The notes beneath the pieces are model-generated. The model did no database searches. It was given only the letters and a program-made list of their open reading frames with translations, and had not been told where the DNA came from. The translations under genes were made by a program, and so were the position numbers. From assembly GCA_017502435.1 (NCBI GenBank), contig JAFVUZ010000206.1, forward strand, positions 1 to 44,876: 44,876 nt of DNA. The letters are read 5' to 3'. The DNA is from Lentisphaeria bacterium. GTDB lineage: Bacteria; Verrucomicrobiota; Lentisphaeria; Victivallales; Victivallaceae. This document shows positions 1 to 44,876 of the stretch, piece by piece (position 1 is the stretch's first letter; each line of letters begins with the position of its first letter).

Positions 1-179
1 GCTTTTTTGCGGAATGACGAAACAAATCTTTCGCCGGATTAGCCACATCAGGGGTATGCCGTTCGTTGCTGTCGCAACTCACTATACCCCCGAACCCCCT
101 CAATTTTTTTTATTATCAGTCAATGTTTAGTACAGAGCCTTTTTGTTTGAAAATGTTGATATTTGTTATTGTTTGGTTG
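1..179. other. Intergenic edge with nested inverted repeat
   Basis: No gene is supported here. At 51-57 (GGGGTAT) and 84-90 (ATACCCC) there are 7-bp complementary arms that enclose a second perfect stem, GTTGC 65-69 and GCAAC 74-78, with a TGTC loop. A C-rich stretch and a T run (about 111-118) follow. The layout (hairpin ending in CCCC, then another CCCC, then T-rich) resembles the hairpin repeats near 13.9 kb and 44.0 kb. It could be a terminator for a gene left of the window or a copy of that repeat family. A 69-codon open frame at 66-275 overlaps the ROK gene and has no family signature. Confidence 0.4.
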
Positions 180-1160
180 TTATATTATCATTTCTCCAAG
201 TTTGAAAGCGGCTCCGCGGGCGGCACTGAAGCGGCCGAAGCGGGCAGAACGCACTCTGACAGGATGCTGACATGACATGATATTTTCGAGTTTGCGGGCA
301 AAAGGATAGCCGAAATCGGCGAATCTGCCCGACAGTATCAGAAGTTCCAGATCCATAATATCTGCAAGCTGAACAAGTCCGTCAGCACAGAGAGCGGCGA
401 TTTCGTCGGTTGTCATATTGCCGATTGCCTCCGGAGCGAGATTGTTTTCAAAAGTTTCTCCGTTTTTGAGCCGCATATTTCTGATTTCTCCTGCGGCACA
501 GCTGCTGCCGTTGAAAATATTGCCGCCGCTCCAGAAGGCGGCACCGATGCTTTTGCCGAGCGAGATAATGGCAAAATCATTCTCTTTGTCGCCTGCACCG
601 CCGAAGGCTTCGGAAAAAGCCGCCATGCGTGAACGGTTGCCGACAGTTACCGGCATATCAAGATTTTTTTCAAGCAGTTTTTTGATCGTATCGCCATAGT
701 AATTCTGGTTGATGCTTTTCAGGACGGTCATGGATTTTTCATCCACGATACCCGGCAATGCGACGGCAGTTCCGCTGATTGGATGGATTTTGTAAAATTC
801 AGCAACTGTTGAAGATGCTTTTTCTGCAAGGTCATAAAGTTCTGAAGATGAAAAAGTTACCTCTTTTTCAGCGATGATGCTTCCGGCAGCATCCAGCAGA
901 ACAGCCGACATACAGTCGGTATAGCCGAGGTCTATTCCGACAGTGAAAACATGATTTTTTCTGACTGCCAGAGCAATCGGATTTGCCCCGCCGTTTGATT
1001 TTCCTTTGCCGCATTCTGCGATCAGATTTGCGTCAATGAGTGACTGCACGATACTTGAGGCGGTCGGACGGCTGACTCCGAGCATACGGGCAATATCCGC
1101 ACGGCTTGAGGCAAGCTTGCGGCGTATCAGAATATAAGCATTTTTTTCCGGGTCAGTCAT
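180..1160 (-). CDS. ROK-family transcriptional regulator (NagC/XylR type)
   Basis: A 326-residue protein with an N-terminal winged helix-turn-helix (about residues 8-55, with SRADIARMLGVSRPTASSIV) joined to a ROK fold starting near residue 70 (VGIDLGYTD). The usual ROK phosphate motif DLGGT is altered, and the cysteine cluster that binds zinc in ROK kinases and many ROK repressors is absent (the region reads CAAGEIRNMRLKNGE). It is also shorter than typical ROK regulators of about 380-400 residues. It is therefore probably a sugar-responsive repressor without kinase activity. No clear ribosome-binding site precedes the ATG; a possible -10 box lies only four bases upstream, so the message may be leaderless. 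It is divergent from the GntR gene and may control the glycan locus. The effector is unknown. Confidence 0.82.
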   Translation of the reverse strand: MTDPEKNAYILIRRKLASSRADIARMLGVSRPTASSIVQSLIDANLIAECGKGKSNGGANPIALAVRKNHVFTVGIDLGYTDCMSAVLLDAAGSIIAEKEVTFSSSELYDLAEKASSTVAEFYKIHPISGTAVALPGIVDEKSMTVLKSINQNYYGDTIKKLLEKNLDMPVTVGNRSRMAAFSEAFGGAGDKENDFAIISLGKSIGAAFWSGGNIFNGSSCAAGEIRNMRLKNGETFENNLAPEAIGNMTTDEIAALCADGLVQLADIMDLELLILSGRFADFGYPFARKLENIMSCQHPVRVRSARFGRFSAARGAAFKLGEMII

Positions 1161-1164
1161 GTTG

Positions 1165-1194
1165 ATTATATAAAGTTTGTTAAAAATCTTACAA
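1165..1194 (-). promoter_or_regulatory. Candidate leaderless promoter of the ROK gene
   Basis: Reading the minus strand, TTGTAA (1189-1194) and TATAAT (1165-1170) are 18 bp apart. The -10 box ends four bases before the ATG at 1160, which would put the transcription start at or next to the start codon. A competing reading uses TTGACT further upstream with a TAATTT box. Confidence 0.4.
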
Positions 1195-1214
1195 AGTATA
1201 AATTAGCATACTTT
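1193..1214. promoter_or_regulatory. Inverted repeat, candidate operator
   Basis: AAAGTAT (1193-1199) and ATACTTT (1208-1214) are perfect 7-bp arms with an 8-bp spacer. The repeat overlaps the proposed -35 box of the ROK promoter, a sensible position for autorepression. Only the symmetry is seen; the binding protein is inferred. Confidence 0.35.
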
Positions 1215-1291
1215 CGGAAAAAGTCAAATAAAATGGCTGCTTACAGAATATAAAGTTGTAAAAAAATTGTCATTTTTTTTATTTTTGCAGC

Positions 1292-1320
1292 TTGACATTT
1301 ATTTTTTGTTATGCTATATT
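1292..1320 (+). promoter_or_regulatory. Sigma-70-type promoter of the GntR operon
   Basis: TTGACA at 1292-1297 and TATATT at 1315-1320 are separated by exactly 17 bp. This is a near-consensus housekeeping promoter about 30 bp upstream of the GntR start codon. Confidence 0.75.
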
Positions 1321-1322
1321 TA

Positions 1323-1334
1323 TACCAACTGGTA
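1323..1334. promoter_or_regulatory. Palindromic operator TACCA-N2-TGGTA
   Basis: The 12-bp palindrome TACCAACTGGTA begins two bases after the -10 box, over the expected transcription start. A short palindrome of this kind overlapping its own promoter is typical of GntR-family autoregulation. The pairing with this regulator is inferred from position. Confidence 0.55.
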
Positions 1335-1352
1335 CAAAAATGGAGATGAAAT

Positions 1353-2429
1353 ATGGCCCGTCCGAGTATTTGTGAGACAGTAAAAAACAGAATATATAAT
1401 GTGATTCATGAATTCCGTTTGCGTAATGATTTTGTCCTGCCCGCAGAACGTGAACTTGCAGAAGGTCTTCAGGTCAGCCGCGGCACTGTACGCAAAGCAC
1501 TTGATATGCTTGAAACCGAAGGAATAATTATCCGTGAAAATCAGATGACCCGCATTCTTCCGACCCGCAAGCAGAAGGGGCGTTATGCTTTCTGTGCGGC
1601 AAGTGATGAATTGAGCAGACATTTTCTGTTCGGACTTTATTATAATTTGTGGGAGGATTTGCGTCTTTTGAGTCCGGATTATGAAATTGAACTTGTTTTG
1701 ATACCTCATCAGCCGGACAAGTGTCCCGCTGAAATTTTGAAGAAACTTAAAAAATATGATATTATTTTTGTCTCTTATATCCGTGAGCCGGTGGTAAATT
1801 CGATGAAAGAGGCAAATCTGCCGCTGGTAATGCTGGATGAACAGAATGCGGACTGTAATTATCCGCTTTTGTGCATGGATAACCGGGAGGTAGGACGTTG
1901 TGCCGCCAGTGAATTGCTCTCAGGCGGTTGCCGCAATGCAATGACTGTGGTTTATGAATCCGGGCATTACAAACCTTTTGAACTCCGCCGCGACGGGTTT
2001 ATCAGTGAATTTGAAGCCGGAGGCGGAAGCGTTATGTCAGTTGTAAATTGCAAAAACACTGAAAATCCGCTGGAATCATTAATTTCGCTTGCCGGGGAAA
2101 TTCAGGCTAATGTCAAGCCGGAAACGGACGGTATTTTTTATATTTCGGATGAAGCGATTTCTATGGTGAACTGGCTGTTTGAGAAAAAAATCTGCAGTAA
2201 TCCTGATTTTAAGGTGACTGCGTTTCTCGGATCAGGGAATTTTTCAAAAAATCTTACCCAGACTGAATATTGGGTCATGGATAATAAATCCATGATTTCA
2301 GAAATGTTGTTTTTGATAGAAAAATATGAAAACACGCAGGAGACACCAGCAATTTTCTGTAAACGGATGGCACCTGTGCATTATCATAAAACAATTGCAT
2401 TGTCAACCAGAGAAAGGAAAGTAAAATGA
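1353..2429 (+). CDS. GntR-type transcriptional regulator with LacI-like sensor domain
   Basis: A 358-residue regulator. The N-terminus (about 5-70) is a GntR winged helix, with [11 protein letters not shown] followed by [19 protein letters not shown]. The rest (about 75-345) resembles the periplasmic-binding/LacI-type ligand domain, as in AraR-like GntR proteins, so it probably senses a sugar released by the encoded hydrolases. The start is supported by GGAG about eight bases upstream. Its stop overlaps the pseudopilin ATG by four bases (ATGA), so the two genes are translationally coupled. The consensus promoter and palindrome just upstream suggest autorepression. The ligand cannot be told from sequence. 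Confidence 0.85.
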
Positions 2430-3172
2430 GAAAAACAACCGGAAGTAATTTCACTTTGATCGAACTTCTCGTCGTAATCGCGATAATAGCAATCCTTGCA
2501 GGGATGCTGCTCCCCGCATTAAATACTGCAAGAGAGCGTGGACGGATGGCTAAATGCACCTCCAATATGAAACAAATCGGCACAACTCACATGATGTATG
2601 CCGGAGATTTTGATGATTGGAATGCATTGACTTATGATAGAGGAGAAACTTCGCAGGCGGCTGTTCTCTACAGATTTTTGATACAGAATAAGTATCTGCC
2701 GGTAGATGAAGAAGCGTTTTTCCGCAATGAACCCAAAGAAGCTGTCGGTGTTACCGCCTGTCCCTCAAGAAAGAAAAAATCTCATACCGCTATTGTAGTT
2801 GATTACGGCAGCAACTGGCATCTGGATAAACGTTACAGTGCCGGAGGTTACTGGGGCAGAACAGATAACTGGCATTTCAAACCGTCAACGATAGTTCATC
2901 CCTCAAGTCATGTTTATTATACAGAGATAACCCGTGGTTCGCAGACCGGATTCCTGGCTTTCAGCTGGGTAAATAACTGGGACTTCTGGAGTTCAAGCTG
3001 CGGTGCGGCAGGTACTGAAGAACGCGGTCCTGTTCATGGTAAAAAAGATACTTTGAATGTTCTTTATATTGACGGACACGTCGGAGCCAAAAAAGAAGCT
3101 GACTTTAAGAAGCAAATTTCAGCCTGCTCATATTATACCACTAATGCCAACTACTGCAATCCCATAAACTGA
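2426..3172 (+). CDS. Type II secretion-type pseudopilin with H-X9-DG C-terminus
   Basis: A 248-residue protein that begins with a prepilin N-terminus: a short basic leader, then [20 protein letters not shown], whose +5 Glu is in place, and a hydrophobic helix. The residue before the predicted cleavage point is Asn, not Gly. The C-terminal part has [17 protein letters not shown], the H-X9-DG signature of the pseudopilins greatly expanded in Lentisphaerota and Planctomycetes. The ATG overlaps the GntR stop and has AAAGGA upstream. Being co-transcribed with a sugar-type regulator and glycan-active proteins, it is probably a substrate-specific surface or secretion component and not a structural pilus subunit. 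Its biochemical role is not established. Confidence 0.88.
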
Positions 3173-3192
3173 AATAAAAAAGGAGTTGAAAA

Positions 3193-3744
3193 ATGGGAAA
3201 AATTATCTCTATAGTTCTTACTTCCGTCGCCGTATTTGCCTGCAATGCACAGAGTATCAAAGCTGATTTTTCTAAAAAAGGCTGGATTTCGTGGAAATCT
3301 TCCGCAACAATAGCCAAAAGTTCACATGACAAAACTGTCGGCAGAACTGCTCCCGGAGCATTGAAACTTACTATCGGACCGAAAAATCCGCTCAAAAAAT
3401 CAATTTGCTTTCTTCATCATTTGCCGATAAAACCCGGTAAGTCTTATACCGCTTCCATTTGGTACAAAACAAAAGGTACAGCCTCTGACGTAAAAGTCAG
3501 TATGTCATTTCAGGGACTTGATGCCAAACGCCAATTCCTGAACAACGGTGTCCGCGGAACAAGCAAAAATGCCTCCGAAGAGTGGACTCGCCTTATTTAT
3601 TCTGTAAAAATTCCCGAAAAACAGTTCAAATGGGACAAAGCCGCTTTTCTGCTCTGCACTCTCGGTGCATCTAATACTGCAGAAGGTGAAATCTGGTTCG
3701 ATGATTTTGAATTTCAGGAAGATGAAGAGGACGAAGACGAATAA
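3193..3744 (+). CDS. Secreted carbohydrate-binding-like protein with acidic tail
   Basis: A 183-residue protein with a hydrophobic N-terminal export signal ending near VFACNAQ; this might be a lipoprotein site, though Phe at -2 is unusual. The body resembles a CBM4/9/22-type jelly roll: a central LPIKPGKSYTASIWYKTKG strand pair, W-T-R-L near the end and a final EGEIWFDDFEF strand. It ends in an unusual run of Asp/Glu after FQ. There is no catalytic domain. The ATG is preceded by AAGGAG, 20 bp after the pseudopilin stop, in the same operon. It may be a small glycan-binding accessory for the following large enzyme. The fold assignment is by pattern only. Confidence 0.6.
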   Translation: MGKIISIVLTSVAVFACNAQSIKADFSKKGWISWKSSATIAKSSHDKTVGRTAPGALKLTIGPKNPLKKSICFLHHLPIKPGKSYTASIWYKTKGTASDVKVSMSFQGLDAKRQFLNNGVRGTSKNASEEWTRLIYSVKIPEKQFKWDKAAFLLCTLGASNTAEGEIWFDDFEFQEDEEDEDE

Positions 3745-3763
3745 ATTTTAAGGAATGCCGTGA

Positions 3764-6700
3764 ATGAAAAAGATATTTTATCTGTTGTTTTTTGCCTTTT
3801 TCAGTGCCGTTGGAGCGTCAATGGAGTACAAAGAAGTGCCGACTGCTCAGAAAATAAAGCATAAAGATTTGACTTTTGCCGTTACTTTCGATAATTACAG
3901 TACACGGGCGGATCTGGCAAAGGGCAAAAAAGATTCACTTACGATGGCGGATGTGAGTTTTCTCCTGCGTGGAGCAGTCGGGTTTGACCGCAAACAGGCA
4001 TATCAGCCCAAAACAGGAGAAAGTCTGATTTATTCAGCAGATAGAAATATCAATTTCAAACAGGGAACTTTGACCATGTGGGTACAGGCTAAAGATTACC
4101 TGCCGGGAGTCAAGTCTCCCCGTGGTAATATTGCTTATTCTCAGCTGCGTTTTACCAAAGGTGCAAGATATGTGCAGTTCCTTTTGTATGAATATGCAGG
4201 AGTGCTTTATTTTGACTGGTATTCTTCTGAACCGCCGCATCGTTACGGCGATGTGGGCAGGGCGACTGCTTCGCTTGCCGGGATAAAAAAGAATGAATGG
4301 TTTCAGGTTGCCGTAAGTTGGGACAAATCTCTTTCTCTCTATATAAACGGTGTTTTGAAGCACAAAGTTGATCTTCCGGAAAAATTATCAAAATCCATGG
4401 ATCTTGTGCCTGATTCAAAATCTTTCATAGGTATCAAAAACAGTTTTCATAACGACGTGCATAAATCTGTCACTCTGGTCGATGACTGCATGATTTATTC
4501 ACGGGTGCTTACTGCTCTGGAAGTCGCCAATCAGTATAATGCACTCTGTACCGGAAAAAATGCCGCCGCTGTTCGCAATTTTGATATGAAAATGCATGGT
4601 GTTGACTGCGGTAAAGGCAAAGATACGGATAAAATTGAGGTTGAATTTGATTTTATTTCACTGCCTGAAAAGTTTGCTGAATTGTACAAAAACGGCAAAT
4701 TTTATCTTGATTACAAACTTTACTGTCCTGATAAAAGTGTAAAAAGCGGCAGATGGAATTTCAAAAACGGAGAAAATACAAAATTTCTGCATGATGTAAA
4801 ACTTGCAGGTAAATATAAACTTGAAACTTCTATCGGCGAAATTACTGAAACTGCTGAAGTTTTCCGCCCCGACCTTTCTTATATGGATAAAAAGGCAGGC
4901 GATGATGACAGTGTGCCTGCAATCTGGAAAGATTTTGCTGTAAATAACAGAAATGTAACTCTCTGGAACCGGAAATATGTCTTTGGTGCAGGACCTCTGC
5001 CGGAACAGATTTTTATTGCCGGTAAACCGCTTTTTGTCAAACCGCCGCAGCTGTTCATTAACGGTCAGGTTGTAAAAAATTGGCAGTCAGGCAGAACCGT
5101 TAAGAAAAATTCTATGGTGACTTACAGCGGAGAAACTGCAATCCATGGCGGCAGAATTAAATACAATACCACTGTTGAGTTTGACGGTATGATAAAATTT
5201 GATTGGACAATTTCAGGCAGACCGGAAATAAAATCAATGAAACTTGAATGGCAGCAGTCAAAAGGATATCATGATTATCTGATGCGGCCCCATGTCTGGA
5301 ACGGCAAAAAGGGGGATTTCTTTTATGATAACGGCATGGACAATTCGCTGACTGAACTCTGGATGGTCTCTGAAAAGGGCGGTTTTGCCTTCACTCAAGC
5401 AAATGATGCAAACTGGGTTTATGATGCTGACAAGCCGATTTATCATGTCAATCTTAAAGACGGTACTGCTTCGGTTGATTTGATAACCCGCAAAGTTAAA
5501 ATGCCCGAAGATGTTCCTTACAGTGCAATTTTCATTGCCACTCCGACACGTCCGTTCCCGGAAGTTTTCCGCTCCGTGCGGCATAATGACAATGTATATC
5601 CGGGTTTCCGTCTGACCCAGCACGGCGGAGCGGCTTTTACCGGCAATTCCACCTACAAGCCTAACTGGCGTTTTGGTCAGTATTTCCGTGACGGACGTCC
5701 GAATGCACAGGGCGTTTACGGGATGGCAGATGCTATGACTTCGGTTAATGAAGAGCCGGTTTATTTTGCCAAATACTGGGAAATTCCGGGTGATGCAGGT
5801 TATACCTTCAGTTACCGCCATTACAAAAAAGACGGTACATTTGTCAGCAAAAAATACAATTCATTACCGACTTGCAATGCAACTTCGATGGTAGAATTTT
5901 ATACTGCCAATATTCAGGAATTGCTGAATCATCCGCAAAGTACGGCAATAGGAGCAATTTATTATGATTTGTGCGGCAACGGTACATGTTCAAATACTCT
6001 GCACGGATGCGGCTTCAAGGATAAATTCGGCAGAGATATAAAAACTTTTTCACTGCTGCACAAACGTGAACTTTTGAAACGTACCGTCAGACTTGCTCAT
6101 GCAAAAAACAAGCAGCTTTGGACTCATGCACAGCGGCATTTTTATCCGATGCTGAACGGATTTGCTGACTTTGTTTTTCCCGGAGAACAGTTTGAGGCTC
6201 TTTTCAACCGCACGATGTATCCTTTTACAGACGAAATACCTGAATTGCTGTTCAAAACCGAATTTAACCGCAATATTATCGGCACCGGTGTCATCTGTTG
6301 GAGTGCGATAACTTCTCTCAATCGTGTCTCTCTGCCGGTCAAAGAAAAAAAACGTGCCACTGAAGCATGTGAGTCCGTCCTTATGCTGTATGACATTGAT
6401 ACAAATTCAGTTTTTGCCTATAATCCTGTGCTTTCTTCGATATGGGATGCTCAGAGACGGTACAAAATTCATTTGAAAGGTGCGGAATTTCACCGTTTCG
6501 ACCGCCAGAAAGAGATAACTTCATCAGATCCGAAAGTGCGTATTTCTTATTATACAACACCCGGAAATCATACTCTGATCGTTGTTTCAAATACCGACCC
6601 CATGCGGGCGGAAACAACCATTGATCTCGGAAAATACGGAAAAGGTCTGACTTCGGTACGTGAAGAGTATATTCATCAGGATTATCCTGTTGTCAACGGT

Positions 6701-7192
6701 AAAGTCAAATTGAAGGTTCCAGCCCGCGGATTCCGTCTGCTCGGTATCAATCCGCCCGCTGCTGAACCGTGGAAACTGGATTACAAAACTGATGTTTATA
6801 CCGGAGGTCAAAATTCTGTATCTCAATACATTTTTGACAGTGAAAATAAAATCCATACTATTAGAAAGAAAGACAGCAAAAATTATATTCTGACTGCATT
6901 CTTTCCAGTCCGTCCGGGATACAGTTACACTCTCAATATGGAATGTAAACAAACTGCCGGCAAAAATATCAGCTGGACAATGCAGCCGCAATATAACGGT
7001 AATGACAATAAAATGATTGCCTCTGTCGGCAAAGTCAAAGGCACAGGGACATGGCAGAAAGTTTCCGCAGTCAAAAATGTTACTGTAAAAGACGGTAAAC
7101 GCTGTTATGCCATGCTCTTTACACTCGGCACTCCGGATGTGGATACAGAAGTTTCATTCCGCAATATTACGGTTACAGAAAAAGCATTGTAA
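3764..7192 (+). CDS. Large secreted glycoside hydrolase-like protein (LamG + GH123/DUF6067-like)
   Basis: A 1142-residue protein with a signal peptide (about 1-18). Residues about 30-256 form a LamG/concanavalin-like domain (FKQGTLTMWVQAKDYL; WFQVAVSWDKSLSLYINGVL). A beta-sandwich follows (about 385-615), then a TIM-barrel-like region (about 630-960) resembling the DUF6067/GH123-like glycoside hydrolase domain, with Asp735 in IGAIYYDLCGNG as a candidate active-site residue. Residues about 1005-1140 are another jelly-roll resembling the neighbouring 183-residue protein (VRPGYSYTLNM; WQKVSAVKNV). It is the last gene of the GntR-led operon and is probably exported to act on a host or plant glycan. 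Substrate and linkage are not predictable. The barrel family call is moderate; the signal peptide and LamG are more secure. Confidence 0.7.
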   Translation: MKKIFYLLFFAFFSAVGASMEYKEVPTAQKIKHKDLTFAVTFDNYSTRADLAKGKKDSLTMADVSFLLRGAVGFDRKQAYQPKTGESLIYSADRNINFKQGTLTMWVQAKDYLPGVKSPRGNIAYSQLRFTKGARYVQFLLYEYAGVLYFDWYSSEPPHRYGDVGRATASLAGIKKNEWFQVAVSWDKSLSLYINGVLKHKVDLPEKLSKSMDLVPDSKSFIGIKNSFHNDVHKSVTLVDDCMIYSRVLTALEVANQYNALCTGKNAAAVRNFDMKMHGVDCGKGKDTDKIEVEFDFISLPEKFAELYKNGKFYLDYKLYCPDKSVKSGRWNFKNGENTKFLHDVKLAGKYKLETSIGEITETAEVFRPDLSYMDKKAGDDDSVPAIWKDFAVNNRNVTLWNRKYVFGAGPLPEQIFIAGKPLFVKPPQLFINGQVVKNWQSGRTVKKNSMVTYSGETAIHGGRIKYNTTVEFDGMIKFDWTISGRPEIKSMKLEWQQSKGYHDYLMRPHVWNGKKGDFFYDNGMDNSLTELWMVSEKGGFAFTQANDANWVYDADKPIYHVNLKDGTASVDLITRKVKMPEDVPYSAIFIATPTRPFPEVFRSVRHNDNVYPGFRLTQHGGAAFTGNSTYKPNWRFGQYFRDGRPNAQGVYGMADAMTSVNEEPVYFAKYWEIPGDAGYTFSYRHYKKDGTFVSKKYNSLPTCNATSMVEFYTANIQELLNHPQSTAIGAIYYDLCGNGTCSNTLHGCGFKDKFGRDIKTFSLLHKRELLKRTVRLAHAKNKQLWTHAQRHFYPMLNGFADFVFPGEQFEALFNRTMYPFTDEIPELLFKTEFNRNIIGTGVICWSAITSLNRVSLPVKEKKRATEACESVLMLYDIDTNSVFAYNPVLSSIWDAQRRYKIHLKGAEFHRFDRQKEITSSDPKVRISYYTTPGNHTLIVVSNTDPMRAETTIDLGKYGKGLTSVREEYIHQDYPVVNGKVKLKVPARGFRLLGINPPAAEPWKLDYKTDVYTGGQNSVSQYIFDSENKIHTIRKKDSKNYILTAFFPVRPGYSYTLNMECKQTAGKNISWTMQPQYNGNDNKMIASVGKVKGTGTWQKVSAVKNVTVKDGKRCYAMLFTLGTPDVDTEVSFRNITVTEKAL

Positions 7193-7210
7193 TTTTTGAA
7201 TTGCCGCTTG

Positions 7211-7248
7211 AAATTACAGTAAACCATTATACTGTTCCTTTGTAATTT
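7211..7248. terminator. AT-rich inverted repeat between the two hydrolase genes
   Basis: AAATTACA (7211-7218) and TGTAATTT (7241-7248) are perfect 8-bp arms, with a smaller internal repeat ACAGTA/TACTGT. The repeat lies 19 bp after the large hydrolase stop. There is no proper U-run, so termination is only possible. Confidence 0.25.
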
Positions 7249-7300
7249 AAAAATAAAAGAGTATATTTTTGTCCACAGGACAGATATAAAGGAGTAAAAA

Positions 7301-8662
7301 ATGAACGTAAGCGTTGACTTTAAAGCATTTACCGGAAGTAAAATAAAACCTCTTCACGGTGTTAACAACAGCCCTATGATGCTGGATAAACCGATCGAAA
7401 CTTTCCGTGAAGCGGGTATTCCGTATGTACGGATGCATGATACAGGCGGTGCTTACGGGCGTAATGTTTTTGTTGATATTCCCAATGTTTTTCCGGATTT
7501 TGAAGCGGATGAAAATGATCCTGCTTCATATTCTTTTGAATTTACGGATGCTTATTTTGAGCAGATTTACGCTTCCGGCTGCAAGGTTTTTTACCGTCTC
7601 GGCGTAACGATTGAAAACTGGTACAAAATCAAGGCTTGCCGCATACATCCGCCGAAAGATTTTGCCAAATGGGCAAGAATTTGCGAACATATAATCCGCC
7701 ATTATACTGAAGGTTGGGCTGACGGGTTCAAGTATGATATTGAATACTGGGAAATCTGGAACGAACCCGAAAATCCGCCTATGTGGCTGGGAACGATGGA
7801 ACAGTTTTTTGAGATGTACAAAACAACTGCACTGCATTTGAAAAAATGTTTTCCCAATCTCAAAATCGGCGGTTATGCCTCCTGCGGTTTTTATTCATTG
7901 ATAGAAGAGTTCAAAAACAGTCCGTTTCATTGTAATTTTATTATCTGGGCTGAAGCGTTTATTGCCATGTGCGGCAGTGAAAATATTCCGCTTGATTTCT
8001 TTTCCTGGCACCGTTATATGGACAGTCCCGAGGCAATTATCATTGAGGCGGCATATTTGCGTGAACTGCTGGACAAAAACGGCTTGACTGCAACCGAAAG
8101 TATTTTCAATGAATGGAACTACTGCAATGGTAAAAACGGCTGTATGTGGGATATTATGAAAGAAGCTGAAGGGGCATCGAATGTCGCAGGAACTTTTATT
8201 CTGATGCAGAATCTGCCGATCGACAAAGCAATGTATTATGATGCAATGCCGAACCGTGCCTATTGCGGAATGTATTATTTCCCGAGCCAGAGAGTAACAC
8301 CGACTTATTATTCATTCAAGGCTTTCAATACCTTGTACAAACTTGGAAATGAGGTCGTTTCAAATACGGAAAATAATTCCGTTGCTGTTCTTGCCGCCGC
8401 TGACGGAAATTCAGGTGCAGTGCTTGCTGTGAACTATAAAGAAGAAGCAGTAAAGGTCAATTTTGATTTGAAAAACTTGAGTGGTGAAATTACCGCAGTG
8501 ATAACTGACCGTCAGCGTACATTTGAAAAAACAGAATTTGTTTCTGACTTTGAGATGCCGCCTTATTCAGTTCTCCTGCTGGAAGTCAATTCTGCTCAAG
8601 CAGACTCCAAAGTTGCCGGTGACGTCAGTTCTCACAAATTTGCAGGTCTTGATGTAAATTGA
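7301..8662 (+). CDS. GH39-like glycosidase, cytoplasmic
   Basis: A 453-residue clan GH-A enzyme resembling GH39 (beta-xylosidase/alpha-iduronidase type). It begins with LHGVNNSPM and has an early conserved YVRMHDTGG. Glu155 in EIWNEPE is the expected acid/base, and Glu271 in SIFNEWNY the expected nucleophile. The C-terminal part (about 375-440) is the beta-sandwich normal for these enzymes. No signal peptide is present, so it probably acts on oligosaccharides after uptake. The ATG has AAAGGAG at good spacing. It lies 108 bp after the large secreted hydrolase on the same strand and may be read through from it. The exact sugar specificity is open. Confidence 0.78.
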   Translation: MNVSVDFKAFTGSKIKPLHGVNNSPMMLDKPIETFREAGIPYVRMHDTGGAYGRNVFVDIPNVFPDFEADENDPASYSFEFTDAYFEQIYASGCKVFYRLGVTIENWYKIKACRIHPPKDFAKWARICEHIIRHYTEGWADGFKYDIEYWEIWNEPENPPMWLGTMEQFFEMYKTTALHLKKCFPNLKIGGYASCGFYSLIEEFKNSPFHCNFIIWAEAFIAMCGSENIPLDFFSWHRYMDSPEAIIIEAAYLRELLDKNGLTATESIFNEWNYCNGKNGCMWDIMKEAEGASNVAGTFILMQNLPIDKAMYYDAMPNRAYCGMYYFPSQRVTPTYYSFKAFNTLYKLGNEVVSNTENNSVAVLAAADGNSGAVLAVNYKEEAVKVNFDLKNLSGEITAVITDRQRTFEKTEFVSDFEMPPYSVLLLEVNSAQADSKVAGDVSSHKFAGLDVN

Positions 8663-8695
8663 TTCTCTGCAATGATGCAGAAATATCAGAGAATC
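8661..8695. terminator. Inverted repeat between convergent genes
   Basis: GATTCTCTG (8661-8669) and CAGAGAATC (8687-8695) form a perfect 9-bp stem, overlapping the GH39-like stop codon. An inner CTGCA/TGCAG pairing competes. Its place between two convergent genes fits a bidirectional terminator, but neither side has a strong T run. Confidence 0.4.
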
Positions 8696-8703
8696 AGTCT
8701 GTT

Positions 8704-9636
8704 TCAGCAGCAGAGGTATATTGTATAGGCGATATAAGTCAGCAAAATGACAGCACTTTCAAAGCGGTTGAGTTTTTTCCCGGAGCACATGAATATCATC
8801 AGCAGAATCGAGAGAAATCCCATAACTGCAAAGTCAATATAATTCAAAGATGCATTGTCAATCGGTTTTATTACGGCTGTCAAGCCGAGGATGCCGAGTG
8901 TATTGAAAATATTGGAACCGACGACATTGCCGATGGCAATATCTTTTTCGCCTTTGCAGACCGCAACTATTGAAGTTGCAAGTTCGGGCAGTGATGTGCC
9001 GACGGCAACAACAGTGAGACCGATAACTGCATCTGACAGATTCAGAAGTTTGGCAAAATAAACTGCACTGAGCAGAAATATTTTCGCTCCGCCGACCAGA
9101 ATTCCGAGACTTGCCGCAATAATTATTATTGCCAGCCAGACCGGATAGACGGATGGGTTTTTTTCTTCCTGTGCAGTTTCTTTGCGTGAAGCATAAATGT
9201 TTCTGATACAGTATGCAATCAGCAGCAAAAAGCAAACAATTCCCCAGATGCGGCTTATTTCACCGGTACTCAAATAAATTACTGATACAATAATTGCACT
9301 TATTATCATGACCGGAGTATCAAATTTCAGCAGTTGACGGTTTACGTTCAACGGCAGAATACAGCCGCAGATACCGAGAATCAGTCCGATATTGGAGATG
9401 TTCGAACCGATAACATTGCCAAGTGCAATGTCTGAATTTCCACCAAGTGCCGAACTGACACTGACCGCAAGTTCAGGTGCACTGGTTGCAAATGCCACCA
9501 GCGTAAGTCCGATCACCAATGAGGAAATTCCGAGCCTTTTGGCAATGTCAACACCGCCTTTGACCAGAAAATCTGCTCCGTAATACAAAGCGGCAATACC
9601 GCACAGCATATAAAATATATTCAGTACAAGTTCCAT
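8704..9636 (-). CDS. Calcium/sodium antiporter (CaxA/YrbG family)
   Basis: A 310-residue membrane protein of the Ca2+/cation antiporter superfamily, with two inverted halves. Both alpha repeats are visible: first half GLTLVAFATSAPELAVSVSS then GNVIGSNISNIGLI, and second half GLTVVAVGTSLPELATSIVA then GNVVGSNIFNTLGI. These carry the ion-binding Glu in SAPE and SLPE. About ten helices are expected. The ATG at 9636 is chosen over one at 9669 because it gives the usual short N-terminus and lies eight bases after the preceding gene's stop. It follows the other antiporter on the same strand, suggesting shared transcription for cation balance. Confidence 0.88.
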   Translation of the reverse strand: MELVLNIFYMLCGIAALYYGADFLVKGGVDIAKRLGISSLVIGLTLVAFATSAPELAVSVSSALGGNSDIALGNVIGSNISNIGLILGICGCILPLNVNRQLLKFDTPVMIISAIIVSVIYLSTGEISRIWGIVCFLLLIAYCIRNIYASRKETAQEEKNPSVYPVWLAIIIIAASLGILVGGAKIFLLSAVYFAKLLNLSDAVIGLTVVAVGTSLPELATSIVAVCKGEKDIAIGNVVGSNIFNTLGILGLTAVIKPIDNASLNYIDFAVMGFLSILLMIFMCSGKKLNRFESAVILLTYIAYTIYLCC

Positions 9637-9644
9637 AAGTTTTC

Positions 9645-11135
9645 TCACTGGCTGAAGATTGAACGGCACTCTTTGATGCCTTCAGGACTGCCGAGAACGG
9701 TCAGCATATCATCCTGCTGCAAAGTTGTTCCGCCTTTCGGGATTATAATTTTTTCATCGCGGGTTATCATTAAGATCAGAGTGCCTTTGGGCAGTTTGAT
9801 TTCTGCCAGAGTTTTTTCTCCGAACTCTCTGGTGACGATAAGTTCGCGTGAAATCATTTCTTTGTTGCCGGTCTCTTCGATAGAGAGCGGTGAACGCGGT
9901 TTCTTTTTGAGCGGCGCATCAAGCTGCAATATTTTTGCAACCGGCATAATTGTCATACCCTGGAATATGACAGAGGTCAGAACGATGAAAAATACAATAT
10001 GAAACATATATGAACTTTCATAAACACCGTTCATCAACGGAAATGTCGCAAGCACGATCGGAGCTCCGCCGCGTAACCCGACCCAGGAGACAAAAAGACG
10101 CTCTTTAAACGTAAATTCACTGCGTATCAAACAGAGAAATGTTGCCGCAGGTCTCGCAATAAACATCAGAAATAATGCCGCCAGCAAGCCGACATCTCCG
10201 GAATACAGCAGTTTGCTCGGATAGACCAGCAAGCCCAGCAATATAAACAGTATGACCTGCATCAGCCATGCCACACCGTCATAAAATCTGCCGACTCCTT
10301 TGTGAAAGACAAAGATTTTATTGCCCATGATCACACCGGCGGTATAAACTGCCATAAAGCCGTTGCCCTTCAGCAGTTCAGCAGATGAAAATGTTGCCAG
10401 AACCACCACTATTCCCAGCACATAATACAATCCGTTGTATTCAAAATCAATATTGTCGTAAATCCATACTGCGGCTTTGCCTATAATATAACCTGTCAGC
10501 AGTCCGATTGCCATTTTGTAGAGAAATGTCGGTATCAGCATCAGATAGGAGTTGAGGAGATTGACTTCTCCTGCTTTGCTTTCCAAGAGGACAATATTGA
10601 TCATAAATATTGTCAGAAAAGCCGCCATCGGATCGTTGCTGCCGGATTCAAATTCCAGAAGCGACTGCAGTTTCCCCTTCAAACTTACGCTTTGGGAACG
10701 CAGTATGGAGAAAACTGCCGCCGCATCCGTTGAGGAAATAATAGCTCCAGCCAGCAGACACCAGGAAAATGACAACTGTTTTTCTGTCATTATCAGTTTG
10801 CATATCCACCAGATGAAACATCCGCAAAAAAGGGCAGTCAGCAAAACTCCCAGACTTGAAAGTATCATTCCCGGCAGAAAAACTTTTTTGACAGAATCAA
10901 TTTCTGTATCAAATCCGCCTGAAAAAAGGATAAATGCCATTGCGATAGATCCGATTGCATTTGCCATTGCCGCATCATCAAATTTCAGCCTGCCGATGCC
11001 TTCACTGCCCGCCAGCATACCGACAACCAGAAACAGCAGCAGGCACGGCATATTTATATGTGCAGAAATCTTGCTTGACATCAGACTGAGCAAGAGCAAG
11101 AATGCAACAATTGCGATCCCCCCGAATAAATCCAT
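9645..11135 (-). CDS. Potassium/proton antiporter (CvrA/NhaP2 type) with TrkA-C domain
   Basis: A 496-residue CPA1-type transporter. About twelve membrane helices fill residues 1-400, with the conserved family stretches FILFSGGFDTEI, AAVFSILRS and FESGSNDPMAAFLT. The C-terminus (about 415-490) is a soluble RCK-C/TrkA-C domain (LAEIKLPKGTLILMITRDE; GGTTLQQDDMLTVLG), which fits nucleotide- or ion-controlled K+/H+ exchange. A GAGGAAGG sequence precedes the ATG, 33 bp after the rhaB stop. The position suggests it is expressed with the rhamnose genes or by read-through; the functional link is not obvious. Confidence 0.88.
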   Translation of the reverse strand: MDLFGGIAIVAFLLLLSLMSSKISAHINMPCLLLFLVVGMLAGSEGIGRLKFDDAAMANAIGSIAMAFILFSGGFDTEIDSVKKVFLPGMILSSLGVLLTALFCGCFIWWICKLIMTEKQLSFSWCLLAGAIISSTDAAAVFSILRSQSVSLKGKLQSLLEFESGSNDPMAAFLTIFMINIVLLESKAGEVNLLNSYLMLIPTFLYKMAIGLLTGYIIGKAAVWIYDNIDFEYNGLYYVLGIVVVLATFSSAELLKGNGFMAVYTAGVIMGNKIFVFHKGVGRFYDGVAWLMQVILFILLGLLVYPSKLLYSGDVGLLAALFLMFIARPAATFLCLIRSEFTFKERLFVSWVGLRGGAPIVLATFPLMNGVYESSYMFHIVFFIVLTSVIFQGMTIMPVAKILQLDAPLKKKPRSPLSIEETGNKEMISRELIVTREFGEKTLAEIKLPKGTLILMITRDEKIIIPKGGTTLQQDDMLTVLGSPEGIKECRSIFSQ

Positions 11136-11168
11136 CGAAAAACTTTATCCTTCCTCTTTTTATGTGAA

Positions 11169-12635
11169 TCAATCAATCTTTTTGAATTTTTCAAAAGCTT
11201 CAGCCCATTTTGCTGCATTGGCTTTGTTGGGCGTATAGGTGATGACTTCAAATGAATCACGGACGATTTTGCGGGCATCATCCAGTGAAGCGACCTCTTT
11301 AAGTGCGATTGCCATTGCCAGAATATTGCCGATGGCAGTTGCTTCAATGGGACCTGCAACAACGGTTATCTGACCTGCATCGGCACTTGCCTGCATCAGA
11401 GTTCTGTCCTGTGTGCCGCCGCCGATGATATTCAGAACTTTGTAATCAATTCCGGTGATTGCACTCAAATCTGCGAGTTTTTTGCGGAAACACAAGCCGA
11501 GTGAATCATACAAAGTACGGAGCAGATCTGCATCGCTCATATCTTTGGCTTCAGGAGTGTAGCGTGAGGCAAATTCTCTGATACGTGCGGGCATATTGTC
11601 CGGTGCGGAGAAAAATGCATTGTTCGGATTGATAAGGTATTTGAATCCTTCGGTTTCGGCTCCGGTTTTTGACATTTCTGCAAAACCGATATTTTTGCCG
11701 TTGGCGACCCAGTCACGGCGGGTTTCCTGCAAGAGCCAGCAGCCCATGATATTGGTCAGATAACGGATAGTGCGGTCAACACCGCCTTCATTGGTAAAGA
11801 CCTGATTTTTGACATCCAGTGACGGGGCATTGAGTTCCGCACCGAGCAAAGCCCATGTGCCGCAGCTGATATAGGCAAATTTTTCGCCGGGCTGGGCAGG
11901 AACGGCAACAACGGCACTGGCGGTGTCATGGCCGCCGACTTTTACGATGGGAATTGCCGGAGCATCAAGTTCCTTTTGCAATTCTTCAGAAAGAACTCCG
12001 CTGAAACTGCACGGCTGGACGATTTTCGGGAAAATGTCACGCGGCAGACCGAGTTTATCGATAAGTTCAAAATCCCAGTCCTGAGTTTTCGCATCCACCA
12101 GATTGCCGGTTGAGGCGATTGTGTATTCAGTTTCAAAATTGCCGCCGAGTGCAAAAGCCAATGCATCGGGCATATGGAGGAATTGAGCATTTTTCAAATC
12201 TTCCGGTCTGTCTTTCATGTGGGCGTACAGCTGATAGAGCGTATTGAACGGCATGAATTGGATACCGGCACGTTTGTAAATATCATCGCGGGAGATTTTG
12301 CTCCAGATTTCATCGACGTATTTTTCTGTGCGGGTATCACGGTAGTGAAAGGGGAGACATTTCATCTCTTTGGTATCTTTGTCAAAAAGTACGTAGTCCA
12401 CACCCCAGGTATCAACACCGATTGCAGCAATATCTTTGGTAATGGCAAGAGCTTTTTTGAGACCTTCCTTAAGTTCTTTGACCAAGGCGGGATAATCCCA
12501 GAAAAGTTGTCCGTCAATCTCTTTGTGCCCATTAGGGAAACGGTGGATTTCCTGCAGTTCAAGTTTGTCGTCTTTGAGAATACCCAGAATACCGCGTCCG
12601 CTGGAAGCACCCAAATCAAATGCTAAAAAATTCAT
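11169..12635 (-). CDS. rhaB: L-rhamnulokinase
   Basis: A 488-residue FGGY-family sugar kinase. It phosphorylates L-rhamnulose to L-rhamnulose-1-phosphate. The N-terminal ATPase fold starts with FLAFDLGASSGRGIL, followed by GVDTWGVDYVLFD and, in the C-terminal half, VKVGGHDTASAVV and ISCGTWALLG, all typical of RhaB. Upstream in-frame codons exist, but the ATG at 12635 is chosen because AAAGGTG sits at ideal spacing and the protein then begins just before the family motif. It follows the PHP-like gene by 22 bp in the rhamnose cluster. Confidence 0.95.
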   Translation of the reverse strand: MNFLAFDLGASSGRGILGILKDDKLELQEIHRFPNGHKEIDGQLFWDYPALVKELKEGLKKALAITKDIAAIGVDTWGVDYVLFDKDTKEMKCLPFHYRDTRTEKYVDEIWSKISRDDIYKRAGIQFMPFNTLYQLYAHMKDRPEDLKNAQFLHMPDALAFALGGNFETEYTIASTGNLVDAKTQDWDFELIDKLGLPRDIFPKIVQPCSFSGVLSEELQKELDAPAIPIVKVGGHDTASAVVAVPAQPGEKFAYISCGTWALLGAELNAPSLDVKNQVFTNEGGVDRTIRYLTNIMGCWLLQETRRDWVANGKNIGFAEMSKTGAETEGFKYLINPNNAFFSAPDNMPARIREFASRYTPEAKDMSDADLLRTLYDSLGLCFRKKLADLSAITGIDYKVLNIIGGGTQDRTLMQASADAGQITVVAGPIEATAIGNILAMAIALKEVASLDDARKIVRDSFEVITYTPNKANAAKWAEAFEKFKKID

Positions 12636-12657
12636 GCTGTTCACCTTTATTTTTAAG

Positions 12658-13803
12658 TTATTTGACCATTGCATCAATGCCTTTGATAAAACTCGGCATC
12701 AGAGGTTTCAGAATATCGTTATTGAAATCATCGACCAGTTTCTGCCCGGGAGCATTCATTTCAGTTCCGGCAAGCAGACTGAAGCCTTGTTCATCACAAG
12801 TTTTGACAAAACGGTTGAGTTCACGGACGAGCGGTGCATTTTTGGCTTCGTCTTTCAGATTGAAGTTGCGGTCGGGAATCAGAGTTGCGGCAGTTGCACC
12901 GTATTTTTTGTGCAGAGCAAGCAAGGTTTCCAGATCAGCTTCTCCCGGAGTAAGACCGTTCAGCCATGCCAGAGTCGGAGTTGCACCGCAGCCTTTGATA
13001 AATTCATTCATAGCCTTGAGAGTCGGGAAACTTTCAGGTCCGGGAGCAACATAGCCGACACCGCCCTTTTTCATTGTTTTTGCACGGATCTGACCTTCAA
13101 GTTTTACGGGGTCTGCAATAAGTTTTTCTGCATCTGCAAGTTCCATTTTGAGTTTTTCAGCCCAGAATGCGGCGATTTTGGCAGTATCATTGGCAAAATA
13201 TTTTTCTGCACTAACTCTGTAAGCAGAGCAGACATGACGTTCAGTAACGTTGCCGAAAGGTGTAAATTCTTTGGCAGTAGCATCAAAGTCGATCACTGCC
13301 GGTGCAAGATAACCATTGACCAGTTCAACCAGTTTGCGGGTACGGTCATTGGCACGTTTTTTCAAATCAGCAGCAAATTCTTTCCATTCAGCAGGAACTG
13401 CAGATGATTTGAAACCACATCCAAGATGATAGGCAATGCCGGGTTCGCCGGGTGAGTTGATTTCTTTGTCAGCAAGTTCTTCAATGTAAACACGGGTTTC
13501 CATACCGCAAATCGCTTTGACGCCGAGCAGTTCAGCAGCAGCAAGAAATTCATCAACACCGTCAAGCACGTCAAAGTCAACCAGACCGACAGCATAAAAT
13601 CCTTTCAATTTGGCAAGATAAACAACATAACTCGGTGAATATCCGTAACCATTGTATGAAAAGAAACTGTGGCAGTGCATATTATGAATCTCACTTGCAG
13701 GTGCAACTGCAATCTTGCCTTCATCAATCATCTTTTTAGCTTCAAGCAACGCTTCCTTGCGTACTTGCGGGTCAAAACTGTTAAGTCTGCTTTCAATATC
13801 CAT
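12658..13803 (-). CDS. PHP-like protein of the rhamnose cluster, function unknown
   Basis: A 381-residue protein with a PHP-fold signature: H40, H43 and H45 in EIHNMHCHSFFSYN match the first metal motif, and GMETRV carries the motif III Glu. The second motif, usually TDHD, reads VDFD (residues 75-78), so one metal-ligating His is replaced by Phe77. The C-terminus has LLAGTEMNAPGQ. PHP proteins are metal-dependent phosphoesterases or related hydrolases. This one sits between the rhamnulose-1-phosphate aldolase fusion and rhaB, so a role in rhamnose phosphate metabolism or clearing a side product is a fair guess. AAGGAT precedes the ATG. It may retain partial metal binding or be non-catalytic. 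Confidence 0.6.
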   Translation of the reverse strand: MDIESRLNSFDPQVRKEALLEAKKMIDEGKIAVAPASEIHNMHCHSFFSYNGYGYSPSYVVYLAKLKGFYAVGLVDFDVLDGVDEFLAAAELLGVKAICGMETRVYIEELADKEINSPGEPGIAYHLGCGFKSSAVPAEWKEFAADLKKRANDRTRKLVELVNGYLAPAVIDFDATAKEFTPFGNVTERHVCSAYRVSAEKYFANDTAKIAAFWAEKLKMELADAEKLIADPVKLEGQIRAKTMKKGGVGYVAPGPESFPTLKAMNEFIKGCGATPTLAWLNGLTPGEADLETLLALHKKYGATAATLIPDRNFNLKDEAKNAPLVRELNRFVKTCDEQGFSLLAGTEMNAPGQKLVDDFNNDILKPLMPSFIKGIDAMVK

Positions 13804-13840
13804 TTTTCTATATCCTTATAGTTTGTAAATCGAAGACTCT

Positions 13841-13926
13841 CAGGAAGAGGGAAAAACTTTTTTCTTGATTAAAAGAAAAAATGTTTTTCCCTCCTCCTGA
13901 AACCTCTTCCTTTTTCAAAAAAGAAA
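13841..13926 (+). repeat. Hairpin repeat, copy 1 (tail to the right)
   Basis: A long A/T-rich hairpin with a purine-rich base: AGGGAAAAAC and GTTTTTCCCT are perfect 10-bp arms, and the inner TTTTTTCTT/AAAGAAAAAA stretch extends the stem around a GATT loop. It is followed by CTCCTGAAACC, TTCC and a run ending in CAAAAAAG. The same plan (GGG-AAAA hairpin, then C-rich spacer, then CC-AAA) is seen at 13963-14041 on the other strand and at 44018-44083. On the minus-strand transcript it lies in the PHP gene leader. Confidence 0.5.
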
Positions 13927-13962
13927 AGTGTATTTTTTTATGTCTTATGCAAATATTATTTG

Positions 13963-14041
13963 AAAAGGTTTGGAAAAAGATGAGGGGGGCGGGGGAGAAG
14001 AAAAGAACCTTTCCTTAAAAGGTTTTTTCTTCTTCCCCGCA
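13963..14041 (-). repeat. Hairpin repeat, copy 2 (inverted)
   Basis: On the minus strand it reads GCGGGGAAGAAGAAAAAACC, a short turn, then GGTTCTTTTCTTCTCCCCCGC, followed by CCCCCCTCAT and TTTTTCCAAACC. It aligns closely with the element at 44018-44083. It lies just after the aldolase fusion stop, tail-to-tail with copy 1, so the pair divides the rhamnose cluster. It could act as a terminator or a transcript-stabilising stem. Confidence 0.55.
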
Positions 14042-14064
14042 TTTCTTATCTCTTTACCAATTCC

Positions 14065-15960
14065 TTAATTCAACATGACTTGACCGCCGGAGACGGGGAT
14101 AGCCTGACCGGTTTCATACTGCTGCATGGAGCAGTAGATGATGGCTTTTGCGACGTCGGTTGGGAGGCAGCCGCGGTGCATGGGAATCTGTTTTTCGTAG
14201 TGTTCTTTGACCTGTGCGACGTTGGTGGCACCGGGGACTTTGCCGCTTTGGAGGTACTGAACGAAGAGACCTTTGACGGGGTCGCTCCACAGAGGTCCGT
14301 CGAAGAAGTTGCCGGGGCAGACGGAGTTGACTTTGATTTTGTCGCCGACGAGTTCGAGGGCGAAACTCTGGGTGAGACCGATGGTACCGAATTTACTGCC
14401 GGCGTAAGCACCGTTGCGGTTGGAGCCGACGAGACCGGATTTTGAGTTGACCTGAACAATATCGGTCCAAAGTCCGGTGGCACTGTTCTGGAGAGACATT
14501 ACGCGGGCGGCGTATTTGCAGCAAAGGTAGTAGCCGTTGTAGTTGATATTGGTAACGAAGTCCCAGTCTTTCTTTTCGAACATTTTGACTGAACCGGAGC
14601 GGACGACGCCTGCGTTGGCGACAAAGAGGTCGATACCGCCGTAAAGTCTGGTGATTTCTTTAACCATATTTTCGACGGATTCTTCATCAGCGACGTTCAC
14701 TGCGACACCGGAAGCTCCTTTGCCGAGGTTGAGGGCGGCATTTTTTGCACCTTCGACGTTGACATCGGCGATAACGAGGTCTGCACCCTGAGCGGCGAGA
14801 ACTTCAGCGATACCGTAACCGAATCCCTGAGCACCGCCGGTGACGACGGCGACTTTACCGGCGAGGGCTTTATTTGCACCTGCGGCATTGACTTTGCTGC
14901 GGTATGATTCGACTTCCCAGTTTTCGATAAATTCGCGGAATACGTCTTCGAGATAGTGGACTCCGCCGAATGCTTTGGCAAGTTTTTCGACCAGAGCGGC
15001 ATCTTTGGCAAGGGTGAGAACTGTATCAGCCTGTGCTTTGGAAGTGCCGGCAGTGAAAACGGCTTTACCGGGGATTGCGGCGACTTTGGGGAGATAACCT
15101 TTTGCGGCTTTGAAAGCATCGACAGAATCTTTGGAGATTTCATCTGCACTCAAAGCAAATGATTTGGCATAAACGATATGGTCGGGAGTAAGGGGACCTG
15201 CGGCAACGCTGAAGGGAGCGGAACTTGCGACAGTAACGACTGAATTTTCGGGAGCGAGCCAGCCGCGGAGCAGCGGGGCATTGGCCATGACAGCATCCAT
15301 ATCGAGTTCACCGGTATAATCAACTTCGAGAGTGACATTTTTTGAAGCATAGTATGCTTTCAGAGTTGACATGATATTGTCATAAATCGCATTGATTTCA
15401 TCGGCAGAGTTTGCACCGACGAAAACACCGTGATTCTGAAGAACGATAACGGCGGGGGCTTTGCCGTTGGCTTTTTTGTATTCTTCGTTCATGTCATAAA
15501 CGGTTTTTGCCAGAGTGTAGCCGGGATCGACATAGGGAACGAAAAGTGCTTCGGGGAAGAGTTCCGCACAGGCTTTTTCTGCGTTGACAGAGCAGGTCAT
15601 ACCATTGACTGCTGCGGGGTGGAGGTGGACGATGTAGGTGAAGTCCATGAGTTCATGCAGGGGGGCTTCAACTGAGGGACGGCCGCTTGAATCAGCAGTA
15701 ACAGCGAAAGCCATCAGGCGTTTGATCTGGGCTTCACGGTCATTTTTGGATGCGAAATCTTTGAGGTCAAAGCATTGACGGATGACCGCACGTTCCATTT
15801 TGACGAAATCTTTTTCGGTGATGGCGGCGAGGCTGACACCGGAGGGTTTGATGTAGAGGTATTGGTCGTCTTTGAAAGAGGTGTTGCCGCCTCCGGCAAG
15901 GACGAATTCGGGATTACTGCCGTATTGGTTCGACAATTTGCAGATTTCTTGCAGTGACAT
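14065..15960 (-). CDS. Bifunctional rhamnulose-1-phosphate aldolase / short-chain dehydrogenase
   Basis: A 631-residue fusion. Residues about 1-365 form a class II aldolase domain (LAGGGNTSFK; metal-binding VHLHPAAVN). Residues about 370-630 form an SDR domain (VAVVTGGAQGFGYG nucleotide loop; catalytic YAGSKFG). In this family the aldolase cleaves L-rhamnulose-1-phosphate to DHAP and L-lactaldehyde, and the dehydrogenase converts the lactaldehyde. It replaces the separate RhaD found in enterobacteria and corresponds to the RhaEW type. An upstream in-frame ATG at 16008 is rejected in favour of 15960, which has AAGGAG at good spacing and starts with SLQEICKLSNQ. It lies between rhaA and the PHP-like gene. 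Confidence 0.92.
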   Translation of the reverse strand: MSLQEICKLSNQYGSNPEFVLAGGGNTSFKDDQYLYIKPSGVSLAAITEKDFVKMERAVIRQCFDLKDFASKNDREAQIKRLMAFAVTADSSGRPSVEAPLHELMDFTYIVHLHPAAVNGMTCSVNAEKACAELFPEALFVPYVDPGYTLAKTVYDMNEEYKKANGKAPAVIVLQNHGVFVGANSADEINAIYDNIMSTLKAYYASKNVTLEVDYTGELDMDAVMANAPLLRGWLAPENSVVTVASSAPFSVAAGPLTPDHIVYAKSFALSADEISKDSVDAFKAAKGYLPKVAAIPGKAVFTAGTSKAQADTVLTLAKDAALVEKLAKAFGGVHYLEDVFREFIENWEVESYRSKVNAAGANKALAGKVAVVTGGAQGFGYGIAEVLAAQGADLVIADVNVEGAKNAALNLGKGASGVAVNVADEESVENMVKEITRLYGGIDLFVANAGVVRSGSVKMFEKKDWDFVTNINYNGYYLCCKYAARVMSLQNSATGLWTDIVQVNSKSGLVGSNRNGAYAGSKFGTIGLTQSFALELVGDKIKVNSVCPGNFFDGPLWSDPVKGLFVQYLQSGKVPGATNVAQVKEHYEKQIPMHRGCLPTDVAKAIIYCSMQQYETGQAIPVSGGQVMLN

Positions 15961-15982
15961 GATAAAACTCCTTATGATTAGT

Positions 15983-16008
15983 AAAAATGCGGCTTTGTCA
16001 AGCCGCAT
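15983..16008 (-). terminator. Terminator-like hairpin after rhaA
   Basis: ATGCGGCTT and AAGCCGCAT are perfect 9-bp arms with a 4-nt loop, followed on the minus strand by five T residues. It starts nine bases after the rhaA stop and ends about 20 bp before the aldolase ribosome-binding site. It may partly terminate transcription or cap the rhaA message so rhaA is made in excess. Confidence 0.6.
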
Positions 16009-16016
16009 GATTAAAG

Positions 16017-17261
16017 TTATTTACGATTGGAAAGTACAGATTTTTCGTAATCTTCAACGGACTTGAGGAAGTCGGTACCGACCGGAACGTTGGTTCTGGC
16101 ACAGAATTCATCCCAGACTGCGGCGAAAGGCAGTGCTTTGAATTCTTCCATAAGAGCGAGACGGGCGGTGAAATTGCCGGACTGTTCGGCTTTGGCAAGC
16201 ATATCTGAAGGTTCGAGTGCTGCCATAAGCAATGCTTTGAACATATTTCTTGCACCGATGCTCCATGCGGCAATGCGGTTGATGGAGGCGTCAAAGTAGT
16301 CAAGTCCGACATGAACTTTTTTGTCGTAATTGTGACGGATGATTTCCTGAGCAATGGCGATAAGTTCGTCATTGAGGGTGACGACATGGTCACTGTCCCA
16401 GCGGACGCCGCGGCTGACGTGGAGGAGAACTTCATCGTTGTAAAGCAGTGCACTTGAGATTTTGTCGGAAATAACTTCGGTCGGATGGAAGTGACCGGCA
16501 TCGAGACAGAGCAGAATATTGCGGGTTGCGGCATAGCCCATGTAAAATTCGTGAGAACCGACGGTACAGCTTTCAGCACCGATACCGAAAAGTTTTGATT
16601 CAACGGCATCTTTGTTGTAAGCCGGATCGATTTTGACAGCGAAGATTTCATCGAGAGACTGCATCAGACGCTGACGGGGGGCGAGGCGGTCAAAGGGGGT
16701 ATCTTTGAAACCGTCGGGAGCCCAGAAGTTGGTGATACAGGTGTTGTTGAGTGCTTTGCCGAATTCGGCGGCAATTTTGCGGCAGGCGATACCGTGTTCG
16801 ACCCAGAATTTGCGGATGGACTCGTCCTGATTGCTCAAAGTGAAGCCGCTTGAGGCTTTGGGATGAGCAAAGAAGGTGGGGTTGAAGTCAAGACCGAGAT
16901 TGTTGGCTTTGGCAAAATCGATCCAGTTGCGGAACTGATCGACAGTAAGTTCGTTGCGATCGACTTTTTTGCCGTTGGTTTCAGCATAAATTGCATGAAC
17001 GTTGAGACGTTTTTTGCCGGGCACAAGAGAGAGCACTTTTTCAATATCATTACGGAGTTCTCCGGGAGTGCGGGCGACACCGGGATAATTTCCGGTAACA
17101 GCGATACCGCCGTCAAGAGAACCGGCATTTTCAAAACCTCTGACATCATCGCCCTGCCAGCAGTGCAGACTGACGGGGATGTTGTTGACACGATTCATTG
17201 CCTGTTCGACATCTACGCCGAGGTCGGCGTAAATCTTTTTTGCATTATCAAAAGAATTCAT
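16017..17261 (-). CDS. rhaA: L-rhamnose isomerase
   Basis: A 414-residue TIM-barrel isomerase that converts L-rhamnose to L-rhamnulose in the cytoplasm. Hallmarks of RhaA are present: [16 protein letters not shown] near the N-terminus, [10 protein letters not shown], the metal-site region [13 protein letters not shown] and [14 protein letters not shown]. Length matches the family. The ATG has GAGGT upstream. It is the first dedicated gene of the rhamnose cluster, followed after a hairpin by the aldolase fusion. Two copies of the 11-mer ATAAAATCAAG (17332-17342, 17365-17375) lie 33 bp apart upstream and may bind a regulator. Confidence 0.95.
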
Positions 17262-17331
17262 GATAACCTCATTTTTTTTTGATTGAATTTTTCAGAAAAT
17301 TTTTATACAGGTAAATGTATATCTTTTTTTG

Positions 17332-17375
17332 ATAAAATCAAGCCTGAAAGCAAAAAAAATAAGCATAAAATCAAG
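17332..17375. promoter_or_regulatory. Direct repeat upstream of rhaA
   Basis: The 11-mer ATAAAATCAAG occurs at 17332-17342 and again at 17365-17375. The 33-bp period is close to three helical turns, which puts both on the same DNA face. The sites are 70-115 bp upstream of the rhaA start and could be activator half-sites, but the sequence is A/T-rich and chance is possible. Confidence 0.3.
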
Positions 17376-17397
17376 GTTCGGCACGAGCTGCGGCGTA

Positions 17398-18909
17398 TCA
17401 GATATTTGTCAGTACGGTATAAGTGATTTTCAACTCTTTTTTCTCGCCCGGTTTGAGGTCGAATTCAAATTTGAGACTGCCGTTGGGATTGAGCAGAGAA
17501 GAGCCGTCATTCTGCAGGGAGAGTTTGCAGTCTTTGCTGTCGCATTTGACAAATTCGCCGTTGTAGTTGTAATCAATGACAACCGGAGCTGTGATTTTGC
17601 GGAAATTGGTGATTTTCAAAGTCGCTTCAATGGTGCATTTGACATAGCGGCGGTTGTTGAAAAAGACATTTTGAACACGGTTTTTGACGAGTTCATTTTC
17701 AGCGATATTGCATTCAATGCCGTCAGCGTATGAGAGCGTGATTGAGCGTTCCGCATTGACAGGAGTATTTGAATCAAGTTCCGTCAGCATCATAAGTTTA
17801 TTGTCAGCATAAATTGCAACAGGTGCGGCATCAAGCATTGAAGGACAGAGATTTTTGAAAATCAGAGTGTTTTTGACATCAGAACGGGTATTGAGGATCG
17901 TTTTGCCGTAAGAGTTCCGCTGTGCGGGAATTACCCATTTTGCAACGGTGCGGCAGGGAATATTTTTGGCTGATTGAAGTTCGATTTGACGGCTTTCGTT
18001 TTCATCAAGCGAGATTTTACCGACAGGGCGGTACAAAACATCTCCTGTCTGTGAAATAAATGACATTGCCGGAGCCCCTGCCGCTGCCATATCGTTCATG
18101 GCGGCAAATCTTGCATTGCCGACTCTGGCGGCGTAACTTTTTCTTTTTACAGAAACAGACGGCTGACAGAGGAGACTTATGATATTTTTTGTGGAGATTT
18201 CGGGAGAACCTGAGACGAGATAAAATTCGGGGCAGTCAAATTTTTTGCCGTTGTTGCGGATGACTGCATTGTGGGTGATGTTCATTCTGTCCTTTGAAAT
18301 GATGTCAAGTTTGATGCCGCTTTGCCATGCGATGCTGTTTGTAAGATATGAAAATTCAAAAGGCAGTGCATTTTTTGTGTTTTTGCGGCTGAAAATCCAG
18401 CAGGCGGCAGGTTCAATGCTGTTCATAAAATCCGCTTTTGCCGCACGGATACTTTCAATATCATGGACTCTGATATAAGTGATTTTTTTTGATGAATTAT
18501 CTTCAACGGCGATAACGGAAGGAATTTCGTAAGGATTATCGGGATTTTCGATTTTTATGAGTTTTCCGTTGATGATATGTTCAGAGCCGCCGAATCTTTT
18601 CAAAGTTACGACGATTTGTTGATTGGCGAAAGCGGCGTTGGGATTTGAATAAATATTTGAGTTGAATTTTTTCTGCGGCATATTTCTGATGCCGAACTGA
18701 ACGTCTTTGGTCCATACATTGAATGAGCCTTTAAAAAATTGAGTATCTTCAAAAAAGTTCAGCGAATTTTTTCCGTCCGGAATGACTCCTTTGCGGACGG
18801 TAAAGACGGTATTATCAGGAAAAACCGCCATTTTGATTATCGGTGCATTATCGGCAGCAAAAGCAAAAATTGAGGTGCAAAACAGTGATAACAAAATGAT
18901 TTTTTTCAT
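17398..18909 (-). CDS. Secreted protein of unknown function, possibly DUF4139-like
   Basis: A 503-residue protein with a clear signal peptide (MKKIILLSLFCTSIFAFA, then Ala/Asp). The body is mostly beta strands. The N-terminal part (AVFPDNTVFTVRKGVIPDG) and the C-terminal LKPGEKKELKITYTV are reminiscent of the DUF4140/DUF4139 arrangement, where a final domain ends in a PGE...YTV strand; similarity is weak. No catalytic motif is evident. The ATG has AAAGGGGA upstream and a near-consensus promoter of its own. It lies 136 bp upstream of rhaA on the same strand, so it may be read into the rhamnose cluster. Probably periplasmic or outer-envelope. Confidence 0.5.
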   Translation of the reverse strand: MKKIILLSLFCTSIFAFAADNAPIIKMAVFPDNTVFTVRKGVIPDGKNSLNFFEDTQFFKGSFNVWTKDVQFGIRNMPQKKFNSNIYSNPNAAFANQQIVVTLKRFGGSEHIINGKLIKIENPDNPYEIPSVIAVEDNSSKKITYIRVHDIESIRAAKADFMNSIEPAACWIFSRKNTKNALPFEFSYLTNSIAWQSGIKLDIISKDRMNITHNAVIRNNGKKFDCPEFYLVSGSPEISTKNIISLLCQPSVSVKRKSYAARVGNARFAAMNDMAAAGAPAMSFISQTGDVLYRPVGKISLDENESRQIELQSAKNIPCRTVAKWVIPAQRNSYGKTILNTRSDVKNTLIFKNLCPSMLDAAPVAIYADNKLMMLTELDSNTPVNAERSITLSYADGIECNIAENELVKNRVQNVFFNNRRYVKCTIEATLKITNFRKITAPVVIDYNYNGEFVKCDSKDCKLSLQNDGSSLLNPNGSLKFEFDLKPGEKKELKITYTVLTNI

Positions 18910-18938
18910 ATATTCCCCTTTCTGAAAAGTTTTAGTTC

Positions 18939-18967
18939 AATATATACTGAAATTTTGACTTTGTCAA
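18939..18967 (-). promoter_or_regulatory. Sigma-70-type promoter of the secreted-protein gene
   Basis: On the minus strand TTGACA (18962-18967) and TATATT (18939-18944) are 17 bp apart, about 30 bp before the start codon. It matches the layout of the GntR and rnf promoters in this window. Confidence 0.7.
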
Positions 18968-19017
18968 GCAGGAAATATGGATTTTAAAAAGAAAAACGCA
19001 TAACGAAAAAGCCCGAC

Positions 19018-19400
19018 TGCACAAGGTAAAGGCGGATAGCCCGCGAAGGCAAGCGAGCGGTGTACGAGCGAAGCGAAGTAAGTGACACAAAGGATTTTGT
19101 GTCACAGCGAAGCGGGACCGAAGCGATGAGGCGTGCGGCTTTGCCGCGCGAAGTTGCGGAACGCAACGAGCTTAAACGCCTCATATAAGCCGAAGCAACC
19201 AAAGCCGATGCAGGTGCTGTTGCACCGGAATTGGCTGCGAAGGCACCGTAATCTGCATCGGGCACAAAATAACAAAAGGATTTGAAACGGAAAAAAGTTT
19301 TTCTTTGTTACTTTCTTTCTCCAAAAAGAAAGTAAATAAAGTACGACGTGTCAAGGCGATTTGCTTTACGCACCAGCGGCATAAATTTACCCATAACGAA
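19018..19400. repeat. Highly structured intergenic element (probable interspersed repeat)
   Basis: This gene-free stretch is unlike its A/T-rich surroundings and rich in AAGCGAAGCG-like words. It holds: a 10-bp hairpin (19082-19091 with 19096-19105); a closing stem TGAGGCGT/ACGCCTCA (about 19127-19134 with 19176-19183) that encloses two hairpins, GTGCGGC/GCCGCGC and GTTGCG/CGCAAC, giving a three-way junction; a second closed domain GATGCAG/CTGCATC (about 19207-19213 with 19253-19259) enclosing GGTGC/GCACC; and the hairpin TTACTTTCTTT/AAAGAAAGTAA (19308-19318 with 19325-19335). It may be a mobile repeat or a structured RNA. No protein family is matched in any frame. Confidence 0.6.
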
Positions 19401-19410
19401 AGGATAAAAA

Positions 19411-19479
19411 ATGAAAAACGACCTCAAACAACATGAAAAAATCCATATTATAGCACGTTTTTGCTTATTTTCAAATTAA
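19411..19479 (+). CDS. Possible 22-codon small ORF
   Basis: ATG at 19411 is preceded by AAAGGAT at good spacing and opens a 22-residue frame that starts MKNDLKQHEKIHII and stops at 19479, overlapping the end of murG on the opposite strand. It may be a leader peptide or the broken start of a lost gene downstream of the structured element. No family is recognised and it may not be expressed. Confidence 0.2.
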   Translation: MKNDLKQHEKIHIIARFCLFSN

Positions 19480-20598
19480 TTCAGCAAGAATTTCATAAAT
19501 GGCATTGTGGGTATGGGCAGATTTTGTTTTTGTGCCCATTTCTGCAATTTTTTGCGGAGAATCAAGCAGAGGTTTTATGATCTCTGCGAAAACTTCCGGA
19601 GTGCATTTGCTGTTGTCAAGGATTACCGCCCCGCCGTGTTTCTCCAGAAAACGTGCATTGTCGTACTGATGATTCTCTGCGGCAAACGGATAGGGGATAA
19701 GCAGTGAAGCCTTGCCGAAAAAGGCGAGTTCTGCAACCGTACTGCCGCCTGAACGGCTGACAACAAAATCTGCAGCGCCGTACATCAGCTGCATTTCAGA
19801 TGAAGCGTCAAGGAGCAGAAGTTCAAATTTACAGTTTTCATAAACTTCGGCTGTTTCTTCAACTTTTCCCGGACCTGCAAGATGGATGACCTGGCAGGAT
19901 TTTTCCGGCAGTGTTTTGAGAAATTCAGGCAGAACGAGATTGATTTTCTGAGCCCCCTGACTGCCGCCGAAAATCAGTATGGTTGGGACATTTACGTCAA
20001 AGTTTTTATTGAATCTTGAATTGAGTTCTGCAAGTGCTTCGGCTTTGGTATAAAGTTTTCCCTCTGTCATTTCAGGACGTATCGGCATTCCGATAACGGA
20101 GCAGGGACATTTTACTTTTTTGGCATTGACGGCGTCAAAAGCGGTCCAGAGGTGTTCTGCGTAACGTGACAGTAAACGGTTCGCACGTCCGATTTTGGCA
20201 TTGCCGTCATGCAGATAAATCTTTTTTTTGAGTTTTTTTGCTGCCAGAAACGGCGGCAGTGAGGTAAAAGAGCCCATACCGAGCAGAATATCGATTTCAT
20301 TTTTTGCAATCGCCCTTTTGGCAAGCAGATAGCCGGAAAAAAGTCCGTCAAGAAAATTGAATAAATTTCTGAATTTCCGCGGGCTTGGCATATCGGGGAG
20401 AGCGACAGCATCAATACCGGCATCTTCCGCGATTTTTTTCTGTTTTTGTACATTTGTGCCGGACAGCAGTAATAAAACCTGTCCGCCTTCTTTCTGGAGA
20501 ACTTTGGCAATACTCAAACCGGGAAAGAAGTGACCTCCGGTACCGCCGCAGCTTATGGCCAGACGGATTTTTTTGAATTTTTGTTCAGCAGTGTTCAT
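19471..20598 (-). CDS. murG: UDP-GlcNAc--lipid II precursor N-acetylglucosaminyltransferase
   Basis: A 375-residue GT28 glycosyltransferase that adds GlcNAc to lipid I to make lipid II at the inner face of the membrane. The N-terminal glycine loop SCGGTGGHFFPG, the second loop FGGSQGAQKIN and the UDP-GlcNAc site (SRSGGSTVAELA; IPYPFAAENHQYDNA) are all present. Length is typical. The start at 20598 is chosen because it overlaps the rnfE stop in ATGA and places the glycine loop about 17 residues in; a longer frame starts at 20643. In most bacteria murG lies in the division and cell wall cluster; here it is the last gene of the rnf operon. Confidence 0.93.
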   Translation of the reverse strand: MNTAEQKFKKIRLAISCGGTGGHFFPGLSIAKVLQKEGGQVLLLLSGTNVQKQKKIAEDAGIDAVALPDMPSPRKFRNLFNFLDGLFSGYLLAKRAIAKNEIDILLGMGSFTSLPPFLAAKKLKKKIYLHDGNAKIGRANRLLSRYAEHLWTAFDAVNAKKVKCPCSVIGMPIRPEMTEGKLYTKAEALAELNSRFNKNFDVNVPTILIFGGSQGAQKINLVLPEFLKTLPEKSCQVIHLAGPGKVEETAEVYENCKFELLLLDASSEMQLMYGAADFVVSRSGGSTVAELAFFGKASLLIPYPFAAENHQYDNARFLEKHGGAVILDNSKCTPEVFAEIIKPLLDSPQKIAEMGTKTKSAHTHNAIYEILAELI

Positions 20599-21281
20599 TT
20601 GTCCTGATCGTTGGTAAGGGAACATATATTGCAATGGCGGCAATCAAGGCCGCTCGGCGGAACATAAACTTTGCCGTTTTTGCGGGCTTTGCGGCTGTTG
20701 ATGTAATTCATCAGTGCCATCAGCGAACCGAGAATGATAAACGCTCCGGGTGCACTTGACGGCAGCAGAAAATCTGTGGTCCATGCAGTGATGAGTTTGA
20801 TGTCAAAAAGTGAGCCCGTACTCAGAAATTCCCGGAGTGAACCGATGACTGTCAGCGATAATGTAAAGCCGAGCCCCATTCCGAGACCGTCAAAAAGTGA
20901 GCGTACAGGTCCGTTTTTGGAGGCAAACGCTTCTGCACGTCCGAGAACGATGCAGTTTACCACAATGAGCGGAATAAAAATACCGAGAGAGGCACATAAT
21001 GCGGCTGGAGCATACGCTTTCATCAGCATTTCAATAATTGTCACAAATGCGGCAATGACAACGATATAAACCGGAATGCGGATCTTATTCGGCACAATAT
21101 TGCGGATCAGGGAGATTACAATGTTGCTGCAAGCCAGTACAAAAGTTGTGGCGATGCCCATGCTTGCTCCGTTGAGTGCATTGGAGGTGACAGCCAGAGT
21201 TGGACACATACCGAGAGTGAGGACGAAGGTCGGATTTTCTTTCCAGAGCCCTTTGAAAAAGTCTTTCAGAAGCTGCCGCAT
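20595..21281 (-). CDS. rnfE: Rnf complex subunit RnfE
   Basis: A 228-residue integral membrane subunit of the Na+- or H+-translocating ferredoxin:NAD+ oxidoreductase. It begins with KGLWKENPTFVLTLGMCPTL, followed by typical RnfE stretches (VNCIVLGRAEAFASKNG; DGLGMGLGFTL). About six helices are expected. The C-terminal tail, after the last helix, ends with DCRHCNICSL, a C-x2-C-x2-C motif that I do not associate with the enterobacterial protein. GGAGG precedes the ATG, and the gene is one base from rnfG; its stop overlaps murG by four bases. Confidence 0.93.
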   Translation of the reverse strand: MRQLLKDFFKGLWKENPTFVLTLGMCPTLAVTSNALNGASMGIATTFVLACSNIVISLIRNIVPNKIRIPVYIVVIAAFVTIIEMLMKAYAPAALCASLGIFIPLIVVNCIVLGRAEAFASKNGPVRSLFDGLGMGLGFTLSLTVIGSLREFLSTGSLFDIKLITAWTTDFLLPSSAPGAFIILGSLMALMNYINSRKARKNGKVYVPPSGLDCRHCNICSLTNDQDK

Positions 21282-21282
21282 T

Positions 21283-21945
21283 TTATTTTGCCTCCTTTCC
21301 GGTAAATTCAGAGTTTATGCTTTCACGGTTCTGCACATAAGTTGAAACGATCAGGTAAACAGCTTTGCAAACTGCACGGCTGGAAACAGTTGCACCGGTG
21401 ATGTAGGGGCAGTTGCCGCCGTCTTTGGTAATTTGCCATGCATTTGCACTTTTGTCAAGTGATTTCCCGCTGTAATAATCAAGAATTTTGTTGGGCGGAA
21501 GTGTATTTCCTGAAGTTTTTCTGCTATTAAAAAGTGATTTGAGAGTTTTTGTCTCTTTGCGGACACAGACGTTGCTGCCGAGGCCGGGGGTTTCGTTGTT
21601 TTCGAGGATGATGACAGTGCGTATGGAACCGTCGGGATTCATGCCGGCAAGAGTTTTAATTTCTCCGCCGTATCCTTTGACGGAGGTTTCACCGGCAATT
21701 CCTGCAAGTTTTCCTTGAGCGTCAAAAACTGCAGTGAAACGTATGTTATTGAAAATGGTGCTTTTTTGAGTTTTGAACGGCGGCATGACAGAGATGAGAG
21801 ATTTGTTTGCTTCAAGTGCGGCGGCACGGGCGATGGGAGCGGCGGTCTGTTTTGCACAGATTGCCAGCAAAAGTGCAGCAATCAGCCCTGTAAATGCCAG
21901 AAAAATTCCGAGGACGGCAGTATTTTCAGTTTTGTTGAGATTCAT
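21283..21945 (-). CDS. rnfG: Rnf complex subunit RnfG (covalent FMN)
   Basis: A 220-residue membrane-anchored subunit with one N-terminal helix (about 9-30) and an extracytoplasmic FMN-binding domain. The motif PYITGATVSSRAV near residue 190 contains the Thr that carries covalent FMN in the S/T-GAT signature. KGYGGEIKTLAG and ETPGLGSNV are also family features. The ATG at 21945 is preferred because AAAGGAG lies seven bases upstream; a TTG at 21951 is the alternative. It lies two bases after the rnfD stop. Confidence 0.92.
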   Translation of the reverse strand: MNLNKTENTAVLGIFLAFTGLIAALLLAICAKQTAAPIARAAALEANKSLISVMPPFKTQKSTIFNNIRFTAVFDAQGKLAGIAGETSVKGYGGEIKTLAGMNPDGSIRTVIILENNETPGLGSNVCVRKETKTLKSLFNSRKTSGNTLPPNKILDYYSGKSLDKSANAWQITKDGGNCPYITGATVSSRAVCKAVYLIVSTYVQNRESINSEFTGKEAK

Positions 21946-21947
21946 TT

Positions 21948-23090
21948 TCAAACTCCTTTCTTTTTCAGAGTTCCGAAAGGTTTGCGGGTGAAAAGTTTGT
22001 CGATGAAGGGCACGAGTGCATTCATGAAAAGTATGGCAAAACTTATGCCTTCAGGATAGTTGCCCCAGATACGTATTACGGAAGTTATCAGTCCGCATCC
22101 GATACCGAAAAGCACACAGCCGCGGTTTGTTACCGGACTTGTCACCATGTCTGTCGCCATGAAAATCGCTCCCAGCATCAGCCCGCCGGTCAGAATGTGG
22201 AAAACCGGTGACGGTGTAAGTCCCGGATAGAAAAAGTTTATAATGCCGGTGACAACAAAAACTGTTCCGACAAAAAATACCGGAACCCGCCAGTTGATAA
22301 GTTTCCAGATTATCAGCAGAATGCCGCCGAGCAGCAATGCGAGTACGCTTGTTTCTCCGATTGCTCCTGCTTTATTGCCGAGGAAATAATTTCTCCATGC
22401 AGTGCGGTTGTCAACAGAGGCGAAAATATTGCTTTTGTTGAGTTCCGCTTCACGGGGAATGGCACTGACTATGCTTAACGGAGTGGCACAGGTAATGACA
22501 TCTGTATTGTTTTTGCGGTTTGATGAATTTTGCAGTTTTTTCCACTCATCTGCAGTAAAAACTGATTTGCAGTAGGATTCATTTTTTGAAATGCTGTGCT
22601 GTGCTGTTTCAACCATGACTGAAGTCGGTGTCCATATCGTCATAAGTCCGGGGAAGGCGATCAGCAGTCCCACACGGGCGACGACAGCGGGATTGAAAGG
22701 ATTGCTGCCGAGACCGCCGAATATCTGCTTGCCGAGCCATATTGCCAGAAATGCACCGAGCAGTGAAACGTACCACGGCGTTGCAGGATTGAAGTTCAAT
22801 CCGAGAATAACCCCTGTGACTAATGCACTGCCGTCAAGCAGAGTTCTGACGATTGGAGTTTTTGCGATAAAACACCATAACCCCTCTGATAGAAGACAGA
22901 AAATTGTGGTCAGTACCAGGGTTTTGATTGCCTCCATACCGAAAAAGAAGATTCCTGCGGCAATGGCAGGTACAAGTGCGATAATTACTTTGAACATTAT
23001 CTTTGACACGCTGTTGCGGGTCTGTATGTGAGGCGACGAACTTACTACAAGTTTATCGCATGACGGCATTTTTATTGTTTTTTCTTCCAT
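21948..23090 (-). CDS. rnfD: Rnf complex subunit RnfD (covalent FMN)
   Basis: A 380-residue membrane subunit with about nine helices, related to NqrB. It begins with a soluble stretch ending SSSPHIQTRNSVSKIM, the usual RnfD N-terminus. The motif DVITCATPLSIV holds the Thr expected to bind FMN (D-x4-ATPL in the family). Other signatures are GGLGSNPFNPAVVARV and MATDMVTSPVTNRG. The ATG at 23090 is chosen over a far upstream frame start at 23207, which would overlap rnfC without a family-like extension. The insert between the NPAV segment and the ATPL motif looks somewhat long. Confidence 0.93.
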   Translation of the reverse strand: MEEKTIKMPSCDKLVVSSSPHIQTRNSVSKIMFKVIIALVPAIAAGIFFFGMEAIKTLVLTTIFCLLSEGLWCFIAKTPIVRTLLDGSALVTGVILGLNFNPATPWYVSLLGAFLAIWLGKQIFGGLGSNPFNPAVVARVGLLIAFPGLMTIWTPTSVMVETAQHSISKNESYCKSVFTADEWKKLQNSSNRKNNTDVITCATPLSIVSAIPREAELNKSNIFASVDNRTAWRNYFLGNKAGAIGETSVLALLLGGILLIIWKLINWRVPVFFVGTVFVVTGIINFFYPGLTPSPVFHILTGGLMLGAIFMATDMVTSPVTNRGCVLFGIGCGLITSVIRIWGNYPEGISFAILFMNALVPFIDKLFTRKPFGTLKKKGV

Positions 23091-23107
23091 AATATTTTCC
23101 GTTTCAT

Positions 23108-24442
23108 TTATTTTTTTGCAGTGCTGCTGCGGATTTCTGCTTTGGCACGGCGGATATGCTGAACGAGCGGTCGGTGGGCGGGGCAGATATATGCACACGC
23201 ACCGCATTCGATACAGTCCATGACATTGCTTTTCATGGCAAGATCGAATTTTTCATTTTCAATAACTGTTCCGAGATATGAGGGATTGAGATTCATAGGA
23301 CATCCCTGCAGACATCTGCCGCAGCGGATGCATGGATCAGAACTGTACTGAACGATTTTTGACGGTGGTAGCAGAAGCAGTCCGCCGGAATTTTTCTGAA
23401 TTGAACCTGCCAGCGATTTTTGGGCAAAACCCATCATCGGACCGCCGAGAATGATTTTCGCGGGTTCTTCGGTTATGCCGTCTGCAAGTTCAAGGGCTTT
23501 GACCAGCGGAGTTCCGATACGCAGACGCCAGTTGCCGGGAGTTTTGACGGCTTCACCGGTAATGGTGGTGATGCGTTCAAAAAGAGGTTTGCCTTCGGTA
23601 ACAGCTTCGGCAATGGCCACTGCTGTTGCGACATTCTGAACGACAGCTCCTGCATCGGCCGGAAGTCCGCCGGAGGGGACTTTACGTCTGGTCACAGCAT
23701 AGATAAGCTGTTTTTCTGCACCCTGCGGATATTGTACCCGCAGCCCGATTATATTTATATTGTATGGTTTGTTATGTTCTTCGAGAGTTTCGATGGCATC
23801 GAGTTTATTGATTTCGACTCCGATGTGGATGTTTTCGATACCGAGAATGCGTCCCATAATGGCGGCGCCGATAAGGACTTTTTCGGGGCATTCGAGCATC
23901 AGACGGTGGTCGGCGGTAAGATACGGTTCACATTCGGCACCGTTGATGATGAGGTCGGTTACTTTTTTGCCTTCGGGAATGGTAAGTTTGACGGCGGCGG
24001 GGAAGGCCGCACCGCCCATGCCGACGATGCCGCAGTCGGAGATACGCTGTTTGAGTTCTGCGGGATCGCACTCTTTCCAGTTAAGTCCGGGGAGAAAATC
24101 GCAGGCTTCGTCGAGCATATCGCTTTTGAGTATCATGCAGTCAACGGGCTGTCCCGTTGCACCGGTTGATTTTTCAAATTTTTCCACAACGCCGCTGGTG
24201 GGGGCATGGATCGGGGCGGAAACGAAACCGTCGGCTTCGGCGATTTTCTGACCTTTTTTTACGGTGTCGCCGACATTGACGATCCACTTCGGAGCAACTC
24301 CGATATTCTGCTGGAGAGCGATACTGTAGTAATCAAAAAGGGGTGCGGTACGGATGGAGGCATTTCTGCTCAGGTCCTTGCCGTCGTTTTCGGGATGGAT
24401 CCCGCCTCTGAAGGTACTTATATTAAGAGATTTTAAAGGCAT
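23108..24442 (-). CDS. rnfC: Rnf complex subunit RnfC (NADH site, two 4Fe-4S clusters)
   Basis: A 444-residue peripheral subunit that binds NAD(H) and FMN. The N-terminal barrel-sandwich has FRGGIHPENDGK. The nucleotide-binding region reads GIVGMGGAAFPAAVKL, then NGAECEPYLTADHRLM. Two ferredoxin motifs lie at the C-terminus, CIRCGRCLQGCP and CIECGACAYICP, supporting two 4Fe-4S clusters. AAAGGAA precedes the ATG and the gene is two bases from rnfB. Length equals the shorter RnfC forms without the repetitive tail of gamma-proteobacteria. Confidence 0.95.
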   Translation of the reverse strand: MPLKSLNISTFRGGIHPENDGKDLSRNASIRTAPLFDYYSIALQQNIGVAPKWIVNVGDTVKKGQKIAEADGFVSAPIHAPTSGVVEKFEKSTGATGQPVDCMILKSDMLDEACDFLPGLNWKECDPAELKQRISDCGIVGMGGAAFPAAVKLTIPEGKKVTDLIINGAECEPYLTADHRLMLECPEKVLIGAAIMGRILGIENIHIGVEINKLDAIETLEEHNKPYNINIIGLRVQYPQGAEKQLIYAVTRRKVPSGGLPADAGAVVQNVATAVAIAEAVTEGKPLFERITTITGEAVKTPGNWRLRIGTPLVKALELADGITEEPAKIILGGPMMGFAQKSLAGSIQKNSGGLLLLPPSKIVQYSSDPCIRCGRCLQGCPMNLNPSYLGTVIENEKFDLAMKSNVMDCIECGACAYICPAHRPLVQHIRRAKAEIRSSTAKK

Positions 24443-24444
24443 TA

Positions 24445-25314
24445 TTAAGATTCCTTTGTCTGTTCATGATTGGGGTCGTTTGTTTCGATTGCCAAATGCT
24501 GTGCTGTTGAGAGCAGACAATTTGACGGACATTTGACGGATTCAATATCTTTTTCTGAAACAAAGGTTTCAGTATCATAATTGACGGTGACTTTGAAGCC
24601 TTCCGGTTTGAAATTATCGGGGAATGCTTTTTCACATTTGCGGCATCCGATGCAGGGGACTTTGCAGTATTGGCGTTTGAGCGGGGCTTTTTCCGGATTG
24701 CTGCAGAAAATATGCACTTGAGCATCGGAGTTGACAAGTTTGATGAGTTTGCGGGGGCAGACGGAGGCACATTTGCCGCAGCCTACGCAGAGTTCCTGAT
24801 GTACAACAGCGAGGCCGTTGACGATTTCGATTGCTCCGAAAGGACAGTTTCTGGCACAACTGCCGAGGCCGAGACAGCCGTAGGAACAGCCTTTCGGACC
24901 ACCGGCGATCATGGCGGCGGAACGGCAGTCGCTGACTCCGTTGTAAAGGCTTGGATTTATGGTTTGATTTATATCACCGCCGCAGAGAACCACGGCAGTC
25001 TGACGGAAAGATACATTGTTTTCAATGCCGAGGATTTGAGCGATGGCGGCGATATTTTCCTGTGAATTTGCTGGGCATTTGCCGGGGGGGAGTTTTCCTT
25101 CGGCGACAGCTTGGGCAAAATCTGCACAGCCTGCCTGACCGCAGCCGCCGCAGTTTGCTCCCGGGAGAAGTTCGAGGATGAGGTCGATTTTCGGATTTTT
25201 TTCAACTTTGAAAAGTTTGGCGGCGATACCTATTAAAAGTCCGAGAAGAAGACCTGTAATACCCATTGCCGCTGCGGCAGATATAATTGATGAATATTCA
25301 GCAAATACGTTCAT
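24445..25314 (-). CDS. rnfB: Rnf complex subunit RnfB (multi-FeS ferredoxin)
   Basis: A 289-residue subunit that takes electrons from ferredoxin. Residues about 10-30 are a membrane anchor. It is followed by the 4Fe-4S domain CGGCGQAGCADFAQ...GKCP (about 51-80) and ferredoxin repeats CLGLGSCARNCP and CVGCGKCASVCP. A further ferredoxin-like motif reads CIGCRKCEKAFP, where the expected fourth Cys is Phe, so one cluster may be lost or altered. GGAG precedes the ATG. It is the second gene of the rnf operon. Confidence 0.95.
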   Translation of the reverse strand: MNVFAEYSSIISAAAAMGITGLLLGLLIGIAAKLFKVEKNPKIDLILELLPGANCGGCGQAGCADFAQAVAEGKLPPGKCPANSQENIAAIAQILGIENNVSFRQTAVVLCGGDINQTINPSLYNGVSDCRSAAMIAGGPKGCSYGCLGLGSCARNCPFGAIEIVNGLAVVHQELCVGCGKCASVCPRKLIKLVNSDAQVHIFCSNPEKAPLKRQYCKVPCIGCRKCEKAFPDNFKPEGFKVTVNYDTETFVSEKDIESVKCPSNCLLSTAQHLAIETNDPNHEQTKES

Positions 25315-25327
25315 TTTTCAACTCCTT

Positions 25328-25927
25328 TCAGCACAGTCCGGCAAAACCCATGAATGCCATGGCGAGTATTCCGGCTGTAATAAGTGCAATCGACATCCCC
25401 TGAAAAGGCTTGGGAATGCGGGCAAGTTCCAGACGCTCACGCAGAGAGGCGAAAAGCAGCAGTGCCAGTGCAAAACCAACTCCGGAGAAAAATCCGAATA
25501 CAGTTGAAGGCAGCACCGCTCTGGCACTTTGGGCATTGATGGTCGCCACACCGAGCACCGCACAGTTGGTGGTTATGAGCGGGAGGTAAATTCCCAGTGC
25601 CCGGTAGAGAACGGGACTTGTTTTCTGAAGGATGATTTCCAGTAATTGCACCAGTCCTGCAATAACGACGATGAAAAGCAGGATCTGCAGAAAACTGAGA
25701 TCGACTTTGACTCCGGCAATCTCTTTTATCTGCAGCAGATAGTGATATATCAATGATGTGCAGAAAGATGCCAGTGTCATAACGAAAATTACCGCACCAC
25801 CCATACCCAGAGCCGTGGATATTTTCTTTGAAACTCCGAGAAACGGACAGATGCCGAGAAAACGTGACAGAACGAAGTTGTAAACAAACACCGCTCCGAT
25901 TGTTAATTCCATATAATTATCAGTCAT
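25328..25927 (-). CDS. rnfA: Rnf complex subunit RnfA
   Basis: A 199-residue six-helix membrane subunit, homologous to RnfE/NqrE. The start is typical (VYNFVLSRFLGICPFLGVS), as is LPLITTNCAVLGVA near residue 110, which contains the Cys proposed to bind the membrane FeS cluster together with the one in the first helix. GAGGT precedes the ATG. It is the first gene of the operon rnfA-B-C-D-G-E-murG, driven by the near-consensus promoter just upstream. Confidence 0.95.
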   Translation of the reverse strand: MTDNYMELTIGAVFVYNFVLSRFLGICPFLGVSKKISTALGMGGAVIFVMTLASFCTSLIYHYLLQIKEIAGVKVDLSFLQILLFIVVIAGLVQLLEIILQKTSPVLYRALGIYLPLITTNCAVLGVATINAQSARAVLPSTVFGFFSGVGFALALLLFASLRERLELARIPKPFQGMSIALITAGILAMAFMGFAGLC

Positions 25928-25977
25928 AAATACCTCTTTTTTGTTGCTTTTGCAGAGCCTATAAAAAGACTGAATGT

Positions 25978-26006
25978 AATATACACCGGTTTAGTATAAA
26001 AGTCAA
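25978..26006 (-). promoter_or_regulatory. Sigma-70-type promoter of the rnf operon
   Basis: On the minus strand TTGACT (26001-26006) and TATATT (25978-25983) are 17 bp apart, about 50 bp upstream of rnfA. A leader of roughly 45 nt follows. Confidence 0.72.
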
Positions 26007-26448
26007 GCGAAATAAAATGTAATTTTTTATTTTTTCGATGCGTCTTTTTGAAGTGTTGAGGCTGAAATAATAATTTTTATTGATTATCTTTTAGTGAAAG
26101 ATAATTTTTTAAGAAAATTTTCTCATTTGAAGAAAATACATGTTCTTTCGTGAAAATGCATTTTTCTTATTGATTGAAAATCAATGCTATAACGTTATTG
26201 CAAATGTGAAAAATTCCGGATTTTTCTGTTGTTTTTTCCGGCTTTGCAACCGGATAAAAAGGGCTTTCCAAGTGGAGTGTTCGAAAGATGAAATAAAAAA
26301 ACGGAATTTTTTGTGAAAAAAAATTGCTTTTTGGCGTTATATGGTATATTTTATAATATGAGAAGAAGAAAAGTTTCTGCCGTATGGAATGTTTCCGCTG
26401 CGGCAAAACTTTGTAAAGTTTTATAAATCACCAAGTAAAGGAAATAAA
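26007..26448. other. Divergent intergenic region between rnfA and pal
   Basis: A gene-free, strongly A/T-rich stretch. It has a small stem with T run (ATTATCTTT 26083-26091 with AAAGATAAT 26097-26105, then T residues), the inverted repeat ATTGATT/AATCAAT (26169-26185) and the palindrome ATAACGTTAT (26189-26198). A likely pal promoter sits at 26324-26357. An open frame of 79 codons at 26167-26406 on the minus strand has no start signal or family resemblance. Confidence 0.5.
26324..26357 (+). promoter_or_regulatory. Candidate promoter of pal
   Basis: TTGCTT at 26324-26329 with TATTTT (26347-26352, 17 bp) or TATAAT (26352-26357, 22 bp) gives a plausible but not unique promoter about 90 bp upstream of pal. 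Confidence 0.35.
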
Positions 26449-27015
26449 ATGCTTAAAAACGCTAAAAATCTGTTGTGGGCAATCTGTATTGCTTTTGTCG
26501 TTGTCGGCTGCAATTCTGTTGATCAGGGTGACGGTGAGGACAAAAATCCGCCGCCCATGGATGAAGTCAATACTTCTGAAGTTGCCGCAACTCCGGGCGA
26601 ATGGGACAATAATGCAACTGACAAATCTCTCGGCGAAAGTCCCCTCGGCGATCTGACTGTTATCCCCGATCTCAACTTCCCGACAATTTATTTCCCCTAT
26701 GACTCCAATAATATCGTCGCCTCTGAAGCAAAAAAACTCGACAAAGTTGCGGATTACCTCAACAAATATGACCTTTATCTGATCGTCGAAGGACACTGCG
26801 ACCAGCGTGGAACCGAAGAATACAACCGCTCTCTCGGTGAACGCCGTGCCAATATCATCCGCGACTATCTCGTCAAAGCCAATGTCAATGCCGCTAAAAT
26901 CCGAACCATCTCTTACGGCAAAGATAAACCCGCTGTTGAGGGCAATAATGAAGAAGCTTGGGGCAAAAACCGCCGCGGTATGCTGCTGCCCGCCCGCAGA
27001 AAAGCACAGGAATAA
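26449..27015 (+). CDS. pal: Peptidoglycan-associated lipoprotein (OmpA family)
   Basis: A 188-residue outer-membrane lipoprotein. The N-terminal signal ends in the lipobox VVVGC, so Cys22-23 is lipidated. After a low-complexity linker, the OmpA-like domain (about 75-180) starts with IYFPYDSNNI and includes VEGHCDQRGTEEYN and LGERRANIIRDYL, with the Asp and Arg that bind diaminopimelate in peptidoglycan. The start at 26449 has AAAGGA and gives a clean signal; an upstream in-frame ATG at 26389 would add an unrelated stretch. It is likely to link outer membrane and peptidoglycan. No tol genes are beside it. Confidence 0.9.
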   Translation: MLKNAKNLLWAICIAFVVVGCNSVDQGDGEDKNPPPMDEVNTSEVAATPGEWDNNATDKSLGESPLGDLTVIPDLNFPTIYFPYDSNNIVASEAKKLDKVADYLNKYDLYLIVEGHCDQRGTEEYNRSLGERRANIIRDYLVKANVNAAKIRTISYGKDKPAVEGNNEEAWGKNRRGMLLPARRKAQE

Positions 27016-27095
27016 TATACAGTTTGTTGTACAACGCAAGTTGTTTGAAAAAATAAAAACATAAATTATCTTAAACTCAAATTTTTAGACTTTTA

Positions 27096-27130
27096 TGGAA
27101 GATAGAACTGGTGGAAGGTTCTATCTTTCA
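27096..27130 (+). promoter_or_regulatory. Stem-loop in the metK leader
   Basis: AAGATAGAAC (27099-27108) and GTTCTATCTT (27118-27127) pair perfectly around a 9-nt loop TGGTGGAAG, and the stem can be extended to 13 pairs with one G-U. It is not followed by a T run, so it is not an ordinary terminator. It sits 40 bp upstream of metK and could be a regulatory hairpin. It does not match the SAM-I consensus that I know. Confidence 0.4.
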
Positions 27131-27168
27131 TATTATGTAAAAAAGTGATCAACCAAGAGGATTTTTAT

Positions 27169-28368
27169 ATGAGTAAGATTAAAACAGACCACATTTTCAC
27201 CTCGGAATCGGTCTCCGAGGGCCATCCCGACAAAGTTTCAGATCAGATTTCCGATGCCATTTTGGATGCCTGTCTGATGCAGGACCCCGACAGCCGCGTA
27301 GCCTGCGAAACTCTTTGTACCACCGATTTGATCGTTATTTCAGGAGAAATAACTACCAATGCCAAAGTAAACTGGCAGGATATTGCACTTAATGTCGTCC
27401 GTGAAATCGGTTATAATGATGAAAAAGTCGGCTTCAGTGCCGACACTGCCAAAGTAATAGTTGCTATTCATAAACAGTCCGCTGATATTTCCCAGGGCGT
27501 CACCGAAGCAACAAATTCCACCGGTGAACAGGGTGCAGGGGATCAGGGAATGATGTTCGGCTATGCTTCAGATGAAACCGAAGAACTTATGCCGGCTCCA
27601 ATCATTTATGCACATCGCATTGTTGAGAGACTGGCTGAACTCCGTCATAATCAGCCCGAAAAGTACAGTTTTCTGCGTCCCGACTCAAAAAGTCAGGTTT
27701 CAGTTCATTACAAAGACGGCATTCCCCAGCATATCGAATCAGTCGTTGTTTCACATCAGCATACTCCTGATATGAATATGGATGATTTGACTGCATTGGT
27801 CAAACAGGTCGTCAAAGAGGTTATTCCGGCAGAACTTATTGATGATGATATTGTTTACTATATCAATCCTACCGGACGTTTTGAAATCGGCGGTCCGCAT
27901 GGCGATACCGGTTTGACCGGACGCAAGATTATTGTTGATACTTACGGCGGTGTCGGTTCTCACGGCGGCGGTGCTTTCTCCGGCAAAGACCCCTCCAAGG
28001 TCGATCGTTCCGCAGCTTATATGTGCCGCTATATCGCCAAAAATATCGTCGGTGCCAAACTTGCAAAAAAATGTGAGATCCAGGTTGCTTACGCTATCGG
28101 TGTTGCCGAACCTCTGAGTATCAATGTCGATACTTACGGAACCGGAAAACTCAAAAATGATGCCGATCTTGAAAAGGTCATCCGTCAGTGCTTCAGTCTC
28201 AAACCCAAAGCCATTGTTGAAACCCTTTCTCTCAAAAAGCCCGGCAATGGCTGGTGTTATCGCGACAGTGCCGCTTACGGACATTTCGGCAGAGATATTT
28301 TCCCGTGGGAGAAACTCGACAAAGTCGCCGAACTGCAGAAAGCCGCAGAAAATTTTGAATGCAAATAA
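27169..28368 (+). CDS. metK: S-adenosylmethionine synthase
   Basis: A 399-residue enzyme that makes SAM from methionine and ATP. Motifs are the N-terminal [16 protein letters not shown], the ATP loop [12 protein letters not shown] and the glycine-rich [19 protein letters not shown]. Length is typical. The start at 27169 has AGAGGA upstream and gives the expected N-terminus [15 protein letters not shown]; a frame start at 27145 lacks such a signal. It opens an operon with adenosine kinase, ahcY, metX and metW, which together make SAM, recycle its product and supply methionine. Confidence 0.97.
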
Positions 28369-28391
28369 ATCCTTGCAGCAAAGGAGACATC

Positions 28392-29372
28392 ATGCGTGAA
28401 ATTTTTCTGCTCGGTTTCGGAGCCCCGCTGGTCGATATCCTCGTCAATGTCAATGATGATTTCATTGCCGCCAATGTCGGTGACAAAGGCGGTATGGATC
28501 ACTGGAGCATAGAAGAACAGCAAAAAAGTCTGGCTCTTGCAGACAATAAATATTCTGTTGCCAACGGCGGTTCCGCCGGAAATACGGTGAACTGTCTTGC
28601 CAATCTCGGTGCTTCATGTGCCATGCTCGGTATGGTCGGAGATGATGAATTAGGCAGAAATTATGCAGCTGAGTTAAGGAATTGCGGCGGCAGTGCGGAA
28701 TATATTTTCACCCATGCTGAACAGCCGACCGGACGTTGTATCTCCTTTATTACTCCGGATTCAGAGCGTACCATGCGTTCAAATCTGGGGGCTTCGAGTT
28801 TTGTGACTGCCGCAGATATAGACAAGGTTGATTTCAGCCGTATTGAAATTGTTTATTTTGAAGGATACCGTCTGTTTGAGATGGCAAGTTTTGATTATGC
28901 ACTTGAAAAAGCCCGGCAGGCGGGATGCAAAATCGCCATTGACTTTGCATCTTTCAATGTTGTCGAACTTTTTCATGGTAAACTCCGTTCTTTGTATGAA
29001 AACAGGGCTTTTGATATGATTTTTGCCAATGAAGAGGAGGCAAAAGCCTTTTTCGGCAATGACGAACATGAAAAAAATCTTACTGAAGCAATGAATTTCT
29101 GCGACATTGCCGTTATCAAACTCGGCAAAGCAGGTTCATTGATCGCCAGAGACGGCAGAATCAGCAGAATTGCTGTAACTCCATGCAAGGCAGTTGATAC
29201 CACAGGAGCGGGAGATTCATGGGCAGGAGGATTTTTTTACGGCTTGTCCCGCAATTACGGCATGGCTGAATGCGGCAGAATCGCATCAGCAGTCAGTGCC
29301 GCAGTCGTTCAGGTGCAGGGGGCAAAACTTCCGCAGGATGTCTGGGATGATTTGAGAAAAAAATATTTATAA
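28392..29372 (+). CDS. PfkB-family kinase, probably adenosine kinase
   Basis: A 326-residue ribokinase-fold enzyme. It has the N-terminal substrate region (GGSAGNTVNCLANLG) and the C-terminal PfkB signature DTTGAGDSWAGGFFYG with the catalytic Asp. The long N-terminus resembles adenosine kinases of the type found beside ahcY. Placed between metK and ahcY, it would phosphorylate adenosine released from S-adenosylhomocysteine and pull that reaction forward. AAGGAG precedes the ATG at 28392. The exact nucleoside or sugar substrate is inferred from context. Confidence 0.82.
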   Translation: MREIFLLGFGAPLVDILVNVNDDFIAANVGDKGGMDHWSIEEQQKSLALADNKYSVANGGSAGNTVNCLANLGASCAMLGMVGDDELGRNYAAELRNCGGSAEYIFTHAEQPTGRCISFITPDSERTMRSNLGASSFVTAADIDKVDFSRIEIVYFEGYRLFEMASFDYALEKARQAGCKIAIDFASFNVVELFHGKLRSLYENRAFDMIFANEEEAKAFFGNDEHEKNLTEAMNFCDIAVIKLGKAGSLIARDGRISRIAVTPCKAVDTTGAGDSWAGGFFYGLSRNYGMAECGRIASAVSAAVVQVQGAKLPQDVWDDLRKKYL

Positions 29373-29387
29373 TATGGAGAATGTATA

Positions 29388-30794
29388 ATGGATTATAAAG
29401 TAAAAGATATTTCACTTGCCGATTTCGGCAGAAGAGAGTTGGATATTGCTGAAGCCGAAATGCCCGGCTTGATGGCATTGCGTGAAAAATACGGCAAAAC
29501 AAAACCGCTTGCCGGTATCAAAATTTCAGGTTCACTGCATATGACCGTCCAGACTGCCGTTCTGATTGAAACTCTGGCTGAACTCGGAGCCAGTATCCGC
29601 TGGGCAAGCTGCAACATTTTCTCAACTCAGGATCATGCCGCAGCTGCAATCGCCGCCCGTGGTATTCCCGTTTTTGCATGGAAGGGTGAAACTCTGGAGG
29701 AATATTGGGATTGTACCTACCGTATGCTTACTTATCCTGACGGCAGCGGACCGGATCAGATCGTTGACGACGGCGGTGATGCAACTTTGCTTATCCACAT
29801 GGGCGTTGAGGCTGAAGATAATCCCGCCATGCTTGATGAACCCACTGATAACAAAGAACTGCAGGTCATCAAAAATCTGCTGAAAAAAATCCGGCAGGAA
29901 AATCCCGGTCACTGGCATAAAGTCGCCGCCAACGTCCGCGGCGTTTCCGAAGAGACCACTACCGGAGTTCACCGTCTCGAACAGATGGAAAAAAATAATA
30001 AACTTCTTTTTCAGGCAGTTAATGTCAATGATGCCGTCACCAAGAGCAAGTTTGACAATATTTACGGCTGCCGTCACTCTCTGCCCGATGGTATCAAACG
30101 GGCTTTGGACGTAATGATAGCCGGCAAAACTGTTATGATTTGCGGTTATGGCGACGTCGGCAAAGGCTGTGCCGAATCAATGCATAATGAGCGTGCAAGA
30201 GTTATGGTCAGCGAAGTTGACCCGATCTGTGCTTTGCAGGCCTGCATGGCAGGTTACAAAGTCTGTACCATAGAAGATGCTTTGAGTGAAGCGGATATCT
30301 TTGTCACCTGCACCGGCAACTGCGATATTATCACTGCTGAACATATGGCAAAGATGAAGGATCAGGCGATCGTTTGCAATATCGGTCACTTTGATAATGA
30401 AATTATGGTTGCCGATCTTGAAAAATATCCCGGCATCGTCAAAACAGAGATAAAAGGTTCATTCTGTCCGGTTCATAAATACACTTTCGCTGACGGACAT
30501 TCGATTTATCTGCTGGCAGAAGGCCGACTGGTCAATCTCGGATGTGCTACCGGTCATCCGTCATTTGTGATGTCAACAAGTTTCTGCAATCAGACTTTGG
30601 CACATCTGGACATTGCCGCCAATCCCGACCGCAAGATCGGAGTTTACCGCATCAGCAAGAAACTTGACGAGGAAGTCGCCCGTCTGCATCTTGCCAAACT
30701 CGGTGCCAAATTGAGTAAACTTACGGAAAAACAGGCCGCTTATATCGGAGTTGAAGTTGACGGCCCGTTCAAGAATGATTTGTACCGTTACTGA
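29388..30794 (+). CDS. ahcY: Adenosylhomocysteinase
   Basis: A 468-residue NAD-dependent enzyme that splits S-adenosylhomocysteine into homocysteine and adenosine. Present are the substrate-site [16 protein letters not shown], the NAD loop [10 protein letters not shown] and [11 protein letters not shown], the [10 protein letters not shown] region and the characteristic end KNDLYRY, whose Lys and Tyr reach into the partner subunit's NAD site. TGGAGAATG precedes the ATG. It is the third gene of the SAM-cycle operon, 15 bp after the kinase gene, and metX begins 16 bp after its stop. Confidence 0.97.
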
Positions 30795-30810
30795 TATAAA
30801 GGGTGGAATT

Positions 30811-31965
30811 TTGAGTGAAAATACAGAAAAATGGATAGTTGAAGCTAAAGATTTCGTGCTGCCGGAACCGCTGAAACTTGATTGCGGCAAGACATTGAGC
30901 GGAGTTTCACTGCGTTATGAAACTTATGGCAAACTCAATGCTGACAAAAGCAATGCGATAATGGTCTTTCACGCTCTGTCCGGTGATGCTCATATTTGCG
31001 GCTATCACAGCGAAGAGGATGCCAAACCCGGATGGTGGAGCGATATGGTCGGTCCCGGCAAGTATATTGATACGGATAAATATTTTGTTGTCTGTTCCAA
31101 TGTCCTCGGCGGCTGTTCCGGTTCAACCGGCCCGCGTTCGATAAATCCGGAAACCAACAGAATGTACAACAGTGATTTTCCGGTCATCACCATTCGTGAT
31201 ATGGTTCGTGCCCAGCATGAACTTATCAAATCTTTCGGAATCAAAAAACTTCTGGCGGTTGTCGGCGGTTCAATGGGCGGTATGCAGGCTCTGGAATGGG
31301 TTGTGAATTATCCGGAAATGGTGCAGAGTGCATTGCCTATTGCCACCACCACACAGCTTTCGGCACAGGGGATTGCATTCAACTGGGTCAGCCGTGAAGC
31401 AATAAAATACGATCCCAATTTCAAAAACGGGGAATATACTGCTGAAAGTGTTCCGGATAAAGGACTTGCAACTGCACGAATGCTGGCACATATCACTTAT
31501 TTGAGTGATGAATCAATGGGCAGAAAATTCGGCAGGGGCTTGCAGAAAAGTGAAAATTATTCATTCAATTTTGATTATGATTTTCAGGTTGAAAGTTATC
31601 TGGAGCATCAGGGCAGACGTTTTGTTGAACGTTTTGATGCCAACAGTTATTTCTACATTACCCGTGCAATCGATTATTTTGATTTGGCGGGCAGATATAA
31701 TGGAAATCTTGCCAAAGCGTTTGAAAAAGTCAAGAGTTCATTTCTGGTGGTTTCGTTTACGAGTGACTGGCTTTTCCCGAGTGAACAGTCCATTGCATTG
31801 GTGCGGGCTCTGTTGAAAAATCAGATCGAGGTGAGTTATGTCAATATTAAATCAGGATATGGACATGATGCGTTTCTCCTTGAGTTTGAAACACTTGGAG
31901 CGATGGTAAGAGATTTTCTTGATAATGAATACAAAAAAATACCGGAGGCAGGAAAAAATGGATAA
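30811..31965 (+). CDS. metX: Homoserine O-acyltransferase
   Basis: A 384-residue alpha/beta-hydrolase fold enzyme that acylates homoserine in methionine synthesis. The nucleophile elbow is GGSMGGMQALEW, with the catalytic Asp in TSDWLFPSE and His in GYGHDAFLLE; SGDAHICGY and GGCSGSTGPRSINP are typical MetX stretches. The frame opens at 30751 inside ahcY, but the likely start is the TTG at 30811, with GGGTGG seven bases upstream and an N-terminus of MSENTEKWIVEAKDF. Acetyl versus succinyl donor cannot be decided by eye. It overlaps metW by eight bases. Confidence 0.93.
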   Translation: MSENTEKWIVEAKDFVLPEPLKLDCGKTLSGVSLRYETYGKLNADKSNAIMVFHALSGDAHICGYHSEEDAKPGWWSDMVGPGKYIDTDKYFVVCSNVLGGCSGSTGPRSINPETNRMYNSDFPVITIRDMVRAQHELIKSFGIKKLLAVVGGSMGGMQALEWVVNYPEMVQSALPIATTTQLSAQGIAFNWVSREAIKYDPNFKNGEYTAESVPDKGLATARMLAHITYLSDESMGRKFGRGLQKSENYSFNFDYDFQVESYLEHQGRRFVERFDANSYFYITRAIDYFDLAGRYNGNLAKAFEKVKSSFLVVSFTSDWLFPSEQSIALVRALLKNQIEVSYVNIKSGYGHDAFLLEFETLGAMVRDFLDNEYKKIPEAGKNG

Positions 31966-32563
31966 CAGTTTTTTGAACAGCCGCCGTGATTTGCAGATCG
32001 TCAGCCGTCTGATTGAACCGGATTCCAGAATCCTTGACCTCGGATGCGGCGACGGCTCATTTCTGGCATATTTGAAACATCTGAAAAATGCCTCTGTTCT
32101 GGGGTTGGAACTTGAACAGTCTCAGATCGGCAAGTGTATTGCCAACGGAGTTGCTGTGATTCAGAGCGACCTCAACCGTAAACTGGATTTTGCGGATGAC
32201 AAAAGTTTTGATTATGTTATCCTGAGCCATACTCTGCAGGAACTTGAAAATCCTGCTGAATTGCTGGAGGAAATTGTCCGTGTCGGCAAAAAAGCAGTGG
32301 TAAGTTTTATCAATTTCGGTTATTTTCCGAACCGTTTGCAGCTGCTTTTCAGCGGACGTATGCCGCGTAACAAGTCTCTGCCGCATGAATGGTATAATAC
32401 TCCCAATATTCATCTGGGGACGATTGCTGATTTTCAACGTCTCTGCAGAGAAAAAAATATAAATATAGTTCAGTCCATTGCTCTCGGCAGCACCTGGGAT
32501 GCTCCGTTGTGGTTCGGACATAATTTATTCGCTCCCGGATGTGTTTTTGTTTTGAGCAGTTGA
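31958..32563 (+). CDS. metW: Methionine biosynthesis protein MetW
   Basis: A 201-residue class I methyltransferase-fold protein. The SAM loop reads ILDLGCGDGSFLAYL, and the remainder (DYVILSHTLQELENP; FINFGYFPNRLQLLFSGRMP) matches MetW, a partner of MetX in homoserine acylation in proteobacteria and others. The ATG at 31958 has GGAGGCAGGA upstream and overlaps the metX end by eight bases, consistent with translational coupling and a MetXW pair. Confidence 0.92.
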   Translation: MDNSFLNSRRDLQIVSRLIEPDSRILDLGCGDGSFLAYLKHLKNASVLGLELEQSQIGKCIANGVAVIQSDLNRKLDFADDKSFDYVILSHTLQELENPAELLEEIVRVGKKAVVSFINFGYFPNRLQLLFSGRMPRNKSLPHEWYNTPNIHLGTIADFQRLCREKNINIVQSIALGSTWDAPLWFGHNLFAPGCVFVLSS

Positions 32564-32571
32564 GAGGCAAG

Positions 32572-32943
32572 ATGAAAAAAACTGAGATAAACAAAAAAGA
32601 ATATCCTGCTGAAGCCTATACTTTTATTCAGGAACTGGTGAATTTTGCCATCAGCCGGGCGGGGGAACTCCGTCATGTTTCGGGGGCTGAACTGCTGGAA
32701 AACTGCAGATTGTATGCGGCTCAGCAGTTCGGTTTCATGGCACAGAACGTGCTTGAAAATTGGAATATCAACAGCGGTGATGACATCGGAAATCTGGTTT
32801 ATGAATTGATAGAAACTGGTAAATTGAGTGCTTCACCTGGCGACAGCAGAGAGGATTTTTCCATAAAATTCAATCTGTTTGAGAATAATAATTTCCGCAT
32901 TAAATATGAGGCTGAAATCACTGAACCGCTGATTACGGATTGA
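32572..32943 (+). CDS. Minf_1886-family protein, function unknown
   Basis: A 123-residue protein of the Minf_1886 family, named from a verrucomicrobial genome. The diagnostic string is visible: RHVSGAELLENCR, then QFGFMAQNVLENWNI, then DIGNLVYELIETG and DSREDF. No biochemical role is known. The ATG at 32572 has GAGAGG upstream and lies nine bases after metW, so it is the last gene of the SAM/methionine operon. Its stop is only two bases from the stop of the convergent transporter gene. Confidence 0.88.
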   Translation: MKKTEINKKEYPAEAYTFIQELVNFAISRAGELRHVSGAELLENCRLYAAQQFGFMAQNVLENWNINSGDDIGNLVYELIETGKLSASPGDSREDFSIKFNLFENNNFRIKYEAEITEPLITD

Positions 32944-32945
32944 TT

Positions 32946-33794
32946 TTATTGCGACAGCAGATATACGGCAATAATCGCCAATCCGAGAGAGAAGAAGTGG
33001 AAGATATTGCATTTTTCCTTCAGAATAAAATGTCCGAGCAGAAAGGTCAGCGGGAAACTCATTTGTGCCACCGGCAGTACAATGCTTGCATCACCGTAAA
33101 AGACCGAAAGTGCCATGAAAAATACAATTCCGACAACCGGAAGTCCGGAAAAAAGCCCGTATTTGAGTGTCGTTTTTTGCAGGAAATTAAAATCTTTTTC
33201 CCGCAGTAATGCATACAGTATGCCGCCGATGACCCAGCATATACCGTTCAGCCACGGGACATAAATTCTGTCGGCACCATGCAGAAAACCGTATTTGTAG
33301 GTTATGCCCATTGCCGCACGCAGCAGTGCCGCAATAATAACCATTATCAGTCCTGTTTTTGCGGCTTTGCTCCATGTGTTGACTTTTGAGTCGGCGATGC
33401 CGAAAATAACGATGGCTATCAATGCACAGGCAATGCCGCACCATTGAATGGTTTTCAGGCTTTCATTGAGAATGATAACTCCTGCCAGTACGGTCGGAAT
33501 CAGGTTCAAACGGTATATCAAAGATGAAAAGCCTGCGCTCTGGTGCCGCATTCCGTCAATAAGGAGAATGTTTGCTGTCACCGAGAAAAAACCGGACAGC
33601 AGACCGTAGAAAATCGTGGCTTGATAATTTATTCCTTCCGGCGGCAGCCTGAAAAGTGCCAGCGACATGATAATTCCTATCCAGAATATCAGAACGCCTC
33701 TTTTTGTGCTTTTGACTGCATAAAGTTTGAAGATGAAATCATTGGTGCTTGAACACAAAACACAGCAGAGTGCAAAAATAATGCCGAGAGACAT
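32946..33794 (-). CDS. DMT-superfamily (EamA) transporter
   Basis: A 282-residue membrane protein with ten predicted helices in two EamA repeats (first ending near residue 130, IVIFGIAD; second from about 150). The substrate is unknown; members move amino acids, nucleotide sugars or metabolites. AAGGAT lies upstream of the ATG. It is 12 bp after the ftsQ stop on the same strand, so the two are likely co-transcribed, and it converges on the Minf_1886 gene. Confidence 0.85.
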   Translation of the reverse strand: MSLGIIFALCCVLCSSTNDFIFKLYAVKSTKRGVLIFWIGIIMSLALFRLPPEGINYQATIFYGLLSGFFSVTANILLIDGMRHQSAGFSSLIYRLNLIPTVLAGVIILNESLKTIQWCGIACALIAIVIFGIADSKVNTWSKAAKTGLIMVIIAALLRAAMGITYKYGFLHGADRIYVPWLNGICWVIGGILYALLREKDFNFLQKTTLKYGLFSGLPVVGIVFFMALSVFYGDASIVLPVAQMSFPLTFLLGHFILKEKCNIFHFFSLGLAIIAVYLLSQ

Positions 33795-33806
33795 GTCAAA
33801 AAATCC

Positions 33807-34637
33807 TTACTGGCAGACGACTCTGCCGTCAAAACTTAAATTGTAAACAGAAACTTTATCATTTTCAGCATGGGATCTGATAAGAGCAGTTCTCAATGCT
33901 TTTAATCGTATGTCAATGCCGTTCAAACTGTTAGGCATGATTGCCTGCCGCATTGAACCTTTGTTGTAACGGACATAAAATTTGAGAAAGTCTCTGTCTC
34001 TGACATCGACTGCCAGAATTTCAATATCTGAATAATAACGCAAGGTCATGGTTATTATCTGCATTGCATTGTAGAAATCCGGAGCTTTTGAGTTTACTGA
34101 AAACTTTCTGTTTGCGGCAACTCCGGTTATCAGCGGCAGCGGCTGGGCGGAGACCATGCTGTATTTTTTCATAAGAACAGTGCCGTCTTCGTCCACGAAG
34201 TAAGCGTTGTGACGTGAGATTCTGGCTCGTGGAACACGTTCAACGAGATTCAGTTGAATAGTGTCGGGGAGTATGCGTTTGATTTCGCATTCTTTCACGC
34301 CCGGGATCGTGAGGGCTTTTTTGCGGATTTCTTCAGTTTTTATCCGGAAAATATTGTCTTTGCCGATTTTCAGTTTGAGGAAGCCGCCGACAACTTTGTT
34401 TCTGTTGTCCCAGTAACCGTTGCTGACGATGACGATATTGCGGAGCAGGTAATTTGAATTTTCGGTGCATACTGCTTTGTAAATATACATTGAACCGAAA
34501 AAGAGTGCACAAAGCACCGAACCGAATATCAGAAAAAGCAGAACTATTTTCCAAATCATCTTGCTTTCTTCGGACATCGGTTGTGAAGGAGCCTTGTTTT
34601 TGGGCTTTTTATCGTTTTTTTTGACGGATTTTTTCAT
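33807..34637 (-). CDS. ftsQ: Cell division protein FtsQ (POTRA domain)
   Basis: A 276-residue bitopic protein. A lysine-rich cytoplasmic stretch (1-28) precedes one membrane helix (about 29-55, IVLLFLIFGSVLCALFF). A POTRA domain follows (about 65-135: LRNIVIVSNGYW; IPGVKECEIKRILPDTIQLNLVERVPRA) and then the FtsQ C-terminal domain (FVDEDGTVLMKK; LPLITGV). It links early and late divisome proteins. It is separated from murG and has no ftsA or ftsZ beside it, so the usual cluster is scattered. No good ribosome-binding site is seen. Confidence 0.88.
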   Translation of the reverse strand: MKKSVKKNDKKPKNKAPSQPMSEESKMIWKIVLLFLIFGSVLCALFFGSMYIYKAVCTENSNYLLRNIVIVSNGYWDNRNKVVGGFLKLKIGKDNIFRIKTEEIRKKALTIPGVKECEIKRILPDTIQLNLVERVPRARISRHNAYFVDEDGTVLMKKYSMVSAQPLPLITGVAANRKFSVNSKAPDFYNAMQIITMTLRYYSDIEILAVDVRDRDFLKFYVRYNKGSMRQAIMPNSLNGIDIRLKALRTALIRSHAENDKVSVYNLSFDGRVVCQ

Positions 34638-34695
34638 AATTCATATAAATATAACATTAAAACGCAATTTTCACCAGTCAAAAACGAAAAAAATT

Positions 34696-34723
34696 TTGAA
34701 AAAAACAAAAAAAGTGGTAAATT
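34696..34723 (+). promoter_or_regulatory. Candidate promoter of the Ehr-like operon
   Basis: TTGAAA (34696-34701) and TAAATT (34718-34723) are 16 bp apart, about 100 bp upstream of the first gene. The match is fair only, in an A/T-rich region shared with the divergent ftsQ start. Confidence 0.35.
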
Positions 34724-34744
34724 ATATATATGCAGATGTAAAAT

Positions 34745-34765
34745 AAACCGTTTGCTGCGGTTTTT
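34745..34765 (+). terminator. Hairpin with T run in the Ehr-like operon leader
   Basis: AAACCG (34745-34750) and CGGTTT (34758-34763) pair around a 7-nt loop and run into five T residues. It lies between the candidate promoter and the first gene, where it could act as an attenuator; it has no gene upstream on its strand to terminate. Confidence 0.45.
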
Positions 34766-34822
34766 ATGTCATCGCATAAATATTAACAGTTATATTTTCA
34801 ACACTTAATCAAAGGAAGAAAA

Positions 34823-36757
34823 ATGAGTATATGGCAGCAGCCGGTACAGCAGGTTCTTGTGATTTCGCTGATACTGGCGTCGGGCGGTATCGTCAGTGCA
34901 TTTTTCAACAGCCGTATCAGGGGACGCATTTTTGCAGTGATTGCAGGATTGTCGGGACTTTATGTTACGGGGTTGATGCTTGGCGGTCTCCGTGGTCACA
35001 CGTTTGAGTATTCGCTTGGGATGATGGATTTCATGCTTGACAATGTCGGGCGTTTTTTCATTGCGACAGTGGGGCTCGGAATTTTTTTCTGTGCGTTGTA
35101 CAATGCATCACTGTCGGGAAGTTCCCGTGCGTATGAGCAGAAGAACCGTTTTTATTACGGAGTGCTCGGCATATTTGCGGCATCAATGCTGCAGGTGATG
35201 CTGGTCAAAATTGACGGCACATTGAACTCTGCATTGCTGTTTATGGCGGCGTGGGAAATAATGTCGCTGTTTTCATTTCTGCTGATAGTATGCAGTGATG
35301 AGGCAAAAGGTGTTTCCCGCAAGGCATTGACTTATTTGCTGGTAATGCACGTTTCTGCGGCATTTCTGATGCTGGGATTTATTTCTATCAGTCTGAGTCC
35401 TTTCGGCGGGAGTTTCTTCGGATTTCTGGCATTGCTGATCGGTTTCGGAATCAAACTCGGTTTATTTCCGACGCATTTTTATATGGCTGACAGTTACGAA
35501 TCTGCTCCCGGAGCGTCTGCCGGATTGATTTCCGGTGTGATGATCAACATGGCGATTTACGGAATATTGCGGACATTTCTGGTCTGTGTCAGTTTCGCGG
35601 GTATATTCGGATATATTCTGCTGGCGGCGGGAGTTGTTTCTGCACTTTGGGGTGTATTCCGTGCTTTGGCGGAGAACAGAGCCAAACGGGTTCTTGCCGG
35701 CAGCAGTATGGAAAATATGGGACTGGTGATCATCGGTGTTGGAGTTTTTGTTCTTGGAGAATATGTATATCAGGCAAATTTTGCCGCACATCTGGCATTG
35801 GCGGGAGTGTTTATCCATTCACTCAACCATTCACTTTTCAAATCCCAGTTGTTTTATGCAGTTGATCTTATCCGCAACTGGAGCGGAACGACGGATCTTG
35901 ACAAACTCGGCGGTCAGGGAATGAATTTTCCCGGTCTCAAAAAGAGTACAATGCTGGGAGTTCTCGGCATATCCTCTCTGCCGCCTATGAATGGTTTTGT
36001 TGGCAAGTTTTTGCTGTATGCGAGTTTCTTTGAACTTATGTTCAGCGTTGAATCGTTCAAGGTCGCATTTATTTGTATTTTCTGTCTGGTGGTACTGGGA
36101 ACTGTCGGTGCATTGAGTTTGTTTGTTTTTGTCAAATTTTACACAATGATATTCCTCGGTGCGTTGCGTGAAAAACTTTCGTTTCAGAAGAAAAATCCGG
36201 AAAGCAGTCTTAATAATACGGTTTTATGTGCGATGTCGCTTCTGTCATTGACATTGGGTGTATTTCCGATAGTTTTTGCTTATTCAAGGGGTAAATTTAC
36301 TGAAATACTTTTTGAATTGAGTGTCAATGCGTTTCTGATCATCGGATTTTCTCTGCTGGTATGGGCGTTCCGTCATATCCTGACGGCGATGAACGGCTCC
36401 AAACGAGTTCCGACATGGGGCTGCGGATACAGCAATATTACCTCAAAAATGGAATATACTGCTGATTCATTGAGCCTGCCGCTGATGCGTCTGCTGAATA
36501 CACTTTTCCCGCGCAAGGAAAATAATGAATCTGTCAGTGAATTGTATCCTGCAGACATTGAAAGACATTATGAATTCCGCAATCCCATCGGTGAAGGAGT
36601 TGATTATGTTTGCAAGCAGATCAATAAACTTCTCAGCAAGCTGCAATTTCTCCAGTCCGGTATGATGCAGAGTTATCTGTGGATAAGTGTACTGTTTCTG
36701 GTATTGGCTATAGTTTATGCTATTTTCAGCAGTTCCGGAACGGAGGTGGTAAAATGA
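34823..36757 (+). CDS. hyfB: HyfB-like antiporter subunit of an Ehr-type complex
   Basis: A 644-residue membrane subunit of the NuoL/Mrp antiporter family, as in hydrogenase-4 HyfB. About sixteen helices are expected. The conserved helix 5 Glu145 (WEIMSLFSFLLI) and helix 7 Lys211 (GIKLGLFPTHFY) are present, so a proton or sodium path appears intact. The nearby motif that commonly reads VMIKM is VMINM. Residues about 500-570 include WGCGYSN, a feature of hydrogenase-4 antiporter subunits. GGAAG precedes the ATG. It is the first of six genes, overlapping the next by four bases. Confidence 0.9.
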   Translation: MSIWQQPVQQVLVISLILASGGIVSAFFNSRIRGRIFAVIAGLSGLYVTGLMLGGLRGHTFEYSLGMMDFMLDNVGRFFIATVGLGIFFCALYNASLSGSSRAYEQKNRFYYGVLGIFAASMLQVMLVKIDGTLNSALLFMAAWEIMSLFSFLLIVCSDEAKGVSRKALTYLLVMHVSAAFLMLGFISISLSPFGGSFFGFLALLIGFGIKLGLFPTHFYMADSYESAPGASAGLISGVMINMAIYGILRTFLVCVSFAGIFGYILLAAGVVSALWGVFRALAENRAKRVLAGSSMENMGLVIIGVGVFVLGEYVYQANFAAHLALAGVFIHSLNHSLFKSQLFYAVDLIRNWSGTTDLDKLGGQGMNFPGLKKSTMLGVLGISSLPPMNGFVGKFLLYASFFELMFSVESFKVAFICIFCLVVLGTVGALSLFVFVKFYTMIFLGALREKLSFQKKNPESSLNNTVLCAMSLLSLTLGVFPIVFAYSRGKFTEILFELSVNAFLIIGFSLLVWAFRHILTAMNGSKRVPTWGCGYSNITSKMEYTADSLSLPLMRLLNTLFPRKENNESVSELYPADIERHYEFRNPIGEGVDYVCKQINKLLSKLQFLQSGMMQSYLWISVLFLVLAIVYAIFSSSGTEVVK

Positions 36758-37662
36758 AAAACATCATTCTCAATATGATATTTATTTTTGTTCTGCCCTA
36801 TTTGATGTGCGGTATTATCAAAAAGGTGAAAGCGTTTTTTGCCCGCCGCAAAGGACCGTCGGTCTGGCAGTATGGTTATGATCTTGCAAAACTTCTCCGC
36901 AAAGAGGAACTTTTGAGCAATCTTTCCTGTCTCCGTAACGGCGGAGTGCTGACTTTGGCAGGAGTTCTGGCGGCGGCAATGCTGATTCCGCAGATCAGCG
37001 GCAGAAGTATTCTGGCACTGGATTATTATGATTACATCCTTTTTATATATATGCTGAGTTTCTCCCGTTTTTTCACCGTGATTGCAGCGATGGAATCGGG
37101 ATGCAGTTTTGAAGGAATGGGCAGTTCCCGTGAACTTATTTTCTCGGTCACAGGCGAAATCGCATTGATGATGACGGTTGCGGCACTGGCTTTTTACGGT
37201 CATGCTGAAAACTTCAGCGGCATTTTTGAGGCTGTTGCCGCAGGCGGAACAGAAGGACTGCTGATTGCCATCCTTGCATCATGCGTTCTGTTTGTGCTGA
37301 TGCTGCTGGAAGGCAGCCGTATGCCGATCGACGATCCTGAAACCCATCTGGAACTTACCATGATCCATGAAGCGATGGTGCTTGATCAGTCCGGACCACA
37401 GCTGGCATTTATGAGTTTCAGCGGCATGGTCAAAGTGTATCTTTTTGCATCATTTATACTTTCGCTTGTGCTGGCACAGCTGCGTGATTGTGCGTGGTAC
37501 GGGATATATTTTGCCATTGGGATTGCAGTAATTTCAATCATTATCGGTATTATTGAATCACTGCAGGCGAGATTAAGAATGGTTCATGTTCATCAATACA
37601 TACTTTTTTCGGCGGCGTTGTCATTGATACTGCTGTTGAGTGTAATAATTTTCAAGGTGTGA
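36754..37662 (+). CDS. hyfC: HyfC-like membrane subunit (NuoH family)
   Basis: A 302-residue membrane protein of the NuoH/HycD family that anchors the soluble arm and forms the first part of the ion channel. It has ARRKGPSVWQYGYDLAKLLRKE in its first cytoplasmic loop and EGSRMPIDDPETHLELTMIHEAM, the signature acidic loop of group 4 hydrogenases. The start at 36754 is chosen because GGAGGTGG lies upstream and the ATG overlaps the preceding stop. About eight helices. Confidence 0.92.
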   Translation: MKNIILNMIFIFVLPYLMCGIIKKVKAFFARRKGPSVWQYGYDLAKLLRKEELLSNLSCLRNGGVLTLAGVLAAAMLIPQISGRSILALDYYDYILFIYMLSFSRFFTVIAAMESGCSFEGMGSSRELIFSVTGEIALMMTVAALAFYGHAENFSGIFEAVAAGGTEGLLIAILASCVLFVLMLLEGSRMPIDDPETHLELTMIHEAMVLDQSGPQLAFMSFSGMVKVYLFASFILSLVLAQLRDCAWYGIYFAIGIAVISIIIGIIESLQARLRMVHVHQYILFSAALSLILLLSVIIFKV

Positions 37663-37665
37663 CAA

Positions 37666-38310
37666 ATGGAAATATTTGAATTTATTGTAACATTGCTGTT
37701 GATGATAACATTGCTGCGTATATCCACCAGCGGACGGCTGGAACTTTATATCAGAATGCTGTCAATTCAGGGACTTTTGCTGTTTTCGCTGGTCTTTTTC
37801 ACTGTATCGCATGAAAGTTACGTGACGCTGGCGGTGGCAGTTATTGAAACTTTGCTGCTGAAAGCGGTGTTTGTGCCGTTTTACCTCAATAAAGTTATCA
37901 AAGATAATAATATCAAACGTGAAACCGAACCGTATGTGCCGCATATATTTTCATTGCTGATGGTCAGTTTGGGAATCGGCTTGAGTCTGGCGGCGGCGTT
38001 TTATATGAAAAAAGAGATACCGGAAATCAAAATCGTACTGCTCGGCAGCGGTATTGCCATGATACTTTGCGGTATGTTTGTGATTTTGAGCCGCAAAAAA
38101 CTCATTACTCATGTCATGGGGTACTGCGTGCTTGAAAACGGCATTTTTCTGCTGAGTCTGTCAGCTGCAAAAGAGTTGCCGGTCATCGTCAGCCTCGGAG
38201 TTGCACTTGATGCTTTTGTATGGGTTCTGCTGGCAGGAATTCTGGTCAGAATCATCCGTACAGAACTTCACAGTCAATCCATTGATGAATTGAAAGGACT
38301 GAAGAATTAA
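37666..38310 (+). CDS. hyfE: HyfE-like membrane subunit
   Basis: A 214-residue protein with about six helices, matching HyfE, which corresponds to the NuoK-like part with extra helices. Recognisable stretches are HVMGYCVLENGIFLLSLS, which holds the membrane Glu of the NuoK type, and the C-terminal HSQSIDELKGLKN. It starts three bases after hyfC ends and is followed directly by the hyfF-like gene. Confidence 0.88.
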   Translation: MEIFEFIVTLLLMITLLRISTSGRLELYIRMLSIQGLLLFSLVFFTVSHESYVTLAVAVIETLLLKAVFVPFYLNKVIKDNNIKRETEPYVPHIFSLLMVSLGIGLSLAAAFYMKKEIPEIKIVLLGSGIAMILCGMFVILSRKKLITHVMGYCVLENGIFLLSLSAAKELPVIVSLGVALDAFVWVLLAGILVRIIRTELHSQSIDELKGLKN

Positions 38311-38311
38311 T

Positions 38312-39724
38312 ATGGATATTTTTATTGCAGTTATTGTGTTGTTTGCCGCGTTGGCATGGTTCAACAAGAGTGTCAAAGCATCCGGTCGTATTTTCTTTGT
38401 TTTCGGTATATTACATCTGGCGGCGGTACTGTGGATGTTTATTGCCAAACCGTTGGCGATAGGTTCATTGTTTCTGCCGGTCGGTCTCTGGGCTGACCCT
38501 TTGAGCTGTTATGCTTTGCTGGTGGAATCTCTGGTGCTGCTGGCTGTGTCATGGTACAATATGGATTTTGTTCTGCGTCACGAAGAGGTTCCGTATCAGA
38601 AAAAGAGCCCGCTGTATCATGCCTCTCTCATCGGTTTTGTCGGAGCTATGGATCTGGCAATTCTGTCAGATAATCTGGGCATGGTCTGGGTATTTATTGA
38701 ACTCTCAACTCTTTTGAGTGCATTGCTGATCGCACATCACGGTTCGGCAAATTCACTGGAGGCGACATGGAAGTATGTTTTCATCTGTTCTGTCGGTATT
38801 GCATTTGCCTTTGCCGGAATCGTACTGCTGCTGATTGCAACGGACGGGGAGTTGAATATGAGTTGTATCAAACTTGCAAAAGATAAACTTTTTGCGGTCA
38901 AGATCGCTCTGCCGTTTATGATTATCGGGTTCGGTACCAAAGCGGGGCTGGCTCCGGTGCATAACTGGCTGCCGGATGCTCACAGTGAAGCCCCGACACC
39001 GGTTTCGGCACTGCTTTCTGCATCATTGCTCAACAGTGCGATGCTGCCGATAGTGCGTATTCTTCATCTTACAGAAGGGACGGGGTTGGAAAATTTTGCA
39101 GCAACAATTCTTCTGACGATGGGTTTTCTGTCATTGGCTGTGGCGGCTGTATTTATTTCCCATGCCTATAATTTCAAACGTATGCTGGCGTATTCATCAG
39201 TTGAAAACATGGGTATTCTGGCGATTGCGGCGGCAGTGAACTGCAAGGCTGGATTTCTGCTGCACATGGCGGGACATTCGCTGATAAAATGTGCACTGTT
39301 TCTGACTGCCGGCAATATTCTGAGTCTGTACGGAACCAAACTTATCAAAGATGTTTCCGGTATGGTCAGGCTCCATAAAGGACTTGCATATTTGTTTATG
39401 ATTGGAATACTTGCGATTATGGGGTTTGTGCCGTTCATTCTTTTTGTCAGTGAATTTATGGTTATTGCGGCACTTTTTACTTACAATAAATTTTTGTGTG
39501 TGCTGTTTATTGTATTGCTGACAATAATAATGGCAGGTCTCGGCAGAAATATGCTGTCGATGGTACGCGGTGAATCAAAATTGAACCAGTCCGGATATAA
39601 ATTCAACTCCGGAGCGATTGCCCCGGTCGTGATTCTGCTGGTACTTGCTGCAGTGCTGTTTTTTGCAGTTGTATATTGCGGTATAAATAACAAAGATATT
39701 TTAAAATTGCTGGGGGGATTCTGA
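38312..39724 (+). CDS. hyfF: HyfF-like antiporter subunit
   Basis: A 470-residue antiporter-like subunit of the NuoN/NuoM family. The ion-path residues are in place: Glu130 in FIELSTLLSALLIA and Lys210 in FGTKAGLAPVHNWLPDAHSE. The stretch SEAPTPVSALLSASLLNSA is the usual one after that helix. About fourteen helices. Starts one base after the hyfE-like stop; its stop overlaps the next ATG in TGATG. Together with the hyfB-like subunit the complex would have two antiporter modules. Confidence 0.92.
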   Translation: MDIFIAVIVLFAALAWFNKSVKASGRIFFVFGILHLAAVLWMFIAKPLAIGSLFLPVGLWADPLSCYALLVESLVLLAVSWYNMDFVLRHEEVPYQKKSPLYHASLIGFVGAMDLAILSDNLGMVWVFIELSTLLSALLIAHHGSANSLEATWKYVFICSVGIAFAFAGIVLLLIATDGELNMSCIKLAKDKLFAVKIALPFMIIGFGTKAGLAPVHNWLPDAHSEAPTPVSALLSASLLNSAMLPIVRILHLTEGTGLENFAATILLTMGFLSLAVAAVFISHAYNFKRMLAYSSVENMGILAIAAAVNCKAGFLLHMAGHSLIKCALFLTAGNILSLYGTKLIKDVSGMVRLHKGLAYLFMIGILAIMGFVPFILFVSEFMVIAALFTYNKFLCVLFIVLLTIIMAGLGRNMLSMVRGESKLNQSGYKFNSGAIAPVVILLVLAAVLFFAVVYCGINNKDILKLLGGF

Positions 39725-41202
39725 TGATAGAGGTAAAAAATAATCAGAGTATAAGTATTGCTGAACTGCAGAATGTTCCTTATGATTTCTTTATGGGCAA
39801 TGTTGTCACTCAGCGTTTCCGCTGTGTCGGTATTGCCGCACGCAGAAGAGATGATGTTGTGGATGCATTTATTCTCATGGCTTCTGCAAGTTTCAGTCTG
39901 TATTTGGAATATGTCGAATTCAAACTTGACAAGGTTTATCCGTCAGTTGGCAAAGTTGTGCCGTCATGGGTGAATTTTGAACGTGAACTTGCCGAAAATT
40001 TCGGCGTTGAATATGCCGATAATCCCTGGCTCAAACCGATTCGCTTCCCGAAAGATGCCTGTCACAAACTCAGCATGGCGGAATATCCGTTTTTCAAGGA
40101 AAAAGGCAGCGGTGTTCATGAAGTTGCTGTCGGTCCTGTTCATGCGGGGGTTATTGAACCCGGACATTTCCGTTTCATGTGCAGAGGTGAAAAAATCGAT
40201 CATCTGGAAATTCAGCTCGGCTATCAGCACAGAGGTATTGAAAAACTCATGTGTCAGGGCAAAAACACTTCCAAACGTGTTCTTGCAGAAAGCATCACCT
40301 CCGACAGTGCAGTTATCAATTCGTATTTGTATTTTAATATTCTTGAAAGTGCTTACGGCATAAGTGTTCCTGAAAGAGCCGCTGCCATCCGTACGATTTG
40401 TATTGAACTTGAAAAAGCCGCTTTGCATCTTTCAACATTGAGCGGTATTGCCAATGATATCGGTTATGTGATGGGTGCAGCGTTTGCCGGTGCGACAAGG
40501 ACTTATGTTATCAATTCATTGCAGAGTATCTGCGGCAACCGTTTCGGACGCGGCTTGATGACTCTCGGCGGTGTTGCATTTGACATCGACGATGAACTCA
40601 ATAAAAAACTTAAAGATACTCTCAATATGGTTCACGGACGTGTGGTTCATCTCAAAAATACCATGATGGAATCTCCCGGAGTGCGTTCCCGTCTGGAACT
40701 TACCGGAACTGTCAGTAAGTCTGTTGCTGAAGAGATCGGCTTGACCGGTGTTGCAGGCAGAGCGTCCGGAGTTGATGTCGATGCACGTTATTTTATGGAT
40801 AATATGTTCTATGAAAATCTGCATAATCAAAAAAGTGCATTTGTCCATAAAGGCGATGTTTTTTCACGCACTTATCAGCGGCTTGAGGATGCGATCGCTT
40901 CGTTGGAATTTGTTTTAAAAATGCTTTTATCCATGCCTGAAGGCGAAATTGTTTCCAGTGTTCAGGACGGATTTAAAAATGACTCTCTGATATTCTCTGT
41001 CGGGGAGGGGCCCCGCGGCGAAACAGTTCATATGGCATTGACCGGCAGTCATGCCGACAAACCTTTTGCAGTTTATAAACTGAAAGATCCGTCATTTATC
41101 AACTGGTTCGCACTGGCATTGAGTGTACGCAACAATCAGATCAGCGACTTTCCGCTGTGCAACAAAAGTTTTGATCTTTCATATTCGGGGAATGACTTAT
41201 GA
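39724..41202 (+). CDS. hyfG: Ehr-type large subunit, NuoC-NuoD fusion without NiFe ligands
   Basis: A 492-residue protein. Residues about 15-110 are NuoC-like (WVNFERELAENFGVEYADNP), and the rest is NuoD/hydrogenase large-subunit-like (LEIQLGYQHRGIEKLM). In group 4 hydrogenases two C-x2-C pairs bind nickel and iron. Here the first site reads AESITSDSA (T192 and S195 replace Cys) and the second SFDLSYSG (S486 and G489 replace Cys). The fold and C-terminal shape are kept but no NiFe centre can be bound in the known way. This fits energy-converting hydrogenase-related (Ehr) complexes. Electron partner unknown. Confidence 0.9.
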   Translation: MIEVKNNQSISIAELQNVPYDFFMGNVVTQRFRCVGIAARRRDDVVDAFILMASASFSLYLEYVEFKLDKVYPSVGKVVPSWVNFERELAENFGVEYADNPWLKPIRFPKDACHKLSMAEYPFFKEKGSGVHEVAVGPVHAGVIEPGHFRFMCRGEKIDHLEIQLGYQHRGIEKLMCQGKNTSKRVLAESITSDSAVINSYLYFNILESAYGISVPERAAAIRTICIELEKAALHLSTLSGIANDIGYVMGAAFAGATRTYVINSLQSICGNRFGRGLMTLGGVAFDIDDELNKKLKDTLNMVHGRVVHLKNTMMESPGVRSRLELTGTVSKSVAEEIGLTGVAGRASGVDVDARYFMDNMFYENLHNQKSAFVHKGDVFSRTYQRLEDAIASLEFVLKMLLSMPEGEIVSSVQDGFKNDSLIFSVGEGPRGETVHMALTGSHADKPFAVYKLKDPSFINWFALALSVRNNQISDFPLCNKSFDLSYSGNDL

Positions 41203-41957
41203 TACAGGCATTACGTTTATTTTTCAAGCAGGGCCGTCAGTATATCGGCAATCTTTTCACCGCACAGGTTGATAAAAAATACCGTGGATTTCCGCAGTTC
41301 AAAGCAGATCTTTGCACTCATTGCGGCAAATGTATGGCAAACTGTCCCGTTCAGGCGATTTCAGAAGATTTGACTGTGGACATCGGCAAGTGTCAGTTCT
41401 GCGGCGAATGTGTCAGAAACTGTTCTGCAGGTGCGGCAAATTTCTGTAATTTTCACCACACCGGCAGCACTGACCGCGAAAAATTGAAAATCGCTCCCGG
41501 TACAACTCCGGAAGATTACGAAAAATCAGCCGTTGAAATCCGCAAAGAGATCGTTGCCATGTTCGGCCGTTCTCTCAAACTCCGCAGTGTTTCTGCCGGC
41601 GGCTGCAATGGTTGTGAACTGGAACTCAATGCGACCGGCAATGTCAATTTTGACCTCGGACGTTACGGCATTGATATTGCCGCAAGTCCCCGCCATGCTG
41701 ACGGAATTATAATTTCAGGACCTATAAGCAGAAATATGGCTTATGCTTTGCAGGAAACTTATACGGCTGTCCCGAATCCGAAAATCGTTGTGCTGCTGGG
41801 CTCATGTGCCATTTCCGGCGGAGTATTTGCTGAATCAGGGGAAATAGACCGTTCATTTATGGAGGAGAACAAAATTGATTTGTACATCCCCGGCTGTCCA
41901 CCGCATCCGCTGACTATAGCTAATGCAATTCTTGCATTTCTCAATCGCAAAAAATAA
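41199..41957 (+). CDS. hyfI: Ehr-type small subunit: ferredoxin domain fused to NuoB-like domain
   Basis: A 252-residue fusion. Residues about 30-85 hold two 4Fe-4S motifs, CTHCGKCMANCP and CQFCGECVRNCS, as in HyfH/NuoI. Residues about 125-250 form the NuoB/HyfI domain with the four ligands of the proximal (N2-type) cluster: C136 and C139 (GGCNGCELEL), C203 (GSCAISGG) and C233 (PGCPPHP). So the electron wire is intact while the large subunit's metal site is gone. In E. coli hydrogenase-4 these are two separate genes. The start overlaps the large-subunit stop by four bases. Confidence 0.92.
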   Translation: MIQALRLFFKQGRQYIGNLFTAQVDKKYRGFPQFKADLCTHCGKCMANCPVQAISEDLTVDIGKCQFCGECVRNCSAGAANFCNFHHTGSTDREKLKIAPGTTPEDYEKSAVEIRKEIVAMFGRSLKLRSVSAGGCNGCELELNATGNVNFDLGRYGIDIAASPRHADGIIISGPISRNMAYALQETYTAVPNPKIVVLLGSCAISGGVFAESGEIDRSFMEENKIDLYIPGCPPHPLTIANAILAFLNRKK

Positions 41958-41969
41958 GGATATAAAATT

Positions 41970-43943
41970 ATGCTTACATTAAATTCATTGTTTCAGAAGG
42001 GGGCTGTTCTTCAGCAGAAAAAAGAGATTTCTGTTTGGGGCAATACTGAACAAGAGTGCAAACTCAAAGCTGAATTTGCAGGACAGACTGTTTTTTCAAT
42101 GTCATCATTGACAGGAAAATTCATTTTCCGTTTTTCACCTGTTGATGCCGGAGGTCCTTTTGTTCTGAAAGTGACCAACCTTGCCAGCGGCGAAGTCATT
42201 GAAGTCGATGATATTCTCGTTGGTGAAGTCTGGCTGGCATCCGGACAGTCAAATATGGATTATCAGCTTGGTTCAAATTGGGCTGTCGTGCCTCCTTATG
42301 TTGAAGATTTTGAACTGTCAGGCATCAATGAGGCACAGTTGAAAGAATTTTGCACAACCACAAAAAATACAGATAAACTGCGTTATTTCTGCGTGGAAAA
42401 AAATGTTGAAGGCAGATTGGAAGATACAGCCAAAGGTTCATGGGAGTATCTTTCTGCTGAAAATGCATCCGGATGTTCTGCCGTCGCCGCATGGTTCGCC
42501 AGATATATTCAGGAAAAATTGAATGTGCCTGTCGGTGTTATCGTTTCCGCATGGGGCGGAACCTGCATTGAAGCATGGACCAGCCGCAACGGTTTGATCC
42601 GCAATCCCGAAACCAGAGAAATGATCACTGCCAAAGATAATACTTTCCGTAATGAACGCACCTGGTTGGAATCAAGTGAAGAAGCCAAAAAAGATGTGAA
42701 TTTTGCAAAATATGCCGACCCCGGCAATAAAGGTGTCGGGAACGGCTGGGCAGAACTTGATTTTGATGATTCTGCATGGCAGGATATGGCAGTTCCCGGC
42801 AGCTGGATCGCTCAGAGTATTTCCGGCAACGGTGCTCTTTGGGCAAGAACCAAAGTCACTGTTCCTGAAAATTGGATCGGCAAAGAGCTTACTCTCAATC
42901 TCGGCGGTATTGACAAAACTGATATTTCTTATTTCAATGGTGTTGAAATCGGCAGAACCGGAGAAGGTGTTGATGTTTCCTGCTGGTGCAAAAAACGCGT
43001 TTATACGATTCCTGCAGAATTGGTTAAGCCGGGCGAAAATATTATTGCCGTGCGTGCTTATTCATTCTATTTTGACGGTTCATTCAATGGTATCAAAAAG
43101 CATTATTTTCTTGCTTGCGGAGATGAAAGCATTCCGCTGGCCGGAACTTGGAAGGTTTGTGCAGAACTTGACCTCGGTATTATCGCTCCTGCTCTCGTCG
43201 GAGCCAGACCCCGCAACCATAATGTGCCGTCAATTCTGTTTGAAGGCATGATAAATCCCCTGATTCCTTATGCAATGCGTGGTGTTATCTGGTATCAGGG
43301 CGAATCAAATACTGCAAATGCTTATGCTTCAAATGCTTATTACGATAAGTTGCGTACAATGATTGAGGATTGGCGTTTCCGCTGGGAGCTCGGAGATTTT
43401 CCGTTTATTCAGGTGCAGCTTGCCAACTTTTTCCGTAATGTTGAAGGTGCTTATGATAAAAATTCTTCATGGGCGATTCTCCGTAATACTCAACGCAGAG
43501 TTTGCAATGATATGAAAAATGTTTATATGGCAAGTGCCATTGACATCGGTGAATTTTATGATATTCACCCGCAGGACAAAAAGAGCGTCGGCAAACGTCT
43601 GGCTGATAATGCATTGTGCAATGTTTATTGCTGCAATGATACAGTTCCTTTCGGTCCGCTGTATATGGATTATTGCATCGAAGGCGGCAAAATCCGTCTC
43701 TTTTTCCGTTATACTGACGGAATGTATCTCAAGGAAAATGCCGAACAGAGTTTTTATGTCGCCGGTCAGGATAAAGTCTTTTATCCGGCAGACAGCGTGA
43801 AAATTGAAGGCAGTTCTCTGCTCGTAAGTTCGGCACAAGTCGAGTCTCCGGCTCACGTCCGCTATGCATGGGCAGATTATCCGCTCAGCACTCTTTACAA
43901 CGGTGCTGAACTTCCCGCATCACCGTTTACAACTGAAAAATGA
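41970..43943 (+). CDS. Sialate O-acetylesterase-like SGNH hydrolase
   Basis: A 657-residue esterase-like protein. The SGNH block I is ILVGEVWLASGQSNM, with Ser94 as nucleophile; the later block RGVIWYQGESN and DIHPQDK (Asp531, His533) complete the site. A galactose-binding-like jelly roll is inserted at about residues 250-400 (FDDSAWQDMAVPGSW; LWARTKVTVPENW), as in many bacterial family members. No signal peptide is seen, so it may act inside the cell on acetylated sugars. It starts 12 bp after the Ehr-like operon and may be read with it, but a functional tie is unlikely. The acetyl-sugar substrate is not certain to be sialate. Confidence 0.85.
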   Translation: MLTLNSLFQKGAVLQQKKEISVWGNTEQECKLKAEFAGQTVFSMSSLTGKFIFRFSPVDAGGPFVLKVTNLASGEVIEVDDILVGEVWLASGQSNMDYQLGSNWAVVPPYVEDFELSGINEAQLKEFCTTTKNTDKLRYFCVEKNVEGRLEDTAKGSWEYLSAENASGCSAVAAWFARYIQEKLNVPVGVIVSAWGGTCIEAWTSRNGLIRNPETREMITAKDNTFRNERTWLESSEEAKKDVNFAKYADPGNKGVGNGWAELDFDDSAWQDMAVPGSWIAQSISGNGALWARTKVTVPENWIGKELTLNLGGIDKTDISYFNGVEIGRTGEGVDVSCWCKKRVYTIPAELVKPGENIIAVRAYSFYFDGSFNGIKKHYFLACGDESIPLAGTWKVCAELDLGIIAPALVGARPRNHNVPSILFEGMINPLIPYAMRGVIWYQGESNTANAYASNAYYDKLRTMIEDWRFRWELGDFPFIQVQLANFFRNVEGAYDKNSSWAILRNTQRRVCNDMKNVYMASAIDIGEFYDIHPQDKKSVGKRLADNALCNVYCCNDTVPFGPLYMDYCIEGGKIRLFFRYTDGMYLKENAEQSFYVAGQDKVFYPADSVKIEGSSLLVSSAQVESPAHVRYAWADYPLSTLYNGAELPASPFTTEK

Positions 43944-44017
43944 TTGCCCGATAAACTTTAAGAGGCAAAGGGCGTTTCATACGTTTTTTTGTAAGAGGCT
44001 GTTGCAAAACTGTTTTT

Positions 44018-44083
44018 GTGGGGAAAAAACCTTCTTGAAAAAAGGTTCTTTTCCCCACACCCCATTTTCCAAAAACTTTTACC
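44018..44083 (+). repeat. Hairpin repeat, copy 3
   Basis: GTGGGGAAAA at the left and TTTTCCCCAC at the right pair across an inner AACC...GGTT with a short turn, giving a stem spanning 44018-44058. It is followed by ACCCC, TTTTCC and AAAAACTTTT. It aligns with the element at 13963-14041 (minus strand). Placed 75 bp after the esterase stop, it could also serve as a terminator. Confidence 0.6.
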
Positions 44084-44118
44084 GTAATTGCTTTTATTGT
44101 TACAATAAAAGCAATTAC
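44084..44118. repeat. Perfect palindrome with 17-bp arms
   Basis: GTAATTGCTTTTATTGT (44084-44100) and ACAATAAAAGCAATTAC (44102-44118) are exact reverse complements around a single base. A second, smaller repeat ATTTGT/ACAAAT follows directly. It may be a bidirectional terminator, a protein-binding site or a mobile-element end. Confidence 0.7.
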
Positions 44119-44185
44119 AATTTGTTTATTACAAATAATTTAAAATATATTTTACTGTAAAATTTTGGCTTGCACCGTAACCCAC
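44119..44185. other. Gene-free stretch before the tandem leaders
   Basis: A/T-rich sequence with a small inverted repeat and no supported gene. It is part of a stretch without a convincing complete gene from 43944 to the window end. Confidence 0.5.
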
Positions 44186-44349
44186 CACCTTGTAAAAAAA
44201 GCCGGAAACACAACGAAAACGAAGTTTTTGTGCCATGTATCGGATACACGGTGCATTTCTGTGTTTGTATTTGTTGTGACGCCTGTGCTAAGCGTGTTGA
44301 GACGTACATTCCGGAAATGCACCTCTTTTTTTTTACACGGAGCAAAAAT
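44186..44349 (+). ncRNA. Structured leader, copy 1
   Basis: The stretch folds around CACAAC...GTTGTG, a hairpin CC(A)TGTATC/GATACACGG (44233-44251 region) and a long-range pairing GGTGCATTTC with GAAATGCACC, which is followed by a run of nine T residues. Then come ACACGGAGC and an ATG at 44350. The second copy 458-462 bp downstream differs at places that keep the pairs: CACAAC/GTTGTG becomes CACAGC/GCTGTG, and ACGC/GCGT becomes GCGT/ACGT. That supports an RNA or attenuator leader over a protein-coding function. Family unknown to me. Confidence 0.55.
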
Positions 44350-44613
44350 ATGATAGAGAAAACTGCTGTACTTGCCGCAGAGACCACGCTTTTTAATTCT
44401 GTTTTGAGTGGAAATTTATTGCGTAAATCCGGCGGATGCCGTTTCTTTTATTTAAAAGCACTGCTCCCATTGAGGGGAGATAATTGCAGTATTTCTTTCT
44501 GTGTATTTATTAAATATATTTTTTGCAATAAATACTTGCAAAAATTTTTTTCTGCATTATATTTCTGTATCAACCCCGAAAGGATTTTTTTAAAGTTAAA
44601 AACTGAAAATTAA
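44350..44613 (+). pseudogene. Probable truncated ORF after leader copy 1
   Basis: From the ATG at 44350, with GGAG upstream, an 87-residue frame begins MIEKTAVLAAETTLFNSV and ends at 44613. Its first 23 codons are identical to the ORF start after leader copy 2, then the sequences part. Inside the frame lies a T-run hairpin (44520-44551) and the translated part there is rich in Phe, Cys and Lys as expected of non-coding A/T-rich DNA. It is most simply a broken duplicate of the following gene. Confidence 0.45.
44520..44551 (+). terminator. Intrinsic terminator-like hairpin
   Basis: TTTTTGCAA (44520-44528) and TTGCAAAAA (44536-44544) pair around a 7-nt loop, followed by seven T residues. The stem is A/T-rich, so strength may be modest. 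Confidence 0.5.
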
Positions 44614-44647
44614 AGCATAAAAATTAAAGGCTCCCCTTACGAATTAG

Positions 44648-44808
44648 CACTTTGTAGTTTCAGCCTTACACAGCAAAGACATATTTTTGTGCCGTGTATC
44701 GGATACACGGTGCATTTCTGTGTTTGCATTTGCTGTGTGCGTGGTGCTAAACGTGTAAGGGGATGCATTCCGGAAATGCACCTCTTTTTTTTACACGGAG
44801 CAAAAATA
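44648..44808 (+). ncRNA. Structured leader, copy 2
   Basis: Same architecture as the copy at 44186, with stronger stems: CCTTACAC/GTGTAAGG, CACAGCAAA/TTTGCTGTG, a perfect CCGTGTATC/GATACACGG hairpin, and TGCATT/AATGCA or the long-range GGTGCATTTC/GAAATGCACC before eight T residues. ACACGG next to the ribosome-binding site repeats the 3' arm of the hairpin, so the CCGTGT arm could pair with either, a possible switch. From the terminator stem onward it is identical to copy 1 except for one T. Confidence 0.58.
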
Positions 44809-44876
44809 TGATAGAGAAAACTGCTGTACTTGCCGCAGAGACCACGCTTTTTAATTCTGTTTTGAGTGGAAATTTA
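44808..44876 (+). CDS. Start of an ORF cut by the window end
   Basis: ATG at 44808 follows GGAG at usual spacing and opens MIEKTAVLAAETTLFNSVLS, running off the window at 44876 after 23 codons. All 23 codons equal those after leader copy 1. The product is not recognised from this fragment; this copy may be the intact member of the pair. Confidence 0.4.
   Translation, partial: MIEKTAVLAAETTLFNSVLSGNL

Follow-up and report, generated by a model that had tools for sequence, protein, structure and literature searches.

A six-gene membrane complex of a gut bacterium with the architecture of a hydrogen-making enzyme and without the four NiFe cysteines

Introduction

Ehr complexes (energy-converting or Ech hydrogenase-related) are a published kind of membrane complex with no NiFe ligands and no known function (PMC6349859, PMC7304191, PMC10284858, PMC10432482), and no electron acceptor is described for them in the literature that we found. 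In a published tree, Lentisphaerae sequences lie among the Ehr complexes and cluster with Riflemargulisbacteria (PMC6349859). Among relatives in which proton reduction has been replaced, the one characterised biochemically is MBS of P. furiosus. Its catalysis takes place at a three-Cys proximal cluster, two of the old NiFe cysteines are retained, and an equivalent of E21, the proton-transfer residue of MbhL, is absent (PMC7684303).

The stretch of DNA analysed here (44,876 nucleotides, referred to as the window) comes from a metagenome-assembled genome (MAG) of 2.86 Mb with a completeness of 87%, of which it is contig 210. At positions 34823-41957 it carries six genes for a membrane complex built like a hydrogen-making enzyme minus the four NiFe cysteines. 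With described Ehr complexes it shares a group 4-like large subunit without CxxC pairs, antiporter-like, NuoH-like and HyfE-like subunits and a small, NuoB-like subunit, and the large subunit groups with others that have no ligands. It differs from them in that the otherwise common Cys488 is Ser in the window and its nearest relative, and in that neither formate dehydrogenase nor quinone synthesis was found in the window's lineage. E. coli Hyf and Hyc, the closest NiFe group in the tree and the best fold match, share subunits B-C-E-F-G-H/I and the motifs EPGHFR and HRG(M/I)EK; the window's complex differs in having neither NiFe cysteines nor HyfD, in the fusion of ferredoxin domain and small subunit, and in belonging to a genus without HypD. 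MBS would share with it the role of a ferredoxin-linked ion pump with an abandoned NiFe site, whereas the complex described here has a four-Cys proximal cluster, an E21 equivalent and none of the old NiFe cysteines. Complex I (NuoCD, NuoB, NuoH) shares fold and membrane arm. In contrast to complex I, the window has I144 and S193 in the columns of the NuoD/Nqo4 quinone-headgroup His and Tyr, its small subunit has no tandem Cys, and its operon has no NADH module.

Results

The gene block

A sequence-only reading of the window had given the coordinates and gene content of the block, and both were borne out when the six genes were identified by Pfam and NCBIfam (Table 1). All are read in one direction and overlap or almost touch; the ATG of the NuoH/HyfC-like gene at 36754, for example, gives a 4-base overlap with the hyfB stop. 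Because NCBIfam matches fell below the curated cut-offs, the proteins are best considered related to the named Hyf equivalogs without belonging to them. The 49-kDa family (PF00346) was matched by one protein only in the window's genome, and thus no additional, NiFe-bearing large subunit of group 4 was found there. The nearest named relative is a Lentisphaeria MAG from sheep colon, and the two large subunits are 78% identical. Compared with the nearest relative, all six genes show a purifying pattern, with dN far smaller than dS (0.17 and 1.13 for the large subunit, 0.09 and 1.23 for the small subunit).

Table 1. Features of the six-gene block, in positions of the window.
Feature	Position	Strand	Basis
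HyfB-like antiporter subunit, 644 aa	34823..36757	+	Pfam PF00361; NCBIfam hydrogenase 4 subunit B, below cut-off
HyfB-like subunit: TM5 Glu E145, TM7 Lys K211	within 34823..36757	+	alignment
NuoH/HyfC-like subunit, 302 aa	36754..37662	+	Pfam PF00146; alignment with HyfC, HycD, NuoH
HyfE-like (NuoK-type) subunit, 214 aa	37666..38310	+	PF00420; NCBIfam hydrogenase 4 membrane subunit, below cut-off
HyfF-like antiporter subunit, 470 aa; E130, K210	38312..39724	+	PF00361; NCBIfam hydrogenase 4 subunit F, below cut-off; alignment
EhrL-type large subunit, 492 aa, fused 30-kDa and 49-kDa domains	39724..41202	+	PF00329, PF00346; predicted fold like HycE, TM 0.83
Large-subunit E145, aligned to MbhL E21	40156..40158	+	invariant in 29 relatives
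Vacated N-terminal NiFe ligand pair T192-S-D-S195 (CxxC in hydrogenases)	40297..40308	+	alignments
Vacated C-terminal NiFe ligand pair S486-Y-S-G489, followed by NDL and protein end	41179..41190	+	alignments
EhrS-type small subunit, 252 aa, ferredoxin domain fused to NuoB-like domain	41199..41957	+	PF01058 and Fer4 families
Two [4Fe-4S] ferredoxin motifs, C39-C49 and C65-C75	41313..41423	+	small-subunit sequence
Proximal [4Fe-4S] ligands C136, C139, C203, C233, hydrogenase-type CxxC spacing	41604..41897 (span)	+	small-subunit sequence

The NiFe ligand columns

The large subunit had been said to keep RGIEK and to have lost every NiFe-binding cysteine. HRGIEK is present, and T192, S195, S486 and G489 fall in the four Cys columns when the protein is aligned by HMMER to MbhL and HycE, and again when it is aligned by MAFFT with HycE, HyfG and eight relatives bearing the DPCxSC motif. 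No cysteine stands elsewhere in NiFe register, the only ones being at 34, 113, 153, 177, 226, 270 and 479. The compared Ehr large subunits never have more than one Cys over the four columns (C192 in L003, L077 and L083, C195 in L039, C486 in Mycobacterium branderi), which, taken with dN far below dS, argues that the loss of ligands is not due to chance.

Around the site, 29 aligned relatives show no variation at E145, H148, E189, R431, N480, K481, S482, S486, Y487, G489, D491 and the terminal L492, and next to none at G193 and D194. The window departs from this pattern with S193, where Gly is usual, and with S488, where most relatives of its own branch (branch A, below) have Cys; both residues are common to the window and its nearest relative (L003). 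The protein ends three residues beyond the last ligand column, as it also does in Ech-type relatives. On these alignments, the vacated NiFe site is remodelled rather than decayed, and since the E21 equivalent (E145) is retained, delivery of protons to the old site would seem to remain important. The structure predicted for the large subunit (pLDDT 86.7) matched HycE best, followed by NuoCD and MbhL. Note that confidence is low at the pocket loop (139-146) and the C-terminus, so that the model is uninformative on pocket shape.

Family placement

Large subunits without the ligand pairs formed one clade (SH-aLRT 100), with E. coli HycE/HyfG as sister (98), in a quick tree that has a long outgroup branch and no bootstrap. 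The ligand-less sequences compared in it are those of this phylum and plasmid-encoded ones of Variovorax, Rhizobium, Burkholderia, Rhodococcus, Allomeiothermus and others, and these make up the clade. Two labels were coined for this analysis: “branch A”, which includes the window, carries a ferredoxin domain on the small subunit and forms one group (100), and “branch B”, which has mostly a short small subunit bearing the proximal cluster only and is possibly not one clade. A third, very divergent type of ligand-less large subunit (ERFAGTTAF ... GLSVAENDR) was seen in the same order (L044:3656-5227), grouping on long branches with Mycobacterium and Burkholderia plasmid sequences.

The sequence-only reading had called the complex an Ehr and not a hydrogenase, and on both counts it is backed by the ligand columns, the tree and the lack of HypD in the genus. 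By these markers, the complex is an Ehr complex and does not make H2.

The small subunit and the membrane arm

The four proximal-cluster cysteines and two ferredoxin motifs (both CxxCxxCxxxC) attributed to the small subunit were found, and the Glu and Lys said to be kept in the two antiporter subunits (HyfB E145/K211, HyfF E130/K210) align with E144 and K234 of NuoM. Proximal-cluster ligands are present in every branch-A small subunit read. The ferredoxin motifs of the window are complete; several branch-A members have lost the first and have a degenerate second, so the route of electron entry varies.

Ehr small subunits minus most or all proximal-cluster cysteines were found on three separate branches, in Allomeiothermus silvanus, M. 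branderi and two Lentisphaeria genomes (L092:10296-11168, L098:9848-10642, L036:10011-10562 and L040:1794-2342). Their membrane-arm genes are kept, and GSTNACEQ, GDDA and GDPP are examples of what replaces the lost cysteines. A non-redox role thus stays open for part of the family: some Ehr complexes may work without the usual electron route, if the cysteine-poor ones are functional, which has no direct bearing on the complex of the window. In one Lentisphaeria genome (G050, L036:3397-18021) two Ehr gene sets lie in one run: a branch-B set (small subunit first, cysteines lost) separates the large-subunit gene of a branch-A set from its small-subunit gene; this assignment of genes to two sets is a reading backed by gene order in Rhodococcus and G043.

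Gene content of related genomes

Ehr was present in 32 of 61 relatives. HypD, for NiFe maturation, was missing in 17 of these 32, including all three genomes of the window's genus (G000, G001 and G002, each searched without a match). These absences come from draft genomes, and G002, at 98% completeness, weighs most for the genus. HypD was present in 15 of the 16 relatives with an Ech-like large-subunit match (at eight of these loci, the CxxC motifs themselves were read). Over the phylum, a strong Ehr match (our own threshold, E below about 1e-120) was obtained in 107 of 388 genomes, and HypD was missing in 54 of the 107.

UbiA, for quinone synthesis, gave no match over cut-off in G000-G002 and was missing in 22 of the 32 Ehr genomes, with uptake of external quinone a possibility. 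The molybdopterin oxidoreductase family PF00384 was likewise without a match over cut-off in 31 of the 32 Ehr genomes of the order, the window's genus included. Not finding HypD, UbiA or a molybdopterin oxidoreductase in the genus disfavours the hydrogenase, quinone-reductase and formate-dehydrogenase readings. An FeFe hydrogenase occurs in 59 of the 61 relatives, including the window's genome.

RnfC was kept in 16 of the 17 Ehr genomes without HypD, missing in 13 of the 15 with HypD, and kept in all five HypD genomes without Ehr. This pattern should be considered a lead only, because the lineages are not independent.

Gene neighbourhood

A six-gene Rnf cluster lies at 20595-25927 on the minus strand of the window (RnfB and RnfC assigned by NCBIfam, the rest by eye). 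That it shares the window with the Ehr genes, as the sequence-only reading had pointed out, proved uninformative: Ehr and RnfC are on one contig in G000 and G001 and on separate contigs in G002. Rnf genes were set aside as Ehr partners because of this inconsistent linkage. When a partner gene was sought among the Ehr neighbours of relatives and plasmids, the block stood alone and its neighbours differed. A sialate-esterase-like gene 13 bases downstream was left out of the operon, since downstream ORF sizes differ in L003 and L042.

Directly upstream of the Ehr operon, several relatives have a gene for a helix-turn-helix and PTS-EIIA protein (L034:4581-5267, L052:11992-12768), a possible regulator of the operon in those relatives. 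In the window its place is occupied by an FtsQ-type gene on the opposite strand. By eye, positions 27145-32563 hold a SAM/methionine cluster (S-adenosylmethionine synthetase, PfkB kinase, adenosylhomocysteinase, homoserine acetyltransferase and MetW). The plasmid Ehr genes of Burkholderiales (L091, L097, L096, L102) have spermidine-synthase-like, universal stress and HPr-like genes nearby.

Discussion

Ehr was already published as a kind without known function and reported from Lentisphaerae; what is new here is that searches of the window's genus yielded no HypD, UbiA or molybdopterin oxidoreductase. The sequence-only reading had proposed an ion-pumping, ferredoxin-fed machine that does not reduce protons. 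The last part stands, pumping is reasonable in view of the antiporter residues, and only the fused ferredoxin domain points to ferredoxin as the source of electrons. We tentatively favour a ferredoxin-fed ion pump in whose emptied pocket a small polar acceptor would be reduced. Reduced ferredoxin is the most likely donor; its electrons would enter at the fused ferredoxin domain and, as the cysteine motifs suggest, pass via two [4Fe-4S] clusters to the proximal cluster, and from there to a small polar, protonatable molecule in the former NiFe pocket. Candidate pocket residues are E145, H148, D194, S195, R431, K481, S486, Y487 and the C-terminal end. To judge from conserved residues, the two antiporter-like subunits may transport H+ or Na+, coupled to the reduction via the NuoH-like subunit.

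Support for this pump comes from the loss of all four ligand columns in a single well-supported clade, from the lack of HypD in three genomes of the genus against its presence in nearly all Ech-like relatives, and from the pocket invariants, branch-A proximal cluster and membrane charges kept under purifying selection on six genes. However, no acceptor or partner gene was found and the neighbours are not conserved; two-electron catalysis by a fully ligated [4Fe-4S] cluster, next to a site that has no known cofactor, would be out of the ordinary; and ferredoxin motifs are degenerate in several branch-A relatives, with the proximal cluster lost in other Ehr branches.

The machine might also run in reverse, an ion gradient driving electrons uphill from a donor oxidised at the pocket to reduced ferredoxin. 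Complex-I-like machines are reversible, and RnfC in 16 of 17 Ehr genomes without HypD means that another ferredoxin-oxidising pump is present. No donor was identified, however, and direction cannot be told from sequence; we regard reverse operation as unlikely.

Somewhat less likely still is a non-redox or weakly redox machine, in which binding or conversion of a ligand in the pocket would gate ion flow through the Mrp-like membrane arm and the clusters would be structural or regulatory. It draws on the genomes that have lost the proximal-cluster cysteines and kept the membrane-arm genes, and on the many plasmid Ehr complexes with a proximal cluster only and no ferredoxin domain, but proximal ligands are kept in the window and the branch-A members read, and selection on the small subunit is strongly purifying. 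A broader proposal, held with equally little confidence, is that the constant Ehr core consists of emptied pocket and membrane arm, and not of the electron chain; some Ehr complexes, minus NiFe and proximal cluster, would then be complex-I-like pumps driven or gated by ligand chemistry in place of electron transfer, with the window's complex a redox-active cousin.

A sulfane-sulfur (polysulfide or disulfide) reductase is improbable: MBS sets the precedent for replacing proton reduction, but its three-Cys proximal cluster, two remaining NiFe cysteines and missing E21 equivalent are each at odds with what is found here. A small complex I acting as ferredoxin:quinone oxidoreductase is very improbable in spite of the NuoCD-like fold and of NuoD as best partial NCBIfam match, given I144 and S193 in the headgroup columns, a small subunit without tandem Cys, and the missing UbiA; in this lineage, the complex probably reduces no quinone. 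Coupling to formate dehydrogenase (FDH-Ehr) is a published proposal for Margulisbacteria and Saganbacteria, and Ehr is more abundant on formate in Geobacter, but it is hard to credit where PF00384 is missing from 31 of 32 Ehr genomes of the order. A NiFe hydrogenase with unorthodox ligands has HycE as closest fold in its favour and is barely credible with Ser, Thr and Gly in the ligand columns, no HypD in the genus and an FeFe hydrogenase present instead.

Ehr complexes are found across bacteria and archaea and stand where hydrogenases and complex I meet in evolution, and this analysis weakens several guesses on their function. A genus apparently without nickel maturation, quinone synthesis and molybdopterin oxidoreductases leaves fewer options and is thus a useful test case, and the conserved replacement site offers specific residues for mutation.
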